DNA from: Pedosphaera parvula Ellin514
GTDB lineage: Bacteria > Verrucomicrobiota > Verrucomicrobiia > Limisphaerales > Pedosphaeraceae
DNA: 64,000 bases
NCBI RefSeq assembly: GCF_000172555.1
Contig: NZ_ABOX02000017.1
Location: 1 to 64,000, forward strand
Direction: 5' to 3'
Positions 1-64,000 of the stretch are shown one piece after another; the stretch's first letter is position 1; each line of letters starts with the position of its first letter. The notes beneath the pieces were generated by a model. It searched no databases. It had not been told where the DNA came from and worked only from the letters and a program-made list of their open reading frames with translations. A program made the translations under genes and the position numbers.

Positions 1-653
1 TTGTTTTGGTTGTTAGAATTAGAACTGGAACTCGATCCAAGGCCTCGAAATCCTCAGATTTCGTCTCCCACTCCTCGCAGGAATCACCCTAAATCATATT
101 GTCGGAACCCATTTTGTCACATTAATACTCACTTTGGCAATACATATCTTGCTTTCTTTTTATATACAACCTAACTATTTTACACAAAACGCTCTAATTA
201 TTATCCAACATCATACAAACCCAACCATTCGCAAATGAGCAGGGTTCACGCATTTAATTCTCCAACTCTGGCTTTTACGCGATCATGCATCGAAAAATCG
301 TAAATAAATCGGCCGGTTGACCCTGAATCTGCCGCCATATTAACCGTCATCATCCTCTCCGCTCAAAAATCAAACATCGTCACTCGCAAATTCCTCCCTT
401 TCCGCAGCCCTCCGGAGCCCCAAGGGGGCGTCCCAAACCAGCCCTGGGTGGAACCTGGTGGAACCCAGGGTAACCGTTCCTCAATACATTCACATTCTGC
501 CGACATAGTCGGCGCGAGCCCCGCGAGCATCATCCCTCCTGCACGTCACCATTCATTACCATTTCAGAAATCGAAGAAAATACTGCATCTACTCTGGGCC
601 AATGAGCCGATAGCCTTGCCCACAAGAGAAAACTCTGATATCGCCTTACATAC
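1..653. other. Long non-coding stretch at the left edge
   Basis: No convincing gene is visible. A frame is open from base 1 to a stop near 171 on the plus strand and could be the tail of a gene off the left edge, but its translation is not recognisable. Bases 121-310 are AT-rich. A hairpin lies at 442-470 (arms CCCTGGGT and ACCCAGGG) and its loop region repeats the motif GGTGGAACC. The region leads into the TIR remnant at 654. Confidence 0.5.
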
Positions 654-821
654 ATGGAAACCCTGGGTGCAACGGAGCATAAATTCGACGTCTTCCTGTC
701 TCACAGCAGCAAGGATAAACCGACAGTCCACCCACTTTTGCTTAATCGCTACGCCAGTTTTGTTATAAGAGTTTGGTTCGATGTAGAAGAATCGCTTGGC
801 TCACTCCCCGCCATCTGGTAG
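654..821 (+). pseudogene. Truncated TIR-domain remnant
   Basis: An ATG at 654 opens a 55-codon frame that ends in TAG at 819-821. Its product carries two of the hallmark stretches of bacterial TIR domains: KFDVFLSHSSKDKP (strand A and the box-1 loop) at residues 10-23, and a VWFDVEESLGSLPAI segment at residues 40-54, which resembles the usual 'VWFD-E---GDSIPAKI'. The rest of the roughly 130-residue TIR fold, including the region of the catalytic glutamate of NADase TIRs, is missing, so it is probably a decayed or truncated gene. The SEFIR-STAND gene starts 35 bp further on, and its upstream in-frame extension merely reads this DNA in another frame. A short expressed peptide cannot be excluded. 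The TIR assignment is from the visible motifs only. Confidence 0.6.
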
Positions 822-856
822 TCCATAACGCGAACCATCCCAAGGACTCAAAGGGA

Positions 857-3775
857 ATGACCATTAAAGCCTTTATCAGCTACAGTCACGATTCTCCCGC
901 ACACTGCCAGCGAGTGTTGGCACTCAGCACAGCACTGCGAAGAGACCACGGCATCGATGTGGAACTCGATCAATACCACAATGAGGAAATTGTGGATTGG
1001 CCTCGCTGGTGCAAAGAGCAAATGAGTCCCGAGCGTTCGGACTATGTCCTCTGTGTCTGTACTGCCGAGTATTATCGCCGCATCGAAGGTCATGAACGTC
1101 CTGAAAAAGGCAAAGGCGTTTATTGGGAAGGCAGTCTGATGGATGACGAGCTTTACGATGCCAAAGGCAACAGACGGTTTATTCCAGTCTTTTTTGATGA
1201 CGAACCGGACTCAAGTGTTCCTAAAATTCTTCGCGGTTGGACACATTGCCGCCTCCGCAACTTTGCGCTGGAAGACTCCGGATTTGAGCATTTGTTTCGA
1301 ATCATTACCCGCCAGCCAAGCGTTCCAAAACCACCGCTTGGCACTGTCCCTGTTCTACCACCCAAGCCTCCAGCTCAACCTCAACCCATCCCCCAGACCG
1401 CAGCACCAATTCAAATCTTTCCTACTCATCTCCGCCATGGTGCCGAGGAATTATTCGGCCGTGATGAGGAACTGAAACGTTTAGATGACACTTGGAACAA
1501 TCCAAAAATCAACGTGGCCACTTTCGTCGCATTCGGCGGAGTGGGAAAAACCTCGCTTATCTTTGAATGGATGAACCGGCTCATTTCCGATGCCGGTCGC
1601 GGAGCAAAGCGTATTTTCGATTGGTCATTTTACAGCCAGGGAACACGAGAACAAGGTGTCTCCGGCGACGTATTCATTGCCAAGGCACTCGAAGCTTTTG
1701 GCGATCCCGAGATGGCTAGAAGCAACGCCTCACCTTGGGACAAAGGTGCACGACTCGCACACTTGGTAGCCCAGGAAAGAACTCTCTTGGTGCTCGACGG
1801 CTTGGAACCATTGCAATATCCGCCCGGCCCAATGGGCGGCAAGTTAAAAGACCCGGCAGTGGAGATGTTGCTCAAAGGACTGGCTCGAAATAGCCCCGGC
1901 CTCTGCATCGTCACCACTCGCGAAACAGTCACCGACCTGCTTCCCTTTCGAAGCACAACGGCCCCAGAATGGAAACTGGAACATCTCTCCAAGGATGCTG
2001 GTGACGCGTTATTGGAAAAGCTCGGCGTAAAAGGAACCACTGCGGAACGCCAACAACTCAGCTGCGATGTCAACGGCCACGCTCTTACCCTGAATATATT
2101 AGGCAACTACCTAGTGCGTGCGCACGGAGGTGACATTCGCAGACGCGCCCAGGTCAGGTTTGAGAAAGCAGATGCCAACATCCAAAACGGCCACGCTTTC
2201 AAAGCCATGGCCGCCTACGAAACATGGCTTTCGTCCGGTGGCGAAGTCGGCTTGCGCCAACTCGCAGTACTTCGTGCACTCAGTCTCTTCGACCGCCCAG
2301 CAGAAAATAGACTTTTGGAAGTGCTTCGCCAAAGGCCTGGCATTGCGCACTTGACCAAACCGCTAATCGATCTTGATGAAGAAGATTGGAATCTTACCCT
2401 TTCCTCACTCAAGGATGCTGGCCTAGTTTTTATTCAAAGCGACAAATCAACAGTCGATACCCACCCGTTAATTCGCGAATACTTCGCCGCAACAATTCGA
2501 CAAAAGAATCTTGTGGGTTGGCGTGCTGCCCATCGGCTACTTTACGTGCATCTTCGCGACACAACGGAAGATAAATCGCAACCATCCGTGGAGGATCTTC
2601 AACCTCTCTATCAAGCTGTCGTTCACGGTTGCCAAGCAGGACAGGCCCGTGCAGCATGTGATGAGGTTTATGCGGCTCGGATCGCGAGAGGACGTGATCA
2701 CTATAGCATGATGAAACTCGGAACAATTGGAGCTGATTTAGCAGTGGTCTCTTATTTTTTCGATAAGCTGTGGAGTCAACCTGCAGGAGATTTCACCGAA
2801 GTAGCCCAAGCTTGGTTGTACAGTCAGGCTTCTTTTCAACTTAGGGCATTGGGCCGTCTCACTGAAGCTCTTGATCCGATGCGCGCCGGCTTACAGATGC
2901 GAATAAAACAAGAGGATTGGGTGAACGCAGCGAGATGTGCCATTAACGTTAGCGAACTCGAGATGTGTTTCGGCGACATAATGGGTGCAATGAGAGATTC
3001 TAAGCAATCCGTCAACTTTGCGAATCGTAGTAAAAATTCATTTCAAATAATCCGTTCATCCACTTCATGGGCCAACGCCGTTCATCAATCTGGCAACCAA
3101 GCAACCGCCCTAACGCTCTTCAAAGAGGCCGAAGACATGCAAGCGAAGCGCCAACCTAAGTATCCACTCTTGTATTCGTTATCCAGTTTCGAATACTGCG
3201 ATCTACTCCACGTTGATGCTGAAAGAGTTGCTTGGAAAATTATCACCAATGGGACACAAAAAACCACGCTCCAGCTAATTGGACGTTGCCGCGAGGTTGA
3301 GGAGAGAAGCCAAAGGATACTTACTTGGCGCGCCCCCAACGACTCACTTCTCGACATCGCTCTCGACCATCTCACTTTCGGGCGTGCCTCACTCTATCGT
3401 GCGGCTCTCGAGAATTCAGCAACTAGCAAACTGGAATCGGGATTTATCGTGCCTCACCAACACCTTTCCACTGCTGTTGACTGCCTCCGTCGTGCTGGCC
3501 AGCAACATCACCTTCCAAGCGGCCTTCTGTCCCGCTCCCTTCTGCGCTTTCTTGAAAATGATGCCGAAGGCGCGCGCGCCGATTTAGAAGAAGCCTGGGA
3601 AATCGCCGAACGCGGCCCCATGCGCCTCCACATGGCAGACATCCACCTCCATCGCGCCCGCCTCTTCCGTGACAAAACCTCTCTGATCGAAGCCCGCAAA
3701 CTCATCGAACAATGCGGCTATTGGCGTCGCAAAGAAGAGTTGGAAGACGCCGAAGAAGCCGCGAAGAACTGGTAA
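857..3775 (+). CDS. SEFIR-domain STAND NTPase (NLR-like, putative defence protein)
   Basis: A 972-residue protein with three parts. Residues 1-145 form a SEFIR/TIR-like domain (FISYSHDSPAHCQRV near the start, then VELDQYHNEE and VYWEGSLM). A proline-rich linker follows at about 160-190. Residues about 200-500 form a STAND/NB-ARC-type NTPase with a FGRDEEL entry motif, Walker A GGVGKTS at 227 and Walker B LLVLDG near 310. The last 450 residues are helical and resemble TPR arrays. In this family the NTPase and repeat parts sense a trigger and the SEFIR domain is the effector; single-gene SEFIR systems are known anti-phage defences. ATG 857 was chosen because AAGGA lies 10 nt upstream and the domain begins at once; a longer frame from 773 adds residues that overlap the TIR remnant. 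No partner gene is visible. The defence role is inferred. Confidence 0.85.
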   Translation: MTIKAFISYSHDSPAHCQRVLALSTALRRDHGIDVELDQYHNEEIVDWPRWCKEQMSPERSDYVLCVCTAEYYRRIEGHERPEKGKGVYWEGSLMDDELYDAKGNRRFIPVFFDDEPDSSVPKILRGWTHCRLRNFALEDSGFEHLFRIITRQPSVPKPPLGTVPVLPPKPPAQPQPIPQTAAPIQIFPTHLRHGAEELFGRDEELKRLDDTWNNPKINVATFVAFGGVGKTSLIFEWMNRLISDAGRGAKRIFDWSFYSQGTREQGVSGDVFIAKALEAFGDPEMARSNASPWDKGARLAHLVAQERTLLVLDGLEPLQYPPGPMGGKLKDPAVEMLLKGLARNSPGLCIVTTRETVTDLLPFRSTTAPEWKLEHLSKDAGDALLEKLGVKGTTAERQQLSCDVNGHALTLNILGNYLVRAHGGDIRRRAQVRFEKADANIQNGHAFKAMAAYETWLSSGGEVGLRQLAVLRALSLFDRPAENRLLEVLRQRPGIAHLTKPLIDLDEEDWNLTLSSLKDAGLVFIQSDKSTVDTHPLIREYFAATIRQKNLVGWRAAHRLLYVHLRDTTEDKSQPSVEDLQPLYQAVVHGCQAGQARAACDEVYAARIARGRDHYSMMKLGTIGADLAVVSYFFDKLWSQPAGDFTEVAQAWLYSQASFQLRALGRLTEALDPMRAGLQMRIKQEDWVNAARCAINVSELEMCFGDIMGAMRDSKQSVNFANRSKNSFQIIRSSTSWANAVHQSGNQATALTLFKEAEDMQAKRQPKYPLLYSLSSFEYCDLLHVDAERVAWKIITNGTQKTTLQLIGRCREVEERSQRILTWRAPNDSLLDIALDHLTFGRASLYRAALENSATSKLESGFIVPHQHLSTAVDCLRRAGQQHHLPSGLLSRSLLRFLENDAEGARADLEEAWEIAERGPMRLHMADIHLHRARLFRDKTSLIEARKLIEQCGYWRRKEELEDAEEAAKNW

Positions 3776-3966
3776 CGACACTACCACCTGGACTCCGCAA
3801 CAATCCCGGATTCGGCCACACCATGATCTCTTTCGAACACGGCACTAACTACACAAGTCGAAAAACCGCATAGCGCCTGTTGATCTGCGAAAGACCTCCA
3901 TTACTAAAACAACCCACGATGGGAATCACGCGACAAATCCAATCCAACCAGAAAATACCCGACGTT

Positions 3967-4009
3967 CTCCCCCTCTCCCCTTGCAATGGGAGAGGGCCGG
4001 GGTGAGGGA
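3967..4009. repeat. Dispersed intergenic repeat of the CCCTCACCCC...CCCTCTCCC type
   Basis: The block runs from a CCCCCTCTCCCC arm to GGGAGAGGGCCGGGG followed by GTGAGGG, so it can fold on itself. Read on the minus strand it encodes the string PHPGPLPLQGERG, a familiar false-peptide signature of a promiscuous intergenic repeat found in many bacterial genomes. Function unknown. Confidence 0.6.
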
Positions 4010-4082
4010 AAATGCGCCCAAACTTTCCATCGCTTTGGGAACCCCGATTACTCGACAAACGCAAACTCGACGTATCGTTCCC

Positions 4083-4114
4083 CATCTGCGTTCATCGGCG
4101 TCCATCTGCGGTCA
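4083..4114 (+). repeat. Copy 1 of the 'TCCATCYGYGGTTA' dispersed repeat
   Basis: Contains internally repeated CATCTGCG / CATCGGCG / CATCTGCGG units. It is similar to the blocks at 8441, 10249 and 12323, always in the same orientation. Confidence 0.6.
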
Positions 4115-4216
4115 CGCCTCCAATTTCGAGCTTGGCTCTTATCCGTAGACGGCAATCAGAAATTGCCAGGCGTTTGTGGTTACCTCATAATAACACCATC
4201 GAGAGGAAACAAAATT

Positions 4217-4663
4217 ATGGGAACAAACACTATCCGACTTCACCGAGTGCTCCGTGCGACTCCAGAGCGAATCTATCGGGCATTCTTGGATGCCGACGCA
4301 TTGGCTAAATGGCTTCCACCTAACGGATTCACCTGCAAGGTTCACCACTTGGAAGCCAAGGTCGGTGGCTCCCACAAAATGTCGTTCACAAATTTTACCA
4401 CCGGACACGGCCACTCCTTTGGCGGAACATATCTTGAACTGGTACCGCACGAACGCATTCGCTACTCGGACAAATTCGACGACGCGAACTTGCCAGGGGA
4501 AATGCAGGTGACAATCACCCTCAAAAAGGTATCCGTCGGGACTGAGCTGAACATCGTTCAAGACGGTGTGCCCGATGTCATTCCCCCTGAGGCTTGCTAC
4601 CTCGGGTGGCAGGAATCACTCATCCTGCTTGCAAAACTTGTCGAGGCTGAGATTCCAGATTAG
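4217..4663 (+). CDS. SRPBCC (AHSA1-like) domain protein
   Basis: A 148-residue protein that is one START/SRPBCC fold of the AHSA1 (activator of Hsp90 ATPase homologue) type. The N-terminus RVLRATPERIYRAFLDADAL and the following KWLPPNGF are typical of the first strand, helix and W-P loop of this family, and the C-terminal helix (GWQESLILLAKLVE) closes the ligand cavity. Such proteins bind hydrophobic ligands in the cytoplasm; the ligand here is unknown. ATG 4217 is preceded by GAGAGGA about 10 nt upstream, which decides the start against the much longer open frame from 3986, whose first part is repeat DNA. It stands alone and the flanking genes give no functional hint. Confidence 0.85.
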   Translation: MGTNTIRLHRVLRATPERIYRAFLDADALAKWLPPNGFTCKVHHLEAKVGGSHKMSFTNFTTGHGHSFGGTYLELVPHERIRYSDKFDDANLPGEMQVTITLKKVSVGTELNIVQDGVPDVIPPEACYLGWQESLILLAKLVEAEIPD

Positions 4664-4873
4664 CGCGAAGTAGGACGAAAGGAATTCGGCTTGTTGTGTA
4701 GAATCAAAAGGTCGTAGGCTGAAGGCGAGGGCGAAGCCCGAATCCACTGAACCACCTATGAACTTCGCGAAGCGAAAAGAATCCACATCTCCCAACCCTC
4801 GCGCTCCAGCCACAGTCCACGCATTCCGTGGCCAGAATCCACTGAGCTTGACTCGTTCGACAAATAGGCCGCT

Positions 4874-5500
4874 ATGATGTCACCGAGTTTATTAAGGATA
4901 GCCAAGCTCAGAACTAAGGACCTCTTAGCCCTCCTGATTTTTGGGTGCTTCCTGTGCCTTCTCGGACTGGCAGTCCTCTCAGTAATGCCGCCAAAAGGCG
5001 CTTATTTGATCGAGCAAATGGACAGCGGTATTGGAGTATTTGTTACGGGAGCATCATTGTTGTTGTCGCTACTAGGTCTCGGATTTCTGAAGTCAAAGCA
5101 GGCCGCTCATTCAGATCGGTTCGTAATCTTCTCCGGGTTCGTCGTCTCGCTTGTACCAGCAGCGTGCATACTCTGGACTTTTTTAAGTGCATGGTTTGCC
5201 CCGCTCCCTTACCACGTTTACGCAAGCGACGCAAAGCGCATCGCCGCAGGCATGACTAAGGCACAGGTTGTCCAGAAGATTGGATCGCCTAGAGGTTCGT
5301 CGGTGGGTGAGCACAAGATGCGGCTTACCTATGATTTGCAGATCGCGTGGGGAAGCTCCGGTCGGCAGTTCTTTGTGGATTTCATCGACGACAAGGTCGT
5401 CTCTGCGAAAATTGTGCGTTATGGGGGAGAAGTGGATGATGATTTTTTTGTAAGTGATGCTGTTAAAGATTTGATAAAAGGAAAGGCGCTGAACAGATGA
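4874..5500 (+). CDS. Three-TM membrane protein with a SmpA/BamE-like tail
   Basis: A 208-residue protein with predicted membrane segments at about 17-37, 53-72 and 83-108, followed by a soluble tail of about 100 residues. The tail begins with RIAAGMTKAQVVQKIGSPRG, which resembles the 'GMT..QV...G.P' turn of small SmpA/OmlA (BamE-like) folds, and continues as beta strands (RLTYDL, QFFVDFIDDKVVSAKIV). A membrane-anchored sensor or scaffold is possible, but the function is unknown. The start is one of two consecutive ATG codons; no clear Shine-Dalgarno is visible. The gap before it (4664-4873) holds no gene but two GAATCCACTGA repeats and short palindromes. Confidence 0.65.
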   Translation: MMSPSLLRIAKLRTKDLLALLIFGCFLCLLGLAVLSVMPPKGAYLIEQMDSGIGVFVTGASLLLSLLGLGFLKSKQAAHSDRFVIFSGFVVSLVPAACILWTFLSAWFAPLPYHVYASDAKRIAAGMTKAQVVQKIGSPRGSSVGEHKMRLTYDLQIAWGSSGRQFFVDFIDDKVVSAKIVRYGGEVDDDFFVSDAVKDLIKGKALNR

Positions 5501-5749
5501 AGCCGCTTCCAAATCGACAGTTGAAGCACTCAAAGTCGAACAAGTCGGGTGCACCGATCCTTATCCGCTAGTCACCGTAGCACCGTCACTCTGAACATGA
5601 ACTTTCCAGCTTCAGTTTCTCTCCCCACCCGCACGCGGCATCAATCGCACCTATGCCTAACCATGCTCATCCCGCAACGGGTTCCAATTGGCACGAATGC
5701 ACTTCCGCCCAACAACCACAAATGTAAGTCACCCCTAAACAAAATTCCC

Positions 5750-6625
5750 ATGCGCCAATCAGTATTCAGAATTATTCTAACGGTGACATTTACTATGCTT
5801 ATTTTCACCGCTGCCCTCGCTGAACCAATCACGAACCGAATCACCGTCACAGTACGTGGAACCGGCCCGGACATCGTGCTGATTCCCGGCCTCGCCTCCT
5901 CCAACGCCGTCTGGGACGCCATCGCCAAACACCTCGAAGGACGTTACCGCCTCCACATCATTCAAGTCGCAGGCTTCGCCGGTGCCCCTCCGAATGCGAA
6001 CGCCCAAGGACCTGTCGTCCAGCCAACTGTCGATGCCATCAACACCTATATCAAAACCAACCAACTGACCGCCCCAAAAGTGATCAGTCATTCGCTCGGC
6101 GGATTGATGGCCTTAATGCTCGCCTCCCAACGTCCTGAAGACGCCAGCAAACTCTTGATTGTAGACTCACTTCCCTTCTTCAGCGTGTTGAACGGTGTCA
6201 ACAATGTTGAGGACGCCAAGCCCCGTGCTGCTGCCATGCGCGACACCATCCTGGCCCAAACTCAAAAAGACTACGCGCAAAGCCAAACCAATGTACTGCG
6301 CTTCATGGTCAAGTCGCCGGAGGGTCTCAAGACCACTGCCGCCTGGGCTGTCGCTTCCGACAAATCCGTCGTGGCTCGCGCCTTATACGAACTCATGACC
6401 ATCGACATGCGCCCCCAATTGCCTCAAATAAAGATCCCCGTAACCATTCTCTACCCTTGGGATTCCTCAACTGGCTTTCCACAAGCCATGGTGGACAACC
6501 TCTATCAAAAAAGCTTCGCCTCCCTCCCCAACAAAAAACTGATCCGCATCGACAACTCCCTACACTTCATCATGCTCGACCAACCCGACCAGTTTCTAAA
6601 ACAAGTGGACGCATTCCTGAAGTAA
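5750..6625 (+). CDS. Exported alpha/beta-fold hydrolase
   Basis: A 291-residue protein with a signal peptide (residues 1-24, ending in TAALAEP) and a compact alpha/beta-hydrolase domain. Visible catalytic elements are the oxyanion stretch LIPGLASS (44-51), the nucleophile elbow SHSLGG with Ser115, a candidate acid in YPWDSS, and the catalytic histidine in NSLHFIMLD near the C-terminus. It therefore probably acts on an ester- or amide-type substrate in the periplasm or outside; the substrate cannot be deduced. The frame is open from 5549, but the signal peptide begins at ATG 5750, so the shorter start is chosen. Confidence 0.85.
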   Translation: MRQSVFRIILTVTFTMLIFTAALAEPITNRITVTVRGTGPDIVLIPGLASSNAVWDAIAKHLEGRYRLHIIQVAGFAGAPPNANAQGPVVQPTVDAINTYIKTNQLTAPKVISHSLGGLMALMLASQRPEDASKLLIVDSLPFFSVLNGVNNVEDAKPRAAAMRDTILAQTQKDYAQSQTNVLRFMVKSPEGLKTTAAWAVASDKSVVARALYELMTIDMRPQLPQIKIPVTILYPWDSSTGFPQAMVDNLYQKSFASLPNKKLIRIDNSLHFIMLDQPDQFLKQVDAFLK

Positions 6626-7081
6626 TGTTGTCGTGATTTTTTCCTAACCAGAATGTCATCAGAACCAGGAACCAACCCGCGACGTTGAACACGGTCAGGT
6701 TCATGGAAAGATGCATGCCTCCTTGTCCTGTTCCCCTCTTTGCCTGCAAAACCAACCATGCTCTCGAAACACTCCGCCGAGACTCAGGAACAAACTGCGA
6801 TCTCCGAAGGTCCAGCGGACCGCAATGTTTATAGTTCCCGATCAAAAAATAAATCCGCTTCGGCCCGTGACTCCAAACAACTCAACGCATGCAATCGAAG
6901 CGGCACCGCCCGCACAATCTACATTTTCCTTATTTTGCCGACCGCCTTGCCGTCGCTGAACCGCGGGCAAATGTCCCTTGGAAATATTTCCGGCTACCCG
7001 CCACGCAATCTTGCAAACCGTCACCAGTCTCCTCAGAAAGCATGAACAATCAATCACCGCTGAAAACTGAAAACTTACCGC
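6626..7081. other. Gap between convergent genes
   Basis: No convincing gene is present; the short frames here have no recognisable product. It contains a small palindrome (GGTCC AGC GGACC, around 6810-6825) and, at its right end beside the stop of the pseudopilin gene, a TGAAAACTGAAAACT tandem repeat (7061-7075). Confidence 0.5.
7061..7075. repeat. TGAAAACTGAAAACT short tandem repeat
   Basis: Two copies of an 8-bp unit (second one short by a base) just beyond the 3' end of the pseudopilin gene. Another of the short repeat types that sit at gene borders in this window. Confidence 0.4.
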
Positions 7082-7876
7082 TCAGTTCGTCCACAACGAA
7101 CAGCCACGATTAACATCACCTGTCCATCCCAATCCACCCCTGCTATCAGGATCACACCACAATAATGTTGGCGGGGATCCTGCCGTGTCGTTTTTAACCT
7201 CTTCCTGCTGGTACGTCTCAAATTTGATGAATTGCGACCGCCCATCATAACCAAGCACAATACAGCCTTTAACATGTCGGCGACTCGGCCCATTCGACTG
7301 GTCGGGTTGATTGGCACCATCGTTATACACACCCGCATCCTCGTCGTTGGGCTCCCACATCATATACGAAGCAGGCGCCATGGAACCCATTTTATGAACC
7401 GTCGGAAGCGGTGGGGTTTTATGATATCCCATGCTCGCCCCATTCATCACATAGGTGGACAACTTGTCGAGACGCGCAGCAAAAGTTGTGGTATTGGTCT
7501 TTTCAGTCGGACAGCGATAAACCCGCCAGTTCTTCCCCACATAGGCCCAAAGTAAACCGCCCTGATAAGCATTTTCCGGCGGATTCGAAAGCGCAGGTGG
7601 GTTTCCTCCCACGGGGGCATAGAGCCAGCCGGCATTCAGGCCGCCCCAGTTTGGAAACACAGCGAAATCATTATTATCCAGGGAATACATGTGGGCGGCC
7701 AGGCCAATTTGCTTTTGTTGACTCAAGCATTGGGTGCGCAAAGCCGCCATTTTGGCATTGCTCAACGCCGGCAATAAAAGGCCGGCCAGAATGGCAATGA
7801 TTGCAATAACGACCAGGAGTTCAATCAAGGTAAAACCTGTGCGGTGGGTATGGAGCTTCTGCTTCTGCTTTTTCAT
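7082..7876 (-). CDS. H-X9-DG type pseudopilin-like exported protein
   Basis: A 264-residue protein with a type IV prepilin leader: basic N-terminus, cleavage/methylation site G14|FTLIE with Glu at +5, then a hydrophobic helix ([19 protein letters not shown]). The C-terminal part contains [13 protein letters not shown], that is His, nine residues, Asp-Gly, the H-X9-DG signature of a large family in Planctomycetes, Verrucomicrobia and Lentisphaerae. Such proteins are processed by prepilin peptidase and sit in the inner membrane or in pseudopilus-like assemblies. No other secretion or pilus gene is nearby, so it is an orphan, as is common for this family. No Shine-Dalgarno is visible before ATG 7876. 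Confidence 0.9.
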
Positions 7877-8483
7877 AACATGGCTATCAATGTGTTGCTA
7901 TACGACTCCACGGCACATGACACTACATGCTGGGGCGTAGCCAGTATCTGGGGTTCATGGCTATAAAGATGGATGTGTTAGTACTTCGGGTCAATAAAAA
8001 TTACCGTTCTTAATCTTACAAAAGTTGATTAAAATGCCTCAGTTTCCGAACTGTGGTTTTATTTCTTAAGCACAGTGTCAAGATGCGCCCGATGTCGAAT
8101 TGACTCATCCCGTTACCTCCGCTGGCATCATCGACCAACTTGGATTTCGCATCGGCCAGATGAGGTCTGCATTCTTTGGAGCGCGGCAGGATGATGCGGA
8201 CAGGAAGGAAGTCTCACTCAAGAGGCAAATTGCAACGCATCCAATGTTGGCAAAAAAATTCGGGCAAATCACAAAATTTTATCTTTTCTTCTCGACGTTA
8301 AATTTGGATCTCCCGTGGACGGGTTGATTACGAGAACACTATTAATTTAAATCTCCATAATGTCAATAGATTTAGTTATGTTATTTTACGTAGCTGTGGA
8401 TTAACTGTTTACATCACCGACATTCGTTGACTTCCCTCCTTATCCGCGTCCATCCGCATCCATCTGCGGTTACCTCCTCTTAA
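7877..8483. other. Long intergenic region
   Basis: About 600 bp with no convincing gene; a 75-codon frame starting with TTG at 8100 has no recognisable product. The left part must hold the pseudopilin promoter (minus strand). The right end holds copy 2 of the 'TCCATCYGYGGTTA' repeat, directly behind the stop of the glycosidase gene. Bases 8320-8400 are AT-rich. Confidence 0.5.
8441..8474 (+). repeat. Copy 2 of the 'TCCATCYGYGGTTA' dispersed repeat
   Basis: Reads TATCCGCG TCCATCCGCA TCCATCTGCG GTTACC in blocks, with a ten-base periodicity. It lies nine bases beyond the stop codon of the minus-strand glycosidase gene. Confidence 0.65.
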
Positions 8484-10211
8484 TCATCTCAACCTAAAAA
8501 ACTGCCTCCCCAAGGCCGCGTTATTCGTATACGGACTAACCGCCCCCGACACATCCACAAACGGGCCCGCAACATCCGACGCCGATTGCAGCGTATAAGT
8601 CCCACTCCACGAAATCACCAACTTGTCCCCTGCTTGCGTTGCAATCATCGTCGGCCGCACAAACGTCCAAACCACCTTGTTCACCGCATCCCACGTCATA
8701 TAGCCCCGCGAGAAATCCTGCCTCGTACCACTGCCCGAAGTGAACTCGTTGTTCAACCAATAACCATAATTCACCGCCCCATTGTTCGTCTTAAAAAAAC
8801 TCCACAACCCATGCTGATCATTCAGCTCAATCGTCCCATTTGTCGACGTCATCAACGTTGCTGTCTTATGCGAACCTCCATCGAAGTCCTGTGCGTAGCC
8901 ATTAAAGAAACCGTAAACATACGCCCCATGCCCATTATCGAATGGATTCCCCAACGCAGCCTGGCCATGGCTGTAGTAATAGCTCTGGATATTTTGATTC
9001 GTTGTCCCGTTGGAATTAATCCCTTCAAACTGCTCAGAGTGCTGATAATCCACATACGACAGCTTCGGACTCCCCGAAGAATCCTTCACCCCGTAATAAA
9101 TATTCCCCGCCGGATTGTCCTGCCAATAAAACCAGATCGCCATTTTCACGTAAGGAATCACCTTGATCGCGCTGAACGTGGAAATCAAATTCGTCTCCTG
9201 GATTTCCTGCGAAACACCGCTCGTATGGATGCTGTTGGTGGTCTGCCAGCCCACTTCGGTAATGAACGTCTTTTTCAGGGTGCTGGCTCCTTCATATTTG
9301 GTATAAGCCTGCCGCACCCAATCCACATATTGCCTAAACTCCAGCGACGATGCCACCCCGCCCTGATCGATATAGACATGCTCACCAACCCCATCCAACG
9401 GATACACATTGTAATTGGATTTGGCATAAGCAAAAGCTCCACCCTTCGTCGTGTTCGTCCCGGTACTATAGGTATCGTCCACGTATTGCGCCCCGGCATT
9501 GCCGTAGCTGTAAATTCCGCCAATGCTATGACCAAACACCCCGCCCGAAAATAAAGTCACATCATTGATCTGATGCGTGATATGCACCGACTCCCAGCTC
9601 CTTGCCAGCAACCAACCATAATTCGACGGATAAAGATACGTGCCGCCCACGCCAACACTCGTCGTCCAGGCATTCGGCTCATTCCACAACTCGTAATATT
9701 TCACGCGATCCCGAAAATGCAGCACGATCGGCACCACCGCATTCGTGGCATAACCTTCCACGTAAATATTATCGCCATTTGAACCCGGATTCTTCTCCGA
9801 ACTGTTCGCCTCCCAATCCGTCTGACTTCCCGGCCACGAGCCTCCATCAATCAACAACAACACCTGCAACCCCGCATTCCGCGCATTGTTCACCGCGTTA
9901 TCATAATAACCCAGCATCGCCGCATCCCAATTCGTGTGCCCCGGTATCAACCGCATCTCGATCCGTATCCACCCCGTCTCCCCCTGCACCATCTTCGACG
10001 CCACACCCGCCGTCAGCAAAGCAGTCCCAGTATTATCAATCGCCCACCCATTATCCGTCCCATATGGCCCCGCCCCCTTCACCGCAGAAGAAAACAGAAC
10101 TGCTACCATGCAAATGAATACACAGATTTCTCGCGCAATATGTGACCGAATTTTCAAGCAGGCTTGGTGAATCAAATTGTACCCGCGTGCCACAAATGCA
10201 CAAGGAACCAT
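8484..10211 (-). CDS. Exported clan GH-A glycoside hydrolase with C-terminal module
   Basis: A 575-residue protein. A hydrophobic export signal (about residues 28-46, ending SSAVKGAG) precedes a TIM-barrel glycosidase. The acid/base glutamate is visible in YYELWNEPN (Glu178) and the nucleophile in TFITEVGWQ (Glu319), the arrangement of clan GH-A (GH5/GH39-like); the exact family and substrate cannot be set by eye. The last 60 residues (YTLQSASDVAGPFVDV ... RQFFRLR) form the C-terminal module shared with three other exported proteins in this window. The N-terminus before the signal is unusually long. A TTG at residue 19, or another internal start, would give a cleaner signal peptide, so the start is uncertain. 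Confidence 0.8.
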   Translation of the reverse strand: MVPCAFVARGYNLIHQACLKIRSHIAREICVFICMVAVLFSSAVKGAGPYGTDNGWAIDNTGTALLTAGVASKMVQGETGWIRIEMRLIPGHTNWDAAMLGYYDNAVNNARNAGLQVLLLIDGGSWPGSQTDWEANSSEKNPGSNGDNIYVEGYATNAVVPIVLHFRDRVKYYELWNEPNAWTTSVGVGGTYLYPSNYGWLLARSWESVHITHQINDVTLFSGGVFGHSIGGIYSYGNAGAQYVDDTYSTGTNTTKGGAFAYAKSNYNVYPLDGVGEHVYIDQGGVASSLEFRQYVDWVRQAYTKYEGASTLKKTFITEVGWQTTNSIHTSGVSQEIQETNLISTFSAIKVIPYVKMAIWFYWQDNPAGNIYYGVKDSSGSPKLSYVDYQHSEQFEGINSNGTTNQNIQSYYYSHGQAALGNPFDNGHGAYVYGFFNGYAQDFDGGSHKTATLMTSTNGTIELNDQHGLWSFFKTNNGAVNYGYWLNNEFTSGSGTRQDFSRGYMTWDAVNKVVWTFVRPTMIATQAGDKLVISWSGTYTLQSASDVAGPFVDVSGAVSPYTNNAALGRQFFRLR

Positions 10212-10248
10212 CTGTTTTGTGTTTAATCAGTGACTAAAACGCTCCTTT

Positions 10249-10280
10249 ATTCGTGTGCCTTCGTGTCCATCCGTGGTTAA
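10249..10280 (+). repeat. Copy 3 of the 'TCCATCYGYGGTTA' dispersed repeat
   Basis: Reads ATTCGTGTGCC TTCGTGTCC ATCCGTGGTTAA in blocks. Same orientation as the other copies; here it lies between divergently transcribed genes. Confidence 0.65.
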
Positions 10281-10331
10281 GTTGTTAAAACCATTGCAAA
10301 CACAGGGTTTCTTGAAGGGATGGACGGCCAC

Positions 10332-10350
10332 TGTCAGCGAAACTGTCAGT
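10332..10350 (+). repeat. Left pair of 12-bp-spaced TGTCAGY motifs
   Basis: TGTCAGC at 10332 and TGTCAGT at 10344, spaced 12 bp with GAAAC in between. Matches the triple array at 12190-12220 on the other side of the beta-lactamase-like gene, in the same orientation. Confidence 0.55.
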
Positions 10351-10441
10351 CATGGGGCGGATGGTAAAAAAATTCGCCAAAACTGGCTGGAACTTGCTGA
10401 GACTTCGCCACCACTGGCGTTCAAAAGCGCCGTGGATAGCC

Positions 10442-10490
10442 GGGGCGCTTCTTCAAATTCATTGAGGGATCGCCTCTTTTTATTCTTTTA
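10442..10490 (+). terminator. Hairpin plus T-tract facing into the beta-lactamase-like gene
   Basis: GGCGCTTCTTC pairs with GAGGGATCGCC (one mismatch, some G-T pairs) around an AAATTCATT loop, followed by TCTTTTTATTCTTTT. On the plus strand this looks like an intrinsic terminator or attenuator 38 nt before the start codon. Its core (10455-10474) is a perfect 20-bp inverted match to 12072-12091. Confidence 0.5.
10455..10474 (+). repeat. Left arm of a 20-bp perfect inverted repeat
   Basis: Identical to the reverse complement of 12072-12091, with weaker similarity extending about 14 bp outward (both arms read CGGGGCG) and about 35 bp inward (T-tract, then ACTCGRCATTATT). The two arms bracket the beta-lactamase-like gene. 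Confidence 0.8.
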
Positions 10491-10527
10491 CTCGACATTA
10501 TTCGAACGCTATGCTTTCCAGTAACAC

Positions 10528-12087
10528 ATGCAACGAGGGAAGAACGCCTGGCATTTAGTCGGTTTGAAATGGATCGCCGCTCTCGTCTCAGCTTTGGTCG
10601 TCGGCATCTCATCATCTGGTCGGGCCGATTCAAGCGATCGGTTTGCCGCAGCACTGAACGCACAGATGCCTGAGTTGTTAGAGAAATACCGCGTGCCAGG
10701 AGCCGTGATATCTTGCATCAGAAACGGCGACGTGGTTTGGACGAAGGCATTCGGGCGTGCTAATCTTTCGACGGACGGGCTTATGCGACCAGACTTGGTA
10801 TTCAATCACGGTTCCAACGGAAAGGTTCTGACGGCATGGGGCATCATGCGTCTTGTTGAAGAAGGAAAAGTGGATCTGGATGCGCCGGCAAACCGTTATT
10901 TAAAACGCTGGCAGCTTCGTTCATCACAGTTCGACCCCAACGCCGTGACCATTCGCCGCCTGCTCAGCCACACCGCCGGCCTCACGGTCCACGGTTTCAT
11001 GGATTACAACCAGCGCCGTCGATTGCCCAACTTGGTAGAAATGCTGGAAGGCAGGAATCAGGTTCCCATGTTCAACGGTGAAGTGAACGGCGCTGTCCTC
11101 ATCAAATGGCAGCCCGGGTCGCGGGGGGAGTATTCCGGCGGCGGATTTGTGATTCTGCAAATGATCATTGAAGACGTCTCGGGTGAGTCATTCGCGTCCT
11201 TCATGCACCGCGAAGTGACCGCGCCGCTGAAGCTCGATACCCTGCAGTGGACATGGACGCCGGAGCTTGAAGTCGCTGCGCCGATGCCCTATGGAGAATT
11301 GCAGGAACCGGTCGGTTATCGACAACTCGCTTGTCAGTCGATCGGCAGTGAGGTTTGCAGTGTTGCCGATTTTGCCCGCTTCCTCGCGGCCGCCGTGCCG
11401 AGTGCCCACGCAGAACCTGTGGGACGCGGAGTTCTAACGCCGGAAAGCGTGGCGCAAATGCTGGAGATCCAAACCAATTCGGATGGTTCGGGTCTCGGTT
11501 ATGGTGTGGCGTGGATCGATGGACACAAGATACTCGGGCATTCGGGAGCCAATCCAGGCTGGAACGCTCAATTCCTCCTCGACGCCACCCAGCGGGAGGG
11601 TTTTGTCATCGCCAACAATTCGGCGCTCGGCGGGCCGTTCAATGGCGCCGTGAATGCCCTTTGGTGGCGGACGATGAGGAGCCAAACCGTGACCGATCCT
11701 CCGCCTGCAAGTGGCTTCACGATTGGGCTGAACCGGTTAGTGCTAAGAATCACTCTGGTCTTCGGAACGATTCTAACCGTCATCACCGGCAGGCGGGTAT
11801 ATCAGGTCGCGTGCGGCAAGTTGCGTTGGAGCCGGCGTCCTTCCAAGCGATGGCTGCTGGTCACTTCCTTTTTTGCTGTGGTGACGTTGATTTGGTGGTA
11901 TTTGTTCTATGCGCCGCCGTCTCTGCCATTGCCCATCAGTCCGGCAATTCCGGACATCTGGGTGTTGCCTTTGGTTAATTACTTTGCGGAGGCGCTATTG
12001 GGCTGCGTTGGCATTAGTCTTTTCTTTGCGTTTCTTCGTGGAAATAATGCCGAGTTGAAAGATGAAAAAAGGGCGATCCCTCAATGA
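10528..12087 (+). CDS. Membrane-tethered beta-lactamase-fold serine hydrolase
   Basis: A 519-residue protein of the class C beta-lactamase/penicillin-binding (Pfam Beta-lactamase) family. An N-terminal hydrophobic signal (about 14-33) is followed by the hydrolase domain with SNGK (Ser96-Lys99, the S-x-x-K nucleophile motif), YSG (Tyr202, in place of Y-x-N) and HSG (His338, in place of K-T-G). About 130 residues follow with three predicted membrane segments (about 398-420, 440-462 and 475-505). This layout fits ESTHER/PBP4*-type peptidases or esterases acting on the envelope; resistance to antibiotics cannot be claimed. The gene is bracketed by inverted hairpin repeats and TGTCAGT arrays, and its stop codon lies inside the right repeat. 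No clear Shine-Dalgarno before ATG 10528; a TTG at codon 13 is an alternative. Confidence 0.8.
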   Translation: MQRGKNAWHLVGLKWIAALVSALVVGISSSGRADSSDRFAAALNAQMPELLEKYRVPGAVISCIRNGDVVWTKAFGRANLSTDGLMRPDLVFNHGSNGKVLTAWGIMRLVEEGKVDLDAPANRYLKRWQLRSSQFDPNAVTIRRLLSHTAGLTVHGFMDYNQRRRLPNLVEMLEGRNQVPMFNGEVNGAVLIKWQPGSRGEYSGGGFVILQMIIEDVSGESFASFMHREVTAPLKLDTLQWTWTPELEVAAPMPYGELQEPVGYRQLACQSIGSEVCSVADFARFLAAAVPSAHAEPVGRGVLTPESVAQMLEIQTNSDGSGLGYGVAWIDGHKILGHSGANPGWNAQFLLDATQREGFVIANNSALGGPFNGAVNALWWRTMRSQTVTDPPPASGFTIGLNRLVLRITLVFGTILTVITGRRVYQVACGKLRWSRRPSKRWLLVTSFFAVVTLIWWYLFYAPPSLPLPISPAIPDIWVLPLVNYFAEALLGCVGISLFFAFLRGNNAELKDEKRAIPQ

Positions 12088-12105
12088 ATTTAGGGAACCG
12101 CCCCG
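12060..12105 (-). terminator. Hairpin with T-tract overlapping the 3' end of the beta-lactamase-like gene
   Basis: Read on the minus strand, GGGCGGTTCCCT can pair with AGGGATCGCCC around a loop of about ten bases, followed by CTTTTTTC. It could end leftward transcription from the Asp-box protein gene, and it contains the right arm (12072-12091) of the 20-bp inverted repeat. It overlaps the last 28 bases of the plus-strand gene. Confidence 0.5.
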
Positions 12106-12189
12106 TGCACTCGGCATAATCACCAGCTAGCAAAAACAACCATTATACGATCTTTAAAGTAGTTTTTTTTTATACTATTAACATGCACC

Positions 12190-12220
12190 TGTCAGTAAAA
12201 GTGTCAGTAAAAGTGTCAGT
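12190..12220 (+). repeat. Three tandem TGTCAGT motifs at 12-bp spacing
   Basis: TGTCAGT at 12190, 12202 and 12214, joined by AAAAG, making a 12-bp direct repeat. The same motif pair occurs upstream at 10332-10350. Confidence 0.7.
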
Positions 12221-12322
12221 GAAAGCAGTCAAAAGTTGCCGAAAATAGTGACGAGTTAGGGCGAATTTGCATCGATTTATCAATGGTTTTCGCTATTTTA
12301 TTGCAGTTCTGATTTGGATATA

Positions 12323-12346
12323 CAGACCGTGTCCATTAGTGGTTAC
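12323..12346 (+). repeat. Copy 4 of the 'TCCATCYGYGGTTA' dispersed repeat
   Basis: A short degenerate copy (CAGACCGTGTCC ATTAGTGGTTAC) 17 bp beyond the stop codon of the minus-strand Asp-box gene. Confidence 0.5.
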
Positions 12347-12363
12347 TTCCCTATTACCCCGCC

Positions 12364-14850
12364 CTACAACCCCTGACTCCGATAGAACCTCCGCCCGAAC
12401 CCTCCCGCATTCGTGTCACTGAACTGCACCGCCCCATTCACTCCCACGTTGTTCGTCCCAATTGAAGTCCAGTTCGTCATGTTCGTTGACGCCCAAACCG
12501 CATACGCCGCTCCCGGCGTCCCCTGTTGCAAAACCAAACTCACACTCCCATTCAGCTTCAAACTCGAAGCATCCACTTTCAAAGTCCCAGGCAACGAACT
12601 CCCGGCCGAAACCGTGCTTGCTACCTTGATCCCATTTCCAAAACTCGTCACCCACATCTCCGAAAGCTTGTAAGGATTGAAGAAAATCCTCTCCGGCTGC
12701 CGGAATGGATAGCTCGTCACCTGGAAGAACGAAGGACTTCCCGCTGTAATATTGGTCGAACCCCAAAGCCCCTGCGTCTCCGTCGTCAAATAAAGCTCAT
12801 TCGCATTCAGCGGATTGATTGTGCATGACGTCACCCGATCCAAACTGTTCAACCGCGTCCAGCTCACCCCGCGATTCGTCGTCCGATACAATCCGCCCAG
12901 CCCATTCGGTGCCCCACCCCAGCCGCTGAACACCCCCACATACCACGTGTTCTGCGTCGCATCATTCGGATCAATCACCAAATCCTTCGTCCAATAACTC
13001 ATGTTGGTATGGCTGCGATCAATCCACGACGTCCCGGCATTGGTGCTGACAAACACACCCGAACTCGCGGTAAACGCCGTCGTCGTCCTGCGTCCTGAGT
13101 AAGTGCAAACCAAAATGCCATCGTTCAGCACATGCATATTAAATGGATGCCCCTCCGTCCGTGGCGGATTAGCCAGTTTGCTCCACGTCGATGCTGCCCC
13201 GTTCTGAATATTGCTCGAAACATAAATCCCACCGGCGGTGCTATGAATCACACTCGCATAAAGGCGGTTCGCATTATTCGGGTCCGTCGCCACCCAGATC
13301 ACCGGATGCCCAGCATTGTACAACGTCTGCCACGTCACACCTTGATTGCTGGAGAACAGAACCAACCCCGCCCCGCCATCAATGGTCGCGTCGGTCAGAT
13401 GCGTGCTTTGATACATATCATGAATTGACGACGTCCCTGCATACAACACGCCCGTTACCGGATGCTTCACGCACCGGTACATCGAATTCTGATTGTGCCC
13501 CGTATATCCAAAACCCCACGTATTCCCTCCATCCGCACTGATGATCCCTTTAATATCCGAATATCCAGCGACGATATGATTGCTATCCGACCACGTCACT
13601 CCCCAGCACGAAGTATTCTCCAGTCCAATGCTGTGATAAAACTTTCCCTTCGGCGTCACCGCATTCGTTGCGTTCTGGTCCGCCACATTCACATAAACCT
13701 GCTTCCAAAACGCACCGCCATTCGTGCTCACATGCGCGAAGCCCAAATCTGTATAAGCCACCTTGCTCGAATCATTCGGCGCCACTGCCAATCCCAACGC
13801 TCCCGCCCCATACGACCAATCCCTGTCCCCACTCGCTCCCGCCCAACCGGTAAACACATTCAGATTATTCGTAATCAATAACGAGTTTTGCCAGTTCGTC
13901 CCGCCATTGATCGTCTTGTAAAGTATCGGATAATCAATCGTGCTCTGCTGCCCCGCCACGTAAGCCGTCGAAATATCATTCTGCGCCATCGCCACAAATG
14001 CCGGATTATAGCCCGCCGGAATACCACTATTCCTCAATGTCCAGTTCCCCTGTCCCCAATCCAACGAATACGTCCCTGCATAACTAGTATACGAACTCTC
14101 AACGTACAATCCTGGAAAAACATCCGCCGAACTCCAAATCACACAAAAGAACCTTTTCGCTGTGCCCTGCTTCGCCCCGGCAAACGAAACCATCACCTGC
14201 CCTGCTGGAATGCCTCCCACACTCGACAGGGCAAAAGTATTTCCATTGTCCGTCGATACCAACAACCCCGCACTCGTCCCCACATAAATATTCGTTCCAT
14301 CGAAGAAAGCTCCCGCCACATACAATCCCGCCGCCGCACTGTATTTCGATGCAAAGCTCGATCCCCCATTGGTCGACCAATACAAATTGCTATAATCCGA
14401 AACAATAATCCTATTCGTCGAACCAGAGTCCGCAAACAATGCATACGCTCCTCCCCCCGTAGGATCGCCAGCGAGCTGGTGCCACGTCGCACCACCATCC
14501 ACACTCTTCGTCGGTGTTATCAGGTCGCCTGAGTAATCAACGCAATAAATTACCTTGGGATCACTCGTAAATTGCATGATCGCATTCCGACCTCCTTGTA
14601 TCTGCCCAAAATCGCTCGTGATCCAACCCGCCCCAAAATTGGTCGAACGAAACACCTCGCTCATATCACAAGCCACATAAAGCTCGCCCGCGTTGAACGG
14701 ATTGAAGCTCGGCGCAAACAATGCGCCTCCCCCTCCCGCACCCTTTGGACCCCATTGAGTCGGCTGCGCCGCCTGTCCTCGCGACAAAAGAAGAATTGCT
14801 AATACACATTCAAACGCCGCTAAGGAACGTAAACATCTTTTCATGGCCAT
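12364..14850 (-). CDS. Exported Asp-box (BNR/VPS10-like) beta-propeller protein
   Basis: An 828-residue exported protein. The signal peptide (RSLAAFECVLAILLLSRGQA) is followed by long beta-propeller arrays with many Asp-box-like turns, for example SVDGGATW, STDNGNTF, SADGGNTW and TTNRGVSW, as in sialidases, VPS10/sortilin and GH74 xyloglucanases. The C-terminus (YAVWASTNMTNWTSIG ... RRFYRSQGL) is the module shared with other exported proteins here. It may bind or cut extracellular polysaccharide; no catalytic pair can be picked with confidence. The frame extends to 14901. ATG 14850 is preferred because it sits directly before a standard signal peptide and has AGAGG about 15 nt upstream; ATG 14844 is an alternative. 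Confidence 0.75.
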   Translation of the reverse strand: MAMKRCLRSLAAFECVLAILLLSRGQAAQPTQWGPKGAGGGGALFAPSFNPFNAGELYVACDMSEVFRSTNFGAGWITSDFGQIQGGRNAIMQFTSDPKVIYCVDYSGDLITPTKSVDGGATWHQLAGDPTGGGAYALFADSGSTNRIIVSDYSNLYWSTNGGSSFASKYSAAAGLYVAGAFFDGTNIYVGTSAGLLVSTDNGNTFALSSVGGIPAGQVMVSFAGAKQGTAKRFFCVIWSSADVFPGLYVESSYTSYAGTYSLDWGQGNWTLRNSGIPAGYNPAFVAMAQNDISTAYVAGQQSTIDYPILYKTINGGTNWQNSLLITNNLNVFTGWAGASGDRDWSYGAGALGLAVAPNDSSKVAYTDLGFAHVSTNGGAFWKQVYVNVADQNATNAVTPKGKFYHSIGLENTSCWGVTWSDSNHIVAGYSDIKGIISADGGNTWGFGYTGHNQNSMYRCVKHPVTGVLYAGTSSIHDMYQSTHLTDATIDGGAGLVLFSSNQGVTWQTLYNAGHPVIWVATDPNNANRLYASVIHSTAGGIYVSSNIQNGAASTWSKLANPPRTEGHPFNMHVLNDGILVCTYSGRRTTTAFTASSGVFVSTNAGTSWIDRSHTNMSYWTKDLVIDPNDATQNTWYVGVFSGWGGAPNGLGGLYRTTNRGVSWTRLNSLDRVTSCTINPLNANELYLTTETQGLWGSTNITAGSPSFFQVTSYPFRQPERIFFNPYKLSEMWVTSFGNGIKVASTVSAGSSLPGTLKVDASSLKLNGSVSLVLQQGTPGAAYAVWASTNMTNWTSIGTNNVGVNGAVQFSDTNAGGFGRRFYRSQGL

Positions 14851-14956
14851 GCAAAAATCCGGTCGCCTCTTGCAATCTGCAATCGACACGACACGTCCCA
14901 AAAAATGAGCAATTAAAAGGCCAAACCCTCCGATGTAAGGGGAAAATCCCGACCGT

Positions 14957-17365
14957 CTAATTCACCATCAAAACACGGTAAAACTTTTGTGGTGAAGCAG
15001 AAATTCCATTATCCACAATCGAACTAACCGTATTCGTCGCCACCACGTCCACTCCAATCTGCCCCCAATTAACGTCCGTCAGGCTGTTCTTGTATTGCAC
15101 CCGATATTTCAAACCCGAACTGGAACTCCAACTCAAGGAAATGGAGTTGCTCACCGGGTTGAACTTGGCGCTGGCAATGTTCGGCGGTGAAATGAGCCCA
15201 AAAAATTTGAGCACATCCGACATATAAGCATCCCGCACGCTCGCGCTCGTAATCGTTTCAAAAGGAAATCCCCAATTCACCACCTTGCCGCCTCCAAGCG
15301 AACCATCATACTGCACTGCCGCCGCGCCGCCCGTTCCTCCTGAATACAAAATTGTCGCCGCGCTCCCGTTCGTGGCCAGCAAGACATCTGGATATGCGAC
15401 GTTATAGGTTCCCTGCGTTCCATTGTCAAAACCACCACTGGCGTTGCCGGTAAAAATACCTGCGGCCAGCGGCACAAATGCATAGGTATTGGCATCGTCC
15501 GCGCTAAACACTGCCCTCAACTGGTTATGATAAAAGTTCCTGTCCGCTGTGGCAGCTCCACTCGTACGATCCAAATCCCACCCAACCTCTGCTCCACTCA
15601 CGAACAGATTTCCCCCGGAATTCAAGTATGACGTAACCAGCGCCTGCTCTATCGCATCAAATGTCCGGTCTTGCGTCGATTCCTCTCCCAGCATCCAGAT
15701 CACCGCCTGGTAATTCGTAATCGGCACCGTTCCATTGGTCACCGACATATGGTTCGCGGTGTCAAACGCCGGACCGCTGATGCTCCGACCAGCAATTGCC
15801 GAGAAACTGTGATTCGTTGCCTTGGGATTATCCGAAGGTTGGAATTGCCAACGATCATAACCGTCGACAATCAAAATCTTTGAAGGTGTCGCGCCCACCT
15901 GCGCTCCATAGACGCGGGAGAACGGACTTTCTCCATTCGTCCCCACCACCGACACCCGATAAAACCGCTTCGTCCCCGCCGCGAGCCCCGCATCGGCGTA
16001 AGTCTGAACATTCGCTGCCACATTGATCGGGGCTCCGAAAGTGACTCCATCGGCACTCGTGTAAACGCGATAGCCTGTGCGGATAAATTTTTCATTCGAC
16101 CATGACAGCAGGATGGTGTTGTTGCTGCCGCTGTTCGCCGCGTAGAAGAGTTGTGGACTAAGCGCCACCCCTCGTGCCCCGAGCAAAACAACCGCATCGT
16201 CAATTGCCTGTCGCGTGTCTGCCTGATCAATCGCATTTGTATTTGCAATAAAGGAAAAAAGATACCGCCTGCCATCATATTTGTTATCAATATAACCGCT
16301 CAGAGCAATCGATATGCTCAGCGATCCTGTCTTGGCATGCACCTGCCCTGATCCATCCGTGCTGCAAAAACGACTTCCCAAAGTCCCATCCACGCACCCG
16401 ATTGGCAGTGTGGAAGCATAACTGGAAAATGTGCCGAGCATATACCTCAACAATGTTACCGTCTGGCGGCCGCTGAATTTATTATTATGTGACAGACCGG
16501 AACCATCATTCATCGCGATTCCGTTTGTGCTTACCCCCGCCACATTTTTGAGCCAGGGCAAAACCTGCGCCGCCCCTGCGGCAAATGAATCGTTCCCATT
16601 GATTTTGTAACTGATATGCCTTAACAGCGCATCCGCCATCACGTTGTGACTGACCTTGAGCATCGGCGTGCACGCAACATCCATTCGCAGCGGCAGGCTG
16701 TTATAGGTGAGATCGGTGGATAAATGCGTGTACATCAAAGTTCCAGGCACGGTAAACCCGGTCTTGCCAACCGGAATGCCGGATACCGTGATACCCTGCG
16801 CCAGCAAGGCGGCCACGAAATTTGTCGCTGCGCTCGCGTTGTAAGGCTGCTGAAAAGCGGCATCGTGGTTGCTGGGATCAGTGTCAGCCAGATTATAGAA
16901 GCAAGCTCCGTAACACTGCACGTTTCCCGTCACGCTCGTTAGTCCCTGTGCCTTCAGTTGCGTGGCTATCCGATCCAGCGCGGCTCTGGGATTGCTGAAG
17001 ACGCTCGTGTTCCAGGTAATGTCATGCTCACTCACCAGGTTCAAATCACCCGTAAGCACGCCGCCACTAAGGGTCCCATTCCGATAAACTCTCGTCTCAA
17101 AAGCCGCATTGGTCCCCAACAATCCCCACGCTGCTGATGAGGTATAAAGCTTGGTATTGGAAGCAGGCGCCAATCCAGTATCAGGATTCCTTTGATAGTC
17201 GGTGGTCGTCCCATCCGCGCTTTGTATGAAAACACTCCAGATATTCGTCGCTACGGCGGCACGAGCTAGAATGGCATCTATCCTGTCAGGTATGGGTTGA
17301 GCGGTGGATCTGGCGGAAAAACTGGCCAGCGTAAGAAGGACGAATAAGGTAGCAACCTTTTTCAT
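14957..17365 (-). CDS. dacB: PBP4-type D-Ala-D-Ala carboxypeptidase/endopeptidase (peptidase S13) with extra modules
   Basis: An 802-residue exported protein. After a signal peptide (1-22) comes an S13 domain with all three active-site motifs: SNTK (Ser69-Lys72), SHN (239-241) and KTG (345-347). Enzymes of this type trim the peptide stems and crosslinks of peptidoglycan in the periplasm. The domain is about 400 residues, as in PBP4, but is followed by about 400 further residues: a fibronectin type III-like segment (about 405-490), a domain that looks like a class I glutamine amidotransferase-like or Rossmann fold (ILIVDGYDRWQF onwards), and the shared C-terminal module ending in KFYRVLMVN. 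The extension suggests a surface-attached or specialised role. It is in line with the Asp-box gene 106 bp downstream. Confidence 0.85.
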   Translation of the reverse strand: MKKVATLFVLLTLASFSARSTAQPIPDRIDAILARAAVATNIWSVFIQSADGTTTDYQRNPDTGLAPASNTKLYTSSAAWGLLGTNAAFETRVYRNGTLSGGVLTGDLNLVSEHDITWNTSVFSNPRAALDRIATQLKAQGLTSVTGNVQCYGACFYNLADTDPSNHDAAFQQPYNASAATNFVAALLAQGITVSGIPVGKTGFTVPGTLMYTHLSTDLTYNSLPLRMDVACTPMLKVSHNVMADALLRHISYKINGNDSFAAGAAQVLPWLKNVAGVSTNGIAMNDGSGLSHNNKFSGRQTVTLLRYMLGTFSSYASTLPIGCVDGTLGSRFCSTDGSGQVHAKTGSLSISIALSGYIDNKYDGRRYLFSFIANTNAIDQADTRQAIDDAVVLLGARGVALSPQLFYAANSGSNNTILLSWSNEKFIRTGYRVYTSADGVTFGAPINVAANVQTYADAGLAAGTKRFYRVSVVGTNGESPFSRVYGAQVGATPSKILIVDGYDRWQFQPSDNPKATNHSFSAIAGRSISGPAFDTANHMSVTNGTVPITNYQAVIWMLGEESTQDRTFDAIEQALVTSYLNSGGNLFVSGAEVGWDLDRTSGAATADRNFYHNQLRAVFSADDANTYAFVPLAAGIFTGNASGGFDNGTQGTYNVAYPDVLLATNGSAATILYSGGTGGAAAVQYDGSLGGGKVVNWGFPFETITSASVRDAYMSDVLKFFGLISPPNIASAKFNPVSNSISLSWSSSSGLKYRVQYKNSLTDVNWGQIGVDVVATNTVSSIVDNGISASPQKFYRVLMVN

Positions 17366-17484
17366 TTCAATCAGGCCATAAAAGCTCCACAGACTTCTCC
17401 CGCTTTAGATGGTCTGAAAGGTATAACTTGGTTCCTGCCGCTCGTCACTAAAATTGCGGCCTCACAAATTCTGCCTGAGGAATC

Positions 17485-18498
17485 TCATCCCGCCCCGGTG
17501 TTCCCTTTGCGAATAGTATATTCGGGATAGAGTCGCTCACGACAATCCGGACAGATCCCATGGGTAAATTCAGCCTGGGTATGCTTGGAAATATAAGTCT
17601 CCACCCTTTCCCAATACCCACGATCATCGCGAATCATCTTGCATGATGCACAAATCGGCAAAAGTCCTTTCAAGGTCTTGATATTCGTCAGCGCTTCTTT
17701 CAACTCCTCAATCAACCTCAACCGCTCCTTCTCCTCCCGCTTCCGCCGGGTAATGTCCCGCTCTATCGCCGAAACCCCAACCACCTCCCCTTTTCCGTTC
17801 TTGATGGCTGAAAGCGTCAGTGAAACATCGATTATGGCCCCATCCTTTCGCAGCCGTTGGGTTTGATAACGATCGATGTGCTCCCCATTTTTGATTCGCT
17901 GATAAAATTCCTTTAATTCTTCCGGGCGCTCCGGCGGAATCAACCGGGAGACCGAATGTCCCTTTACCTCATCCGCTGTATAGCCATAAATATGCTCGGC
18001 ACCTGTATTCCAACTGGTGATGATTCCTTCAAGAGTTTTCCCGATGATCGCATCTTCTGACGACTCCACGATGGCGGCCATATACGCCAGCATCTCCTCG
18101 GCTTTATGCCGTTCCTTGCGGTTTAACGCTTCACGGACTTCACGCTCAATGGCCGGCACCAGGCGAAAAAGCTTGTGTTTCAACACATAATCCTGCGCCC
18201 CCGCTTTCATCGCTTCAACCGCTGTCTCCTCCCCAATGGCTCCCGAAACAATGATCAGCGGAATATCCAGTCCCTTCTCCGAAATTAATCGCAACGCTTC
18301 AATGCTGCCAAAGCCCGGAATGACATGGTCACAAAGAACCACATCCCATTCCTGCAGGCTCAGCGCTGACCTCATCTCCACCACATTGTCAACGCGGTGA
18401 AATTGTGGCTCGAACCCTCCTCGTCTGAGCTCGAAAACCAATAACAGGGTATCGTCTTCGGAATCCTCAACGATCAATGCCCTCAACGGCTTTTTCAT
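17485..18498 (-). CDS. Response-regulator receiver plus PAS protein with C-terminal Cys motif
   Basis: A 337-residue cytoplasmic protein. Residues 1-125 form a CheY-like receiver (VEDSEDD, phospho-acceptor region VVLCDHVIPG, KHKLF). Residues about 135-260 form a PAS/PAC sensor domain (IVESSEDAIIGKTLEGIITSWN ... ERDITRRK). A short coiled segment and about 60 residues with four cysteines follow: PICASCKMIRDDRGYW and HGICPDCRERLYPEY. This CxxC...CxxC end occurs in many REC/PAS proteins and could bind a metal, but its role is not established. There is no kinase, GGDEF or DNA-binding domain, so the output is unclear. No partner kinase is adjacent. Confidence 0.85.
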   Translation of the reverse strand: MKKPLRALIVEDSEDDTLLLVFELRRGGFEPQFHRVDNVVEMRSALSLQEWDVVLCDHVIPGFGSIEALRLISEKGLDIPLIIVSGAIGEETAVEAMKAGAQDYVLKHKLFRLVPAIEREVREALNRKERHKAEEMLAYMAAIVESSEDAIIGKTLEGIITSWNTGAEHIYGYTADEVKGHSVSRLIPPERPEELKEFYQRIKNGEHIDRYQTQRLRKDGAIIDVSLTLSAIKNGKGEVVGVSAIERDITRRKREEKERLRLIEELKEALTNIKTLKGLLPICASCKMIRDDRGYWERVETYISKHTQAEFTHGICPDCRERLYPEYTIRKGNTGAG

Positions 18499-18730
18499 AC
18501 GTCTTTATTCAGACAAACAATGGTAATTGTTCAATGGGCAGAATACCCTAGTCTCAATGGTCTCAAATGACAAAAAATTGTTGTCCTACAAACCGCTCGT
18601 TCAAGCCAAGCTTAATCCGGGCCATTGTTCCGGCTTCAATTTCAAAAAAATTAATCCGCCGACAAACCCGAACAATTGTTATATTTGACCAGTTGTCAGA
18701 AGTTTAATTCATTACTTAAAAAGAAAATCG

Positions 18731-18910
18731 ATGCAAATATCCGAGTCCATTCAGTGTCCATTTTGTGGGCAGACTTTCGACCTCGTCATCGATACGAGCA
18801 TCCCATCGCAACAATTCACCACGGATTGCGAAGTCTGCTGTCGGCCATTTGAAGTGGTCGTGGAATGTGAACCCGGCGAAATTCTAAGCTTGGATGTGCT
18901 GGGGAATTAA
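18731..18910 (+). CDS. CPXCG-motif cysteine-rich mini-protein
   Basis: A 59-residue protein too short to attract notice in most gene scans. It contains CPFCG at residues 9-13 and a second pair, CEVC, at residues 33-36, followed by an acidic C-terminus. This matches the small 'CPXCG motif-containing cysteine-rich protein' family, a probable zinc ribbon of unknown function. It starts at ATG 18731 and ends with TAA; the TMEM14-like gene begins 21 nt later on the same strand, so the two may be co-transcribed. Confidence 0.85.
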   Translation: MQISESIQCPFCGQTFDLVIDTSIPSQQFTTDCEVCCRPFEVVVECEPGEILSLDVLGN

Positions 18911-18931
18911 GGGAAGGTTTCCTTCGATTTT

Positions 18932-19249
18932 ATGCAAATAACCACTCATCCTTCGAATATCGCTTATAACGTACTCTGGATTTATATCATCCTGCTTTTT
19001 GCCGGCGGCCTGGTTGGCTTCTTTAAAGCCGGCAGCAAGATGTCGCTGATTATGTCAGCTTCCTTTGCGGTGATTTTGATGCTCTGCCAGTTTGACTTGA
19101 TCTTCAAAGCCAACGTCGCAGATATGGTCCTCCTGTTCCTCCTGGTCTTTTTTACCGTGCGTCTCGCCAAATCCAAAAAGTTCATGCCTAACGGTCTCAT
19201 GACGGTGCTCACCTTCGCCGCCCTGATTCTCCGGCACATCCACTTTTGA
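18932..19249 (+). CDS. TMEM14-like small membrane protein
   Basis: A 105-residue protein with four hydrophobic helices and a GGLVGFFKAGSKMSLIMSAS segment, which is the glycine-rich 'GG..G..KAGS.PSL' pattern of the TMEM14/UPF0136 family. Bacterial members are inner-membrane proteins of unknown function. It lies just behind the CPXCG mini-gene and 48 bp before the hrpB start, so a small operon is possible. No strong ribosome-binding site is seen. Confidence 0.75.
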   Translation: MQITTHPSNIAYNVLWIYIILLFAGGLVGFFKAGSKMSLIMSASFAVILMLCQFDLIFKANVADMVLLFLLVFFTVRLAKSKKFMPNGLMTVLTFAALILRHIHF

Positions 19250-19297
19250 TTCCGTTCCAAAGCCGAACTAGGTTTGGTTACTTAGGGGTATTTAGCC

Positions 19298-21868
19298 GTG
19301 CACTCATCCCTGCCAATTTGGGAAATTCATTCCGCCATTGTCGATCAGCTCAGGACCGGCAACCGGCTCGTTTTGGTCGCGCCAACTGGCTCCGGCAAAA
19401 CCACCCAGGTGCCACAAATGGTTCTGGACGCAGGCTTGGCCGGCGACAAGAAGATCATTGTCCTGCAACCACGGCGCGTCGCCGCCCGCACCGTCGCTGC
19501 CCGCGTCGCCTGGGAACGCAAAGGCAAACTCGGCGATGAAGTCGGCTACCAAATCCGTTTTGACGATCACACCAGCCTCGGCACCCGCATCTGCTTTGTA
19601 ACTGAAGGTATTCTCCTGCGCTGGCTCCAGGAAAACCGCAACCTGCCCGACATCGGGATGATTCTTTTCGATGAATTTCACGAAAGAAATTTGCTTAGTG
19701 ACGTCGCCCTTGCCTTGGTGAAGCACCTGCAGGGTACCCAACGTCCCGATTTGAAAATGGTGGTCATGTCTGCCACTTTGGATGCCGAACCGGTTGCCGA
19801 CTACCTCTCAACGGACAAACAGCCCTGCCCGATTCTCATTTCTGAAGGCCAAAGCTTCCCCGTCGAAGTTCGCTACCTGATCAGCCACGACGAACGCCCC
19901 ATAACTGACCAGGCTGCCGAGGCCGTCGAAGCCATCGTAAATTCCGGCGAACCGGGAGACATCCTCGTTTTCATGCCTGGTGTGGGTGAAATCCATTCGA
20001 CGATCAACGCCTCTCGCTCGGTGCGCACCAATGAACGTCTTGCATTCATTCCCTTGCACGGCGAACTCCAACCGGAGGAACAAGACCTGGCGTTTGCTCC
20101 TAATCCTCTGCGTAAGGTGGTGGTCTCCACCAATGTTGCTGAGACCTCGGTAACCATTGATGGCATTCGTCACGTCGTCGATAGCGGCATAGCCCGCATC
20201 GCACGCTATGATTCTGAACGTGGCATTGGGACTCTCGGCATCGAGGAAATCAGCCGCGCCTCAGCCGATCAACGCAAAGGTCGCGCTGGTCGCACCGCCC
20301 CCGGCACTTGCCATCGGCTCTGGACTGAAAGCGGCCACCTCAATCGTCCCGAGCGCAACACGCCTGAAATTCAACGCAGCGACCTCGCCGAAGTGGTTCT
20401 GCTTCTCCATTCCTTGCACATCCGCAAGGCTGCGGCGTTCGATTGGCTCGATAAACCAGACGCCCAGGCAGTGGAGCGCGCTGAAAACCTCCTCCGCATG
20501 CTCGGAGCCCTCGATGAGTCCACCGGTGAATTAACCGATATCGGCCATCGCATGCGTCGACTTCCCATGCATCCGCGCTACTCCCGCATGCTCGTGGAAG
20601 CCGCCAAACTCGGCTCTGTCCGATCAGCAGGCTTATGCGCGGCTTTGGTGAGTGGCCGGGATCTGCTGCAACGCTTGCGGCGTGAAGACAAACATATTTC
20701 CGAAGCCCGCGAACTGTTTGAGGCCAGCCAGGAATCCGATTTCTTCACCCTGATGCGCGCCTACCAATTTGCGAAGAAGAATAATTTCGGCATCGAAACC
20801 TGTCGTCGCTACGGCATCAACGCCCAATCCGCCCGCCAGGTGGAACAGACATACGACCAGATTCTGCAGATTGCCGAACAACAGAAGCTGTTAAAACCTG
20901 ATGAGCAGTCTGACGACACCGCCCTGCTCCGCTGTATTATGGCCGGGTTTATTGATCAACTGTGCATCCGTCGTGATTCAGGCTCTTTGGAGTGCGATCT
21001 GACCGAAGGCCGCCACGGCACGTTGATGCGCGAAAGTGTGGTGCAAAATGCACCGCTCTTTGTGACAGCTTCCATTCGCGAAGTCCCGTCGCGCGGCTCA
21101 GAAAACCTCACTCTGCTCGGCCTGGCCAGCGCTGTAAAACGCGAGTGGATCGAACAAATGTTTCCCCAGCACATCAAGGTCCAAGTGGAACATCTCTTCG
21201 ATCGCACGCACAAGCGGGTCGCAGCGGTGAAACTGATTCGCTTTTGCGATTTGGTGATGGCGCATGAACATCAACGCGATCTCGACCCAACTGCTTCGGG
21301 CCGCAGTCTCGCCGATGCTTATCGCAAGGATTACTTCGAACTTCCCTTGTTTAATCACGAACTGAAACAGTTCATCGCGCGTGTGAACCTGGTGTGTGCC
21401 GTCCTGCCCGAACTCGAATTTCCGCCCTTCGATGAAAAAGCCATCACCGATTGCTTGAGTCGAGCCTTCGCGGGAATGTCATTGGTGAAGGAAGCTCAGG
21501 CCACCCATCTCAAGGAAGAGTTTTCAAGGCACTTGGCCAGGGAACAACTCGGTTGGCTTGATGAACTGGCTCCGCTGACCATTTCCTGGCCCGACGATCG
21601 TAAGCTCAAGTTGCAATATCCTGAGGAAGCCACCACCAAAGGCGGCGATCCAATCGCTCCCGAACTGCAGGTAAAACTGCACGAATGCTTTGCGCTGAAG
21701 GAACAGCCTCTTATCTGCGAAGGCAAACTGCCGGTCCGGCTTTGGCTCTGTGCACCGGATGGCAAACGCATCGAATCGACCTTGAATTGGCCGACGTTCA
21801 AGACCACCAGTTATCCAAAACTGAAATCGACGCTTCAGCAGAAATATCCGCGCGTAAACTGGCTTTAA
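19298..21868 (+). CDS. hrpB: ATP-dependent helicase HrpB
   Basis: An 856-residue DEAH/DExH-box helicase. Motifs in order are Walker A APTGSGKTTQ (28-37), RRVAAR, DEFH (125-128, motif II), SAT (motif III), GEI/VST in the second RecA domain, and QRKGRAGR (motif VI). The HrpB-specific C-terminal region ends in the YP..NWL signature. E. coli HrpB is about 820 residues, so the length is normal. HrpB is thought to unwind RNA, but its physiological role is poorly defined. A GTG start at 19298 is supported by AGGGG nine bases upstream and by the N-terminus entering the fold directly. First gene of a plus-strand run to 27216. Confidence 0.92.
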   Translation: MHSSLPIWEIHSAIVDQLRTGNRLVLVAPTGSGKTTQVPQMVLDAGLAGDKKIIVLQPRRVAARTVAARVAWERKGKLGDEVGYQIRFDDHTSLGTRICFVTEGILLRWLQENRNLPDIGMILFDEFHERNLLSDVALALVKHLQGTQRPDLKMVVMSATLDAEPVADYLSTDKQPCPILISEGQSFPVEVRYLISHDERPITDQAAEAVEAIVNSGEPGDILVFMPGVGEIHSTINASRSVRTNERLAFIPLHGELQPEEQDLAFAPNPLRKVVVSTNVAETSVTIDGIRHVVDSGIARIARYDSERGIGTLGIEEISRASADQRKGRAGRTAPGTCHRLWTESGHLNRPERNTPEIQRSDLAEVVLLLHSLHIRKAAAFDWLDKPDAQAVERAENLLRMLGALDESTGELTDIGHRMRRLPMHPRYSRMLVEAAKLGSVRSAGLCAALVSGRDLLQRLRREDKHISEARELFEASQESDFFTLMRAYQFAKKNNFGIETCRRYGINAQSARQVEQTYDQILQIAEQQKLLKPDEQSDDTALLRCIMAGFIDQLCIRRDSGSLECDLTEGRHGTLMRESVVQNAPLFVTASIREVPSRGSENLTLLGLASAVKREWIEQMFPQHIKVQVEHLFDRTHKRVAAVKLIRFCDLVMAHEHQRDLDPTASGRSLADAYRKDYFELPLFNHELKQFIARVNLVCAVLPELEFPPFDEKAITDCLSRAFAGMSLVKEAQATHLKEEFSRHLAREQLGWLDELAPLTISWPDDRKLKLQYPEEATTKGGDPIAPELQVKLHECFALKEQPLICEGKLPVRLWLCAPDGKRIESTLNWPTFKTTSYPKLKSTLQQKYPRVNWL

Positions 21869-21990
21869 CGGGGAAATCGGTTTACATCGTTAGGTTTCAA
21901 TCACCGTTTATCAATTTGACTTCCATCACGGGCACACCAACACGTTCGTTTTAAGTTGGCAGTAAGGGTTTCCTATGGCTACTTCTTCAT

Positions 21991-23598
21991 ATGAGCAAAG
22001 CATCGTCACAATTCGAGGGGCTTCTGGATGGATATTTTGAGAGGGTCTTGGAAGAGAACCCAACCTTTGCCGCCTACAGTGGCATTCAATCCAGCCGTGG
22101 CCGCCTGGGACGCGCCACTTTGGAGTTCGAAACCAGGCAGCAAAAGCACCGCCAAAAAGCTCTCCTCCAACTCAACACGCTCTCTCCCCGTGAATTGAGC
22201 AACGAACAACAACTGGATCGCTTGGCTCTCCGAAGCCAGTTGTTGCGTGAAACTGAAGATTTCGACCGCAAACGTCACACGCTCGATCCCAACGCGCTCG
22301 ATCACGTGCTCAATCTTCTGCTCCACGAATTGCAGCGCGGAGAGGACGAGCCCAAACGTGTCGCTCAAAATCTCCGTTCCATTCTCAAACAAACCCCTCG
22401 CTTTCTCAACGAATCCGCCAGTCTGATCGACCGCCCCGAACGAGTCTGGCGCAAGATCATGGAGCAAACCGTTGCGGGTTCACATTCGCTTTTCGAAGCC
22501 GTGGCTACGTTTCTCAAACGTGTCGAACCTCAGTCCAGCGACGGCCAACAAATTAAGGATGCCCAACGGGCTTTCTCAAAATATCACAAAAAGGTGATGT
22601 CGCGTCCGTTGGCCCCGGAAAGCTCGTTCTCCGTCGGAGCCCCCATCGTCCAACGCCGCATCCGCGACCAACTCGGTCTGGATTATTCCCTCGGCGAAAT
22701 CGAAGCCCTGGCTCTCTCGGAAGTAAATCGTATCGGCACCCTGCTCAAGCAGGCAGCAAGTAAATTTGGCAAAGGTAAAAGTCCGGAGCAGATTATCGAG
22801 AAAGCACGAGCCGAATGGAATCCTGGCGCAGACTTGCTCGGCTTCTACCGCAAGGAAACAAGCCGTGTCGCCAGCGCCTTCAAGTCCGCCAAAGCTGTCA
22901 CCTTCCCCCAAGGTGATGAATTGCAGGTGCGCCCCGTGCCTGAGTTCATGCGTCATTTGTTTCCCACCGCCGCCTACTCTTCTCCGGGTGCTTTCGAAAG
23001 GCGGCAACGTGGTATCTTCTGGGTGAACGATCTCAGCGTCACCAAGACAACCGAAGCCGAAAAGAAGGCTGAACGCCAACAACACTTCGGTCTCAGCCTC
23101 ACCTGTGCTCACGAAGCTTATCCCGGCCATCATTTGCAATTCGTCATCGCCAATCAACATCCGCGCAAATGGCGTCGCTTGTTTGCACATGCCGTCTTCT
23201 ATGAGGGCTGGACCCTCTGGTGCGAGCAAATGATGGTGGATTTGAAGATTGATCGCTCTCCCTGGCTTCAAGTTCAGCAATTGCACGATGCTCTCTGGCG
23301 CTGCCATCGTATTTTGGTGGACTTGCGTTTGCAAACCGGCCGTTACACCTACGAGAAGGCAGTCGCGCACATGATGAAAAATCTGGGCTTTACCCGCGCC
23401 CGTGCCGAAGCGGATGTGAACTGGTATACTGCCTCTCCCACGGTTCCCATGAGTTATTGGCTCGGTCGTCTCGAGAACGAACGACTGCGCCAACGTCTGA
23501 TGGTTGGCCGTGGCTGGAAGCTTCAAAAATTTAACGATTGGCTCATCAGCTTCGGCACCATTCCCCAAGCCTGGATTGAGAAATACGGGCTGGATTAA
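21991..23598 (+). CDS. DUF885-family putative metallopeptidase
   Basis: A 535-residue protein of the DUF885 family. The key motif HEAYPGHH (residues 374-381) resembles a gluzincin HExxH zinc site, with a downstream EGWTLWCEQMM that supplies a plausible third ligand. No signal peptide is visible, so it is likely cytoplasmic. The family is assumed to be peptidase-like, but substrates are largely unknown. It lies in a plus-strand cluster with two other peptidase-type genes (C39-like and M3), which fits a role in peptide turnover. ATG 21991 follows a 122-bp gap after hrpB. Confidence 0.85.
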   Translation: MSKASSQFEGLLDGYFERVLEENPTFAAYSGIQSSRGRLGRATLEFETRQQKHRQKALLQLNTLSPRELSNEQQLDRLALRSQLLRETEDFDRKRHTLDPNALDHVLNLLLHELQRGEDEPKRVAQNLRSILKQTPRFLNESASLIDRPERVWRKIMEQTVAGSHSLFEAVATFLKRVEPQSSDGQQIKDAQRAFSKYHKKVMSRPLAPESSFSVGAPIVQRRIRDQLGLDYSLGEIEALALSEVNRIGTLLKQAASKFGKGKSPEQIIEKARAEWNPGADLLGFYRKETSRVASAFKSAKAVTFPQGDELQVRPVPEFMRHLFPTAAYSSPGAFERRQRGIFWVNDLSVTKTTEAEKKAERQQHFGLSLTCAHEAYPGHHLQFVIANQHPRKWRRLFAHAVFYEGWTLWCEQMMVDLKIDRSPWLQVQQLHDALWRCHRILVDLRLQTGRYTYEKAVAHMMKNLGFTRARAEADVNWYTASPTVPMSYWLGRLENERLRQRLMVGRGWKLQKFNDWLISFGTIPQAWIEKYGLD

Positions 23599-23651
23599 AC
23601 CGTTGCATCATTTTTAAAACTGGCACGATCCAAGCTCAAAATGGTCTCAGT

Positions 23652-24464
23652 ATGAGTCCATGGCTTGAATCAAGCGGTGTAGCTCTACTGGCTGCGGGAG
23701 GAGTGCTCCTTGGCGCGTGGTTTTCACGCCTAAGAAAACCCTATTGGCTGTTCGGCTACTTCATTCCAATTTCTCTGATTTTTCTATATGCCCTTGCCAT
23801 CCGACACCCGGACCTCTCTTTCACGCCGCCCGTTTCGTGGATGATGCTTGGGCGAACCAAATTTGCCATGATCGGTTTTCTGGGTTCGATGGTGCTCACC
23901 ACCCCTTTGCTCAAACTTCCGAATTTAAGAGACAGAATCGCAGTGAGCCTCTTGATGGTTGGTGTGGTTGCGGGAACATCCGTCTGGCCCTTTCTTGCTC
24001 CCGCATTTAACCGTGAAGAATTGGCGAGTTTAAAAACACGCATTGATTCTGACGGCATCTGTCTGCAAACCACTAGCTATACGTGCGGACCAGCCTCGGC
24101 AGTCACCGCACTGCGCAGACTCGGCATTCAAGCAGAGGAAGGACAGCTTGCCCTGCTTGCGCATACCACCTCTGCAACCGGAACACCACCTGACGTCCTG
24201 GCTTTGGAATTGGAAAAGCAATACGCCTCCTCGGGATTGATATGCAAGTATGGCAGTTTCAAAAGTATCGCGGAATTGAAAGGGTGCGACCCGGCCATTG
24301 CGGTGGTCAAATTCAACATCGTGACCGATCATTACGTCACGGTTCTGGAGGTGAATGATAGGGAAGTTGTTGTGGGCGATCCTCTCAGTGGCATGGAAAA
24401 GCTCTCATACGAGGAATTCAAAGATAAGTGGCGTTTTGTCGGAATAATCTTGAAACGAAGGTAA
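23652..24464 (+). CDS. Membrane protein with C-terminal C39-like cysteine peptidase domain
   Basis: A 270-residue protein. The first half has about four membrane helices (roughly residues 7-24, 30-50, 65-88 and 95-118). The second half is a papain-like C39 domain with the catalytic cysteine in TTSYTCGPASA (Cys145), the histidine in TDHYVTV (His227) and the acid in VVGDPLSG. C39 domains usually cut double-glycine leaders of peptides during export, but here there is no ABC transporter, so it may process peptides at the membrane by itself or be a related hydrolase. It sits between two other peptidase genes. Confidence 0.8.
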   Translation: MSPWLESSGVALLAAGGVLLGAWFSRLRKPYWLFGYFIPISLIFLYALAIRHPDLSFTPPVSWMMLGRTKFAMIGFLGSMVLTTPLLKLPNLRDRIAVSLLMVGVVAGTSVWPFLAPAFNREELASLKTRIDSDGICLQTTSYTCGPASAVTALRRLGIQAEEGQLALLAHTTSATGTPPDVLALELEKQYASSGLICKYGSFKSIAELKGCDPAIAVVKFNIVTDHYVTVLEVNDREVVVGDPLSGMEKLSYEEFKDKWRFVGIILKRR

Positions 24465-24518
24465 ACCGGGACGCGAAAAAGCAGTTTTCATTCGCCGAAC
24501 TTGGTCTATCTTCCCGGT

Positions 24519-26249
24519 ATGAACTTGTTGCCATTTGAGAATTTGCCTGCTTACAAGCCGAGAAAATTCGTCCCTGCCAACGTTGACTGGAACGAATGGT
24601 CACAACTATCTCCTCTTTTCGATAAACTCGAAACCCGCGCCGCTGAAGCCAAGTCGCCTGCGGATTTGGAAAAATGGCTGCTCGATTGGAGTGAATTAAA
24701 TGCCGCCATTGATGAGGAAGGTTCCCGTCGTTATATTGCCATGACGTGCCACACGGACAATCCGGATGCGGAAAAGGCCTACCTCCATTTCGTCGAAAAG
24801 ATCGAACCTGAGTTGAAGCCACGACAATTTAAACTCTCACAACTTTTCATCGCTCATCCCAACCGGAAACAACTGCCCAAGGATCGCTACGAAGTCCTTG
24901 ACCGCGACACCAATCTGCACGTCGAACTCTTCCGTCAGGAAAATGTGCCACTCGAAACCGAAGAAGCACGCCTTGGCCAACAATATCAAAAACTCATCGG
25001 CTCGCTCACCGTCCAGTTCAAAGGTGAAGAAAAAACGCTCACCCAGATGGGCCGTTACCTGGAGGAGACAGATCGTCCGCTGCGTCAGGAGGTATGGGAA
25101 ATGGTGGCCAACCGCCGCCTTGAGGAAGCTGAAAAAATTGAGGACATCTTCGACCAACTCGTCAAGCTCCGCGAACAAATCGCCAAAAATGCCGGCTTCA
25201 AAAATTATCTTGAATACGCTTTCCGCGCTCGTGGCCGTTTCGATTACACCCCTGCCGACTGCGTGCAGTTCCATGATGCCATTGAGAAGGAAATCATGCC
25301 CGCCCTGCGCGAATTACAATCGGAGCGCAAAACTCAACTAGGCTTGAAATCGCTCCGGCCTTGGGATTTAGCGGTTGATCCGTTGAACCGCCCGCCTTTG
25401 CGACCATTCGAACAAGTCGATGGCATGGTTTCCAAAACCCAGGACATCTTCAACCAACTCGATAAAGGCCTGGCCAGCGAATTCAAGGAAATGCGCGATT
25501 TGCGCCTGCTCGACCTGGCCAATCGCAAAGGCAAGGCTCCCGGTGGCTACCAATCCACTCTTTCAGAGGCGCGACTTCCCTTTATTTTCATGAACGCCGT
25601 GGGTGTGCAACGCGATGTTGAAACGTTATTGCACGAAGCCGGTCATGCCTTTCATGCGCTCGCCACTCGTAAGGAAGATCTGCAGGCCTATCGTGGCGCG
25701 CCCATTGAGTTCTGTGAGGTCGCCTCCATGAGCATGGAGTTGTTGGGCAATGAGTTCATTGAGAACTTTTATGCTGCCCCGGAAGCAAAACGCGCCCGCA
25801 AGGATCACCTTGCTGGAATTATTAATATCTTTCCGTGGATTGCCACCGTCGATGCTTTCCAACACTGGATTTATTCGCACCCCGGCCACACCCGCCAGGA
25901 GCGTACGGCCGCTTGGCTCAAACTAATGGACCGTTTCGGTGGCGATGTGGACTGGACTGGCTACGAAAAAGCGCGCGCCAACTTGTGGCATCGCCAATTG
26001 CACATCTTTCTCCATCCATTCTACTACGTGGAATACGGCATCGCTCAACTTGGAGCGCTTCAGGTTTGGGCTAATTCGAAGCGCGAAAAAACCAAGGCTC
26101 TCGCTGACTATAAGAAAGGGCTTTCGTTGGGAGGATCACGACCGCTTCCTGAACTGTTCGCGGCGGCAGGTTGCCGTTTCGAGTTCACCCGTACCACCAT
26201 GAAACCATTGGTGGAGTTGGTGCGAACCGAGCTTGCCAAATTGAACTAA
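24519..26249 (+). CDS. M3-family oligoendopeptidase (thimet-like)
   Basis: A 576-residue cytoplasmic metallopeptidase. The zinc motif HEAGH lies at 372-376 (LLHEAGHAFHAL), followed by a glutamate in EFCEVASMSMELL about 25 residues on, as in clan MA(E). The N-terminal helical domain and the C-terminal YVEYGIAQLGALQVW motif match the oligoendopeptidase F/pz-peptidase group. It degrades short peptides. The open frame begins with TTG at 24501, but ATG 24519 (MNLLPFENLPAYKPRKF) is the likely start. 54 bp follow the C39-like gene. Confidence 0.88.
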   Translation: MNLLPFENLPAYKPRKFVPANVDWNEWSQLSPLFDKLETRAAEAKSPADLEKWLLDWSELNAAIDEEGSRRYIAMTCHTDNPDAEKAYLHFVEKIEPELKPRQFKLSQLFIAHPNRKQLPKDRYEVLDRDTNLHVELFRQENVPLETEEARLGQQYQKLIGSLTVQFKGEEKTLTQMGRYLEETDRPLRQEVWEMVANRRLEEAEKIEDIFDQLVKLREQIAKNAGFKNYLEYAFRARGRFDYTPADCVQFHDAIEKEIMPALRELQSERKTQLGLKSLRPWDLAVDPLNRPPLRPFEQVDGMVSKTQDIFNQLDKGLASEFKEMRDLRLLDLANRKGKAPGGYQSTLSEARLPFIFMNAVGVQRDVETLLHEAGHAFHALATRKEDLQAYRGAPIEFCEVASMSMELLGNEFIENFYAAPEAKRARKDHLAGIINIFPWIATVDAFQHWIYSHPGHTRQERTAAWLKLMDRFGGDVDWTGYEKARANLWHRQLHIFLHPFYYVEYGIAQLGALQVWANSKREKTKALADYKKGLSLGGSRPLPELFAAAGCRFEFTRTTMKPLVELVRTELAKLN

Positions 26250-26301
26250 ACCGCTTCGTGGGATAAGGGGCGGGAGCTTATCACTCCCGTCCAGAGGTAT
26301 T

Positions 26302-27216
26302 ATGAAAGTGCTCGTAACCGGTGCGTCAGGATTCGTGGGGCAGGAAGTTTTGGAAAAGCTGCATGCCGCTGGCCACCAATCCCGTATCCTCGCCCGGCAT
26401 CCCACTTCCATGCGCACCCGGACTCAAGCGTCAGAATTCGGAGCCGAAGTGCATGCTGGGGATATCCTCGACGTCGCCTCCCTGGCGCGCGGATTAAAGG
26501 GAATTGATGCCGTTATCCATCTGGTCGGCATTATCAGTGAGCTGGGCGAAAGCACATTCGAGAACATTCATATTCGTGGGGCCGAAAATGTTGTAGATGC
26601 TGCCAGGATTGCCGGCGTCCGAAGATTCGTGCACATGAGCGCGATGGGAACGCGTGCGAATGCCTCTTCCCGTTATCATAAAACCAAGTGGGCCGCTGAG
26701 GAATACGTTCGGAAAAGTGGACTGGATTACACCATCTTTCGCCCTTCGATTATTTACGGCCCGAAAGATCTCTTCGTAAACCTGTTCGCAAAAATATCCC
26801 AACTCTCGCCGATCATGCCCGTAATGGGCAACGGACAGTCCAAACTCCAACCGATTCCTGTCTCCGACGTGGCCACCTGTTTTGTCAAAGCTCTGACTGA
26901 ACCCGCCTCCCTTGGGCAGACTTATGAATTGGGCGGCCGGGACGTGCTCACGCTCGAACAGGTGATCGATGAAATTCTCCTCGCAACAAACCGCAGACGT
27001 TTGAAAGTCCACATCCCGTTGTCCATCGCACGATCTCAAGCAAGCCTGCTCGAATTTGCATATCCCAGGCTCCTGGGAAAAGCTCCACCCCTGAACCATG
27101 ATCAATTGATAATGCTCCAGGAAGACAATATCGGCGATTCCGAACCGGCGAACAAACTGTTCAGATTGCAGCCGATTTCCTTCCGGCAGGGAATTTCAGC
27201 TTATCTAAAAAAATAA
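26302..27216 (+). CDS. NAD(P)-dependent epimerase/dehydratase, NDUFA9-like
   Basis: A 304-residue atypical short-chain dehydrogenase. The Rossmann motif GASGFVGQ lies at residues 7-14. The usual Tyr-x-x-x-Lys is present as RYHKTKWAAEEYVRKSGLDYTIFRPS, in the form seen in complex-I NDUFA9-like and NmrA-like proteins. These bind NAD(P)H and act in quinone/lipid-linked or sugar pathways; the substrate is not evident. ATG 26302 has AGAGG at good spacing. A small hairpin (CGGGAG/CTCCCG, 26271-26289) lies in the leader just upstream. It ends three bases before a terminator hairpin facing the convergent regulator gene. Confidence 0.85.
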   Translation: MKVLVTGASGFVGQEVLEKLHAAGHQSRILARHPTSMRTRTQASEFGAEVHAGDILDVASLARGLKGIDAVIHLVGIISELGESTFENIHIRGAENVVDAARIAGVRRFVHMSAMGTRANASSRYHKTKWAAEEYVRKSGLDYTIFRPSIIYGPKDLFVNLFAKISQLSPIMPVMGNGQSKLQPIPVSDVATCFVKALTEPASLGQTYELGGRDVLTLEQVIDEILLATNRRRLKVHIPLSIARSQASLLEFAYPRLLGKAPPLNHDQLIMLQEDNIGDSEPANKLFRLQPISFRQGISAYLKK

Positions 27217-27242
27217 AACCCCGCCTCTGGTGGCGGGGCTCT
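27211..27242 (-). terminator. Terminator between convergent genes
   Basis: CCCCGCC (27219-27225) pairs with GGCGGGG (27232-27238). On the minus strand the hairpin is followed by TTTTATTTTTTT, so it serves the regulator gene that stops at 27264. The plus side has no T-run. Confidence 0.8.
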
Positions 27243-27263
27243 GAAGATTCAACAGCTAAAAAT

Positions 27264-28571
27264 CTAGGTCTCGATGCCGTAAGCCTTGATTTTATTATAA
27301 AGCGTCTGGCGTCCAATCCCGAGGCGCTTGGCCGTCTCAAGTTTGTTGCCACCGGTTTCCTTGAGCATCTGGACAATGGTATTACGCTCCACACCTTCCA
27401 ACAGCGTGTAACTCGTATCACCAGTGGATTCATTGGCTGGCGCGGTGATGGACAGGTCCGGTGCATCCACCAACTTGCCTTCACAAAGCAGAACCGCACG
27501 CTGCACTTCGTTCTGCAACTGGCGAACATTGCCCGGCCAGTCGAATGAACGCAGGCGTTCAGCCGCCTCCGGTGTGAAACCGGCGATATCACGATTTGCC
27601 TGGGCGGAAAACCGCTTCAGAAAAGCCGTGGCCAAAGGCAGAATGTCTTCGCGACGTTCGCGCAATGGCGGCAGATGAACTGAAACCGCGCTGATACGGT
27701 AAAATAAATCTTCGCGCATCTTGCCATCGCGAATCGCTTCTTCAGGTTTGCGATTGGTGGCAGCAATGATTCGACAATCCGTCTTGTAACTGGTACGACC
27801 ACCCACCGGACGGACTTCTTTTTCCTGCAACACACGCAACAACTTGCTCTGCGTATCGATTGGCATTTCCGATAATTCGTCCAGCAGCAAGGTGCCGCCT
27901 TCAGCCTGACGGAACAGACCTTCGCGATCGCTATGAGCGCCGGTAAAAGCGCCCTTCACAGACCCAAACAATTCGCTTTCGATCAGTTCACGAGGCAAAG
28001 CTGCGCAATTGATTTTGATTAACGGCCCGGATGCGCGATGACTGGAGCTGTGAATCAGGTCAGCAATGACTTCCTTACCCGTTCCACTCTCACCGGTGAT
28101 CAGGATGGATACATCGCTCGGCGCTACACGGCGCACAGTGCGAACGACGTTCTTCATCACGTCACATTGGAAAATTGCATTGCCGGTCGAAACCGCCTCA
28201 CGCAAGGAGCGAATCTCCAGAGCCCGCTTGATCAGATTCAACAAACTTTCCGGATCAAATGGCTTTTCCTGAAAATGAAAGGCTCCGCGCTTGATCGCTT
28301 CCACCGCCACATCATAGGTCGCATGACCAGTCAGCATGATGACCTCTGATTCCGGCCATTCTTTTTTGATGAAAGGCAGCAAATCAAGGCCGGTGGCGTC
28401 CGGCAGTTTAAAATCCAACAAAACGATTTCAGGTTGCAGCCGGTTTATGGCTTCCTTCAATCCAGCACCATCTTTGACCTGGGATACCTGATAACTGCTG
28501 CGTTGAAGAATTTGAACCAACAATTCGCGGATTTCCGCATCGTCATCAATGACCAGGATATTTGCTCTCAT
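27264..28571 (-). CDS. NtrC-family sigma-54-dependent response regulator
   Basis: A 435-residue regulator. A receiver (1-120; phospho-acceptor region VLLDFKLPD, KPF) is followed by a sigma-54 AAA+ domain with GESGTGKE (Walker A), the GAFTGA loop that contacts sigma-54, LLLDE (Walker B) and the R-finger region REDLFYRIS, and then a Fis-type helix-turn-helix (ETAKRLGIGRQTLYNKI) at the end. It activates sigma-54 promoters when phosphorylated by a histidine kinase that is not adjacent. Its start overlaps the stop of puuD by four bases (ATGA), so it is the last gene of the ispF-puuD operon. The IS element in puuD lies just upstream and may reduce its expression unless it has its own promoter. Confidence 0.93.
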   Translation of the reverse strand: MRANILVIDDDAEIRELLVQILQRSSYQVSQVKDGAGLKEAINRLQPEIVLLDFKLPDATGLDLLPFIKKEWPESEVIMLTGHATYDVAVEAIKRGAFHFQEKPFDPESLLNLIKRALEIRSLREAVSTGNAIFQCDVMKNVVRTVRRVAPSDVSILITGESGTGKEVIADLIHSSSHRASGPLIKINCAALPRELIESELFGSVKGAFTGAHSDREGLFRQAEGGTLLLDELSEMPIDTQSKLLRVLQEKEVRPVGGRTSYKTDCRIIAATNRKPEEAIRDGKMREDLFYRISAVSVHLPPLRERREDILPLATAFLKRFSAQANRDIAGFTPEAAERLRSFDWPGNVRQLQNEVQRAVLLCEGKLVDAPDLSITAPANESTGDTSYTLLEGVERNTIVQMLKETGGNKLETAKRLGIGRQTLYNKIKAYGIET

Positions 28572-28867
28572 AGTGCTTTGTCGCGATTCGTCACACAGGC
28601 CCGGGTAAAACTGTTAAAAATTTCCTGATGTTCCCGATACCGGGGGGCCAGACGTTCAGGATGAAATTGGACTGTTATCAAATATGGCAGCAAATGCGCT
28701 TCTTCCGGCTTCAGTTCCATTGCCTCCACAATCCCGTCGGCACTGGTTCCGGTAACGCGCAAAGGAGCCGCCACACGATCAACCGCTTGATGATGCGTGC
28801 TGTTAACACCCAACTTCTGCGTTCGAGTTATCTTTGCAAGCAATGAATCCCGTGTCAATCGTGCTTC

Positions 28868-28877
28868 ATGCACTATG
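28868..28877. repeat. Target-site duplication, left copy (ATGCACTATG)
   Basis: Ten bases identical to 30109-30118, directly abutting the left end of the IS. Confidence 0.95.
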
Positions 28878-28897
28878 CAGGGCAAACGCATCAAAAT
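28878..28897 (+). repeat. Left terminal inverted repeat of the IS
   Basis: Twenty bases from CAGGGCAAACG to ATCAAAAT, matching the reverse complement of 30089-30108 with one difference (A/G at position 8). Confidence 0.93.
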
Positions 28898-30036
28898 GAT
28901 AAAAGGCGTAGGAGGTAATCATGGTCCCAGGAAGCATTGAGTTGTTTGCCTTTGATGCCGCGTTTTTTGGTGGATTCTCGTTTTAAGAGGTTTAAAGCCA
29001 GTCGACGCAAGGTGGCGAGGTTTTCAGCGGCGTGGCCAGAGCGGGCCCGGTTGCGGTCCTCGCCGCATTGCACGTCCAGCACCCAGTGCAGGGAGTTTTC
29101 CACACTCCAGTGTCCGCGCACGGCACGAGCAAACTTTTCAACGTCCACGTTCAAGCTGCTCAAATAATAGCGCCGTTCCACCGTGGGCGCTTGCTGGCCC
29201 ACCTGCCGCACGCTCTCCACCACGCCCACGCTGCGCAGTCCTGCCCATTGCTGGCGATCAGCAAGCCAGCTGACATCGCCGCTTTGCCAGTAGCGTCGTG
29301 TTTCCAGGCGTCCGTGATCTTTTTCGGTGGTTTCCTTGTAAGCCAGCGCCACGGCATTCTTTTCCACAGGCCGCTCCTGGTCGTGCCGCGCCACGGCGTC
29401 CTCCAGATAGGCTTTGATTTCCTGATGGCACTGGCCCTGGTTGCCTTTGAGCGCCAGCACGTAGTTGGCGTCGGCTTCCACAATCTCCCTGGCTATCTCC
29501 TTTTGGCACCCCATGGCATCGAGGGTGACAATGCATCCGCTCAACTCCAACACTCGCAACAGTTGCGGCACAGCGGTGATTTCATTGGTCTTGTCAGGCA
29601 CCTGGATTTGGCCCAGCACCAGCGAGTTGCCCGCCGCCCAGGCGCTGACAATCACCCGCGGGGATTGTCCTTGCTCCAGCGCCCGACGCAGGGCCTTGCC
29701 ATCCAACGCCACGATTTCATCAGCCACCGTCGCGCGCACCGATTGCGTCCAGCGCATGAAACAGTCCAGAAAGGCTTCCGGCTTGAGCGCCGCAAACACT
29801 CGGTTGAACGTGTCGTGTTTGGGTATCCCATGGCGCAAACGCAGAAACGTCTTGAACCATTTGCGTTTGGCTTTGCCAAAGTCCTCCATGTCGTTGAAGG
29901 TTTCCCCGCCGCACAGCAGGCAGCACAAACCAATCATCAGCACGTCCACCAGTTCGTGGTCGCACCGGCCTTTGACTCGCGGGTCCCTTATCTCTTTGAA
30001 ATGTTCGATCAAGTTTTGACGGTGATGCTTTTGCAT
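28891..30036 (-). CDS. ISAs1-family DDE transposase
   Basis: A 381-residue transposase. The N-terminal part has the family segment EIRDPRVKGRCDHELVDVL. The catalytic triad is visible as D112 (ALDGKALRR), D173 (TLDAMGCQ) and E313 (HWSVENSLHW). There is no frameshift or premature stop, and the end (NASWDHDYLLRLLSF) lies inside the left repeat region. It moves the element by cut-and-paste. A long plus-strand frame opposite it (29032-30552) is a shadow. Confidence 0.95.
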   Translation of the reverse strand: MQKHHRQNLIEHFKEIRDPRVKGRCDHELVDVLMIGLCCLLCGGETFNDMEDFGKAKRKWFKTFLRLRHGIPKHDTFNRVFAALKPEAFLDCFMRWTQSVRATVADEIVALDGKALRRALEQGQSPRVIVSAWAAGNSLVLGQIQVPDKTNEITAVPQLLRVLELSGCIVTLDAMGCQKEIAREIVEADANYVLALKGNQGQCHQEIKAYLEDAVARHDQERPVEKNAVALAYKETTEKDHGRLETRRYWQSGDVSWLADRQQWAGLRSVGVVESVRQVGQQAPTVERRYYLSSLNVDVEKFARAVRGHWSVENSLHWVLDVQCGEDRNRARSGHAAENLATLRRLALNLLKRESTKKRGIKGKQLNASWDHDYLLRLLSF

Positions 30037-30088
30037 CCCATCTCATGTACGCATTGTATTTACAAAGTACATACTTTTCTTCAAAAAA

Positions 30089-30108
30089 ATTTTGATGCGT
30101 CTGCCCTG
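30089..30108 (-). repeat. Right terminal inverted repeat of the IS
   Basis: The reverse complement reads from CAGGGCAGACG to ATCAAAAT; 19 of 20 identical to the left end. Confidence 0.93.
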
Positions 30109-30118
30109 ATGCACTATG
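30109..30118. repeat. Target-site duplication, right copy (ATGCACTATG)
   Basis: Ten bases identical to 28868-28877, lying within the puuD coding frame. Confidence 0.95.
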
Positions 30119-30571
30119 TCACTCTTCTTATCCGGCCGGCGATGCGTGATTGCTCCCGGCTTCTGGCTGGGAATGTCGACTATCAAAGTCCCGCCCAATG
30201 CCACATTCATGATCTGATGCCCACGGCAAATGCCGAGCACCGGCTTCTTCTGCCGAAAAATTTCATCGATGAGAATCAGTTCGCGCAAGTCCCGTTCCCC
30301 CGGCTCGATGGTCACAGTTTTGCGCAACTCCGGCGAGAGCCGCTTGGTGTAAAGGTTGGGATTAATATCATCACCGCCGGTCAACAAGACGCCATCAGCA
30401 TGGCTGACGCATTCGGCAATGACCTCCTTCGAAGCCATATAAGGCAAAACCAGCGGAATGCCGCCCGCCTTCATGATGGCCTTCTGGTACGTTTCAGAGA
30501 GACTGATGGAAGTATCTCCAAACTCGTCTCCTTTCACCTCAGTGTTGGGTGAAATCAGAATTAATGGCTTC

Positions 30572-30850
30572 TTAGCCTTCAAGGTTTTCTTCGGGGAACC
30601 GTTCATGGATGAGTTTTTTAATGCGATCTTCTTCTTCAGGTCTTAATAATCTGCGATTGATACGACGGCGGACGGAGTCAAGCAGTTCCAACCAGTCCTC
30701 CACAGGCGGTTCCTCCACTGGCTGCCATTGGTCATATCGGGCCCCGCGCATAAAAAACTTCCATTTGCCACCAACATGGCGGGCATAGACCTGAATCTTC
30801 TCGCCCCCTTCGGTGGTTCGCTTCCAACTGATTTCTGCTTTTGCCGACAT
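30572..30850 (-). CDS. Small unknown protein in the ispF-puuD operon
   Basis: A 92-residue soluble protein, not recognised. It begins with a beta-rich stretch (AEISWKRTTEGGEKIQVYARHVGGKWKFF, here split by eye into strands) and ends with a charged helix (SVRRRINRRLLRPEEEDRIKKLIHERFP). It starts five bases after ispF ends and overlaps the start of puuD by 35 bp, so translation is probably coupled. The end of the protein resembles no motif I can name. Confidence 0.7.
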   Translation of the reverse strand: MSAKAEISWKRTTEGGEKIQVYARHVGGKWKFFMRGARYDQWQPVEEPPVEDWLELLDSVRRRINRRLLRPEEEDRIKKLIHERFPEENLEG

Positions 30851-30855
30851 AATTA

Positions 30856-31335
30856 TTATTCGGGTAAGTCAACACTCGCCACGGCCATGGCCGCCATGCC
30901 TTCTTCCCGTCCCAAAAATCCCATGTGCTCATTGGTGGTGGCTTTGATGCCAACCTTGTGAACGGTCATTTCCAGTGCCGCCCCAATATTTACCTTCATC
31001 TGGCCGATATGCGGAAATATCTTTGGCTGCTGCGCGATGAGGGTGGCATCAATGTTTATAATCCTGGCCCCGCGAAGTCGCACCTGGCGCGCCGCCTCAT
31101 TCAAAAATACGTTGCTTGGTGCCCCGCGCCAACGGGGATCGGTGTTGGGGAAAAAATGCCCGATATCCACCTCGCCGATCGCTCCCAGGATGGCGTCGCA
31201 TATCGCATGCATCAACACGTCCGCGTCTGAATGCCCTTCCAAACCTTTAGTATGGGGAATTTCCACTCCGCCAAGGATGAGCTTGCGGCCTTCCACCAAT
31301 TGATGGACGTCATAACCTATTCCAACATGAACCAT
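30856..31335 (-). CDS. ispF: 2-C-methyl-D-erythritol 2,4-cyclodiphosphate synthase
   Basis: A 159-residue enzyme of the MEP isoprenoid pathway. It converts CDP-ME 2-phosphate to MEcPP with loss of CMP. The N-terminal GIGYDVHQL holds the metal-binding Asp and His. GHSDADVLMHAICDAILGA supplies the third ligand, and HKVGIKATTNEHMGFLGREEG is the conserved C-terminal block. The length is typical. First gene of a minus-strand operon with the small unknown gene, puuD and the NtrC-type regulator. No strong Shine-Dalgarno before ATG 31335. Confidence 0.95.
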   Translation of the reverse strand: MVHVGIGYDVHQLVEGRKLILGGVEIPHTKGLEGHSDADVLMHAICDAILGAIGEVDIGHFFPNTDPRWRGAPSNVFLNEAARQVRLRGARIINIDATLIAQQPKIFPHIGQMKVNIGAALEMTVHKVGIKATTNEHMGFLGREEGMAAMAVASVDLPE

Positions 31336-31471
31336 TCACAGCAATATATCGCGCTGCCTAAGGGGCACCAAGTCATTTATTGGCCCACCTCCTTATCGTA
31401 TTCATAAGGATTTTGCTAATAAAATTGTGCGTGCGCTTTTCCAACGCTTATGCAACATATGGCCCGACGCT

Positions 31472-32101
31472 ATGTTTTCGCTCCAAAAATTACTGGGTAA
31501 AGAAGATAAATTTTTTGACCTCCTGGAAGCCAGTGCTGAAGAAGCACGCACCAGCGTCCAGGCTCTGGTGAAGCTTACCAAAACCCCGGATCAAACCGCG
31601 TTGTTGTATGAATTCATTCAGTCACGGCGTAAAGAGAAGCAAATAAGCGCCGAAATTCGCGAAGCCGTTTACAATACCTTTGTCACGGCCCTGGAGCGGG
31701 AAGATATCGAAAATCTTTCCAACGCCCTCTATCGCATCCCCAAAACCGTCGAGAAATTGGGGGAACGCATCATTCTCACCCCGCAGTTTTTGAAGGATTT
31801 GGACTTCTCCAAGCAAATCGGCTTTTTGGAGCAAGCCACCGATCTCGTTCCCGCCATGGTCAAGGTCCTGCGCAAGGGCACCAATCTCGAACAACTCAAA
31901 AGCCTGAACGACAAGCTGCAATACCTCGAAGGCGAAGCGGACAAGGCCATGATGGATCACTACAAGGACCTGTTCAGTGGCAAGCACGATACCCTCAAAG
32001 TGATTGTGATGAAGGATCTCTACGAGTTATTGGAAAAGGTGGTGGATCGTTGTCGTGACGTGGGCAATATCATCTCGCACATTGTATTGAAAAACTCCTG
32101 A
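31472..32101 (+). CDS. DUF47/PhoU-like protein
   Basis: A 209-residue all-helical protein of the DUF47 (PhoU-related) family, recognisable by FSLQKLLGKEDKFFDLLEASAEEAR at the start and DLYELLEKVVDRCRDVGNIISHIV at the end. It is encoded six bases before a Pit-type phosphate transporter, the standard arrangement, and is thought to regulate that transporter. The frame is open from a GTG at 31427, but ATG 31472 fits the family start exactly. Confidence 0.92.
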   Translation: MFSLQKLLGKEDKFFDLLEASAEEARTSVQALVKLTKTPDQTALLYEFIQSRRKEKQISAEIREAVYNTFVTALEREDIENLSNALYRIPKTVEKLGERIILTPQFLKDLDFSKQIGFLEQATDLVPAMVKVLRKGTNLEQLKSLNDKLQYLEGEADKAMMDHYKDLFSGKHDTLKVIVMKDLYELLEKVVDRCRDVGNIISHIVLKNS

Positions 32102-32107
32102 TCCACC

Positions 32108-33208
32108 ATGACGCTCGTTTTTACCGTCCTCGCGGTGGCGTTGATTTTTGAATACATCAATGGCTTTCACGACACGGCCAACTCCATTGCGACTGTCGTT
32201 TCCACGAAGGTTTTAACTCCCAAACAGGCAGTCGCGCTGGCTGCCTTCACCAATCTGGTGGGTGCCATGATCGGCACTGCCGTCGCGAAAACAATCACTT
32301 CCGGTCTCATTGATGCGAAGTTGATTCCCATGACTTCCAACATCATCATCTGTGCTTTGTTGGGGGCGATTTTTTGGAATCTCCTCACCTGGTGGCTTGG
32401 TCTCCCTTCCAGTTCCAGCCATGCCTTGATCGGTGGCCTTTGTGGTTCTGCATTGGCCGCCTCGCATAATAATTGGCATGTGATTATTTGGGCGCAACCG
32501 GGCAAGGAACACTGGTATCTAGGCAAGGGCGTGTGGTGGAAGGTGGTCTTTCCCATGTTCACCTCGCCAATTCTGGGTTTTGTCCTCGGCTTCATTATCA
32601 TGGCGGTGCTTTACATTTCCTTGCGCAACCAGCGGCCTTCGAAAGTGAATTCATTTTTCAACAAGGCTCAGATTTTTAGTGCTGGCGCCATGGGCTTCAT
32701 GCATGGCACCAATGACGCCCAGAAAACAATGGGCATCATTGCCTTGACACTCCTGGGAGCGACCAGTGCCGGTCATTTTAACAATCTTCCCGCCTGGCTC
32801 TCCTTTCTGCATACCCCTGCGCCAGCCGAAGGCAAGGATTTGGAAATTGCACTTTGGATCAAAGTTACTTGTGCGCTCGTCATGGCGGCAGGAACTGCAG
32901 CCGGGGGTTGGCGCATCATCAAAACGCTCGGCCATAAAATGGTGAAACTTCACCCGATTAATGGCTTCGCCGCCGAAGCCAGCTCAGCGACCGTCATTGC
33001 ACTCGCTTCACACCTCGGCATTCCGGTTTCAACCACCCATAACATTTCAGCATCGATCATGGGTGTTGGCGCGGCCAAACGTTTTAGTGCGATCAAATGG
33101 TCTGTGGTTGAACGCATGGTGTGGGCCTGGGTGTTGACCATTCCAGTTGCAGCCGGCATTGCTTACGGTTTGGTGCGTCTGTTTCAGTTATTTGGATGGG
33201 TTTCCTGA
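32108..33208 (+). CDS. pit: Pit-family low-affinity inorganic phosphate transporter
   Basis: A 366-residue inner-membrane protein with about ten helices. Both family signature repeats are visible: GFHDTANSIATVV near the N-terminus and GTNDAQKTMGII in the middle, together with GLPSSSSHALIGG and GIPVSTTHNISASIMGVG. It carries metal-phosphate/H+ symport. It forms an operon with the DUF47 gene six bases upstream. Confidence 0.93.
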   Translation: MTLVFTVLAVALIFEYINGFHDTANSIATVVSTKVLTPKQAVALAAFTNLVGAMIGTAVAKTITSGLIDAKLIPMTSNIIICALLGAIFWNLLTWWLGLPSSSSHALIGGLCGSALAASHNNWHVIIWAQPGKEHWYLGKGVWWKVVFPMFTSPILGFVLGFIIMAVLYISLRNQRPSKVNSFFNKAQIFSAGAMGFMHGTNDAQKTMGIIALTLLGATSAGHFNNLPAWLSFLHTPAPAEGKDLEIALWIKVTCALVMAAGTAAGGWRIIKTLGHKMVKLHPINGFAAEASSATVIALASHLGIPVSTTHNISASIMGVGAAKRFSAIKWSVVERMVWAWVLTIPVAAGIAYGLVRLFQLFGWVS

Positions 33209-33215
33209 TGCTGCT

Positions 33216-33599
33216 ATGAAGGCTCCTGCATTTAACTCAGGCAGCATTCTTACCAGCTTGATTTTGCTTTTGCTGTTTTGCCTTCAAGGTTGCTCCTCCT
33301 GCCCGATGGAGGAAACCAACTGGAATAGTCAAATAGGAAAATGCTCCTTCGATGATATGGTCGGCGATTACGGCCAGCCCTGGAGGGATCAAATTCAACC
33401 GGATGGCTCCAGAATCGCGGTCTGGCCAGCCGTCCGGGAACAGAAATGGGAATGGAGAGCACACACACATCACAAGGAACTTGAGATTGAGCCAGTTCAT
33501 CTTGATAAACCCAAGGTTAATTATGATGCTTATTATCACCTGACATTCGATTCCCATGGACTGCTCAAACGATGGGAAAAGCATTATTCCTATCCCTGA
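33216..33599 (+). CDS. Putative lipoprotein
   Basis: A 127-residue protein with a lipoprotein signal (hydrophobic LTSLILLLLFCLQGC, lipobox L-Q-G-C). The mature part is unrecognised: it contains DDMVGDYGQPWRDQIQPDG, reminiscent of small outer-membrane SmpA-like lipoproteins, and a tryptophan-rich segment KWEWRAHTHH. It starts seven bases after pit, so it may be co-transcribed. No function is assigned. Confidence 0.65.
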   Translation: MKAPAFNSGSILTSLILLLLFCLQGCSSCPMEETNWNSQIGKCSFDDMVGDYGQPWRDQIQPDGSRIAVWPAVREQKWEWRAHTHHKELEIEPVHLDKPKVNYDAYYHLTFDSHGLLKRWEKHYSYP

Positions 33600-33648
33600 T
33601 TTCACACTGCACATTGCACTCGAACTGAATTTGCGCTAGCCTTGCCGC

Positions 33649-34242
33649 ATGTCTGACACCCCTCTCAACATTCTGGCTGTCGTCGGCAGCATGAACCGCA
33701 AATCGGTCACACGTGTCGTGATGAATCACGCGGCCCAAAAGCTCGTCGACGTTGGTTGTGCCGTGGACATATTGGATTTTGAAAAGGAACCCCTGGCATT
33801 ATTCAATCCGGACACAGCATATGATAGTCAGGTTTTTTCCACCCTGAAACCGCGCGTGGAAAAAGCAGATGTCATCTTGTTGGGGACGCCTGATTATCAC
33901 GGCAGCATCAGCAGTGCGACCAAGAATTTCCTGGATCACTTCTGGAAGGAATTTGCCGGCAAATTATTTGTGACCATCGTAGCCTCCCACGAAAAGGGCC
34001 TCACGGTGACTGATCAACTTCGAACCGTCGCCAGGCAATGCTATGCCTGGACTTTACCGTACGGACTTTCCTTTCAGGACAACCATGATGTGAAGGATGG
34101 AGTAATTGTCAGTGATTCTTTTAAGGCTCGGTTGGAGATGATGATCCGCGACACGCGCGTTTACGGACAGCTTTTGGCAAAGCAGCGTCAAGCTGATCTG
34201 CGCGGAACAGAACCGGGTTTCCTCGCCAAACATCGCGGCTAA
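33649..34242 (+). CDS. NADPH-dependent FMN reductase-like protein
   Basis: A 197-residue flavodoxin-like protein of the NADPH-dependent FMN reductase family. The phosphate-binding loop is VVGSMNRKSVT (11-21), the second flavin loop is GTPDYHGSISSATKNFLDH, and the third region VASHEKG follows. It probably reduces FMN or quinone-like acceptors in the cytoplasm. Its stop overlaps by four bases with the end of the convergent histidine kinase gene. Confidence 0.88.
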   Translation: MSDTPLNILAVVGSMNRKSVTRVVMNHAAQKLVDVGCAVDILDFEKEPLALFNPDTAYDSQVFSTLKPRVEKADVILLGTPDYHGSISSATKNFLDHFWKEFAGKLFVTIVASHEKGLTVTDQLRTVARQCYAWTLPYGLSFQDNHDVKDGVIVSDSFKARLEMMIRDTRVYGQLLAKQRQADLRGTEPGFLAKHRG

Positions 34243-36779
34243 TTTACCTGCCGTTTGGTCAGGCGCGCCAGAGTTTCACGCAGTTCGCTGGAACGGGGTG
34301 GCTTGCTCAAAATGCCATCAATGTGCGCTGGCACATCGCCATCGCTTTTCATAAACGCTCCCCATCCGGTCAGCAGGATGATGGGTGTTGCTGGAGATTC
34401 TGCTTTTAGCCGCTTGGCCACTTCCCGACCGTCCAGATAAGGCATTCCCAAATCGGTAATCACGATGTCAAACGGACGTCCTCGTTCCACCGCCTTTTGA
34501 AAGGCGTCCAGACCGGTTTGACCTCCGTCCGCGACTTGGACCCGATGTCCATCGCTTTCGAGAATTTCTTTTACCAACTCGCGCAAGAGGGGTTCATCGT
34601 CGATGCATAGAATCTGCAGCGGTGAGGAAGCCGGGCTTTCCTTGGTTGGCGAAGGATTAATCGATGCCTGTTCACGTAAGGGGAAAATCAGTCGGACAGT
34701 TGTTCCTTTTCCTACTTCGCTTTCGATTTCAATTCTGCCGTCGTGACGTTCCATAACGCCGTAAACCATGGGAAGCCCCATTCCTGTCCCACGATTTCCT
34801 TTGGTCGAAAAGAAAGGCTCCAGGCACCGGCGTTGCGTTTCTTCATTCATGCCCGACCCGGTATCCGTTACCTCCAGCACGGCATGGGTGGGAGTGTTGT
34901 CAGGACTGAAATTCTGTCCGCTTAATCGGGTTCGCAGAGTCAGCTTCCCACCCTTCGGCATGGCATCCACGGCATTTAGAATAAGATTGGTCAACGCTTC
35001 CCGCAGTTCACTTTCAATCCCAATCACCGTGGGAATCCCTTCGGCAAGGATCACATTCATCTCCACCATGATTCCCCTGCCCTGGGATATGTCCCGCCAG
35101 CGCGGACGCGTGAGATCCACGACCTGCTCAATCATGCGATTAAGATCCAGCGGGTTGAGCGGTTCGCGCTCTTCGCGCCGTCGATAGAATTCTCGTAGCC
35201 GGGCTACCAGGTGCGCAACATCTTCCCCCGCGGTTTTGATGTAATTCAGATGCTTCCTGGCACTCTGACTCAGGTTCGGCTCATAGCTCAGTAGCAGGCC
35301 TGCAAAACCCACCACTGGTGAAAGTGCGTTATTGATATCATGCGCGATGCCGCTGGCCATCTGACCCAAAGCCCGCAAACGATCCTGCTGCATTACCGCC
35401 TGCTGCGTTTGGCGCAGATCGTTGTAAGCCGTTTGCAGTTCCATGTGCAACCGTGCCTGATGAGCCGCCAGGGCTACGTGTCCACTCAACATTCTCAGGA
35501 ATTCGCACTCGCCGCTGCTGAAACTGTTCACGCCACGCCGAGCTACAATCAATATGCCAAAAAGCTTCTCTTCCACCATCAGTGGAACGGCTGCTGCGGA
35601 GCGCAGACCAGCTTCCGCGAGCGCGCGGGGCAAGTCCGAGAGTATCTGCTTTGTATCCGCGAGGTAAATGGTCTTGCCATCCTTGCATTGGGAAAGACCG
35701 GTTTGCTCCAGGGTAATCGCGCTGCCTTTATGCCAATCCAGTTTTCCTGCCAGCTCAGGATCGCTCTGCTGCACGGCGCCTTGAATCAAGGTTTCGCTCT
35801 CCGGATTGAACAAATACACACTGCCCATATCCACAGTCAGATGGTCCTCCAACTGTCTTAACGCCACATGCAAAATGCTGGCGAGGTCCTGGCGTTCTGA
35901 AATGGCCTCGGTGATCTGGTGCAGCAGGCTTATCCGTGTCAACTGCTGCTGAAGCGCCTCCTGGGTCTTCCGGCGCTCCACGATTTCGGCCTGCAAATCC
36001 TTGGTTCTCTCTTCCACCCGTTTCTCCAGCTTGTCATGCGCGTGTTGCAGTGCGGCATCGCGTTCCTGAATGCCCGTCAACATTTCATTGAACACGTCTA
36101 TTAATTGGCCGAGCTCATCCTGCCCCTGTTTCACCGCCCGGACTGAGTAATTTTTTTCAGCGGAAACCGCTCTGGCAGTTTCTGCAAGGTGGGAAAGTGG
36201 TGCCGACACAAGCCCGCGCAGAAAGGACGAGAGCAGGAAGGCAACGGCGGAGGAAGCAAGCATGAAAAGCAGGATGATGCCGGCGTACTTCACTTCACGA
36301 TCTTGCATTTCCTGAAGGTCTGACTCCAAATACACGGTGCCAATCTTTGCGCTTCCATCGCTGATGCTTTGAAAAAGAATCAAATGGTTCTTTTCAAAAC
36401 GAGCCCCGTCTGCCCCAGGTTTTTGGGGAAACAATTCCCGGGCAATATTTTTTGGATACCTTGCGAATAGTTCCTTCCCATTGTAAATACCAGCCGCCAC
36501 AATATGAGGATTTGCCTTCAGGGCGCTCAGGGTATTGTCTTCGACTTCCTTTTCATACCCGGCTCCAAAACTCAATGGGATGACACTTTGGCTGCCGAGG
36601 ATCGAGGCAGTCGTCTTTACATTCTGCACCATCGCCTTTTTATAGGTAATCAGCTCATAGGTGACGAAAGCCGCGGAGATCAGCAGCAGAGCCACGGTGC
36701 TGGCCGCCATGATGATCAGGGTAAGCTTCCATTTGATGGAAAGATTCCTGAGCCAAATCATAAACCTGAGTGTGTTCAT
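34239..36779 (-). CDS. Membrane hybrid sensor histidine kinase with GAF domain
   Basis: An 846-residue protein. TM1 (about 15-37), a periplasmic sensor of about 130 residues, TM2 (about 167-190), HAMP, a coiled coil (RVEERTKDLQAEIVERRK), a GAF domain (about 290-440), HisKA with the phospho-acceptor in GIAHDINNALSPV, HATPase (NLILNAVDAM, DTGSGM, GTGMGLPMVYGVM) and a C-terminal receiver (IDDEPLL, VITDLGMPYLDG, SKPP). The periplasmic part resembles CHASE8-like sensors. Its ATG overlaps the stop of the yfiR-like gene (ATGA), so it is translated with it and probably senses the state of that protein or of the TonB-dependent receptor upstream. Confidence 0.92.
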   Translation of the reverse strand: MNTLRFMIWLRNLSIKWKLTLIIMAASTVALLLISAAFVTYELITYKKAMVQNVKTTASILGSQSVIPLSFGAGYEKEVEDNTLSALKANPHIVAAGIYNGKELFARYPKNIARELFPQKPGADGARFEKNHLILFQSISDGSAKIGTVYLESDLQEMQDREVKYAGIILLFMLASSAVAFLLSSFLRGLVSAPLSHLAETARAVSAEKNYSVRAVKQGQDELGQLIDVFNEMLTGIQERDAALQHAHDKLEKRVEERTKDLQAEIVERRKTQEALQQQLTRISLLHQITEAISERQDLASILHVALRQLEDHLTVDMGSVYLFNPESETLIQGAVQQSDPELAGKLDWHKGSAITLEQTGLSQCKDGKTIYLADTKQILSDLPRALAEAGLRSAAAVPLMVEEKLFGILIVARRGVNSFSSGECEFLRMLSGHVALAAHQARLHMELQTAYNDLRQTQQAVMQQDRLRALGQMASGIAHDINNALSPVVGFAGLLLSYEPNLSQSARKHLNYIKTAGEDVAHLVARLREFYRRREEREPLNPLDLNRMIEQVVDLTRPRWRDISQGRGIMVEMNVILAEGIPTVIGIESELREALTNLILNAVDAMPKGGKLTLRTRLSGQNFSPDNTPTHAVLEVTDTGSGMNEETQRRCLEPFFSTKGNRGTGMGLPMVYGVMERHDGRIEIESEVGKGTTVRLIFPLREQASINPSPTKESPASSPLQILCIDDEPLLRELVKEILESDGHRVQVADGGQTGLDAFQKAVERGRPFDIVITDLGMPYLDGREVAKRLKAESPATPIILLTGWGAFMKSDGDVPAHIDGILSKPPRSSELRETLARLTKRQVN

Positions 36780-37363
36780 GGAACAACGCCCCGATTTTTA
36801 GCCAAATTCAAGAGCTTGGAGCTGATCTTCAAGCTTAGTTTTTGCGCCTTGCTTTTATCAATATCAAAACGAACCTTTCCTTCCTCGACAATAAAATTGA
36901 TCACTCCCCCGTTATGGAGGAACCAGTCGGTCTCTCCAACGGTGAGCACGCTTTGCTTTTCCAATAACCTGAGAAATTTAATCTGCCGCCCCTTTTCGAA
37001 ATCCCCAAACGCCTTCTTTTCCAGGCGACAAAAAAAGATAATCTGACAATTTCCCACATCTTCCGGTGAGTTCACATGACGCTTTTCCAGATGCCTTCCG
37101 TTGATTGTCTTCCCTCGTATTGTCTGCTCCAGCGCTTCCTCAAAGCCATTCCCCGTTTCACCCACCACGCCAATGGTAATTGAATCGGCCGGGCCACGGA
37201 ATGCGCTGACTGGCCATTCAACAAATTTTGCAAAGTTATACACAAAAGCTGCTTTCACTTGATACTCCGAGGGCCGCTCCTCATCGGCCCGCGCTCCCCC
37301 ACTGATGATGCCAATCACCATCAGCAGGTAAAGCGTCAGTAATTTTGCTCTCTTATAATACAT
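36776..37363 (-). CDS. YfiR-like (DUF4154) periplasmic protein
   Basis: A 195-residue exported protein with a signal peptide (LLTLYLLMVIGIISGGARA) and the DUF4154/YfiR signature: EYQVKAAFVYNFAKFVEWP, SITIGVVGETGNGFEEAL, CQIIFFCR, VLTVGETDWFLHNGGVINFI and the C-terminal FDIDKSKAQKLSLKISSKLLNLA. YfiR of Pseudomonas represses a membrane signalling enzyme from the periplasm. Here the adjacent translationally coupled histidine kinase is the likely partner. ATG 37363 starts the signal peptide; the longer frame from 37411 overlaps the receptor gene's promoter-proximal space and is less likely. It starts 65 bp after the receptor gene. Confidence 0.92.
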   Translation of the reverse strand: MYYKRAKLLTLYLLMVIGIISGGARADEERPSEYQVKAAFVYNFAKFVEWPVSAFRGPADSITIGVVGETGNGFEEALEQTIRGKTINGRHLEKRHVNSPEDVGNCQIIFFCRLEKKAFGDFEKGRQIKFLRLLEKQSVLTVGETDWFLHNGGVINFIVEEGKVRFDIDKSKAQKLSLKISSKLLNLAKNRGVVP

Positions 37364-37428
37364 GGTGTCCCGCACTGCATCTGCTCCCCGCCAGGGCCGA
37401 AGCCCTTTCAATGAACCAAAATTGGACT

Positions 37429-39543
37429 TTAAAAGCGCACCGTGACCTTTCCATATACCCCGTGTTGAACCTCCGCTCTTGGCGTCTGGATGAAGGTTGG
37501 AGCGAACTCCGCATGTTGCGCCGACAAAAGATTCTGCCCGACGATTGCCATTTCCAGATTCTTGGTCGCGCGCCAGCCCAGGCGAACATCAAGGGCCACG
37601 TAGCTGCTGATATTTAAAGTGGGCAACTGATCCACGTACCGGAATGCACAATCCAGTGAAAGCCCGTGTGGAAAATCCATCGCTGAGGTAACTGAGAATT
37701 GCTGCTCCGGGCTTTTCCCCATGTCCCCTATCGAACTGATGTCTGTGCTCCCGGCACGTTGCTTGAGTTGCATTTCCAGAAAAGTATACGATGGCTTTAA
37801 CCGCCACCAATCAGCCAATTGGATCGTGGAAGCCAGCTCAAACCCATACGTATCGCCATATAATTCGTTGGCCACAAAGGTGGGTATGAAGAAACCCGGC
37901 GGAGGAGGCGGAGGTATGACGGGTTGAGTGGGTGAAAATCCAAACTCCACACTACGCAATTGATCATAGACATTGTAGAACATAGCCAGATCAAATGAAA
38001 CTCTGCTGCTGGGCTGGACCCTATAACCAAACTCGTAGGCAAGCAAATCTTCGGCAAGGAAGTGGTTGTTACCGTAAATCGTATTTACCACTCCCGGAGC
38101 AATCACACTGCTTAGCCTTACATCCTCTTCTGCTCGTGATGGGGTTCGAACGGCTCTGGAGATGGAAGCCCAGAAAGTGTGCTTCTCATGAGGAGTCCAC
38201 AGCAACCTTCCGCTGGGCTGATACTCAAATCCGGTAAAATCATTGTGCTCAAGCTTGGTGCCGAGGGTAAGCCGCAAGCGTTTTTCCACCAGGGTGATTT
38301 CATCCTGCACAAACGTGCTAAACAGGTGGGTTGTTTCACTGCTGGGGAACAAGGAAACGCTCGGAGTGTTTCCAATTCGATCCATATCAAGCCGGTAGCC
38401 GGCTCCCCATACAAAATCATTCCGATCTCCCAGGGTAAAGTGGTGTTGAAGGTCGAGATCAAAGGTGTCCCGACTCTCTCTGAATATCGCGGTGTCCCGC
38501 TCGGTGCGATCGTAATAGGTCTGGATCTTCAGATCAGACGAATCTGAGAATTGGTGTGACCATCGGCCCAGAAGATTTCCTCCGCTCACTCTCTCCTCGT
38601 CTTGAACCAGACTGCTGTAAGTAGGCGGGTTGAAAGGATTGAAGGTTCCAAACTCCTGATCGAGCCAGCCTTCGTAGATGTCCCCTTGCACGGTAAGCAG
38701 GTTGCCCGTCTTTTCCCATTTGTCCCAATCCATCCGAAACCCGCCCCGTCCCATCTGCCAGGAATCTGGAATATCCGAGCCATTCGGCCGAACTGATTCA
38801 TCCCGGTCGAAATACTTTCCATACACTCGCAGATATAGGTCTTCGCCCACCTTATCCCCGTAACGAAAGCCGCCAAAAGCATGTTCATACGTTCCTCCAC
38901 CACCGGTGATCAATACACCCTGGGTATCCTTCGCGCTCTTCGTGATGATGTTAATGACGCCATTGACGGCGTTGGCGCCCCAAAGCGTCCCGCCGGGACC
39001 ACGAACTACTTCGATGCGGTCGATATCCTCCAGTATCGTATCCTGCACGTCCCAAAAAACGCCCGAGAAAAGCGGAGTATAGACACTGCGACCGTCCTGC
39101 AGCACCAGCAGTTTGTTTGCAAAAACGTCGTTAAATCCACGCGCGCTGATGGCCCATTGCTGGGAATCCACCTGCGCCACATCCAAACCCGGAACCAGTC
39201 GCAAAACCTCAGGAATACTCGTCGCACCCGACCGGCGAATATCATCCTGGGTCAAAACGTAAATGGCAGCCGGAGATTTTGAAAATTCCTCAGCCTTTCG
39301 GGAGACCGTGGTAACCGGAATTTTCATTAATTCATCAATCGACATCTCAGTTAGATCGAGCTTGGCGGGCTTGACTTCCTCTGCCTGAACATGTGTTGCC
39401 GTTACCATCAGCAACAGGGCAGCCGTGGTGCTGACGCAGGCTGCGCGCAGACAGGATATACAAATCGTCCTGCCTAAAAAACCAACCTGCCAGGCAAATA
39501 AAATCCGCCTGGCATTCTTGCGGGATGCCTCTAAGCCCTTCAT
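37429..39543 (-). CDS. TonB-dependent outer-membrane receptor
   Basis: A 704-residue receptor. A long N-terminal export signal (ends ATHVQAEE) is followed by a SIDELMKIPVTTVSRKAEEF segment, then the plug domain (YVLTQDDIRRSGATSIPEVLRLVPGLDV, RIEVVRGPGGTLWGANAVNGVINIITK) and a 22-strand-type beta-barrel ending in a C-terminal aromatic residue (VTVRF). A run of six prolines lies in an extracellular loop (VIPPPPPPG). The substrate is unknown; a siderophore, vitamin or signal is possible. No cobalamin riboswitch was recognised upstream. It forms one unit with the yfiR-like gene and hybrid kinase downstream. ATG 39543 (MKGLEASRKN) is preferred over 39564. Confidence 0.92.
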   Translation of the reverse strand: MKGLEASRKNARRILFAWQVGFLGRTICISCLRAACVSTTAALLLMVTATHVQAEEVKPAKLDLTEMSIDELMKIPVTTVSRKAEEFSKSPAAIYVLTQDDIRRSGATSIPEVLRLVPGLDVAQVDSQQWAISARGFNDVFANKLLVLQDGRSVYTPLFSGVFWDVQDTILEDIDRIEVVRGPGGTLWGANAVNGVINIITKSAKDTQGVLITGGGGTYEHAFGGFRYGDKVGEDLYLRVYGKYFDRDESVRPNGSDIPDSWQMGRGGFRMDWDKWEKTGNLLTVQGDIYEGWLDQEFGTFNPFNPPTYSSLVQDEERVSGGNLLGRWSHQFSDSSDLKIQTYYDRTERDTAIFRESRDTFDLDLQHHFTLGDRNDFVWGAGYRLDMDRIGNTPSVSLFPSSETTHLFSTFVQDEITLVEKRLRLTLGTKLEHNDFTGFEYQPSGRLLWTPHEKHTFWASISRAVRTPSRAEEDVRLSSVIAPGVVNTIYGNNHFLAEDLLAYEFGYRVQPSSRVSFDLAMFYNVYDQLRSVEFGFSPTQPVIPPPPPPGFFIPTFVANELYGDTYGFELASTIQLADWWRLKPSYTFLEMQLKQRAGSTDISSIGDMGKSPEQQFSVTSAMDFPHGLSLDCAFRYVDQLPTLNISSYVALDVRLGWRATKNLEMAIVGQNLLSAQHAEFAPTFIQTPRAEVQHGVYGKVTVRF

Positions 39544-39846
39544 AGTTCGCCTGACCACAAGCAACTTGCATGCCTATAGGCGGTTTTTAGCGGTTTGTCT
39601 GAAGCCAGGCTTGTTGGCCTCGAAGGTTTGAAAAAAGCTGCTGTTTTCGCTCAAGTTTCCAATCTCATTAACAAGAAAAGCCCGGTAAAAGCCTCTCGAC
39701 TTGTACCAGCATTAGACAAACTGTCTTTACTGTTTTCACTAAAAATTAGGATTTGTAATAGCTTGCGCTTGTCCCCGTAATGCATCTGCACCGTGCCGTT
39801 ACATTCAAGGATTGCGGCAACACTGCTTCGAAGTTAAGATTTCGTC
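39544..39846. other. Divergent intergenic region (receptor / nadA)
   Basis: About 300 bp that must hold both promoters. No gene or riboswitch is recognised. Small palindromes occur (GCCTATAGGC near 39571; GCCAGGCTTGTTGGCC near 39603). Confidence 0.45.
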
Positions 39847-40863
39847 ATGATTGACGTGACAGAGATTCAACCTCGAGGGCTGGACCAGTTTGGTGTGCGT
39901 AAGCCCATGCCGCCGGCTGAGTTCGATGCCCTCTCACGCGATATTCTGGCTCTGAAGAAGAAGCTCAACGCTGTCATTCTTGCCCATAACTATCAGTATC
40001 CCGAAATCCAGGAAGTTGCCGACTTTGTTGGCGATTCTCTGGGACTCTCTCAACAGGCAGCGAAGACCAGCGCGGAAGTAATTGTTTTTTGCGGCGTCCA
40101 CTTCATGGCTGAAACCGCCAAGATTCTCAATCCAAACAAGATCGTAGTGCTGCCGGATAAGGATGCCGGATGTTCCCTCGAAGCCAGTTGCCCCGCTCCC
40201 AAGCTGGCACAATTGCAAGCCACCAATCCCAATTTCTACACGGTCACCTACATCAACTGCAGCGCCGAGGTGAAGGCCCTCAGTGATGTCATTTGCACCA
40301 GCGGCAACGCGGTTAAAATCGTCAATGCCTCTCCAAAGGATCGCGACCTGCTCTTCGTTCCCGACGAGAATCTCGGTTCCTGGGTCATGGAGCAAACAGG
40401 ACGCCCCATGACTCTCTGGCGCGGCAATTGTTACGCCCATGTCGAGTTCACTCATGCCAGCATCATGAAAATTCGCCACGAGTTCCCCGATGCTCCAATT
40501 GTCGCGCATCCTGAATGCACCACCGCCGTCCGCATGCTGGCCGATGAAGTCTGCTCCACCGAAAAAATGGTCACCTTCTGTAAGAATAGCAAGGCCAGGC
40601 AAATCATCATCGCCACGGAAGCCGGCATGCTCCATCGCCTCAAAAAGGAATGTCCGGATAAAACTTTTATCCCTGCTCCCACAGACAGCTGCCGCTGCAA
40701 CGAGTGCAAATTCATGAAAATGAATACGCTCGAAAAAGTTTACGATTGCATGGTGAACCTCTCTCCCCGTGTGGAACTCAGCGAAGACATCATCCGTCGC
40801 GCACGTCTTCCCATCGAGCGGATGCTGGAGATTTCTGCCAGGCCGGTCGAAAATGCCGGGTAA
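39847..40863 (+). CDS. nadA: Quinolinate synthase
   Basis: A 338-residue NAD-biosynthesis enzyme that condenses iminoaspartate with dihydroxyacetone phosphate to quinolinate and needs a [4Fe-4S] cluster. Visible blocks are ILAHNYQYPEIQEVADFVGDSL (given here as the family N-terminal block), FCGVHFMAETAKIL, GCSLEASCPA, VTYINCSAEVKA, HPECTTAVRMLADEVCSTEKM, ATEAGMLHRLKKECP and the C-terminal CRCNECKFMKMNTLEKV. The cysteines for the cluster are present. Monocistronic; nadB and nadC are not in the window. Confidence 0.96.
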   Translation: MIDVTEIQPRGLDQFGVRKPMPPAEFDALSRDILALKKKLNAVILAHNYQYPEIQEVADFVGDSLGLSQQAAKTSAEVIVFCGVHFMAETAKILNPNKIVVLPDKDAGCSLEASCPAPKLAQLQATNPNFYTVTYINCSAEVKALSDVICTSGNAVKIVNASPKDRDLLFVPDENLGSWVMEQTGRPMTLWRGNCYAHVEFTHASIMKIRHEFPDAPIVAHPECTTAVRMLADEVCSTEKMVTFCKNSKARQIIIATEAGMLHRLKKECPDKTFIPAPTDSCRCNECKFMKMNTLEKVYDCMVNLSPRVELSEDIIRRARLPIERMLEISARPVENAG

Positions 40864-40873
40864 AACAGGGCTC

Positions 40874-41341
40874 TCAATAACGAATTTTATCAGCCTTGCT
40901 CTGCCACTCCTTGAAGGCAAGCAGCGCTTCCTTCCGCAACAACTGCTTCATGGGAATGGATCGTTCAGTAATTGGCAGCGCAACTTCCGTGTAAATGAAG
41001 TCATCGTCAAACTCAATTTCAGCCGCGTCCTTGCGGGTGTTGCCGTAATAAACTTTTTTCAACCGCGCCCAGTAAATCGCTGATAGGCACATGGGACATG
41101 GCTCGCAACTCGTGTAGAGTTCGCAATCATCCAGCTGAAATGTTTTCAGCCGCTTGCAGGCATCTCGAATCGCCACTACTTCAGCGTGGGCAGTCGGATC
41201 ATTCGTGGACGTCACCTGATTGCAACCGCGCCCCACGATCTTCCCGTTCTTGACGACCACCGCACCAAAGGGACCGCCAATCCCGCGACGCATCATCCGG
41301 ATGGAAATGCGCACCGCTTCCTGCATGTACTTCTTGTTCAT
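40874..41341 (-). CDS. guaD: Guanine deaminase (CDA-fold, GuaD type)
   Basis: A 155-residue zinc hydrolase of the cytidine-deaminase fold. The metal and catalytic motifs are TAHAEVVAIR (His and catalytic Glu) and TSCEPCPMCLSAIYWARL (two cysteines). The flanking IGGPFGAVVVKNGKIV, NQVTSTNDP, FDDDFIYTEV and RSIPMKQL match B. subtilis GuaD closely in pattern, including the domain-swapped C-terminal helix, which makes guanine deaminase more likely than tRNA adenosine deaminase. Its start overlaps the stop of the PIG-L gene by four bases. Confidence 0.87.
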   Translation of the reverse strand: MNKKYMQEAVRISIRMMRRGIGGPFGAVVVKNGKIVGRGCNQVTSTNDPTAHAEVVAIRDACKRLKTFQLDDCELYTSCEPCPMCLSAIYWARLKKVYYGNTRKDAAEIEFDDDFIYTEVALPITERSIPMKQLLRKEALLAFKEWQSKADKIRY

Positions 41342-42204
41342 TGAAACAGTTCCATCGGATTGCGGTTGCTCGAAATCTGTTTTCCCCCGTCATAAAGTTT
41401 TACCAAATGCCCCTGACTCCACTTGCGCAACCGATACAACGTCGCGAACGTGAACTCCGGTGCCGCTTCCCCCTGCCCGCCAACCAACTCTCCACCCCGG
41501 CGCACATTATCCTGCAACCACGCCGGTAACAGCAGATGATACGGATTCCTGCGTACCTCGCCCACATGGAACGAAGTCGCCGTAACCAAATCCGCCACAT
41601 CCTTCACACTCGATTCTACCATCAGGTTTGGCGTGTCCATCGCTCCCCAAAACTCGGTTTCCACGAAGTAACACTCAAACTCCATGGGCAACGTCTTCAA
41701 CGCATCCATCACCAGATGATGAACGCCAATGTGAGTTCCGTTCCAATCGCGGTCATGCGGCACAAAAATTACGCGCGGCTTGTTGGTCGCAAGAATATTG
41801 GCAACCACCCGCACCGACTTTTCCCAATGCCCGGGATCTTTTTCCCGCGTCTGGACCGTGACTTTTTCCAAACCATTTGGCACCGTCTGAATCAGGCCAA
41901 AACCAAGATAATGGCACGCCTCTTCCAATTCCTTGTAGCGTTCCGCCTGTCGCTCCTTTTTACTGCCCTGAGTCACGGCCACGTTGATCACCTTTATCCC
42001 GCCCTCACGCATCAGGCGTAATGCCAGCCCCCCAATGATGCATTCATCATCAGGATGAGGCGAAAAAATCAAAGCCTTGGGAGCATTCTCCGCCAGCTTT
42101 GGTTGTGGCGCGACTGGAAAGCCACCCAGCGGATACGATTTTCCCTCTTTCAAAAACCGGGCAAATTCGGAAACAAAATTCAAATAAGGATTCATATCAG
42201 GCAT
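41338..42204 (-). CDS. PIG-L family deacetylase
   Basis: A 288-residue LmbE/PIG-L-type zinc hydrolase with the signature SPHPDDECIIGG (residues about 48-59) and the second metal site THIGVHHLVMDAL. The family removes acetyl groups from N-acetylglucosamine-like sugars, or cleaves related amides. The long C-terminal part (EVRRNPYHLLLPAWLQDNVRRG) is seen in members linked to glucosamine-6-phosphate deaminase genes. The start lies three bases after the ROK kinase stop, and the end overlaps guaD, so all three genes form one operon. This suggests amino-sugar handling. ATG 42195 is an alternative start. Confidence 0.87.
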   Translation of the reverse strand: MPDMNPYLNFVSEFARFLKEGKSYPLGGFPVAPQPKLAENAPKALIFSPHPDDECIIGGLALRLMREGGIKVINVAVTQGSKKERQAERYKELEEACHYLGFGLIQTVPNGLEKVTVQTREKDPGHWEKSVRVVANILATNKPRVIFVPHDRDWNGTHIGVHHLVMDALKTLPMEFECYFVETEFWGAMDTPNLMVESSVKDVADLVTATSFHVGEVRRNPYHLLLPAWLQDNVRRGGELVGGQGEAAPEFTFATLYRLRKWSQGHLVKLYDGGKQISSNRNPMELFQ

Positions 42205-42207
42205 TTA

Positions 42208-43611
42208 TTATTTAATTTTTGGCAAACTCGCGGCCGCCACGGCTTGACCGTGCCGTTTATCTTTTTCGTTGGGGATGTGGAACGCAATGCGCGCGGCCAG
42301 TTCTGGAAATTCCAGGTTCAAAACCTCTTTCGCGCCACTGATGATTAATTCTCCTCCCGGACCGGAAGTAACGCGCCCGAGGATCAGCACATTCTTCAAG
42401 TCATAAAAATCCGCATAATGCGCAATCGCATAACCCAGATATGTCCCAATCGTCTGATAAATTTTGCTCGCCCGATAATCCTCTTTGTACATCAACGATT
42501 GCACCACCTTCAACTTCTCGGGCAAGGGCAATCCCTGCTCGGCTTCGATACCCGCCACAGCCATCAACCTGCCCACTGCCTGCTGCGAAAAATACTGCAC
42601 GCCACAACCATAATCGCCCGACCACTCATCCGTCGGAGCGGCTGGATTATAATCAATCGGCATGAACGCCAATTCATTCAGCCATGAAGTGATGTTTCCC
42701 TCCATCGTCACATAACCGCCCGCCGTGCTCGTCCCCAGGGAAATGCCCAACACACCATTCTGCTTCAGCGAAATGGAACCCGCCAACGCCGTCACTTCTC
42801 CATCGTTGACCACTTCCAACGGAATGCCGTTCCATTCCTTCTGAATCCGAAGGAACATATCCTTCACTTCCTTGTCAAAAACATCCGCCGCAATTCCGCG
42901 GAATAACGAAGCCACCTTCACGCGATTATTCACGTAAACACCGGCGGCGCTGCCGCCAATCGCATCCACCCGCGGCAAATGTTTCGCCGCGCTCTTCAGC
43001 GAATCCATGATTCCCTGGTAATGATATTGCGGATCTTTTTGGAAATAAGGATCCCAAACCACCTCTTCGCTATACACGGCCTGACCGTTCACAATCGCCG
43101 CCACTTTCCGGTCGCTTCCGCCGAGGTCGAACCCAATCCGGCAACCATCCAGATGCCTGCCCAAGGGCGTCGTATTCGTCCGCGCCGCAGGAATATCCTT
43201 GGTGATCACAACCTCAATCGGCCGGTCATAAATCTTCGAACCAATAATCTCCGAATCAAATTTTCCGTTCGGCACCTCGCGATAATATTTTTGCAACGCC
43301 TCACCCACCGCCTTCGATCCATCGATGTAAATGCGAAACCCACCGCGCGACCACAGCAAAAATTTCACCATCCGTTCGATGTAAATGAAATTCCCCGCCG
43401 CCTCCGGATGCTCCTCCGCAAATATCTCCGTCTGAAAATGGAACACCGAACCATCCGCCTGTTCCAGCGCCAATCTCACCGGAACCGGATTGCTCGTCGT
43501 CCGCACCTGGTCACGAAAAACGCGATTCGCCAGCACCGCCGGTCGAAAAAATGGATCCAACACCGGAGTAATCCGGGGGGTTATCAATGCCAAACCGTTG
43601 TTATTGTTCAT
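42208..43611 (-). CDS. ROK-like sugar kinase with a long N-terminal domain
   Basis: A 467-residue protein. Residues about 155-460 form a sugar-kinase/ROK (actin-like ATPase) fold: phosphate-1 motif IGFDLGGSDRKVAAI (159-173), GGSAAGVYVNN, VVNDGEVTALAG and GISLGTSTAGGYV (phosphate-2). The N-terminal 150 residues (VPVRLALEQADGSVFHFQTEIF onward) are not seen in standard 300-residue ROK kinases and may be a beta-rich sensor or substrate domain. The canonical cysteine-rich ROK zinc motif is not obvious. First gene of the operon with the PIG-L deacetylase and guaD; an amino-sugar substrate is an inference from that context. Confidence 0.8.
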   Translation of the reverse strand: MNNNNGLALITPRITPVLDPFFRPAVLANRVFRDQVRTTSNPVPVRLALEQADGSVFHFQTEIFAEEHPEAAGNFIYIERMVKFLLWSRGGFRIYIDGSKAVGEALQKYYREVPNGKFDSEIIGSKIYDRPIEVVITKDIPAARTNTTPLGRHLDGCRIGFDLGGSDRKVAAIVNGQAVYSEEVVWDPYFQKDPQYHYQGIMDSLKSAAKHLPRVDAIGGSAAGVYVNNRVKVASLFRGIAADVFDKEVKDMFLRIQKEWNGIPLEVVNDGEVTALAGSISLKQNGVLGISLGTSTAGGYVTMEGNITSWLNELAFMPIDYNPAAPTDEWSGDYGCGVQYFSQQAVGRLMAVAGIEAEQGLPLPEKLKVVQSLMYKEDYRASKIYQTIGTYLGYAIAHYADFYDLKNVLILGRVTSGPGGELIISGAKEVLNLEFPELAARIAFHIPNEKDKRHGQAVAAASLPKIK

Positions 43612-43906
43612 GCAAACCGTGCCGTTTTAGTTTACCTGACACCCAAGTGCAAGCGCGCAGTGTCCTTACACCTCCATCACCCAATAAAAAACATATCGGC
43701 AGCAACCGCCGTTGCCCACCGCCTGCCGGCTATTCCATGTGAAAGTTTCCATTCTCTCACTCATTTTTGGCATAACGCAAGCCTCAACATCCTGTGCCAG
43801 ACACTATTCAACTCCTTCTCAGAGTTCACAAGCAAGGAAATCCCGAGGACCGCGCCACATTAACGCTCCAGATGAACTGCCGCTGAGTCATTCAAATTGC
43901 CAGGAC

Positions 43907-45031
43907 TCATTTATCACTACCTGCTTTGGTCTCTTTTTCAGCTCCCAGGCTGATTGAATTCGAGTCCACTTCAATTATCTTCAAATGATTCAATCTGAAC
44001 GTCGTCTCCATCGCATAAATCAGTTCCTCCTTCGTGGGCGGAGTCCGCACTTCAAATAATATCGGATTCCCGCCCAGCTTCGAAGGGACATAAGTCTTAT
44101 CCACCAATTTGGCATAAAACCGGGCCAACCTATCGGCGACAGGGAGCGGCTGCGCATCCGGAGGATCCCCAAACAATTTTGTATATGCTTGCGCGGAGAA
44201 ATTGGTGATCTCCTGTGACAACGTTTGTGGCGGCCTCTTGGGCCTCGAAATTAAGGGCCTTGTTGTAAGCAACGGGACCTTCCCGGGCTCGATCACCGAC
44301 TTGGACGAATTCGGTTTCGGAGCCTTTGCCAGAATGTGCGACACCTGATTCAAAGGAACCACCTGCACCAACTTTTCACCATCCTCCACCGGCACCAGGC
44401 CATTCAGGACCATCAGCGTATCCAGTGCATAAACGGTTTCTGCCCGGGACAAAGGCTTTTGACTTCTGACATGAAACCTTGCTCCCACCAACCAGGCCGG
44501 GCGTAGAACAGTGCATTGCTTCAACTCAGCGTATAAGCCAAGAAACATGTTCTCATCTGCCGAGCCAAGGTTAAATTCCCCCATGGGATTTTTGCCGTCA
44601 GTCGAAACTTGCGGCAACTGAATCTTGGACAACTGCGTCATTGCCGGTGAATTGCTCCATTTCGTCGGTGTCACCCGAACAAAATTGTCGCCGATTCGGG
44701 TTATCTGAAACCCGTTTTCGGCCATCACGCCCTCGATTCTCATCGCCGCCTTCTTCGTGTCCGCCAGGATATCCACATTGGTGGAAACCATCACCTCCGG
44801 CATGGCTCCAGGCATTAAAACTGTTCTGCCGGTCGATTCGCCATAAATCGTCATCAACTGCGATGTTAATTTCCTTTCGACTGTGGCGGCCGGCTTCGGG
44901 GACGGTTCCTGCGCCAGAGTCGGCAAAATCAGTGACGTGATAAGGAAAACCAACATCAGGCGAGGAATGCAAATTGAGGATGAAGCGGAATAATAAATGA
45001 ATTTCCTTCTCACACCCTGTTTTGTAACCAT
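43907..45031 (-). CDS. Exported protein of repeated secretin-type N-domains
   Basis: A 374-residue exported protein (signal region PRLMLVFLITSLILPTLAQE). It contains three segments with the betaalpha pattern of secretin/STN N-domains: KKAAMRIEGVMAENGFQITRIGDNFVRVTP, RAETVYALDTLMVLNGLVPVEDG..VQVVPL and KEELIYAMETTFRLNHLKIIEVDSNSISL. Each is a helix, 'L...G', then a strand ending in VVPL-like residues. The secretin beta-barrel domain is absent, so it is a stand-alone periplasmic N-domain protein. Proline-rich linkers separate the units. ATG 45031 is strongly supported by GAGGAG five bases upstream. The role is unknown; it might be an adaptor for type II or IV systems encoded elsewhere. Confidence 0.7.
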   Translation of the reverse strand: MVTKQGVRRKFIYYSASSSICIPRLMLVFLITSLILPTLAQEPSPKPAATVERKLTSQLMTIYGESTGRTVLMPGAMPEVMVSTNVDILADTKKAAMRIEGVMAENGFQITRIGDNFVRVTPTKWSNSPAMTQLSKIQLPQVSTDGKNPMGEFNLGSADENMFLGLYAELKQCTVLRPAWLVGARFHVRSQKPLSRAETVYALDTLMVLNGLVPVEDGEKLVQVVPLNQVSHILAKAPKPNSSKSVIEPGKVPLLTTRPLISRPKRPPQTLSQEITNFSAQAYTKLFGDPPDAQPLPVADRLARFYAKLVDKTYVPSKLGGNPILFEVRTPPTKEELIYAMETTFRLNHLKIIEVDSNSISLGAEKETKAGSDK

Positions 45032-45223
45032 TTTCTCCTCATCTGCAAGTAATTATCCTTCGAATGAGGTCATACGAATTGCGAAGGGATGCCCAGCCGG
45101 CCGGAGGATTATGGCTTGCCGGACCTGCGAAGAAAATTTCATCGACTCTCCAAAACAAATTAACTGCGAAACATTTTGCCAATTGCACCTTCCACACGTA
45201 CGGTGTCTGGAAAGGAGATCGAT

Positions 45224-45469
45224 ATGCGCGTAATTCTTCAAAACACAAAAACTCTGCTTTATTATCAAGCCACGGAAGCGTGGACACCCGATCCTGCTTT
45301 GGCCAAGGATTTTGTGAACATGAAAATCGCTTCCTATTTTGTTCAGGGGATGAAAGCGGGAACGGTGGACATCATCATGGACTTGGGCGCATACACTTAC
45401 AACGCCCGCCTTCTTTCGACCATGAAAAAGTCGGTCCAGACAGGAAGCACTAACCGCCTTCAATCATGA
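45224..45469 (+). CDS. Small unknown protein (81 aa)
   Basis: An 81-residue soluble protein that starts MRVILQNTKTLLYYQ and continues with AWTPDPALAKDFVNMKIA, a pattern of a short beta-hairpin with a 'W-T-x-D-P-x-x-A-x-D-F' motif seen in small uncharacterised proteins. AAAGGAG lies seven bases before ATG 45224, one of the best ribosome-binding sites in the window. An intrinsic terminator follows at 45562. It is therefore a short single-gene unit that is probably well expressed. Function unknown. Confidence 0.75.
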   Translation: MRVILQNTKTLLYYQATEAWTPDPALAKDFVNMKIASYFVQGMKAGTVDIIMDLGAYTYNARLLSTMKKSVQTGSTNRLQS

Positions 45470-45561
45470 ATTCCCGCAAATTTCATCGCTGACTGGGGCG
45501 AACACCCCATTACAACCAAAGCCCGCTATCGATACAAATTACCCCGCACCCTAAATTTTTT

Positions 45562-45590
45562 CCCGGGAACCAAGGAGTCCCGGGTTTTTT
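45562..45590 (+). terminator. Intrinsic terminator of the 81-aa gene
   Basis: CCCGGGA (45562-45568) pairs with TCCCGGG (45578-45584), followed by TTTTTT. A textbook rho-independent terminator for plus-strand transcription, 93 bp beyond the stop codon. Confidence 0.9.
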
Positions 45591-45700
45591 ATTTTCAAAA
45601 TAGGTTCACTCCCGATCGGACCGGCCCGTATCTTTGTTCGCTGAGTCTATAACATCTTGGAAGTATGTGTGCTTACGTCGCTTTTTGGCGTGCTCTCAAG

Positions 45701-45834
45701 CGACGAACAGCTTTCAGTTGGTTTCCTGCTGTTTCGTCGGGGTTATACCGGCAGGAGGGATTTTGGTTTGAGGCAAGGCGGAGGCCGCAGGCGCGATCCT
45801 TAGATAGCGACCAAGCCGACAACGCCGCCTCAAA
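45701..45834. other. Double stem-loop element (possible REP-like repeat or small RNA)
   Basis: Two consecutive hairpins. The first is CGACGAACAGC (45701) with GCTGTTTCGTCG (45728-45739), eleven pairs and one bulge. The second is TTTGAGGC (45767) with GCCTCAAA (45827-45834), enclosing GCGG AGG CCGC and other GC-rich arms. It lies about 60 bp behind the rhlE stop codon. No known RNA family was recognised. Confidence 0.45.
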
Positions 45835-45895
45835 GAAGTGTGTCAGAGGTTGGCTGAACGTAATTGCACCAGACCTCTTTCTTTGGCCTTGCCTC

Positions 45896-47209
45896 TCAGC
45901 GCCGCCAACGATTATTTCCTCCTCCACCACGGCGAGACGCAGACGCGCCTTGTCGGCCACTTCCATTTCCGCGCGGATGACTGCCGCCCGAGTGCCTCGC
46001 TGGCTGACTTGGACGCGCATTTCCCTGCATCGGAGGACGCTCCCGGTCGCCCGCCTGGACCGCTGGTGCCGCCGCATTATAGTCAAAACCCTCCGCTTTT
46101 TTGCGCACGATGCCACGCCCAATAAATCGCTCCAACGATCGCAATGTGCCGTGATCTTCAGACGTCACGAAACTGATCGCATCACCCACCGCGTGCGCCC
46201 GTCCAGTGCGTCCGATACGATGAACATAATCCTCGGCGTGCATCGGGAAATCATAATTAACCACGTGCGAAATTCCATCCACGTCGATTCCGCGCGCCGC
46301 AATGTCCGTCGCCACCAACACCCGCACCGCTCCGGACTTGAAATCCTTCAAGGCCCGCAAGCGCTGGTTTTGCGAACGATTGGAATGCAGCGTCGCCGTC
46401 TTTATCCCCTTGTTTTCCAAGTTACGCGCAATGCGATCAGCACTGTGTTTCATGCGCGAGAAAACGAGTACCATGTCCATGCTCGGATCACGCAATAAAT
46501 GCACCAGCAACGCTGGCTTTAAATGCTTGGGCACCTCATAAACCAGTTGTGTAACGGTCTCGGCTGGATTTGACCGACGCCCAATTTGAACCGTCTTCGG
46601 CGCATGCTGAAACTCATGCGTGAGCCCTTCAATCTCCCTGGAGAGCGTGGCCGAGAAGAGCAACGTCTGTCGCTTCCGTGGCAGCGCCTTCACAATCTGG
46701 CGTATGGAAGGAAGAAAGCCCATGTCCAGCATCCGGTCTGCTTCATCCAGCACGAGGAAGTTTATACCTGAAAAATCTCCATGCCGCCGGTCCATCAGGT
46801 CGAGCAGCCGGCCAGGCGTCGCAATCACCATATCCACCCCCGAACGCAATGCCTGTATCTGGGGATGTTCCCCCACCCCGCCAAACACCGTCGCCACCTT
46901 CAGCGGCAGATGCTTCGAGTAGGCCCGCACATTCTCCTCGATTTGCACCACCAACTCCCGCGTCGGCGCCACCACCAACGCACGAATCCCCCGCTGGTTT
47001 GCTTCCCGTTTCATCCCAGCCAACTTCGCCAGGATGGGCAGCACAAACGCCGCCGTTTTACCGGTGCCAGTTTGTGCAATGCCAATCAAATCGTGGCCTG
47101 CAATAATTTGCGGAATCGCCGCAGCTTGAATGGGTGTCGGTTCCGTGTAACCAGCTTCCTGGACGGCTTTAAGAATATTGGCATCGAGGCCAAGGGTGCG
47201 AAATGACAT
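45896..47209 (-). CDS. rhlE: DEAD-box RNA helicase, RhlE type
   Basis: A 437-residue RNA helicase. Motifs are Q motif GYTEPTPIQAAAIP, Walker A AQTGTGKT, PTRELVVQ, DEAD (LVLDEADRMLDMGF), SAT and HRIGRTGRA. The C-terminal 80 residues are a basic, Gly/Arg/Ser-rich tail (RPSQPARHSGGSHPRGNG...), typical of RhlE-like proteins that act on ribosomal RNA or in mRNA decay. The frame starts with TTG at 47218, but ATG 47209 (MSFRTLGLD) matches the family start. Confidence 0.93.
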   Translation of the reverse strand: MSFRTLGLDANILKAVQEAGYTEPTPIQAAAIPQIIAGHDLIGIAQTGTGKTAAFVLPILAKLAGMKREANQRGIRALVVAPTRELVVQIEENVRAYSKHLPLKVATVFGGVGEHPQIQALRSGVDMVIATPGRLLDLMDRRHGDFSGINFLVLDEADRMLDMGFLPSIRQIVKALPRKRQTLLFSATLSREIEGLTHEFQHAPKTVQIGRRSNPAETVTQLVYEVPKHLKPALLVHLLRDPSMDMVLVFSRMKHSADRIARNLENKGIKTATLHSNRSQNQRLRALKDFKSGAVRVLVATDIAARGIDVDGISHVVNYDFPMHAEDYVHRIGRTGRAHAVGDAISFVTSEDHGTLRSLERFIGRGIVRKKAEGFDYNAAAPAVQAGDRERPPMQGNARPSQPARHSGGSHPRGNGSGRQGASASRRGGGGNNRWRR

Positions 47210-47229
47210 ATAACTCAATCAGTATGAGG

Positions 47230-47420
47230 CTATGTCACACAATAGCACGCTTTTAAATGTCGCGCCTGCCTCGTCTTCTCTGTCTTCACCATCCTCCCGA
47301 ACAGTTTTCCGTCCCTTCTCCGCTTTGTGGTCTTTGCGGTTGCTCCACTTCCGTTTGGACGTTCAATATTCAGTGTTGAAAGTTCGATGTTTTGTATTTT
47401 CACCATCCTCCACCCTCGCT
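47230..47420. repeat. Dispersed repeat patch between rhlE and the RCC1 gene
   Basis: Contains CTCCGCTTTGTGGTCTTTGC (47319-47338, a 'TTTGTGGTCTTTGCGGTT' type repeat) and GTTCAATATTCAGTGTTGAA (47361-47380), continuing to GTTCGATG. Its minus strand reads NIELSTLNIERP, a familiar signature of intergenic repeats in Verrucomicrobia and relatives. CACCATCCTCC also occurs twice. No gene is supported. Confidence 0.6.
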
Positions 47421-50400
47421 TCAATGTTTCTCCACCACCCGATAAAACCTCCTCGCATAGTTGCTGCCATTCGTATCCACAAACCTTAACTCACCGTTCG
47501 TAATTACCGGGCTGTTCGTTAAGCCAATCCAGGTGACAAGATCACTGCTCGCCTGCAGCTCGAATGCACCTAAAGCATTCGATCCCGGCGGTCCTCCATT
47601 GATGTAATGAGAGGTGAAAGAAAAGGAACGATCTGGCATGCTTGCCGCGCTGCCCAAAACCTGGGGTAACAAAAAGCCCAGCACTGCATCGCTGCTGAAA
47701 GCAATGATCGCCCCGTTTGACACCCTGACAGCATAAGTGCCGGCATCAGCTTGCGTCACATTGGTGAGGGTCAAACTTGTTTGTGTCGCACCCGACAGAT
47801 TCTGTCCGTTCTTCAGCCATTGATAAGCCAAAGCCGCCGTGTTGGTGGCCTGCACGCTGAACGTCACATTGGTCCCCAGCACCACACTTTGACTCACCGG
47901 CTGTTGAGTAATGACTATTGGATCGGGTGTAAACAACACCTGATCCACCCAGCCGGCATCCTGCCCATCGCTTACGCTCGCGTCTTTGGAATAAATCCAG
48001 TAAAGTGTGTGCGATCCGGCCGGGATGCTGAAGGTTTCCAACTCCCAATCCACCTCGCCTGAAATCGCTGCAAAATTCGTTCGGCCATCCGGGTCTAACG
48101 TGAACTTCAACAAATCAAATCCTTCCTCCGAGGAAACTTTCCACCAAAAGGTCACCTTTCCTGGCCCGACTACCGTGGTCTGTAGCATGGATTGCTGGTT
48201 GTTCGTGATCGCCCCGCTTTGTGCCGCACCATCCCCATCGTGCGAAACGCGAACCTGAGGAAACCAGATTCCGCTAAGCGCATTGGATGGGCCGAAGGTG
48301 GTAAAAGAGTTTGTGGAATTCATCGCAATGGCCACAGTTCTCGGATTGGCCGTGCTCAACACTGCCGTGGCGCTGTTCGCCTGTCCTACTACGTTGGAAA
48401 CCAGCAACCGATATCCTCCCATGTCCTGTCCCTGAACATTCGTCAGCCTGAGAGTCGTATTGGTTGCACCAGGGACAATGATTCCATCATGCTGCCACTG
48501 GTAGGTCATTGGTTGTATTCCCCCCGCGAGGTTCTTCGGTTGCGCCCCAACTGCGAAAGCCGTCAGTTGCACATTGGTGCCTCTGGTCAGGAACTGGCTG
48601 AAGGGCTGCACTTTTATAACCGGTCGCCCATCGCCAGTCAGCGCAACATAAAAAGTTCCTTCATACCCGCCCACCGCCATCGCAAACACGTTGACCAGCC
48701 CATCCGGAACTGAGTTCACCTTTTGTCCCCAGGGCACAACTGTTCCATCTTTTCTTAGCGCGATCCCCATGAACCCCGTATTGGCAATGGCTACCACATT
48801 GCTCAGTCCAGTTGGAAAATTTTGCACGGCTTGCCCCCATTGCATTAACCTGCCATCCGCGTTCACAGCCACGCACAGGCCCTGCCCTCCGGCAATGGCT
48901 ACAATATTCGTCACATTGTTTGGCACCGTGCGCTCCAACGAACTTCCTCCCCAAACGACGACTCTGCCATCCACCATCAAGGCCATGCTGCTATATCGGC
49001 CAGCCGCAATGCTCACTACGTTGGATAAGCCCGCCGGCACACTCGTCTGTCCGAATCCGTTATATCCCCACGCTACCACCGTCCCGTTGGAGCGCAATGC
49101 CATGCAATGCTGCGAACCTGCCGCAATCGCCACCGCATTGGTCAGGCTGGCTGGAACACTCGTTTGATCGTATGCGTTGTCTCCCCACACCACCACCCTG
49201 CCATCGGTTCTTAACGCCATGCTCTTCAGGCCCCCGGCGCTTATGGCAATCACATTCGTTGCATTGGTCGGAGTATTGGTCAATGAACCTAGCTGTGAGT
49301 ATTGGGCAAACCAGGAAACGGTCGTGCCATCAGCTTTCAAAGCCAGCACGTGGTAGTCCCCCGCTGCGACTGCCACCAAATTGGATAATCCCGCCGGCAC
49401 GTTGGTGGGAATGGTCGCGTTCAGATTACCACCCCATAAGGCCATCTCCGATACAGACAACAATGCTTTCGCACTGACCGCCTCTCCAAATGCATTGGTC
49501 ACCGCCACATTGTAGTAACCACCCTGCCCATAACTAACTGAATCCAATGTGAGTATCGAATTCGTTGCGCCTGGCAGGTCTATTCCGTTAAATCGCCATT
49601 GATAACTCAAAGGCAGCGATCCCAGAGCCTTGATCGCCATGCTCAAACTTCCGCCTGGCGTCGCATTCTTGTTGGTCAATTGTTGCACGATATACGGCGC
49701 GCTGTCGGTCACCAAAAGTGAAATCGGCGCGCTTTGTGCCACACCATAGGCATTGCTGATCACCAGCACGTAATCGCCGGACATCGACGGCTGCATATTG
49801 AACAGCGTCAGACTGTTTAGGTTGGCTCCAGCGATGTTCGTCCCGCCAAAAAGCCATTGGTAACTCAACGTAGGCGTGCCAAGCACATTTGCGGACAGCG
49901 TCACAGAAGCTCCCGCCTTCAATGTCTGATTGGATGACTGCTGCAACACCAGGGGCGGGCTGATAACGAATAATGTCGCGTCCAAACTCTGCACTGATCC
50001 CAGCGCATTACTCACCACAACTGAATAATTCCCCGCATCAGAAAACTGCAGGCTGTTTATCGTCAATGTTGAATTGGTGCTGCCACTCACATGCGCATCA
50101 TCCATCACGTTGGAACCTCTTAATTTCCATTGAAAGCTGATCGACTGGTAGCCTGCGACACTCACCGAGAACGTGAGATTGGAACTGTATGTCCCCACGT
50201 TACTCTGCGGATTTTGTATAATTTGAACCGGACCTTCTGACACTAACGCCAGATTATGATAGGCACCTCCGGCTATCGCCGTTGCCAATAATCCCGCCGG
50301 CACACTTCTCTCGCCATGGAGATTCCCTCCCCAGATCACTACCGTTCCATCCGACTTCATTGCCAGGCTTCGATCGGAGCCCGCCGCAATGGCAACGACA

Positions 50401-51146
50401 TTGGAAAGTCCTGCCGGAACAGCGCTCTGTCCGTAGCCGTTGCTTCCCCATGCGAATACAACCCCGTCACCCCTCAACGCCAAGGAATGATAATCCCCTG
50501 CCGCCACGGCTACGATATTGGACAAACCCGCGGAAAGATTGGTTTGACCATTACTGTTGTCCCCCCAGGCGACCAGGGTGCCATCGACCTTGAGTGCCAC
50601 GTTATGTACAAGGCCTCCTGCCATGGCAATGACATTGGTCAAATCCGGTGGAATGTTTGTCAGTGCTGGATCTCTGTTTCCCCATCCAATCAATGTGCCA
50701 TCTGCCTTAAGCGCGAGATTATGGTCTGCACAGGCTGCTATCGCTATCACGTTTGACAATCCTCCGGGTATGGACGTCTGACCTAAAGTATTGTCTCCCC
50801 AGGCAAAGACTGTTCCATCTGCTCGCAAAGCAAGCATGTGAAACATGCCGGCAGAAATGGCTTTTACATTGCTCAGACCGGCAGGAACATCGGGAATTAC
50901 GTCGTAAGATGGATTCCTCCCCCAAACCACGACCGTTCCATCCACCTTAAGCGCCGCACTGAACGAGCTTCCCGCAGTTATTTCTTTAACTCTTCCCAAA
51001 CCCAGTGGCACCGTTGTCTGCCCATACTGATTATCACCCCACGCCGCCACCAACCCCGCTCCACTGGCGCTGGACGTCATCCAAAACCCCATCAACACAA
51101 GAATAAATTGTGCTCCGCTCGAGAGTTGCTTCCGCCAAAGTTTCAT
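47421..51146 (-). CDS. Exported RCC1-repeat / Ig-domain surface protein
   Basis: A 1241-residue exported protein. A signal peptide (1-29) is followed by a first RCC1-like propeller (about 30-300) of about 42-residue repeats 'GLSNV.AIAAG..H.LALK.DGTV.AWG.N..GQT.VPAG'. Three Ig-like domains follow (about 305-580; each with Y-x-W, G-x-Y-x-V-x-V-S-N motifs such as AGNYSVVVSNALG), then a second RCC1 propeller (about 585-845), another Ig domain, a jelly-roll/MAM-like domain (about 945-1075, KVTFWWKVSSEEGFD), a further Ig domain, and the shared C-terminal module (FELQASSDLVTWIGL ... RRFYRVVEKH). Likely a surface adhesin or binding scaffold. Transcribed alone. Confidence 0.85.
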   Translation of the reverse strand: MKLWRKQLSSGAQFILVLMGFWMTSSASGAGLVAAWGDNQYGQTTVPLGLGRVKEITAGSSFSAALKVDGTVVVWGRNPSYDVIPDVPAGLSNVKAISAGMFHMLALRADGTVFAWGDNTLGQTSIPGGLSNVIAIAACADHNLALKADGTLIGWGNRDPALTNIPPDLTNVIAMAGGLVHNVALKVDGTLVAWGDNSNGQTNLSAGLSNIVAVAAGDYHSLALRGDGVVFAWGSNGYGQSAVPAGLSNVVAIAAGSDRSLAMKSDGTVVIWGGNLHGERSVPAGLLATAIAGGAYHNLALVSEGPVQIIQNPQSNVGTYSSNLTFSVSVAGYQSISFQWKLRGSNVMDDAHVSGSTNSTLTINSLQFSDAGNYSVVVSNALGSVQSLDATLFVISPPLVLQQSSNQTLKAGASVTLSANVLGTPTLSYQWLFGGTNIAGANLNSLTLFNMQPSMSGDYVLVISNAYGVAQSAPISLLVTDSAPYIVQQLTNKNATPGGSLSMAIKALGSLPLSYQWRFNGIDLPGATNSILTLDSVSYGQGGYYNVAVTNAFGEAVSAKALLSVSEMALWGGNLNATIPTNVPAGLSNLVAVAAGDYHVLALKADGTTVSWFAQYSQLGSLTNTPTNATNVIAISAGGLKSMALRTDGRVVVWGDNAYDQTSVPASLTNAVAIAAGSQHCMALRSNGTVVAWGYNGFGQTSVPAGLSNVVSIAAGRYSSMALMVDGRVVVWGGSSLERTVPNNVTNIVAIAGGQGLCVAVNADGRLMQWGQAVQNFPTGLSNVVAIANTGFMGIALRKDGTVVPWGQKVNSVPDGLVNVFAMAVGGYEGTFYVALTGDGRPVIKVQPFSQFLTRGTNVQLTAFAVGAQPKNLAGGIQPMTYQWQHDGIIVPGATNTTLRLTNVQGQDMGGYRLLVSNVVGQANSATAVLSTANPRTVAIAMNSTNSFTTFGPSNALSGIWFPQVRVSHDGDGAAQSGAITNNQQSMLQTTVVGPGKVTFWWKVSSEEGFDLLKFTLDPDGRTNFAAISGEVDWELETFSIPAGSHTLYWIYSKDASVSDGQDAGWVDQVLFTPDPIVITQQPVSQSVVLGTNVTFSVQATNTAALAYQWLKNGQNLSGATQTSLTLTNVTQADAGTYAVRVSNGAIIAFSSDAVLGFLLPQVLGSAASMPDRSFSFTSHYINGGPPGSNALGAFELQASSDLVTWIGLTNSPVITNGELRFVDTNGSNYARRFYRVVEKH

Positions 51147-51355
51147 AGTTCCTTAGGTTTCACTTCTGATGATTCAAACTGGCATGCGCATACGCGATTG
51201 CACTGCTCGTAGGTCCGACCAGCTTGTCCTCCTGTGTTACCTCTGTGATGATTTGTTGTCGATGTGCGTTCCTCAGCACATCCTGTGCGTCTCGCTGCAC
51301 ACTTCTTTGGCAAACCGTGCTGGATTTTTATCCACCAATCAGGATACTTGCCTCC

Positions 51356-51694
51356 ATGATTTTACAAAAAGGCGAGAAGGTTCACATGATTCACCGTCGG
51401 CTGCTGGACAAAGACCCGCATCGTCATTTCGTCGGCATTGTGGATGCTTACGAGAATGGTGTCGCCCGCGTCACCGGCCACATGTACACCGTTGATCCAA
51501 CAAAATTTTCCTTCTTCAAACGTCCGGAAAAGCGAACCCGCATCGTCTCGCTCATTTCAGGGGATGTGTTTGTCAATATCCTCCCTGAGGCTGTTGATTT
51601 GGAGGACATCACCTACAAACAGGAAAAGAAATCGGTCCGCGTCACCGACTGTAAGGACTGGCATATGGATATTAGCGAGTTCGCCTGGCGTTAG
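51356..51694 (+). CDS. Unknown small protein
   Basis: A 112-residue soluble protein starting MILQKGEKVHMIHRRL, followed by beta strands that look like a small barrel or SH3/OB-like fold (HRHFVGIVDAYENGVARVTGHMY, RIVSLISGDVFVNILP) and ending KDWHMDISEFAWR. Not recognised. The chosen ATG is the first in frame after a stretch without coding character; ATG 51386 is an alternative. Its stop overlaps by four bases with the end of the convergent metal ATPase gene. Confidence 0.65.
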   Translation: MILQKGEKVHMIHRRLLDKDPHRHFVGIVDAYENGVARVTGHMYTVDPTKFSFFKRPEKRTRIVSLISGDVFVNILPEAVDLEDITYKQEKKSVRVTDCKDWHMDISEFAWR

Positions 51695-54030
51695 GCAGCT
51701 TTGGCGCTCGGAGTGGTTTGCTTCGCCTTCCCACCCAATAGCAAGCGCAGGCTGTTCATCACCACGATCACCGTGCTGCCTTCGTGTCCCACCACGCCAA
51801 GGGTGAGCGGAATTTTGCCAAGCATCGCGAACGTCACCAGCACCACGACTGTCCCAAGCGAAATCACCAGGTTCTGCCGGATTACCCTTCGTGCGCGCTG
51901 ACTCAGTCGGAATGCCGCCAAAAAGTTCTCCAATCGGTCATGCATCAATACCACCTCCGCCTGCTCCAAAGCCGCGTCTGCCCCCCGCGCTCCCATTGCC
52001 ACCCCCACATCAGCTACCGCCAAACTGGGTGCATCATTCACGCCATCGCCGATCATTGCTACTTTTTGTCCCTGTTCCACCAACTCCCGAATCGCCGCCA
52101 CCTTTTGCTCGGGTTTCAATTCCGCACGCACATCGTCCAAATCCAGTTCATCCTTCAAATGTTCCGCCGCCGCTTTGCGGTCGCCGGTAAGGACAATGGA
52201 TTTTAATCCTTGTTCGCGGAGCTCTTCAATCACCTGCCGCGCCTGCGGGCGTATATCGTCTCGCAACACTATGCGCCCCACCAAATCACCTTCGGTAAGC
52301 CATACCTCGCTAAAGCCAGCCTCAGTCGGTGGCACTTTTTCAATGACAGTTAAACATTCCCCGTCCGCAAGCCAATCCCGTTTTCCCAACCGGCAAATCC
52401 TGCCCGCGCGCCGCGTCTCCAATCCTGCGCCCGTAACGGATTCAAAATGCTCGAACTCGATCACCTCGAGCTGTCGCTGTTTTCCATGCCGCGTGATCGC
52501 CCGCGCCAGTGGATGCGTCGAGAGTCGTTCCAGCGAGTAGGCGAGTTGCGCAATCTCCCGCTCGCGTCCCGGCGGAAAGCTCTCCACTTTTTCCACGCGC
52601 AGTTCTCCCGTCGTCAGCGTCCCTGTTTTGTCCAAGGCAACCGTGTTCACTCCCGCCAGTTTCTCCACCGCTGCACCGCCGCGGAACAAGATTCCATGCC
52701 GCGCTCCCCAGGCAATCGCCGCCAGCACCGCTGAAGGAATGGACAACACCAGCGCACATGGTGACGCCACCACCAGCAACGTCATCGCATGATAAAACGC
52801 GCTCTTCACATTCCCCTGCGAAGTAAAAGGTGCCTCTTTGAGAACCAGCCACCAAACGAAGAACATGCCGAACGACAAGCCCAGGACCACATAAGTATAA
52901 ATGGTGCTGAACCTGTCCGTAAACCGTTGGGATGGTGCTTTCTGTTGCTGGGCCTCCTTGATGAGATGAATAATTTTCTGCAACGCACTCTCCTTGGCTG
53001 CCCGCAACACTATCACTTCTACTGCTCCCCAAAGATTAATCGTTCCCGCCAGCACGGTATCACCAACCGTCTTATCCACCGGCGTTGCCTCACCGGTCAA
53101 ATTAGACTCATCGCTCGCGGTCTGCCCCTTCACAATTTCGGCATCAGCTGGAAATTGCGCTCCCGGCTTCACCAATAATCGCATTCCCGTACGCAGCCGT
53201 TCCACCGCCACTTCACTCTCCTGTCCGTTTGCACCCAGAACTATCGCCACCTTCGGTGCTTCCTTGAACAAGGAGTTGATCTCACGGTGAGTTCTCCCGA
53301 GGGCAAAATGTTCCAGCCCACCGGAAAGCGAAAACAGGAATAGCAAGGTCGTCCCTTCCTCCCACGCCCCAATGGATGCGGCCCCGATCGCCACCGCGAT
53401 CATGAGGAAATGCACATCAATCTCCCGATCCCGCAACTTCTCCCAGACCTCCTGGGTCGTGTACCACCCTCCGGCCAAATACGCTAAAACAAAACTCCAC
53501 GTCGCCAATTGGCTTGTCCCAAGAAAATACCCCGCCAATCCAAACACACCACACAAACCCGCCGCCACCAACTGCCCCTTCCATTCATCGAGATGCTCCT
53601 CATGCTCGATAAATTCCACGTCCCGCTGCACCACCCGTGGCCAGGGTATACTCTTCCATCTCCAGAATCTGGGCGCAGTTGGACAGGTTATTCGAGCAAT
53701 GGTGGTTAAAGGGCCTTCCTGTTTAATGCTGACAGCCTGCTTCTCTCGGGCATCGAGTGGGACACTGCAGCCCGTGCAATCTCCGTCACCGGAAATCAGG
53801 CCACAGGCGATTCGTTCCGCCTCTGCTTCTGCCTGCTCGATGGTCTCCGAAATCTTCTGCGTCAGCCGCGGCACATCAGCCTTACCCAGTGTTGCGACGG
53901 AAATTGTCCTTTCCACCCGGTTCACCGTGACCGCTTCCAAGGCCGGCTCGTCCGCCAAAACCCGGCTTACAGCTCGGGCCAAACATTTACTCTCTTCAGT
54001 CTCTGTGCTGCTGGATGGCAACAAACTCAT
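51691..54030 (-). CDS. P1B-4-type heavy-metal-translocating ATPase
   Basis: A 779-residue P-type ATPase. Visible motifs are TGEATPV (actuator), SPCALVLS in the membrane metal site (SPC in place of CPC), DKTGTLT (phosphorylation), HPLA (nucleotide site), TGDR and GDGVNDAP. In the last helices HEGSTVIVVMNSLRLL carries the HEG-(S/G)-T signature of the P1B-4 subgroup, which exports Co, Fe(II), Zn or Cd. The N-terminus (about 1-105) resembles a degenerate HMA domain without its CxxC, followed by a separate CTGC pair. ATG 54030 is preferred (GGGGA about ten bases upstream); the frame reaches 54057. Confidence 0.9.
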   Translation of the reverse strand: MSLLPSSSTETEESKCLARAVSRVLADEPALEAVTVNRVERTISVATLGKADVPRLTQKISETIEQAEAEAERIACGLISGDGDCTGCSVPLDAREKQAVSIKQEGPLTTIARITCPTAPRFWRWKSIPWPRVVQRDVEFIEHEEHLDEWKGQLVAAGLCGVFGLAGYFLGTSQLATWSFVLAYLAGGWYTTQEVWEKLRDREIDVHFLMIAVAIGAASIGAWEEGTTLLFLFSLSGGLEHFALGRTHREINSLFKEAPKVAIVLGANGQESEVAVERLRTGMRLLVKPGAQFPADAEIVKGQTASDESNLTGEATPVDKTVGDTVLAGTINLWGAVEVIVLRAAKESALQKIIHLIKEAQQQKAPSQRFTDRFSTIYTYVVLGLSFGMFFVWWLVLKEAPFTSQGNVKSAFYHAMTLLVVASPCALVLSIPSAVLAAIAWGARHGILFRGGAAVEKLAGVNTVALDKTGTLTTGELRVEKVESFPPGREREIAQLAYSLERLSTHPLARAITRHGKQRQLEVIEFEHFESVTGAGLETRRAGRICRLGKRDWLADGECLTVIEKVPPTEAGFSEVWLTEGDLVGRIVLRDDIRPQARQVIEELREQGLKSIVLTGDRKAAAEHLKDELDLDDVRAELKPEQKVAAIRELVEQGQKVAMIGDGVNDAPSLAVADVGVAMGARGADAALEQAEVVLMHDRLENFLAAFRLSQRARRVIRQNLVISLGTVVVLVTFAMLGKIPLTLGVVGHEGSTVIVVMNSLRLLLGGKAKQTTPSAKAA

Positions 54031-54288
54031 GTCTTTTATTTCCCCAGAATTTAACATAACTCTTCATTGCATGGACAATGATAAGATTTTTCCCGCATGT
54101 GCCTCTCTCCCAAAGCCTAGGCCTTGTCCAACACGTGTTCCAGCATTACTTTCTGCCTGAGGCCATGCCAAACATGTTCGATGCCGGAATAGTAAACTTA
54201 AAATAAATCGGTGGAACTCTGAGCCTGTTTTTGGTTATTTTGAAATCAGAAGAGGATGTTACTTACGCCAAACGAAATGGGAAATATA

Positions 54289-56067
54289 ATGGAAGCCAAT
54301 GAGAAGATGGGAAAATGCAACACGAGTAATCGCACTATTATCGCGTGGGTCGAAGAACAGGCCAAACTCTGCCAGCCCGACGAAATCTTTTGGTGCGATG
54401 GTTCTGAATCGGAAAAGGTATTGCTGACCGCCGAAGCCGTCGACAAAGGCATACTAATCAAACTCAACCAGGAAAAGCTTCCCGGTTGTTATTATCATCG
54501 CTCCAACCCCAATGACGTGGCGCGCGTCGAACAATGCACTTACATCTGCACCGAAACCCGGGATGAAGCTGGCCCCACAAACAACTGGGCAGCTCCGAAG
54601 GAAATGTATCAAAAGCTGCTCGGCCTGGCCCGTGGCAGCATGCATGGCCGCACCATGTATGTCGTTCCCTATCTCATGGGGCCACTCGGCTCACCCCTGA
54701 CCAAGGTAGGCATTGAACTGACGGATTCCATCTACGTTGTGCTCAGCATGCGCATCATGGCCCGCATGGGTGATGTGGCCTACAAACACCTTGGCAATCG
54801 CGATGATTTCAATCGAGGCCTCCACTGCATGCTGGACGTTAATCCCGAGCGGCGCTACATCTGCCATTTCCCACAGGACAACACCATTATCTCCGTCGGC
54901 TCGGCCTATGGCGGCAATGCGCTGCTGGGAAAGAAATGTCTCGCCCTCCGTATCGGCTCTTATTTGGGTCGCAAGGAAGGCTGGATGGCCGAACACATGC
55001 TCATACTGGGCGTCGAATCCCCAACCGGCGAAAAAACCTACGTTGCCGCCGCTTTCCCCAGCGCTTGTGGCAAGACTAACTTCGCCATGATGATTCCTCC
55101 AGCTCACTTCAAAGGTTGGAAAATCTGGACGGTTGGCGATGACATTGCCTGGATGAAACCCGGTCCCGATGGCCGCCTTTACGCCATCAATCCGGAAGCC
55201 GGTTATTTTGGCGTGATGCCTGGCACCAATTACAAGTCCAACCTCAACGCCATGAAAAGCATCCAAAAGGATACCATCTACACCAACGTGGCGCTCACCC
55301 CCGACCTCGACGTCTGGTGGGAAGGCAAGGATGGGCCGCCGCCAAAGGAGTGTCTCGACTGGCGGGGCAATAAATGGACTCCTGAATCAAAGGAGAAAGC
55401 CGCTCATCCCAATAGCCGCTTCGCTGCTCCCATGATCAACAACCCCATGCTTGCACCCGAAGCCAACGATCCCTCTGGCGTCCCCATCAGCGCCATCATC
55501 TTTGGTGGCCGCCGGGCCGACACGATGCCGCTCGTCTTCCAAGCATTCAATTGGATTCACGGCGTCTACGTCGGTGCCACCATGGGTTCAGAAATGACGG
55601 CGGCCGCTGCCGGAACTCTCGGGCAGGTCCGTCGTGACCCCATGGCTATGCTCCCGTTCTGTGGCTACAACATGGGCTATTACTTCCACCATTGGATTAT
55701 CATGCGGAAGCTCATCAAATACCCGCCTCGAATCTTCCACGTGAACTGGTTCCGCAAAGACGCAAATGGAGAATTCCTCTGGCCCGGCTTTGGCGAGAAC
55801 ATGCGTGTGCTGAAATGGATTGTGGATCGCTGCAAAGGCCGCGCCAATGCCAATGAAACTCCGCTGGGCTGGGTGCCGGGCCCTGAAAGTTTCGATTTGG
55901 GAGGTCTGGAAGGCTATACTCCCGAGAAGCTATCCCAAGCCCAAACCATCAATTATGAAGATTGGCGCCGCGAACTCCTCCAGCAGGACGAACTCTTCAT
56001 GAAACTTTACTCAAATCTGCCGAAGGAAATGATTTTCCAGCGTGAACTGCTGGTTTCCCGGCTGTAA
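54289..56067 (+). CDS. pckG: GTP-dependent phosphoenolpyruvate carboxykinase
   Basis: A 592-residue enzyme that converts oxaloacetate plus GTP to PEP and CO2. Family blocks are [41 protein letters not shown], the P-loop [14 protein letters not shown] (the hyper-reactive cysteine is present), [38 protein letters not shown] and the C-terminal [19 protein letters not shown]. It is the GTP-specific class used by vertebrates, some Actinobacteria and Verrucomicrobia. The frame is open from ATG 54256, but there the purine-rich site abuts the codon; ATG 54289 has GGGAA at a better distance and gives the usual N-terminus. Confidence 0.94.
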
Positions 56068-56085
56068 CCCTTCTCATACGGAAAC

Positions 56086-56117
56086 AAAAAACCCCGAGCT
56101 TTTTAAGTCGGGGTTTT
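56086..56117. terminator. Bidirectional terminator between pckG and the Cys-rich gene
   Basis: AACCCCGA (56090-56097) pairs with TCGGGGTT (56108-56115). The plus side is followed by TTTT, the minus side by TTTTTTGTTT, so both convergent genes are served. Confidence 0.88.
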
Positions 56118-56133
56118 AGCTATTGCAAACCGA

Positions 56134-56343
56134 TTACTTGCCTGCCGCGGCAGCAGCCTTCGGAGACATCAAAACGCTCTTCGAAACTGCCTTGCTGCAT
56201 GAGGACTTATTGCTGCAGCAGTCTTTTTTGTCAGCGCTGCAAGCCACTTTGTCCTTGCCCGTGCAAGGCTTGGCGTCACCAGCGTAACTGGAAGGAGCCA
56301 AAGCAAGAGCGGAGATTGCGATACAAAATATAAACTTTTTCAT
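56134..56343 (-). CDS. Small exported cysteine-rich protein
   Basis: A 69-residue protein. A signal peptide (MKKFIFCIAISALALAPSSYA) is followed by a lysine-rich mature part with five cysteines (PCTG, ACSA, DCCS, SCSK) and an alanine-rich tail. It looks like a periplasmic metal- or redox-active peptide, perhaps a metallothionein-like buffer. No family recognised. It is followed (upstream on the minus strand) by a His-rich exported mini-protein, with which it may share a transcript. ATG 56343 starts the signal peptide. Confidence 0.7.
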   Translation of the reverse strand: MKKFIFCIAISALALAPSSYAGDAKPCTGKDKVACSADKKDCCSNKSSCSKAVSKSVLMSPKAAAAAGK

Positions 56344-56400
56344 AAAATTCAGATGGAAAATCATTAGTTGCCTGTCCTCAACTTTATTGCTGCCAGGCGC

Positions 56401-56574
56401 TTAAGCCGTCTTTGTTTTGTGGTGATGTTTCTTGTGATGCTTATGATGCTTTTTATGGTGCTTGTTGTGATGTTTCGCTCCAGCAATGGTAGTGGGAGCT
56501 GCTGAAACTTCAGTCGTAAGCAGCGGAGAACATGCAAATGCTGCCAGAACCAACATTAGGATAAGTTTTTTCAT
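56401..56574 (-). CDS. Small exported histidine-rich protein
   Basis: A 57-residue protein. A signal peptide (MKKLILMLVLAAFACSPLLTTEVSA) is followed by a short linker and a tail of HH and HHH clusters separated by lysines (eleven histidines in about 22 residues). Such tails bind Zn, Ni or Cu. The frame extends to 56661, but only ATG 56574 gives a normal signal peptide. It lies 57 bp upstream of the Cys-rich gene, on the same strand. Function inferred from composition only. Confidence 0.7.
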   Translation of the reverse strand: MKKLILMLVLAAFACSPLLTTEVSAAPTTIAGAKHHNKHHKKHHKHHKKHHHKTKTA

Positions 56575-56825
56575 GGGTAAACCAATAGGATAATGAAACG
56601 ATTTCTTTGTCAATCCCGCGTTTTTCACACTGTCTGACCTATAGGACATCAATTCGTTCAATTTGGTTACAGTGTTTATTCAAAAAGAACCGAACTTGCC
56701 GGCTTTGGCGGTTTCTTAGCCTTGACGACTAACCTTGGCTTTATTTGGTGATATGGTATATAAGGGTTGGTAACTTCGTTCGATTGTTTCCGTACCCCGG
56801 TTCACCCGCTTATGGGGTGTCGCCT

Positions 56826-59800
56826 ATGCCAATGACCAATTCGACGAGCGAAACTGATCATGCTGCCGCTTCGGCAGCGGAAACCGCGCGTACGGAACAA
56901 TCATCGCAAGCGCGTGACCAGCAATATCGTCTGCTGGCGGAAAATACCGTCGTGGGAATTTGGCAGATAAATCCGGCTGGTGAAACTCTTTACATTAATC
57001 CCGCCATGCTGCGAATGTTGGAGCTGGAAAAACCTGAAGACCTTGCTGGTCGCACGCATCATTCCTTCTTCACACCCGAATCCTTGGTTTTGATGGCCAA
57101 TGAGCACGATACGCGCAAAGTTGGTACCAGTTCTAATTACGAGGCAGAACTTCTCAGCCGCAACGGACGTAAACTACCTGTCCATGTATGTGGTTCACCC
57201 GTCTTAAACCCTGATGGAACTCTGCAAAGCCTTATTGGCACCTTCCTTGATAACACCGCCCGCAAGCAGGCGGAAGAATCCGCACGGAAGAGTGAGGAGT
57301 TATTCCGCGCCATCGTCGAGGACCAAAATGAATTTATCGTGCGCTGGAAACCTGACGGCACTCTGACCTTCGTCAATCAAGCCTATTCCCGTTTCTTCAA
57401 CCAATCGAAAGAAGGATTGATTGGCAAAAGCTTCTATCCTTTCATCCCGGAGGAAGACCGCGAGATGATTCGTCAGAAAGTCCGTTCTCTCACTCCGGAC
57501 CATCCTGTAGCCTCGGATACTCATCGTGCCATCTTACCCACCGGCCAGGTCTTCTGGCAGCAATGGTCAGATAGAGGGTTGTTCGACAAAGATGGAAATC
57601 TGGTGGAACTCCAATCGGTTGGCCGTGACATCACAGCTCGCATCGAAACTGAAGAGGAGCTCCGTCGGAGCGAGGAAAACTACCGCACTCTGGTCGAACA
57701 ATCTCAAGACCTGATCTGGGCCATCGATCTTCAGGCACGATTCACTTTCCTCAACCAGGCAGCCTACAAGACGCTGGGATATCGTCCCGAGGAGCTTCTC
57801 GGCAAACCCTTTACTGAGTTTGTCCCACCGGAGCATGTGCCTACATACCAGGCCGCCTTTGAGGAAAATATTCGCACCGGAAAGGACACGCTGGATTACG
57901 AGAGCTTCCTGGTCCGCAAGGATGGCACGATTGTGGCACTGAGCGCCAATGCAACGGTCATCCGCGATTCTCAAGGAAATCCTGTGGGTATCACCGGCAT
58001 TTCCAAGGATATTTCCGAACGCATCCGTGCGGAACAGGCCCTGAAAGATAGCGAAAAACGTTATGAACTGGCCGTCAGTGGCTCGGCTGCTGGTTTGTGG
58101 GACTGGAATATTTTGACCGATGAAATTTACTACGCCCCAAGGCTGAGGGAACTCCTCGGTTACAGCCAAAACGAATTCCCAGATCGTCTTTCCTCAGTAA
58201 ATGAGAAACTTCATCCTGATGACTACGAACGTGTTTGGGCTGCCATACGTGAACACCTGGAGCGCCGGACCACTTATAATATCGAGTTTCGCCTGCTCAC
58301 CAAAACTGGCGATTACCATTGGTTCCTTGGTCGTGGCCAGGCCCTTTGGGAGGAATCCGGCAAACCATACCGGATGGCTGGCTCAATCTCGGACATCACT
58401 GAACGCAAATACACCGAACAGGCCCTGCGCGAAAGTGAAGAAAGATTCCGCCAACTGGCGAACACCATGGATGAGGTGTTCTGGATGAATTCGCTGCTTC
58501 CCGAACGCGTTCTCTATGTGAGTCCCGCCTTCTTCCGCATTTGGGGTGTTTCACCAGAAGCTCTCTATCAAAATCCGCGCCTGTGGCTGGAATCGATTAT
58601 CCCCGGGGACCGCCAAAGAGTTCGCGATCTTTATGACAACTTTTTCAAAAATAAGGCGGTCCCCACTTATTCCGCAGAATACCGCATTCGGCGTTCCGAT
58701 GGTTCGCAACGTTGGATTTCCGACACTGGCTCCAAAATCAAGAATGAACGGGGGGAGGCCTATCGAGTTTGTGGTATTGCAAGGGATGTTACTGAAAGAA
58801 AGCTCGCAGAAGAAAACCACGCCGCTTGGGAAGCCAAACTGCAGCAATCACAAAAAATGGACGCCATTGGCCGCCTGGCCGGTGGCATTGCTCATGATTT
58901 CAATAACATTCTGACCGTCATCTCAGGAAATGCCCGGATGGCGAGACAAGACCTGCCCGCCGGGCATTCACTTCAGGAACACCTCACAGAAATCGAAAAA
59001 TCCTCCGAACGCGCCACCGATTTGGTCAGGCAAATTCTGGCTTTCAGTCGCCAGCAGGAAATGGAACGCAAGCCGCTCTACCTGGCCCCTGTGGTTGAGG
59101 ATGCTGTAAAATTCCTCCGATCCACCCTGCCTGCATCGATCGAAATTCGGTCGAATTACGAATCCCATCTCCTTCCTATTTCAGCCAACGCCACCCAGGT
59201 GAACCAGGTGATCATGAACCTTGGCACCAATGCGAGCCATGCCATGAATAACAACGGCCTGCTGGAAGTGAGGCTGGATATGGTCACGGTGGATGCCAAC
59301 ACCGCTGGCACAGTCCCTGATCTGCACCAGGGCAGGTACGTTCGCCTCTCGATGCAGGATGCCGGCTCTGGAATCGACACGAGTATTCTTCCCCACATTT
59401 TTGATCCGTTCTTCACGACCAAGTCACCTGGCCAGGGCACCGGTTTGGGACTGTCCGTCGTGCACGGCATCATGAAGAGCCATGGCGGTGCCGTCACGGT
59501 TGAAACGGAAGTCGGAAAAGGCTCTGCTTTCAACTTGTTTTTCCCTGCTCTTGAGGTCGAGATACCACCCTCGAAACCCGTGGAAGCGGATGAAGCCCAG
59601 GGTCACGGTGAACGCATTTTGTTCGTGGATGATGAACACTCGATCGTCTTCATTACCACGCGCATGCTCAAACGGGTGGGTTACAACGTCACCGGATTTA
59701 CCAATCCTCTTGAAGCCCTCGCTGCTTTTAAGTCGGACCCTGATCAGTTTGACCTTGTTGTCACAGATATGTCCATGCCGTACCTGGATGGACCACGCTT

Positions 59801-59996
59801 GATTGTGGAAATCAAAAAGATCCGACCCGACATCCCCATCGTAATGACCACCGGTTACATCCGCTCTCAAGATGTTGAAAGCGCAAAAGGTCTTGGTATC
59901 GCCGAGCTGATCCTAAAACCGAATACCATCCACGAATTGGCTCAAACCCTTCACACCATCCTCGCCCGCCGCCTGAAACCAAACACTCCGCCTTAA
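56826..59996 (+). CDS. Cytoplasmic five-PAS hybrid sensor histidine kinase
   Basis: A 1056-residue protein without membrane segments. Five PAS/PAC units follow one another, with openings such as YRLLAENTVVGIWQINPAGETL, LFRAIVEDQNEFIVRW, YRTLVEQSQDLIWAID, YELAVSGSAAGLWDW and FRQLANTMDEVFWM. A HisKA domain (GGIAHDFNNILTVI, phospho-His), HATPase (NLGTNASHAM, DAGSGID, GTGLGLSVVHGIM) and a C-terminal receiver (FVDDEHS, VVTDMSMPYLDG, LKPN) end it. It probably integrates several small-molecule or redox signals. ATG 56826 (after GGGGTG) is chosen; an open frame from 56745 lacks a site. No cognate output gene is adjacent. Confidence 0.9.
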   Translation: MPMTNSTSETDHAAASAAETARTEQSSQARDQQYRLLAENTVVGIWQINPAGETLYINPAMLRMLELEKPEDLAGRTHHSFFTPESLVLMANEHDTRKVGTSSNYEAELLSRNGRKLPVHVCGSPVLNPDGTLQSLIGTFLDNTARKQAEESARKSEELFRAIVEDQNEFIVRWKPDGTLTFVNQAYSRFFNQSKEGLIGKSFYPFIPEEDREMIRQKVRSLTPDHPVASDTHRAILPTGQVFWQQWSDRGLFDKDGNLVELQSVGRDITARIETEEELRRSEENYRTLVEQSQDLIWAIDLQARFTFLNQAAYKTLGYRPEELLGKPFTEFVPPEHVPTYQAAFEENIRTGKDTLDYESFLVRKDGTIVALSANATVIRDSQGNPVGITGISKDISERIRAEQALKDSEKRYELAVSGSAAGLWDWNILTDEIYYAPRLRELLGYSQNEFPDRLSSVNEKLHPDDYERVWAAIREHLERRTTYNIEFRLLTKTGDYHWFLGRGQALWEESGKPYRMAGSISDITERKYTEQALRESEERFRQLANTMDEVFWMNSLLPERVLYVSPAFFRIWGVSPEALYQNPRLWLESIIPGDRQRVRDLYDNFFKNKAVPTYSAEYRIRRSDGSQRWISDTGSKIKNERGEAYRVCGIARDVTERKLAEENHAAWEAKLQQSQKMDAIGRLAGGIAHDFNNILTVISGNARMARQDLPAGHSLQEHLTEIEKSSERATDLVRQILAFSRQQEMERKPLYLAPVVEDAVKFLRSTLPASIEIRSNYESHLLPISANATQVNQVIMNLGTNASHAMNNNGLLEVRLDMVTVDANTAGTVPDLHQGRYVRLSMQDAGSGIDTSILPHIFDPFFTTKSPGQGTGLGLSVVHGIMKSHGGAVTVETEVGKGSAFNLFFPALEVEIPPSKPVEADEAQGHGERILFVDDEHSIVFITTRMLKRVGYNVTGFTNPLEALAAFKSDPDQFDLVVTDMSMPYLDGPRLIVEIKKIRPDIPIVMTTGYIRSQDVESAKGLGIAELILKPNTIHELAQTLHTILARRLKPNTPP

Positions 59997-60017
59997 TTCG
60001 CAGTTGCCCCGACGAAT

Positions 60018-60899
60018 TCAAGGCTCCTTTTCTCCGTCCATTCCCCGAAATCTTCCACCTGCACCAATCTTGAAATTGAACGCCTTGCCATCTTTCAAAC
60101 TCTCAACCTCATACACATACTCTCCCTTCTCATCAAAAACCTTGTCGATCCGCACCAACTTGCCGTTGCCCACTTTTCCGTGAAGCACCTTTCTTCCGAG
60201 CGGCGGCAGGTCCGACGCAAACGCCTCGATGGTCTCCAGCTTTCCATCCCCCGCAATCGTCATATCACGACTCCTCCCCCCTTCATTCACTTCGGCACTG
60301 TACGAAATTCCATCCTCTTCTAATACTCGATAAACACTCTCCAGCTTTCCCTTCGCACTCTCAACTTCGATGGTCTTCCTCACTGCGACCGGGGCTTCCT
60401 CCAGACCAATCTCAGCCCGGATCATTTTGCCCTCCATCGTCACTGTAAAAAACCGATCCTTCCCAGCCTTGTTGGTCATCTCGACTTCATAACTGATTGT
60501 TCCATCCTCCTCTGAAGTCTTTTCCACGCTGTCGATTGTTCCGTTACCCAACTGTGCCCTGATTGCTTTTTGCGGCACGGCCGGCACCTCGTTCAAATCC
60601 ACTTCCATGCCCAGCAACTTGCCTTCCTCCGACACCGTCATGTCCCGCGCATCCTCGCCCTTCACGATTTCCACCACGTAACTAATCTCTCCATCATCTT
60701 CCTCCCGGTCAATCTCCCCCACCTTGCCCCCGCCCACATTCAACTGGCTTTGCACCATCTTCTGCACCGCCGCTGGCAAATCAGATAAAACAAGCTTCTT
60801 TGCCTCCGCCGCACTGATCTCGGTACAAACCACCCCGCAACAACACAGGAAAAGACTTGCTACAAGCGAGAGTGATTGCCGGCTGAAGTTCCTTTTCAT
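60018..60899 (-). CDS. Exported protein with four PepSY-like repeats
   Basis: A 293-residue exported protein (signal about 1-28, ending TEISAAE). The rest consists of four tandem repeats of about 62 residues, each starting with a 'LP/AP...K.....' helix, then 'G(K)...-...EEDGEISYEVE', 'G...R(D/F)-MT(V/I)...GK' and ending in an acidic strand. This fits the PepSY-like (BLIP-type) fold of small periplasmic proteins. It is acidic. Putative role: inhibiting or binding a peptidase or other partner in the periplasm. It faces the five-PAS kinase gene tail to tail. Confidence 0.78.
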   Translation of the reverse strand: MKRNFSRQSLSLVASLFLCCCGVVCTEISAAEAKKLVLSDLPAAVQKMVQSQLNVGGGKVGEIDREEDDGEISYVVEIVKGEDARDMTVSEEGKLLGMEVDLNEVPAVPQKAIRAQLGNGTIDSVEKTSEEDGTISYEVEMTNKAGKDRFFTVTMEGKMIRAEIGLEEAPVAVRKTIEVESAKGKLESVYRVLEEDGISYSAEVNEGGRSRDMTIAGDGKLETIEAFASDLPPLGRKVLHGKVGNGKLVRIDKVFDEKGEYVYEVESLKDGKAFNFKIGAGGRFRGMDGEKEP

Positions 60900-60951
60900 G
60901 ATTCCGCTGGAATATAGCCGCCCCCCTTAAATGTCAACGTGGATTTCAGGC

Positions 60952-61407
60952 CTAACTGTTTGGCTTCCGAACGATTATGACGTCGCCTTCGTGATCACAG
61001 AGAACTAGTCGATTCGATTCCGTGCACACCATCACCACATCCAAGTCTGAAATAACACATTCTCCGGTGACACGTCGATAGGCCTCTGCAAATGCCTCTG
61101 TCGCAGACATCCGAAATGCAAAAGGTGTATTCCCCGAACGAAATGAACAATCAGTCACGACAATAACGAATTCATTTGAATTCGTGCCGGCCAAAAGCTT
61201 CCGGATGGCGGTCGCATCACTTTCCTCCAATAATTTCTCCCCAGCCCACTGCTCTATAACCAGCCCATCCTTCTCAGCAGCAGACCAGAGAGAACCGGGA
61301 GTGAGATAGGCCACACTTGGAATCAGAGCCCTAACAGCTTTCCAAATCATCTCCCATGAGACTCTCTCAAGATTGGCGTCGGACATTTCCATAATTGTAT
61401 CACTCAT
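60952..61407 (-). CDS. Unknown protein (151 aa)
   Basis: A 151-residue soluble protein, not recognised. It has a mixed alpha/beta pattern (SWEMIWKAVRALIPSVAYLTP; KLLAGTNSNEFVIVVTDCSF; AFAEAYRRVTGECVISDLDVVMVCTESNRLVLCDHEGDVIIV split over two strands) that looks like a small immunity-protein or SUKH-like layout, but this is only an impression. GGAGAG lies about ten bases before ATG 61407. It sits between the PepSY-like gene and alaS on the same strand and has no toxin neighbour. Confidence 0.65.
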   Translation of the reverse strand: MSDTIMEMSDANLERVSWEMIWKAVRALIPSVAYLTPGSLWSAAEKDGLVIEQWAGEKLLEESDATAIRKLLAGTNSNEFVIVVTDCSFRSGNTPFAFRMSATEAFAEAYRRVTGECVISDLDVVMVCTESNRLVLCDHEGDVIIVRKPNS

Positions 61408-61511
61408 TTAATACTCTCCGCAAAATTCGCGAAACAAGCGCCTCTCCTCCATTGTCGACAAGAGAGGACGCACACCGACACAGCCGCTGACGCTCTTGAT
61501 TCAGCTAAAGA

Positions 61512-64000
61512 TTAAGCGCCAATCAGCCCCTTTGCCTTCGCCATCGCCTCATCCAGCTTGGAGACATCCTTGCCGCCGCCTCGGGCATTGTCTGGCTTGC
61601 CGCCACCTTTGCCACCCACGATCGGCGCGATGCCTTGAATAATTTTCCCCGCCTGCACCTTCGCGGTAAACTCAGGCGAAACTGACGCCACCAGCGCGAC
61701 CGCTCCATTGGCAGCCCCACCGAGCACAACAACTCCCTTGAATTGCCCCTTTAAGGCGTCTGCTATCGATTGCAACGTGTCGCCATCTGCCGAACCCAGG
61801 TTCTCAATGATGGCCGGAATTCCATTCAACGTCGCCGCTTTCCCAATCAAGCTCTTCGCGGTGTTCGCGGCTTCCTTTTGGTTTACGGCCTTGAGCTGTC
61901 TCTCCAGCTCTTTCTGTTGGGCCAGCAAGGCATCGATTTTCTTTTCCAATTCACCTATCGGCGCATTCACTTTGCCAGCAATACTCTTGATAAGTTGAAT
62001 TTCATCGGTTGCCTTGCCATATGCTTCCAACCCGGCCACCGCTTCGATACGACGCACTCCAGCCGCCACGGCAGACTCACCAATAATGCGGAACAACCCA
62101 ATCTCTCCGGTTCCCTGGGTATGAGTTCCACCGCAGAGTTCCATGGAGTAACCGTTCAACTCCCCGGCTTTCCCGCCAATCTGCACGACGCGCACGCGGT
62201 CGCCATACTTATCACCGAAAAATTGCATCACGTCTTTGCGCCCCTTCACATCGGCATGAAGAACCTCCGTCCACGACACGCCTGCATTTTCCAAAATGCG
62301 TTCGTTCACCAGCTTTTCCACATCCGCCACCTGCTGTGGTGTCAATGGCTGTGAATTAAAATCAAACGTCAGCTTATCCGGCCCCACGAATGAACCCTTT
62401 TGCGACGCCTCTCTGCTCACGACTTCATGAATTGCCCAGTGCAAAATATGCGTCACCGTGTGATGCCGCTGAATCGCATTGCGCCGCTCCCGATCCACCG
62501 TCAACTCCACTTCACTTCCCGTCTGCGGCGCATCACCGTCCGCAAGGAAATGTAGCCAGGTGTTCCCACTCTTTTGGGTATTCTCCACCCGCCACAATTT
62601 GCCGCCTTGGCTCAATTCACCCGTATCTCCCACTTGGCCACCCATTTCCGCATAGGCCGACGACGTGTCCAGCACTACAGCGGTCTTATCCTTCAATCCC
62701 ACGACTTCAAGCACCTTCGTTTTGGCCTGAAGTTGATCAAAGCCGATAAACTTGGTCGGCACGGTCGTTTCGATTTGCGAAAGCGAAATCACTTCTTTCT
62801 TCTGCGCGGCCTGAGAACGCTTCTTTTGCTCGTCCATGAGCAAATTGAACCCAGCAACGTCCACGGCCAGTCCGCGTTCGCGGGCCATCAACTCAGTGAG
62901 ATCGAGCGGAAAGCCGTATGTGTCATAAAGCTTGAATGCAAAAGGTCCCTGTAGTTGATGACCGGGCTTAACGTGAGCAATTTCCTGGTTGAACAACTCG
63001 ATACCTCGATCCAACGTTTTGTTAAAAGCTTCTTCCTCCGAGCGAATCACATCCTTGACATGCTGCTTGCGTTCGCGAATTTCGGGAAACACCTGACCCA
63101 TCGTTTCAGCCAGCACATCCACCAGCTTGTAGAAAAACGGTTCATGGAACCCGAGTGTGCGTCCGTACTTAACTGCGCGACGCAGGATGCGGCGCAGCAC
63201 ATAGTTCCGGTCCGTATTCCCGGGCTGAATCCCATCAGCAATCGAAAAACTCAACGTCCTGATATGATCCGCAATCACGCGGAACGCCACGTCAACCTTC
63301 TCCTGCTCTGTATCTCCTGTGCTGCCCGATTTCGGCAATGTCGAGCCATAACGCTTACCGCTCAATTTCTCGATTGCATCAAAAATTGGACGAAAAATAT
63401 CCGTTTCGTAGTTTGAAATCTTGGCATTGGCAAAATCCTTGAAACCGTGTGACCCCTGCATGATTGAAGTCACACGCTCAAATCCCATGCCAGTATCAAC
63501 ATGCTTTGCAGGCAATGGTGAAAAAGTCCCACCCGGATTCGCATTGAATTGGATGAACACCAGATTCCAAATCTCAATGCACTCCGCCGTTCCCTTGTTG
63601 ACGAGCGCGCCCTTGGTATCCCCTTGCGGCGTCAGATCCACATGCAACTCCGAGCACGGACCGCACGGACCCGTATCGCCCATCATCCAGAAATTGTCCT
63701 TCTTATTGCCGTTGACGATATGCACCTTCGGATCGAGCCCGGCGGCGGAAAATTTCGCGGCCCACAAATCGTAAGCTTCCTGGTCAAAATCACTGGGGTC
63801 GCCCAGCGATTTGTCCGGGCTGTAAACCGTCGCGTACAAGCGTTCCTTCGGAAACCGCCAGACTTCCGTCACTAGTTCCCACGCCCAATCAATCGCTTCC
63901 TTCTTGAAGTAATCGCCGAAAGACCAGTTCCCCAACATCTCGAAAAAAGTATGGTGATAGGTATCCAGTCCGACATCTTCCAAGTCGTTATGCTTGCCGC
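61512..64000 (-). CDS. alaS: Alanyl-tRNA synthetase, N-terminus cut by the window edge
   Basis: 828 residues are visible; the frame continues past 64000. It begins in GKHNDLEDVGLDTYHHTFFEMLGN, the class II active-site region, so about the first 65 residues are missing. The editing domain has HTVTH (HxxxH) and CGGTH (the zinc ligands that clear mischarged Ser/Gly), and the C-terminal domain has GGKGGGKPDNARGGG. It charges tRNA-Ala. A TTG at 63983 is not the real start. alaS usually has about 870-950 residues, which fits. Confidence 0.97.
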   Translation of the reverse strand, partial: GKHNDLEDVGLDTYHHTFFEMLGNWSFGDYFKKEAIDWAWELVTEVWRFPKERLYATVYSPDKSLGDPSDFDQEAYDLWAAKFSAAGLDPKVHIVNGNKKDNFWMMGDTGPCGPCSELHVDLTPQGDTKGALVNKGTAECIEIWNLVFIQFNANPGGTFSPLPAKHVDTGMGFERVTSIMQGSHGFKDFANAKISNYETDIFRPIFDAIEKLSGKRYGSTLPKSGSTGDTEQEKVDVAFRVIADHIRTLSFSIADGIQPGNTDRNYVLRRILRRAVKYGRTLGFHEPFFYKLVDVLAETMGQVFPEIRERKQHVKDVIRSEEEAFNKTLDRGIELFNQEIAHVKPGHQLQGPFAFKLYDTYGFPLDLTELMARERGLAVDVAGFNLLMDEQKKRSQAAQKKEVISLSQIETTVPTKFIGFDQLQAKTKVLEVVGLKDKTAVVLDTSSAYAEMGGQVGDTGELSQGGKLWRVENTQKSGNTWLHFLADGDAPQTGSEVELTVDRERRNAIQRHHTVTHILHWAIHEVVSREASQKGSFVGPDKLTFDFNSQPLTPQQVADVEKLVNERILENAGVSWTEVLHADVKGRKDVMQFFGDKYGDRVRVVQIGGKAGELNGYSMELCGGTHTQGTGEIGLFRIIGESAVAAGVRRIEAVAGLEAYGKATDEIQLIKSIAGKVNAPIGELEKKIDALLAQQKELERQLKAVNQKEAANTAKSLIGKAATLNGIPAIIENLGSADGDTLQSIADALKGQFKGVVVLGGAANGAVALVASVSPEFTAKVQAGKIIQGIAPIVGGKGGGKPDNARGGGKDVSKLDEAMAKAKGLIGA

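What the first reader, a model, noticed from the sequence alone, without database searches (positions are those of the whole stretch)
654..821. TIR-domain remnant directly upstream of a SEFIR-STAND gene
The first 55 codons read as a TIR domain opening (DVFLSHSSKDKP, VWFDVEE) and then stop. Two different effector families of the same TIR-like clan lie within 35 bp. Either an older TIR gene was replaced by a SEFIR gene at this locus (effector exchange in a defence hot spot), or the short TIR-like peptide is still made.
Basis: partly seen in the sequence, partly recalled or inferred. Interest (0 to 1): 0.6.

Follow-up and report, generated by a model that had tools for sequence, protein, structure and literature searches.

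The report
Decayed TIR gene fragment beside SEFIR gene
The short reading frame is the broken-off front end of a dead immune-type (TIR) gene that lies in front of an intact bacterial SEFIR gene of the defence type; leftovers of this kind turned up repeatedly in related genomes, so it is ordinary.

Summary
ORF 654-821 (55 aa) carries the first part of a TIR domain, with homology from about 669 to about 782, and a SEFIR-STAND gene starts at 857. Pfam TIR_2 alone is below its cut-off (E 0.074); PADLOC, TIR genes of the same order and an in-house profile (34.7 bits; best of 2000 shuffles 6.6) support it.

It is best read as a pseudogene remnant. Most of the domain is missing, DNA alignments to TIR genes need length changes, and 18 of 31 assessable TIR 5' ends fetched from the order by similarity to it are also truncated or interrupted.

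'Effector exchange' is only partly supported. TIR and SEFIR do swap on this STAND core in relatives, but this SEFIR is already fused to the same STAND in a same-genus genome and in planctomycetes, and the remnant is of another TIR subfamily. The one close relative with kilobases of upstream DNA has no TIR there. A TIR ORF lies just upstream in 2 of 21 SEFIR loci, of two different types. No defence system was recognised among 20 downstream ORFs tested, and upstream is a contig end. A working peptide is unlikely. Low interest.

The parts
654..821 (+). 55-aa ORF holding about the first quarter to third of a TIR domain; decayed TIR gene remnant (homology about 669-782)
740..769 (+). stretch inside the ORF that also fits the TIR profile in another frame, which holds a stop there: possible sign of compensated length changes
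   Evidence: 213 of 20000 shuffles reach its score; for the ORF's own frame 1112 of 20000; neutral
822..856 (+). 35-bp gap between remnant stop and SEFIR start; no TIR homology above chance
857..3775 (+). SEFIR-STAND gene, 972 aa: SEFIR (residues 4-129), AAA/NACHT-like STAND core and TPR-like part (these last below Pfam cut-off)
442..471 (.). short repeat arms; a 13-14-nt copy (660-673) covers the first codons of the remnant ORF; a two-copy match this short may be chance

Best explanation
ORF 654-821 is the 5' remnant of a dead TIR-domain gene of the kind YDVFLSHSSKDK...AERLR..GLKVWFDEW that is found in part of the genomes of this bacterial order. Its 3' part was lost, the surviving part has drifted, and an intact SEFIR-STAND gene that came or persisted as a complete unit now starts 35 bp downstream. 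The SEFIR-STAND protein by itself is the likely working defence gene: the STAND/TPR part senses an infection cue, oligomerises, and the SEFIR domain acts, probably by depleting NAD+. The homology and truncation are shown; the order of events and the defence function are inferred.
For: TIR homology of residues 7-43. In the three DNA alignments printed (L054, L058, L049), the window needs the same net length differences, most at the same places, and part of the segment also fits the profile in another frame that holds a stop. The profile match ends at column 38 of 134. 18 of 31 assessable TIR 5' ends from the order are truncated or interrupted, among them the short remnant L005. DNA homology of SEFIR-STAND falls off by eye at the stop codon against the same-genus copy, and begins at 857 against L076 and at 820 against L075. 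SEFIR matches bSEFIR, and SEFIR is listed as an NAD+-depletion defence (PMC12322248, passages read).
Against: The ORF is still open for 55 codons. The frame-change evidence is moderate: 213 of 20000 shuffles for the other frame, while the ORF's own frame scores slightly higher (2.71 against 2.62) with 1112 of 20000; a frame-tolerant alignment prefers a frame change only at the cheapest penalty of three; in one of the three DNA alignments a single-base difference lies elsewhere. No genome seen here shows the intact TIR gene at this place, so the ancestor is inferred. Past 782 nothing is above chance: 783-821 p 0.09, 783-856 p 0.15 by mean score, 344 of 1000 shuffles.
Confidence: 0.86

Rival explanations
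1. Effector exchange at the locus (a more specific history, not exclusive of the best explanation): a TIR gene stood here and a SEFIR-STAND gene replaced its 3' part, keeping the TIR gene's promoter and start region as a leader.
For: SEFIR, TIR and other N-termini interleave on a tree of the same STAND core. A second TIR ORF directly upstream of a SEFIR gene exists in G043:C55. Displacement of effector domains between close relatives is described for other conflict systems (PMC7159879, passages read).
Against: The SEFIR and STAND of this gene are already joined in G007 and in planctomycetes. The remnant TIR subfamily is not the one found on this STAND core. Only 2 of 21 SEFIR loci have an upstream TIR ORF by two in-house profiles, of different subfamilies. 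No promoter-like site was found. No dedicated search for a TIR gene tail downstream was run.
Confidence: 0.25
2. The 55-aa TIR-like peptide is still made and acts, for example as a leader peptide or as a partner or decoy for the SEFIR-STAND protein.
For: The ORF is open, ends 35 bp before the SEFIR start on the same strand, and keeps the DVFLSHSSKDK motif.
Against: Most of the domain is missing, including the region where the catalytic Glu of TIR NADases is expected (position recalled). Signs of internal scrambling. No ribosome-binding site seen by eye. Among 21 SEFIR loci only one other has a TIR ORF just upstream, a longer one of another subfamily.
Confidence: 0.04
3. Chance resemblance; the ORF is not derived from a TIR gene.
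For: Pfam TIR_2 match is below its cut-off.
Against: with shuffle control.
Confidence: 0.02

Closest known systems
TIR_2-type TIR genes of the same order (e.g. the G007:C282 ORF of TIR followed by WD-like repeats as read by eye; the G043:C37 ORF, TIR_2 E 1.1e-27)
   Same: motif order and about 50% identity over residues 6-44
   Different: those are full domains in longer ORFs; here the match stops at column 38 of 134
L005 (G002:C524), a 65-aa TIR ORF in a same-family genome
   Same: short decayed TIR 5' end
   Different: keeps parts on both sides of an internal deletion; no SEFIR in the 3-kb locus by eye
bSEFIR (PADLOC PDLC03957)
   Same: SEFIR domain of the downstream gene, E 5e-47
   Different: the match covers only model positions 39-197 of 412; the C-terminal part here is a STAND/TPR region

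Membership tests
TIR domain (Pfam TIR_2) | score above Pfam gathering cut-off | tested here: not met
   14 bits against cut-off 28
TIR domain (Pfam TIR_2) | N-terminal strand/loop motif (DVFLSHSSKDK) in register | tested here: met
TIR domain (Pfam TIR_2) | complete domain with catalytic region | tested here: not met
   match ends at column 38 of 134; the catalytic Glu position itself is recalled
TIR pseudogene | truncated relative to intact homologues | tested here: met
TIR pseudogene | frame-disturbing changes within the remaining part | tested here: inconclusive
   moderate support, neutral
bSEFIR defence protein | SEFIR domain above cut-off | tested here: met
   Pfam 41.1 bits, cut-off 23; PADLOC E 5e-47
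bSEFIR defence protein | anti-phage activity by NAD+ depletion | not testable with these tools
   needs experiment
Conserved TIR-SEFIR gene pair | TIR gene just upstream of SEFIR in related loci | tested here: not met
   2 of 21 SEFIR loci, window included, with different TIR subfamilies

The most novel reading that the evidence does not exclude
A truncated TIR peptide has been kept as a translated leader or decoy that tunes or restrains a SEFIR-STAND immune protein.
Probability: 0.04. Interest if true: 0.6.

Novelty: new member of a known kind. Interest (0 to 1): 0.15.

Why it matters
Taken alone it matters little: a dead TIR fragment beside a gene of the defence type. Together with the relatives it suggests that TIR genes in this order are often broken, some by palindromic repeats, while SEFIR, TIR and other N-termini move between STAND cores. 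That would fit fast gain and loss of bacterial immune genes.

Tried and rejected
Tried with no or little result: extension of homology past 782 (not above chance); promoter and terminator scan of 300-1000 (none); Rfam on 1-5000 (none); viral contigs with the SEFIR part of the protein (no relative); plasmids with the peptide (6 records, best E 0.4). DNA of 500-900 in 97 relatives gave, beside the window itself, 18 short matches: 16 to the stretch from 500 to about 555, one at 827-866 in G096 that is not a TIR gene, and one at 681-718 in G081 that lies in a 656-aa TIR-bearing ORF (profile E 3.7e-15; both looked at). That match is confined to the AHSA1-like gene (4204-4665); the flanks in G004 share nothing with window 1-9000 and hold no TIR, so no empty site could be compared. 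Considered and rejected: a conserved TIR-SEFIR two-gene system (2 of 21); a recent join of SEFIR to this STAND.

Limits of counts. 18 of 31: 33 TIR starts that fit a motif in loci fetched by similarity to the peptide, so not an unbiased census; starts that do not fit the motif (for instance L055, also short) were not counted; two starts cut by locus or contig ends were dropped; truncated means a match that ends before column 129 of 134, and three of the 18 reach columns 112-120. 2 of 21: same-strand ORFs of at least 40 aa within at most 1500 bp upstream, two in-house TIR profiles, one of which contains the G043 ORF itself (Pfam E 9.4e-7 confirms it); several loci had less upstream DNA (191 bp in L110, 495 bp in L112). 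PADLOC was run on 20 chosen ORFs of 3986-40863, not on the whole window. Literature: search listings only, and passages of four papers. A search for Verrucomicrobi plus TIR domain plus pseudogene found 0 papers.

Full report
What is there. The ORF at 654-821 is as described: 55 codons, stop at 821, and 35 bp later the ATG of a 972-aa gene (857-3775). The window starts at the first base of contig C17 of a 7.4-Mb genome, so nothing is known upstream of base 1.

Is it TIR? Pfam TIR_2 fits residues 13-46 in the right register but below its cut-off (E 0.074, 14 of 28 bits). Two other sources do better: PADLOC PDC-S66 E 6.2e-6 and ThsB E 9.1e-5, and TIR genes of the same order (19 of 320 genomes with a match at E up to 0.001, own genome included; best foreign E 4.9e-7). 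A profile made from 12 such genes gives 34.7 bits; the best of 2000 shuffled peptides gives 6.6. The profile is partly circular because its members were found with this peptide. By solved structures the best hits are bacterial TIR NADases such as AbTIR, but weakly (E 0.081).

How far does it go? The profile match covers columns 3-38 of 134, up to base 782. Bases 783-821 and 783-856 are not more similar to TIR genes than shuffles are (p 0.09 and 0.15 by mean score; 344 of 1000 shuffles). The first codons overlap a short repeat also present at 442-471 (short enough to be chance), so the present start need not be the TIR gene's own.

Is it decayed? Local DNA alignments with 35 TIR starts of related genomes reach a score of 188; the best of 100 shuffles reaches 138. 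The three alignments printed (L054, L058, L049) need the same net length differences in the window, most at the same places; one single-base difference lies elsewhere in L049. The stretch 740-769 scores 2.62 bits in a frame other than the ORF's, in spite of a stop there; 213 of 20000 shuffles reach this. The ORF's own frame scores 2.71, with 1112 of 20000. A frame-tolerant alignment takes a frame change only at the cheapest of three penalties. So compensated frame changes are likely but not proven. The truncation itself is not in doubt.

How usual is such a fragment? Of 33 motif-fitting TIR starts in the loci, two are cut by ends. Of the other 31, 11 run through the domain (two of them with an insert of about 11 residues), 2 are diverged long ORFs that match the profile only in part, and 18 are truncated or interrupted before column 129. 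The sample was picked by similarity to the peptide and is not a census. L005, in a genome of the same family, is a very similar short remnant.

The neighbour. The gene at 857 has a SEFIR domain (Pfam 41.1 bits, PADLOC bSEFIR E 5e-47), an AAA/NACHT-like core and a TPR-like part below their cut-offs, and its SEFIR part matches solved SEFIR domains. The same-genus copy in G007 is 66% identical from residue 29 to the end, but its contig ends there. Two planctomycete relatives have SEFIR domains 71% and 63% identical. In L075 SEFIR and STAND lie in one 1005-aa ORF, with a LepA-like gene and a small ORF upstream (named by eye) and no TIR in 5 kb. L076 has about 60 bp upstream with no TIR, and its STAND core continues in a second ORF. 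Against the G007 copy DNA identity falls off by eye at the stop codon, although the aligner ran on with gaps to 4379; against L076 homology begins at 857, against L075 at 820. This fits a gene that moves as a unit (inferred). Other copies of the STAND core carry TIR (L031, L032), SEFIR (L027, L036) or N-termini without a Pfam match (labels in part by eye). These interleave on a tree of 14 cores in which 4 of 11 inner branches are well supported; the window gene pairs with the SEFIR copy of G007 (99/100).

Effector exchange? Exchange of effectors on this core is visible in relatives, and displacement of effectors is described for other conflict systems (PMC7159879, passages read). At this locus it is not shown. 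SEFIR was already fused to this STAND in its nearest relatives, and the remnant TIR is of another subfamily than the TIRs of this core. In 21 SEFIR loci from 16 of 313 genomes, only the window and G043:C55 have a TIR ORF just upstream on the same strand. The G043 case is a 199-aa ORF with TIR_2 (E 9.4e-7), and its SEFIR is fused to an AAA_35 domain. Ten ORFs of 3986-21868 are by Pfam AHSA1-like, BamE-like, hydrolase, pilin-like, beta-lactamase family, sortilin-like, peptidase S13, PAS/response regulator and HrpB-like helicase, and one without a match. PADLOC on these ten and ten more up to 40863 gives only a helicase cross-match (Cas3, E 8e-6) and a sigma-54-type regulator at 27264-28571 that matches the AAA-HTH part of RtcR models (E 2.3e-108), read here as ordinary regulation. 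The own genome holds three TIR_2-profile places: this gene, a second SEFIR gene at C92 and a TIR ORF of another subfamily at C22.

Verdict. A decayed TIR 5' end in front of an intact SEFIR-STAND gene; ordinary. A still-translated peptide is not excluded (about 4%).

Noticed in passing
L072 (G051:C62:740-829), L048 (G253:C188:3301-3326), L051, L053, L056, L064, L070: TIR genes of the order carry short, often palindromic repeat inserts, several just after VWFDEWE. The L072 and L048 insert starts with GTAG like REP repeats (PMC3733652, passages read). With one mismatch allowed its motif has 73 sites in G253, 7 in G007, 2 in G051 (both in this TIR gene) and 0 in G000 and G043; backward control 0. 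The G051 gene may have been acquired already interrupted.
   Followed up: partly
L005:1486-1683 (G002:C524): Another short TIR remnant with an internal deletion, downstream of the end of a long ORF.
   Followed up: partly
L042/L102 (G043:C55): A 199-aa TIR_2 ORF directly upstream of a SEFIR-AAA_35 gene, same strand; a second TIR-before-SEFIR arrangement with other TIR and ATPase types.
   Followed up: partly
window 500-555, about 3906-4047 and about 7752-7837: Dispersed repeats (500-555, 3906-4047) and the start of a pilin-like gene (7752-7837, inside ORF 7082-7876) that match many places in own and related genomes.
   Followed up: no
L039:709-3924 (G090:C982): The same STAND core with an N-terminus that reads like a class III nucleotide cyclase by eye; Pfam gave no match at 1e-4.
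   Followed up: no
window 4204-4665: The AHSA1-like gene is 82% identical in DNA to a copy in G004 while the flanks there are unrelated.
   Followed up: partly
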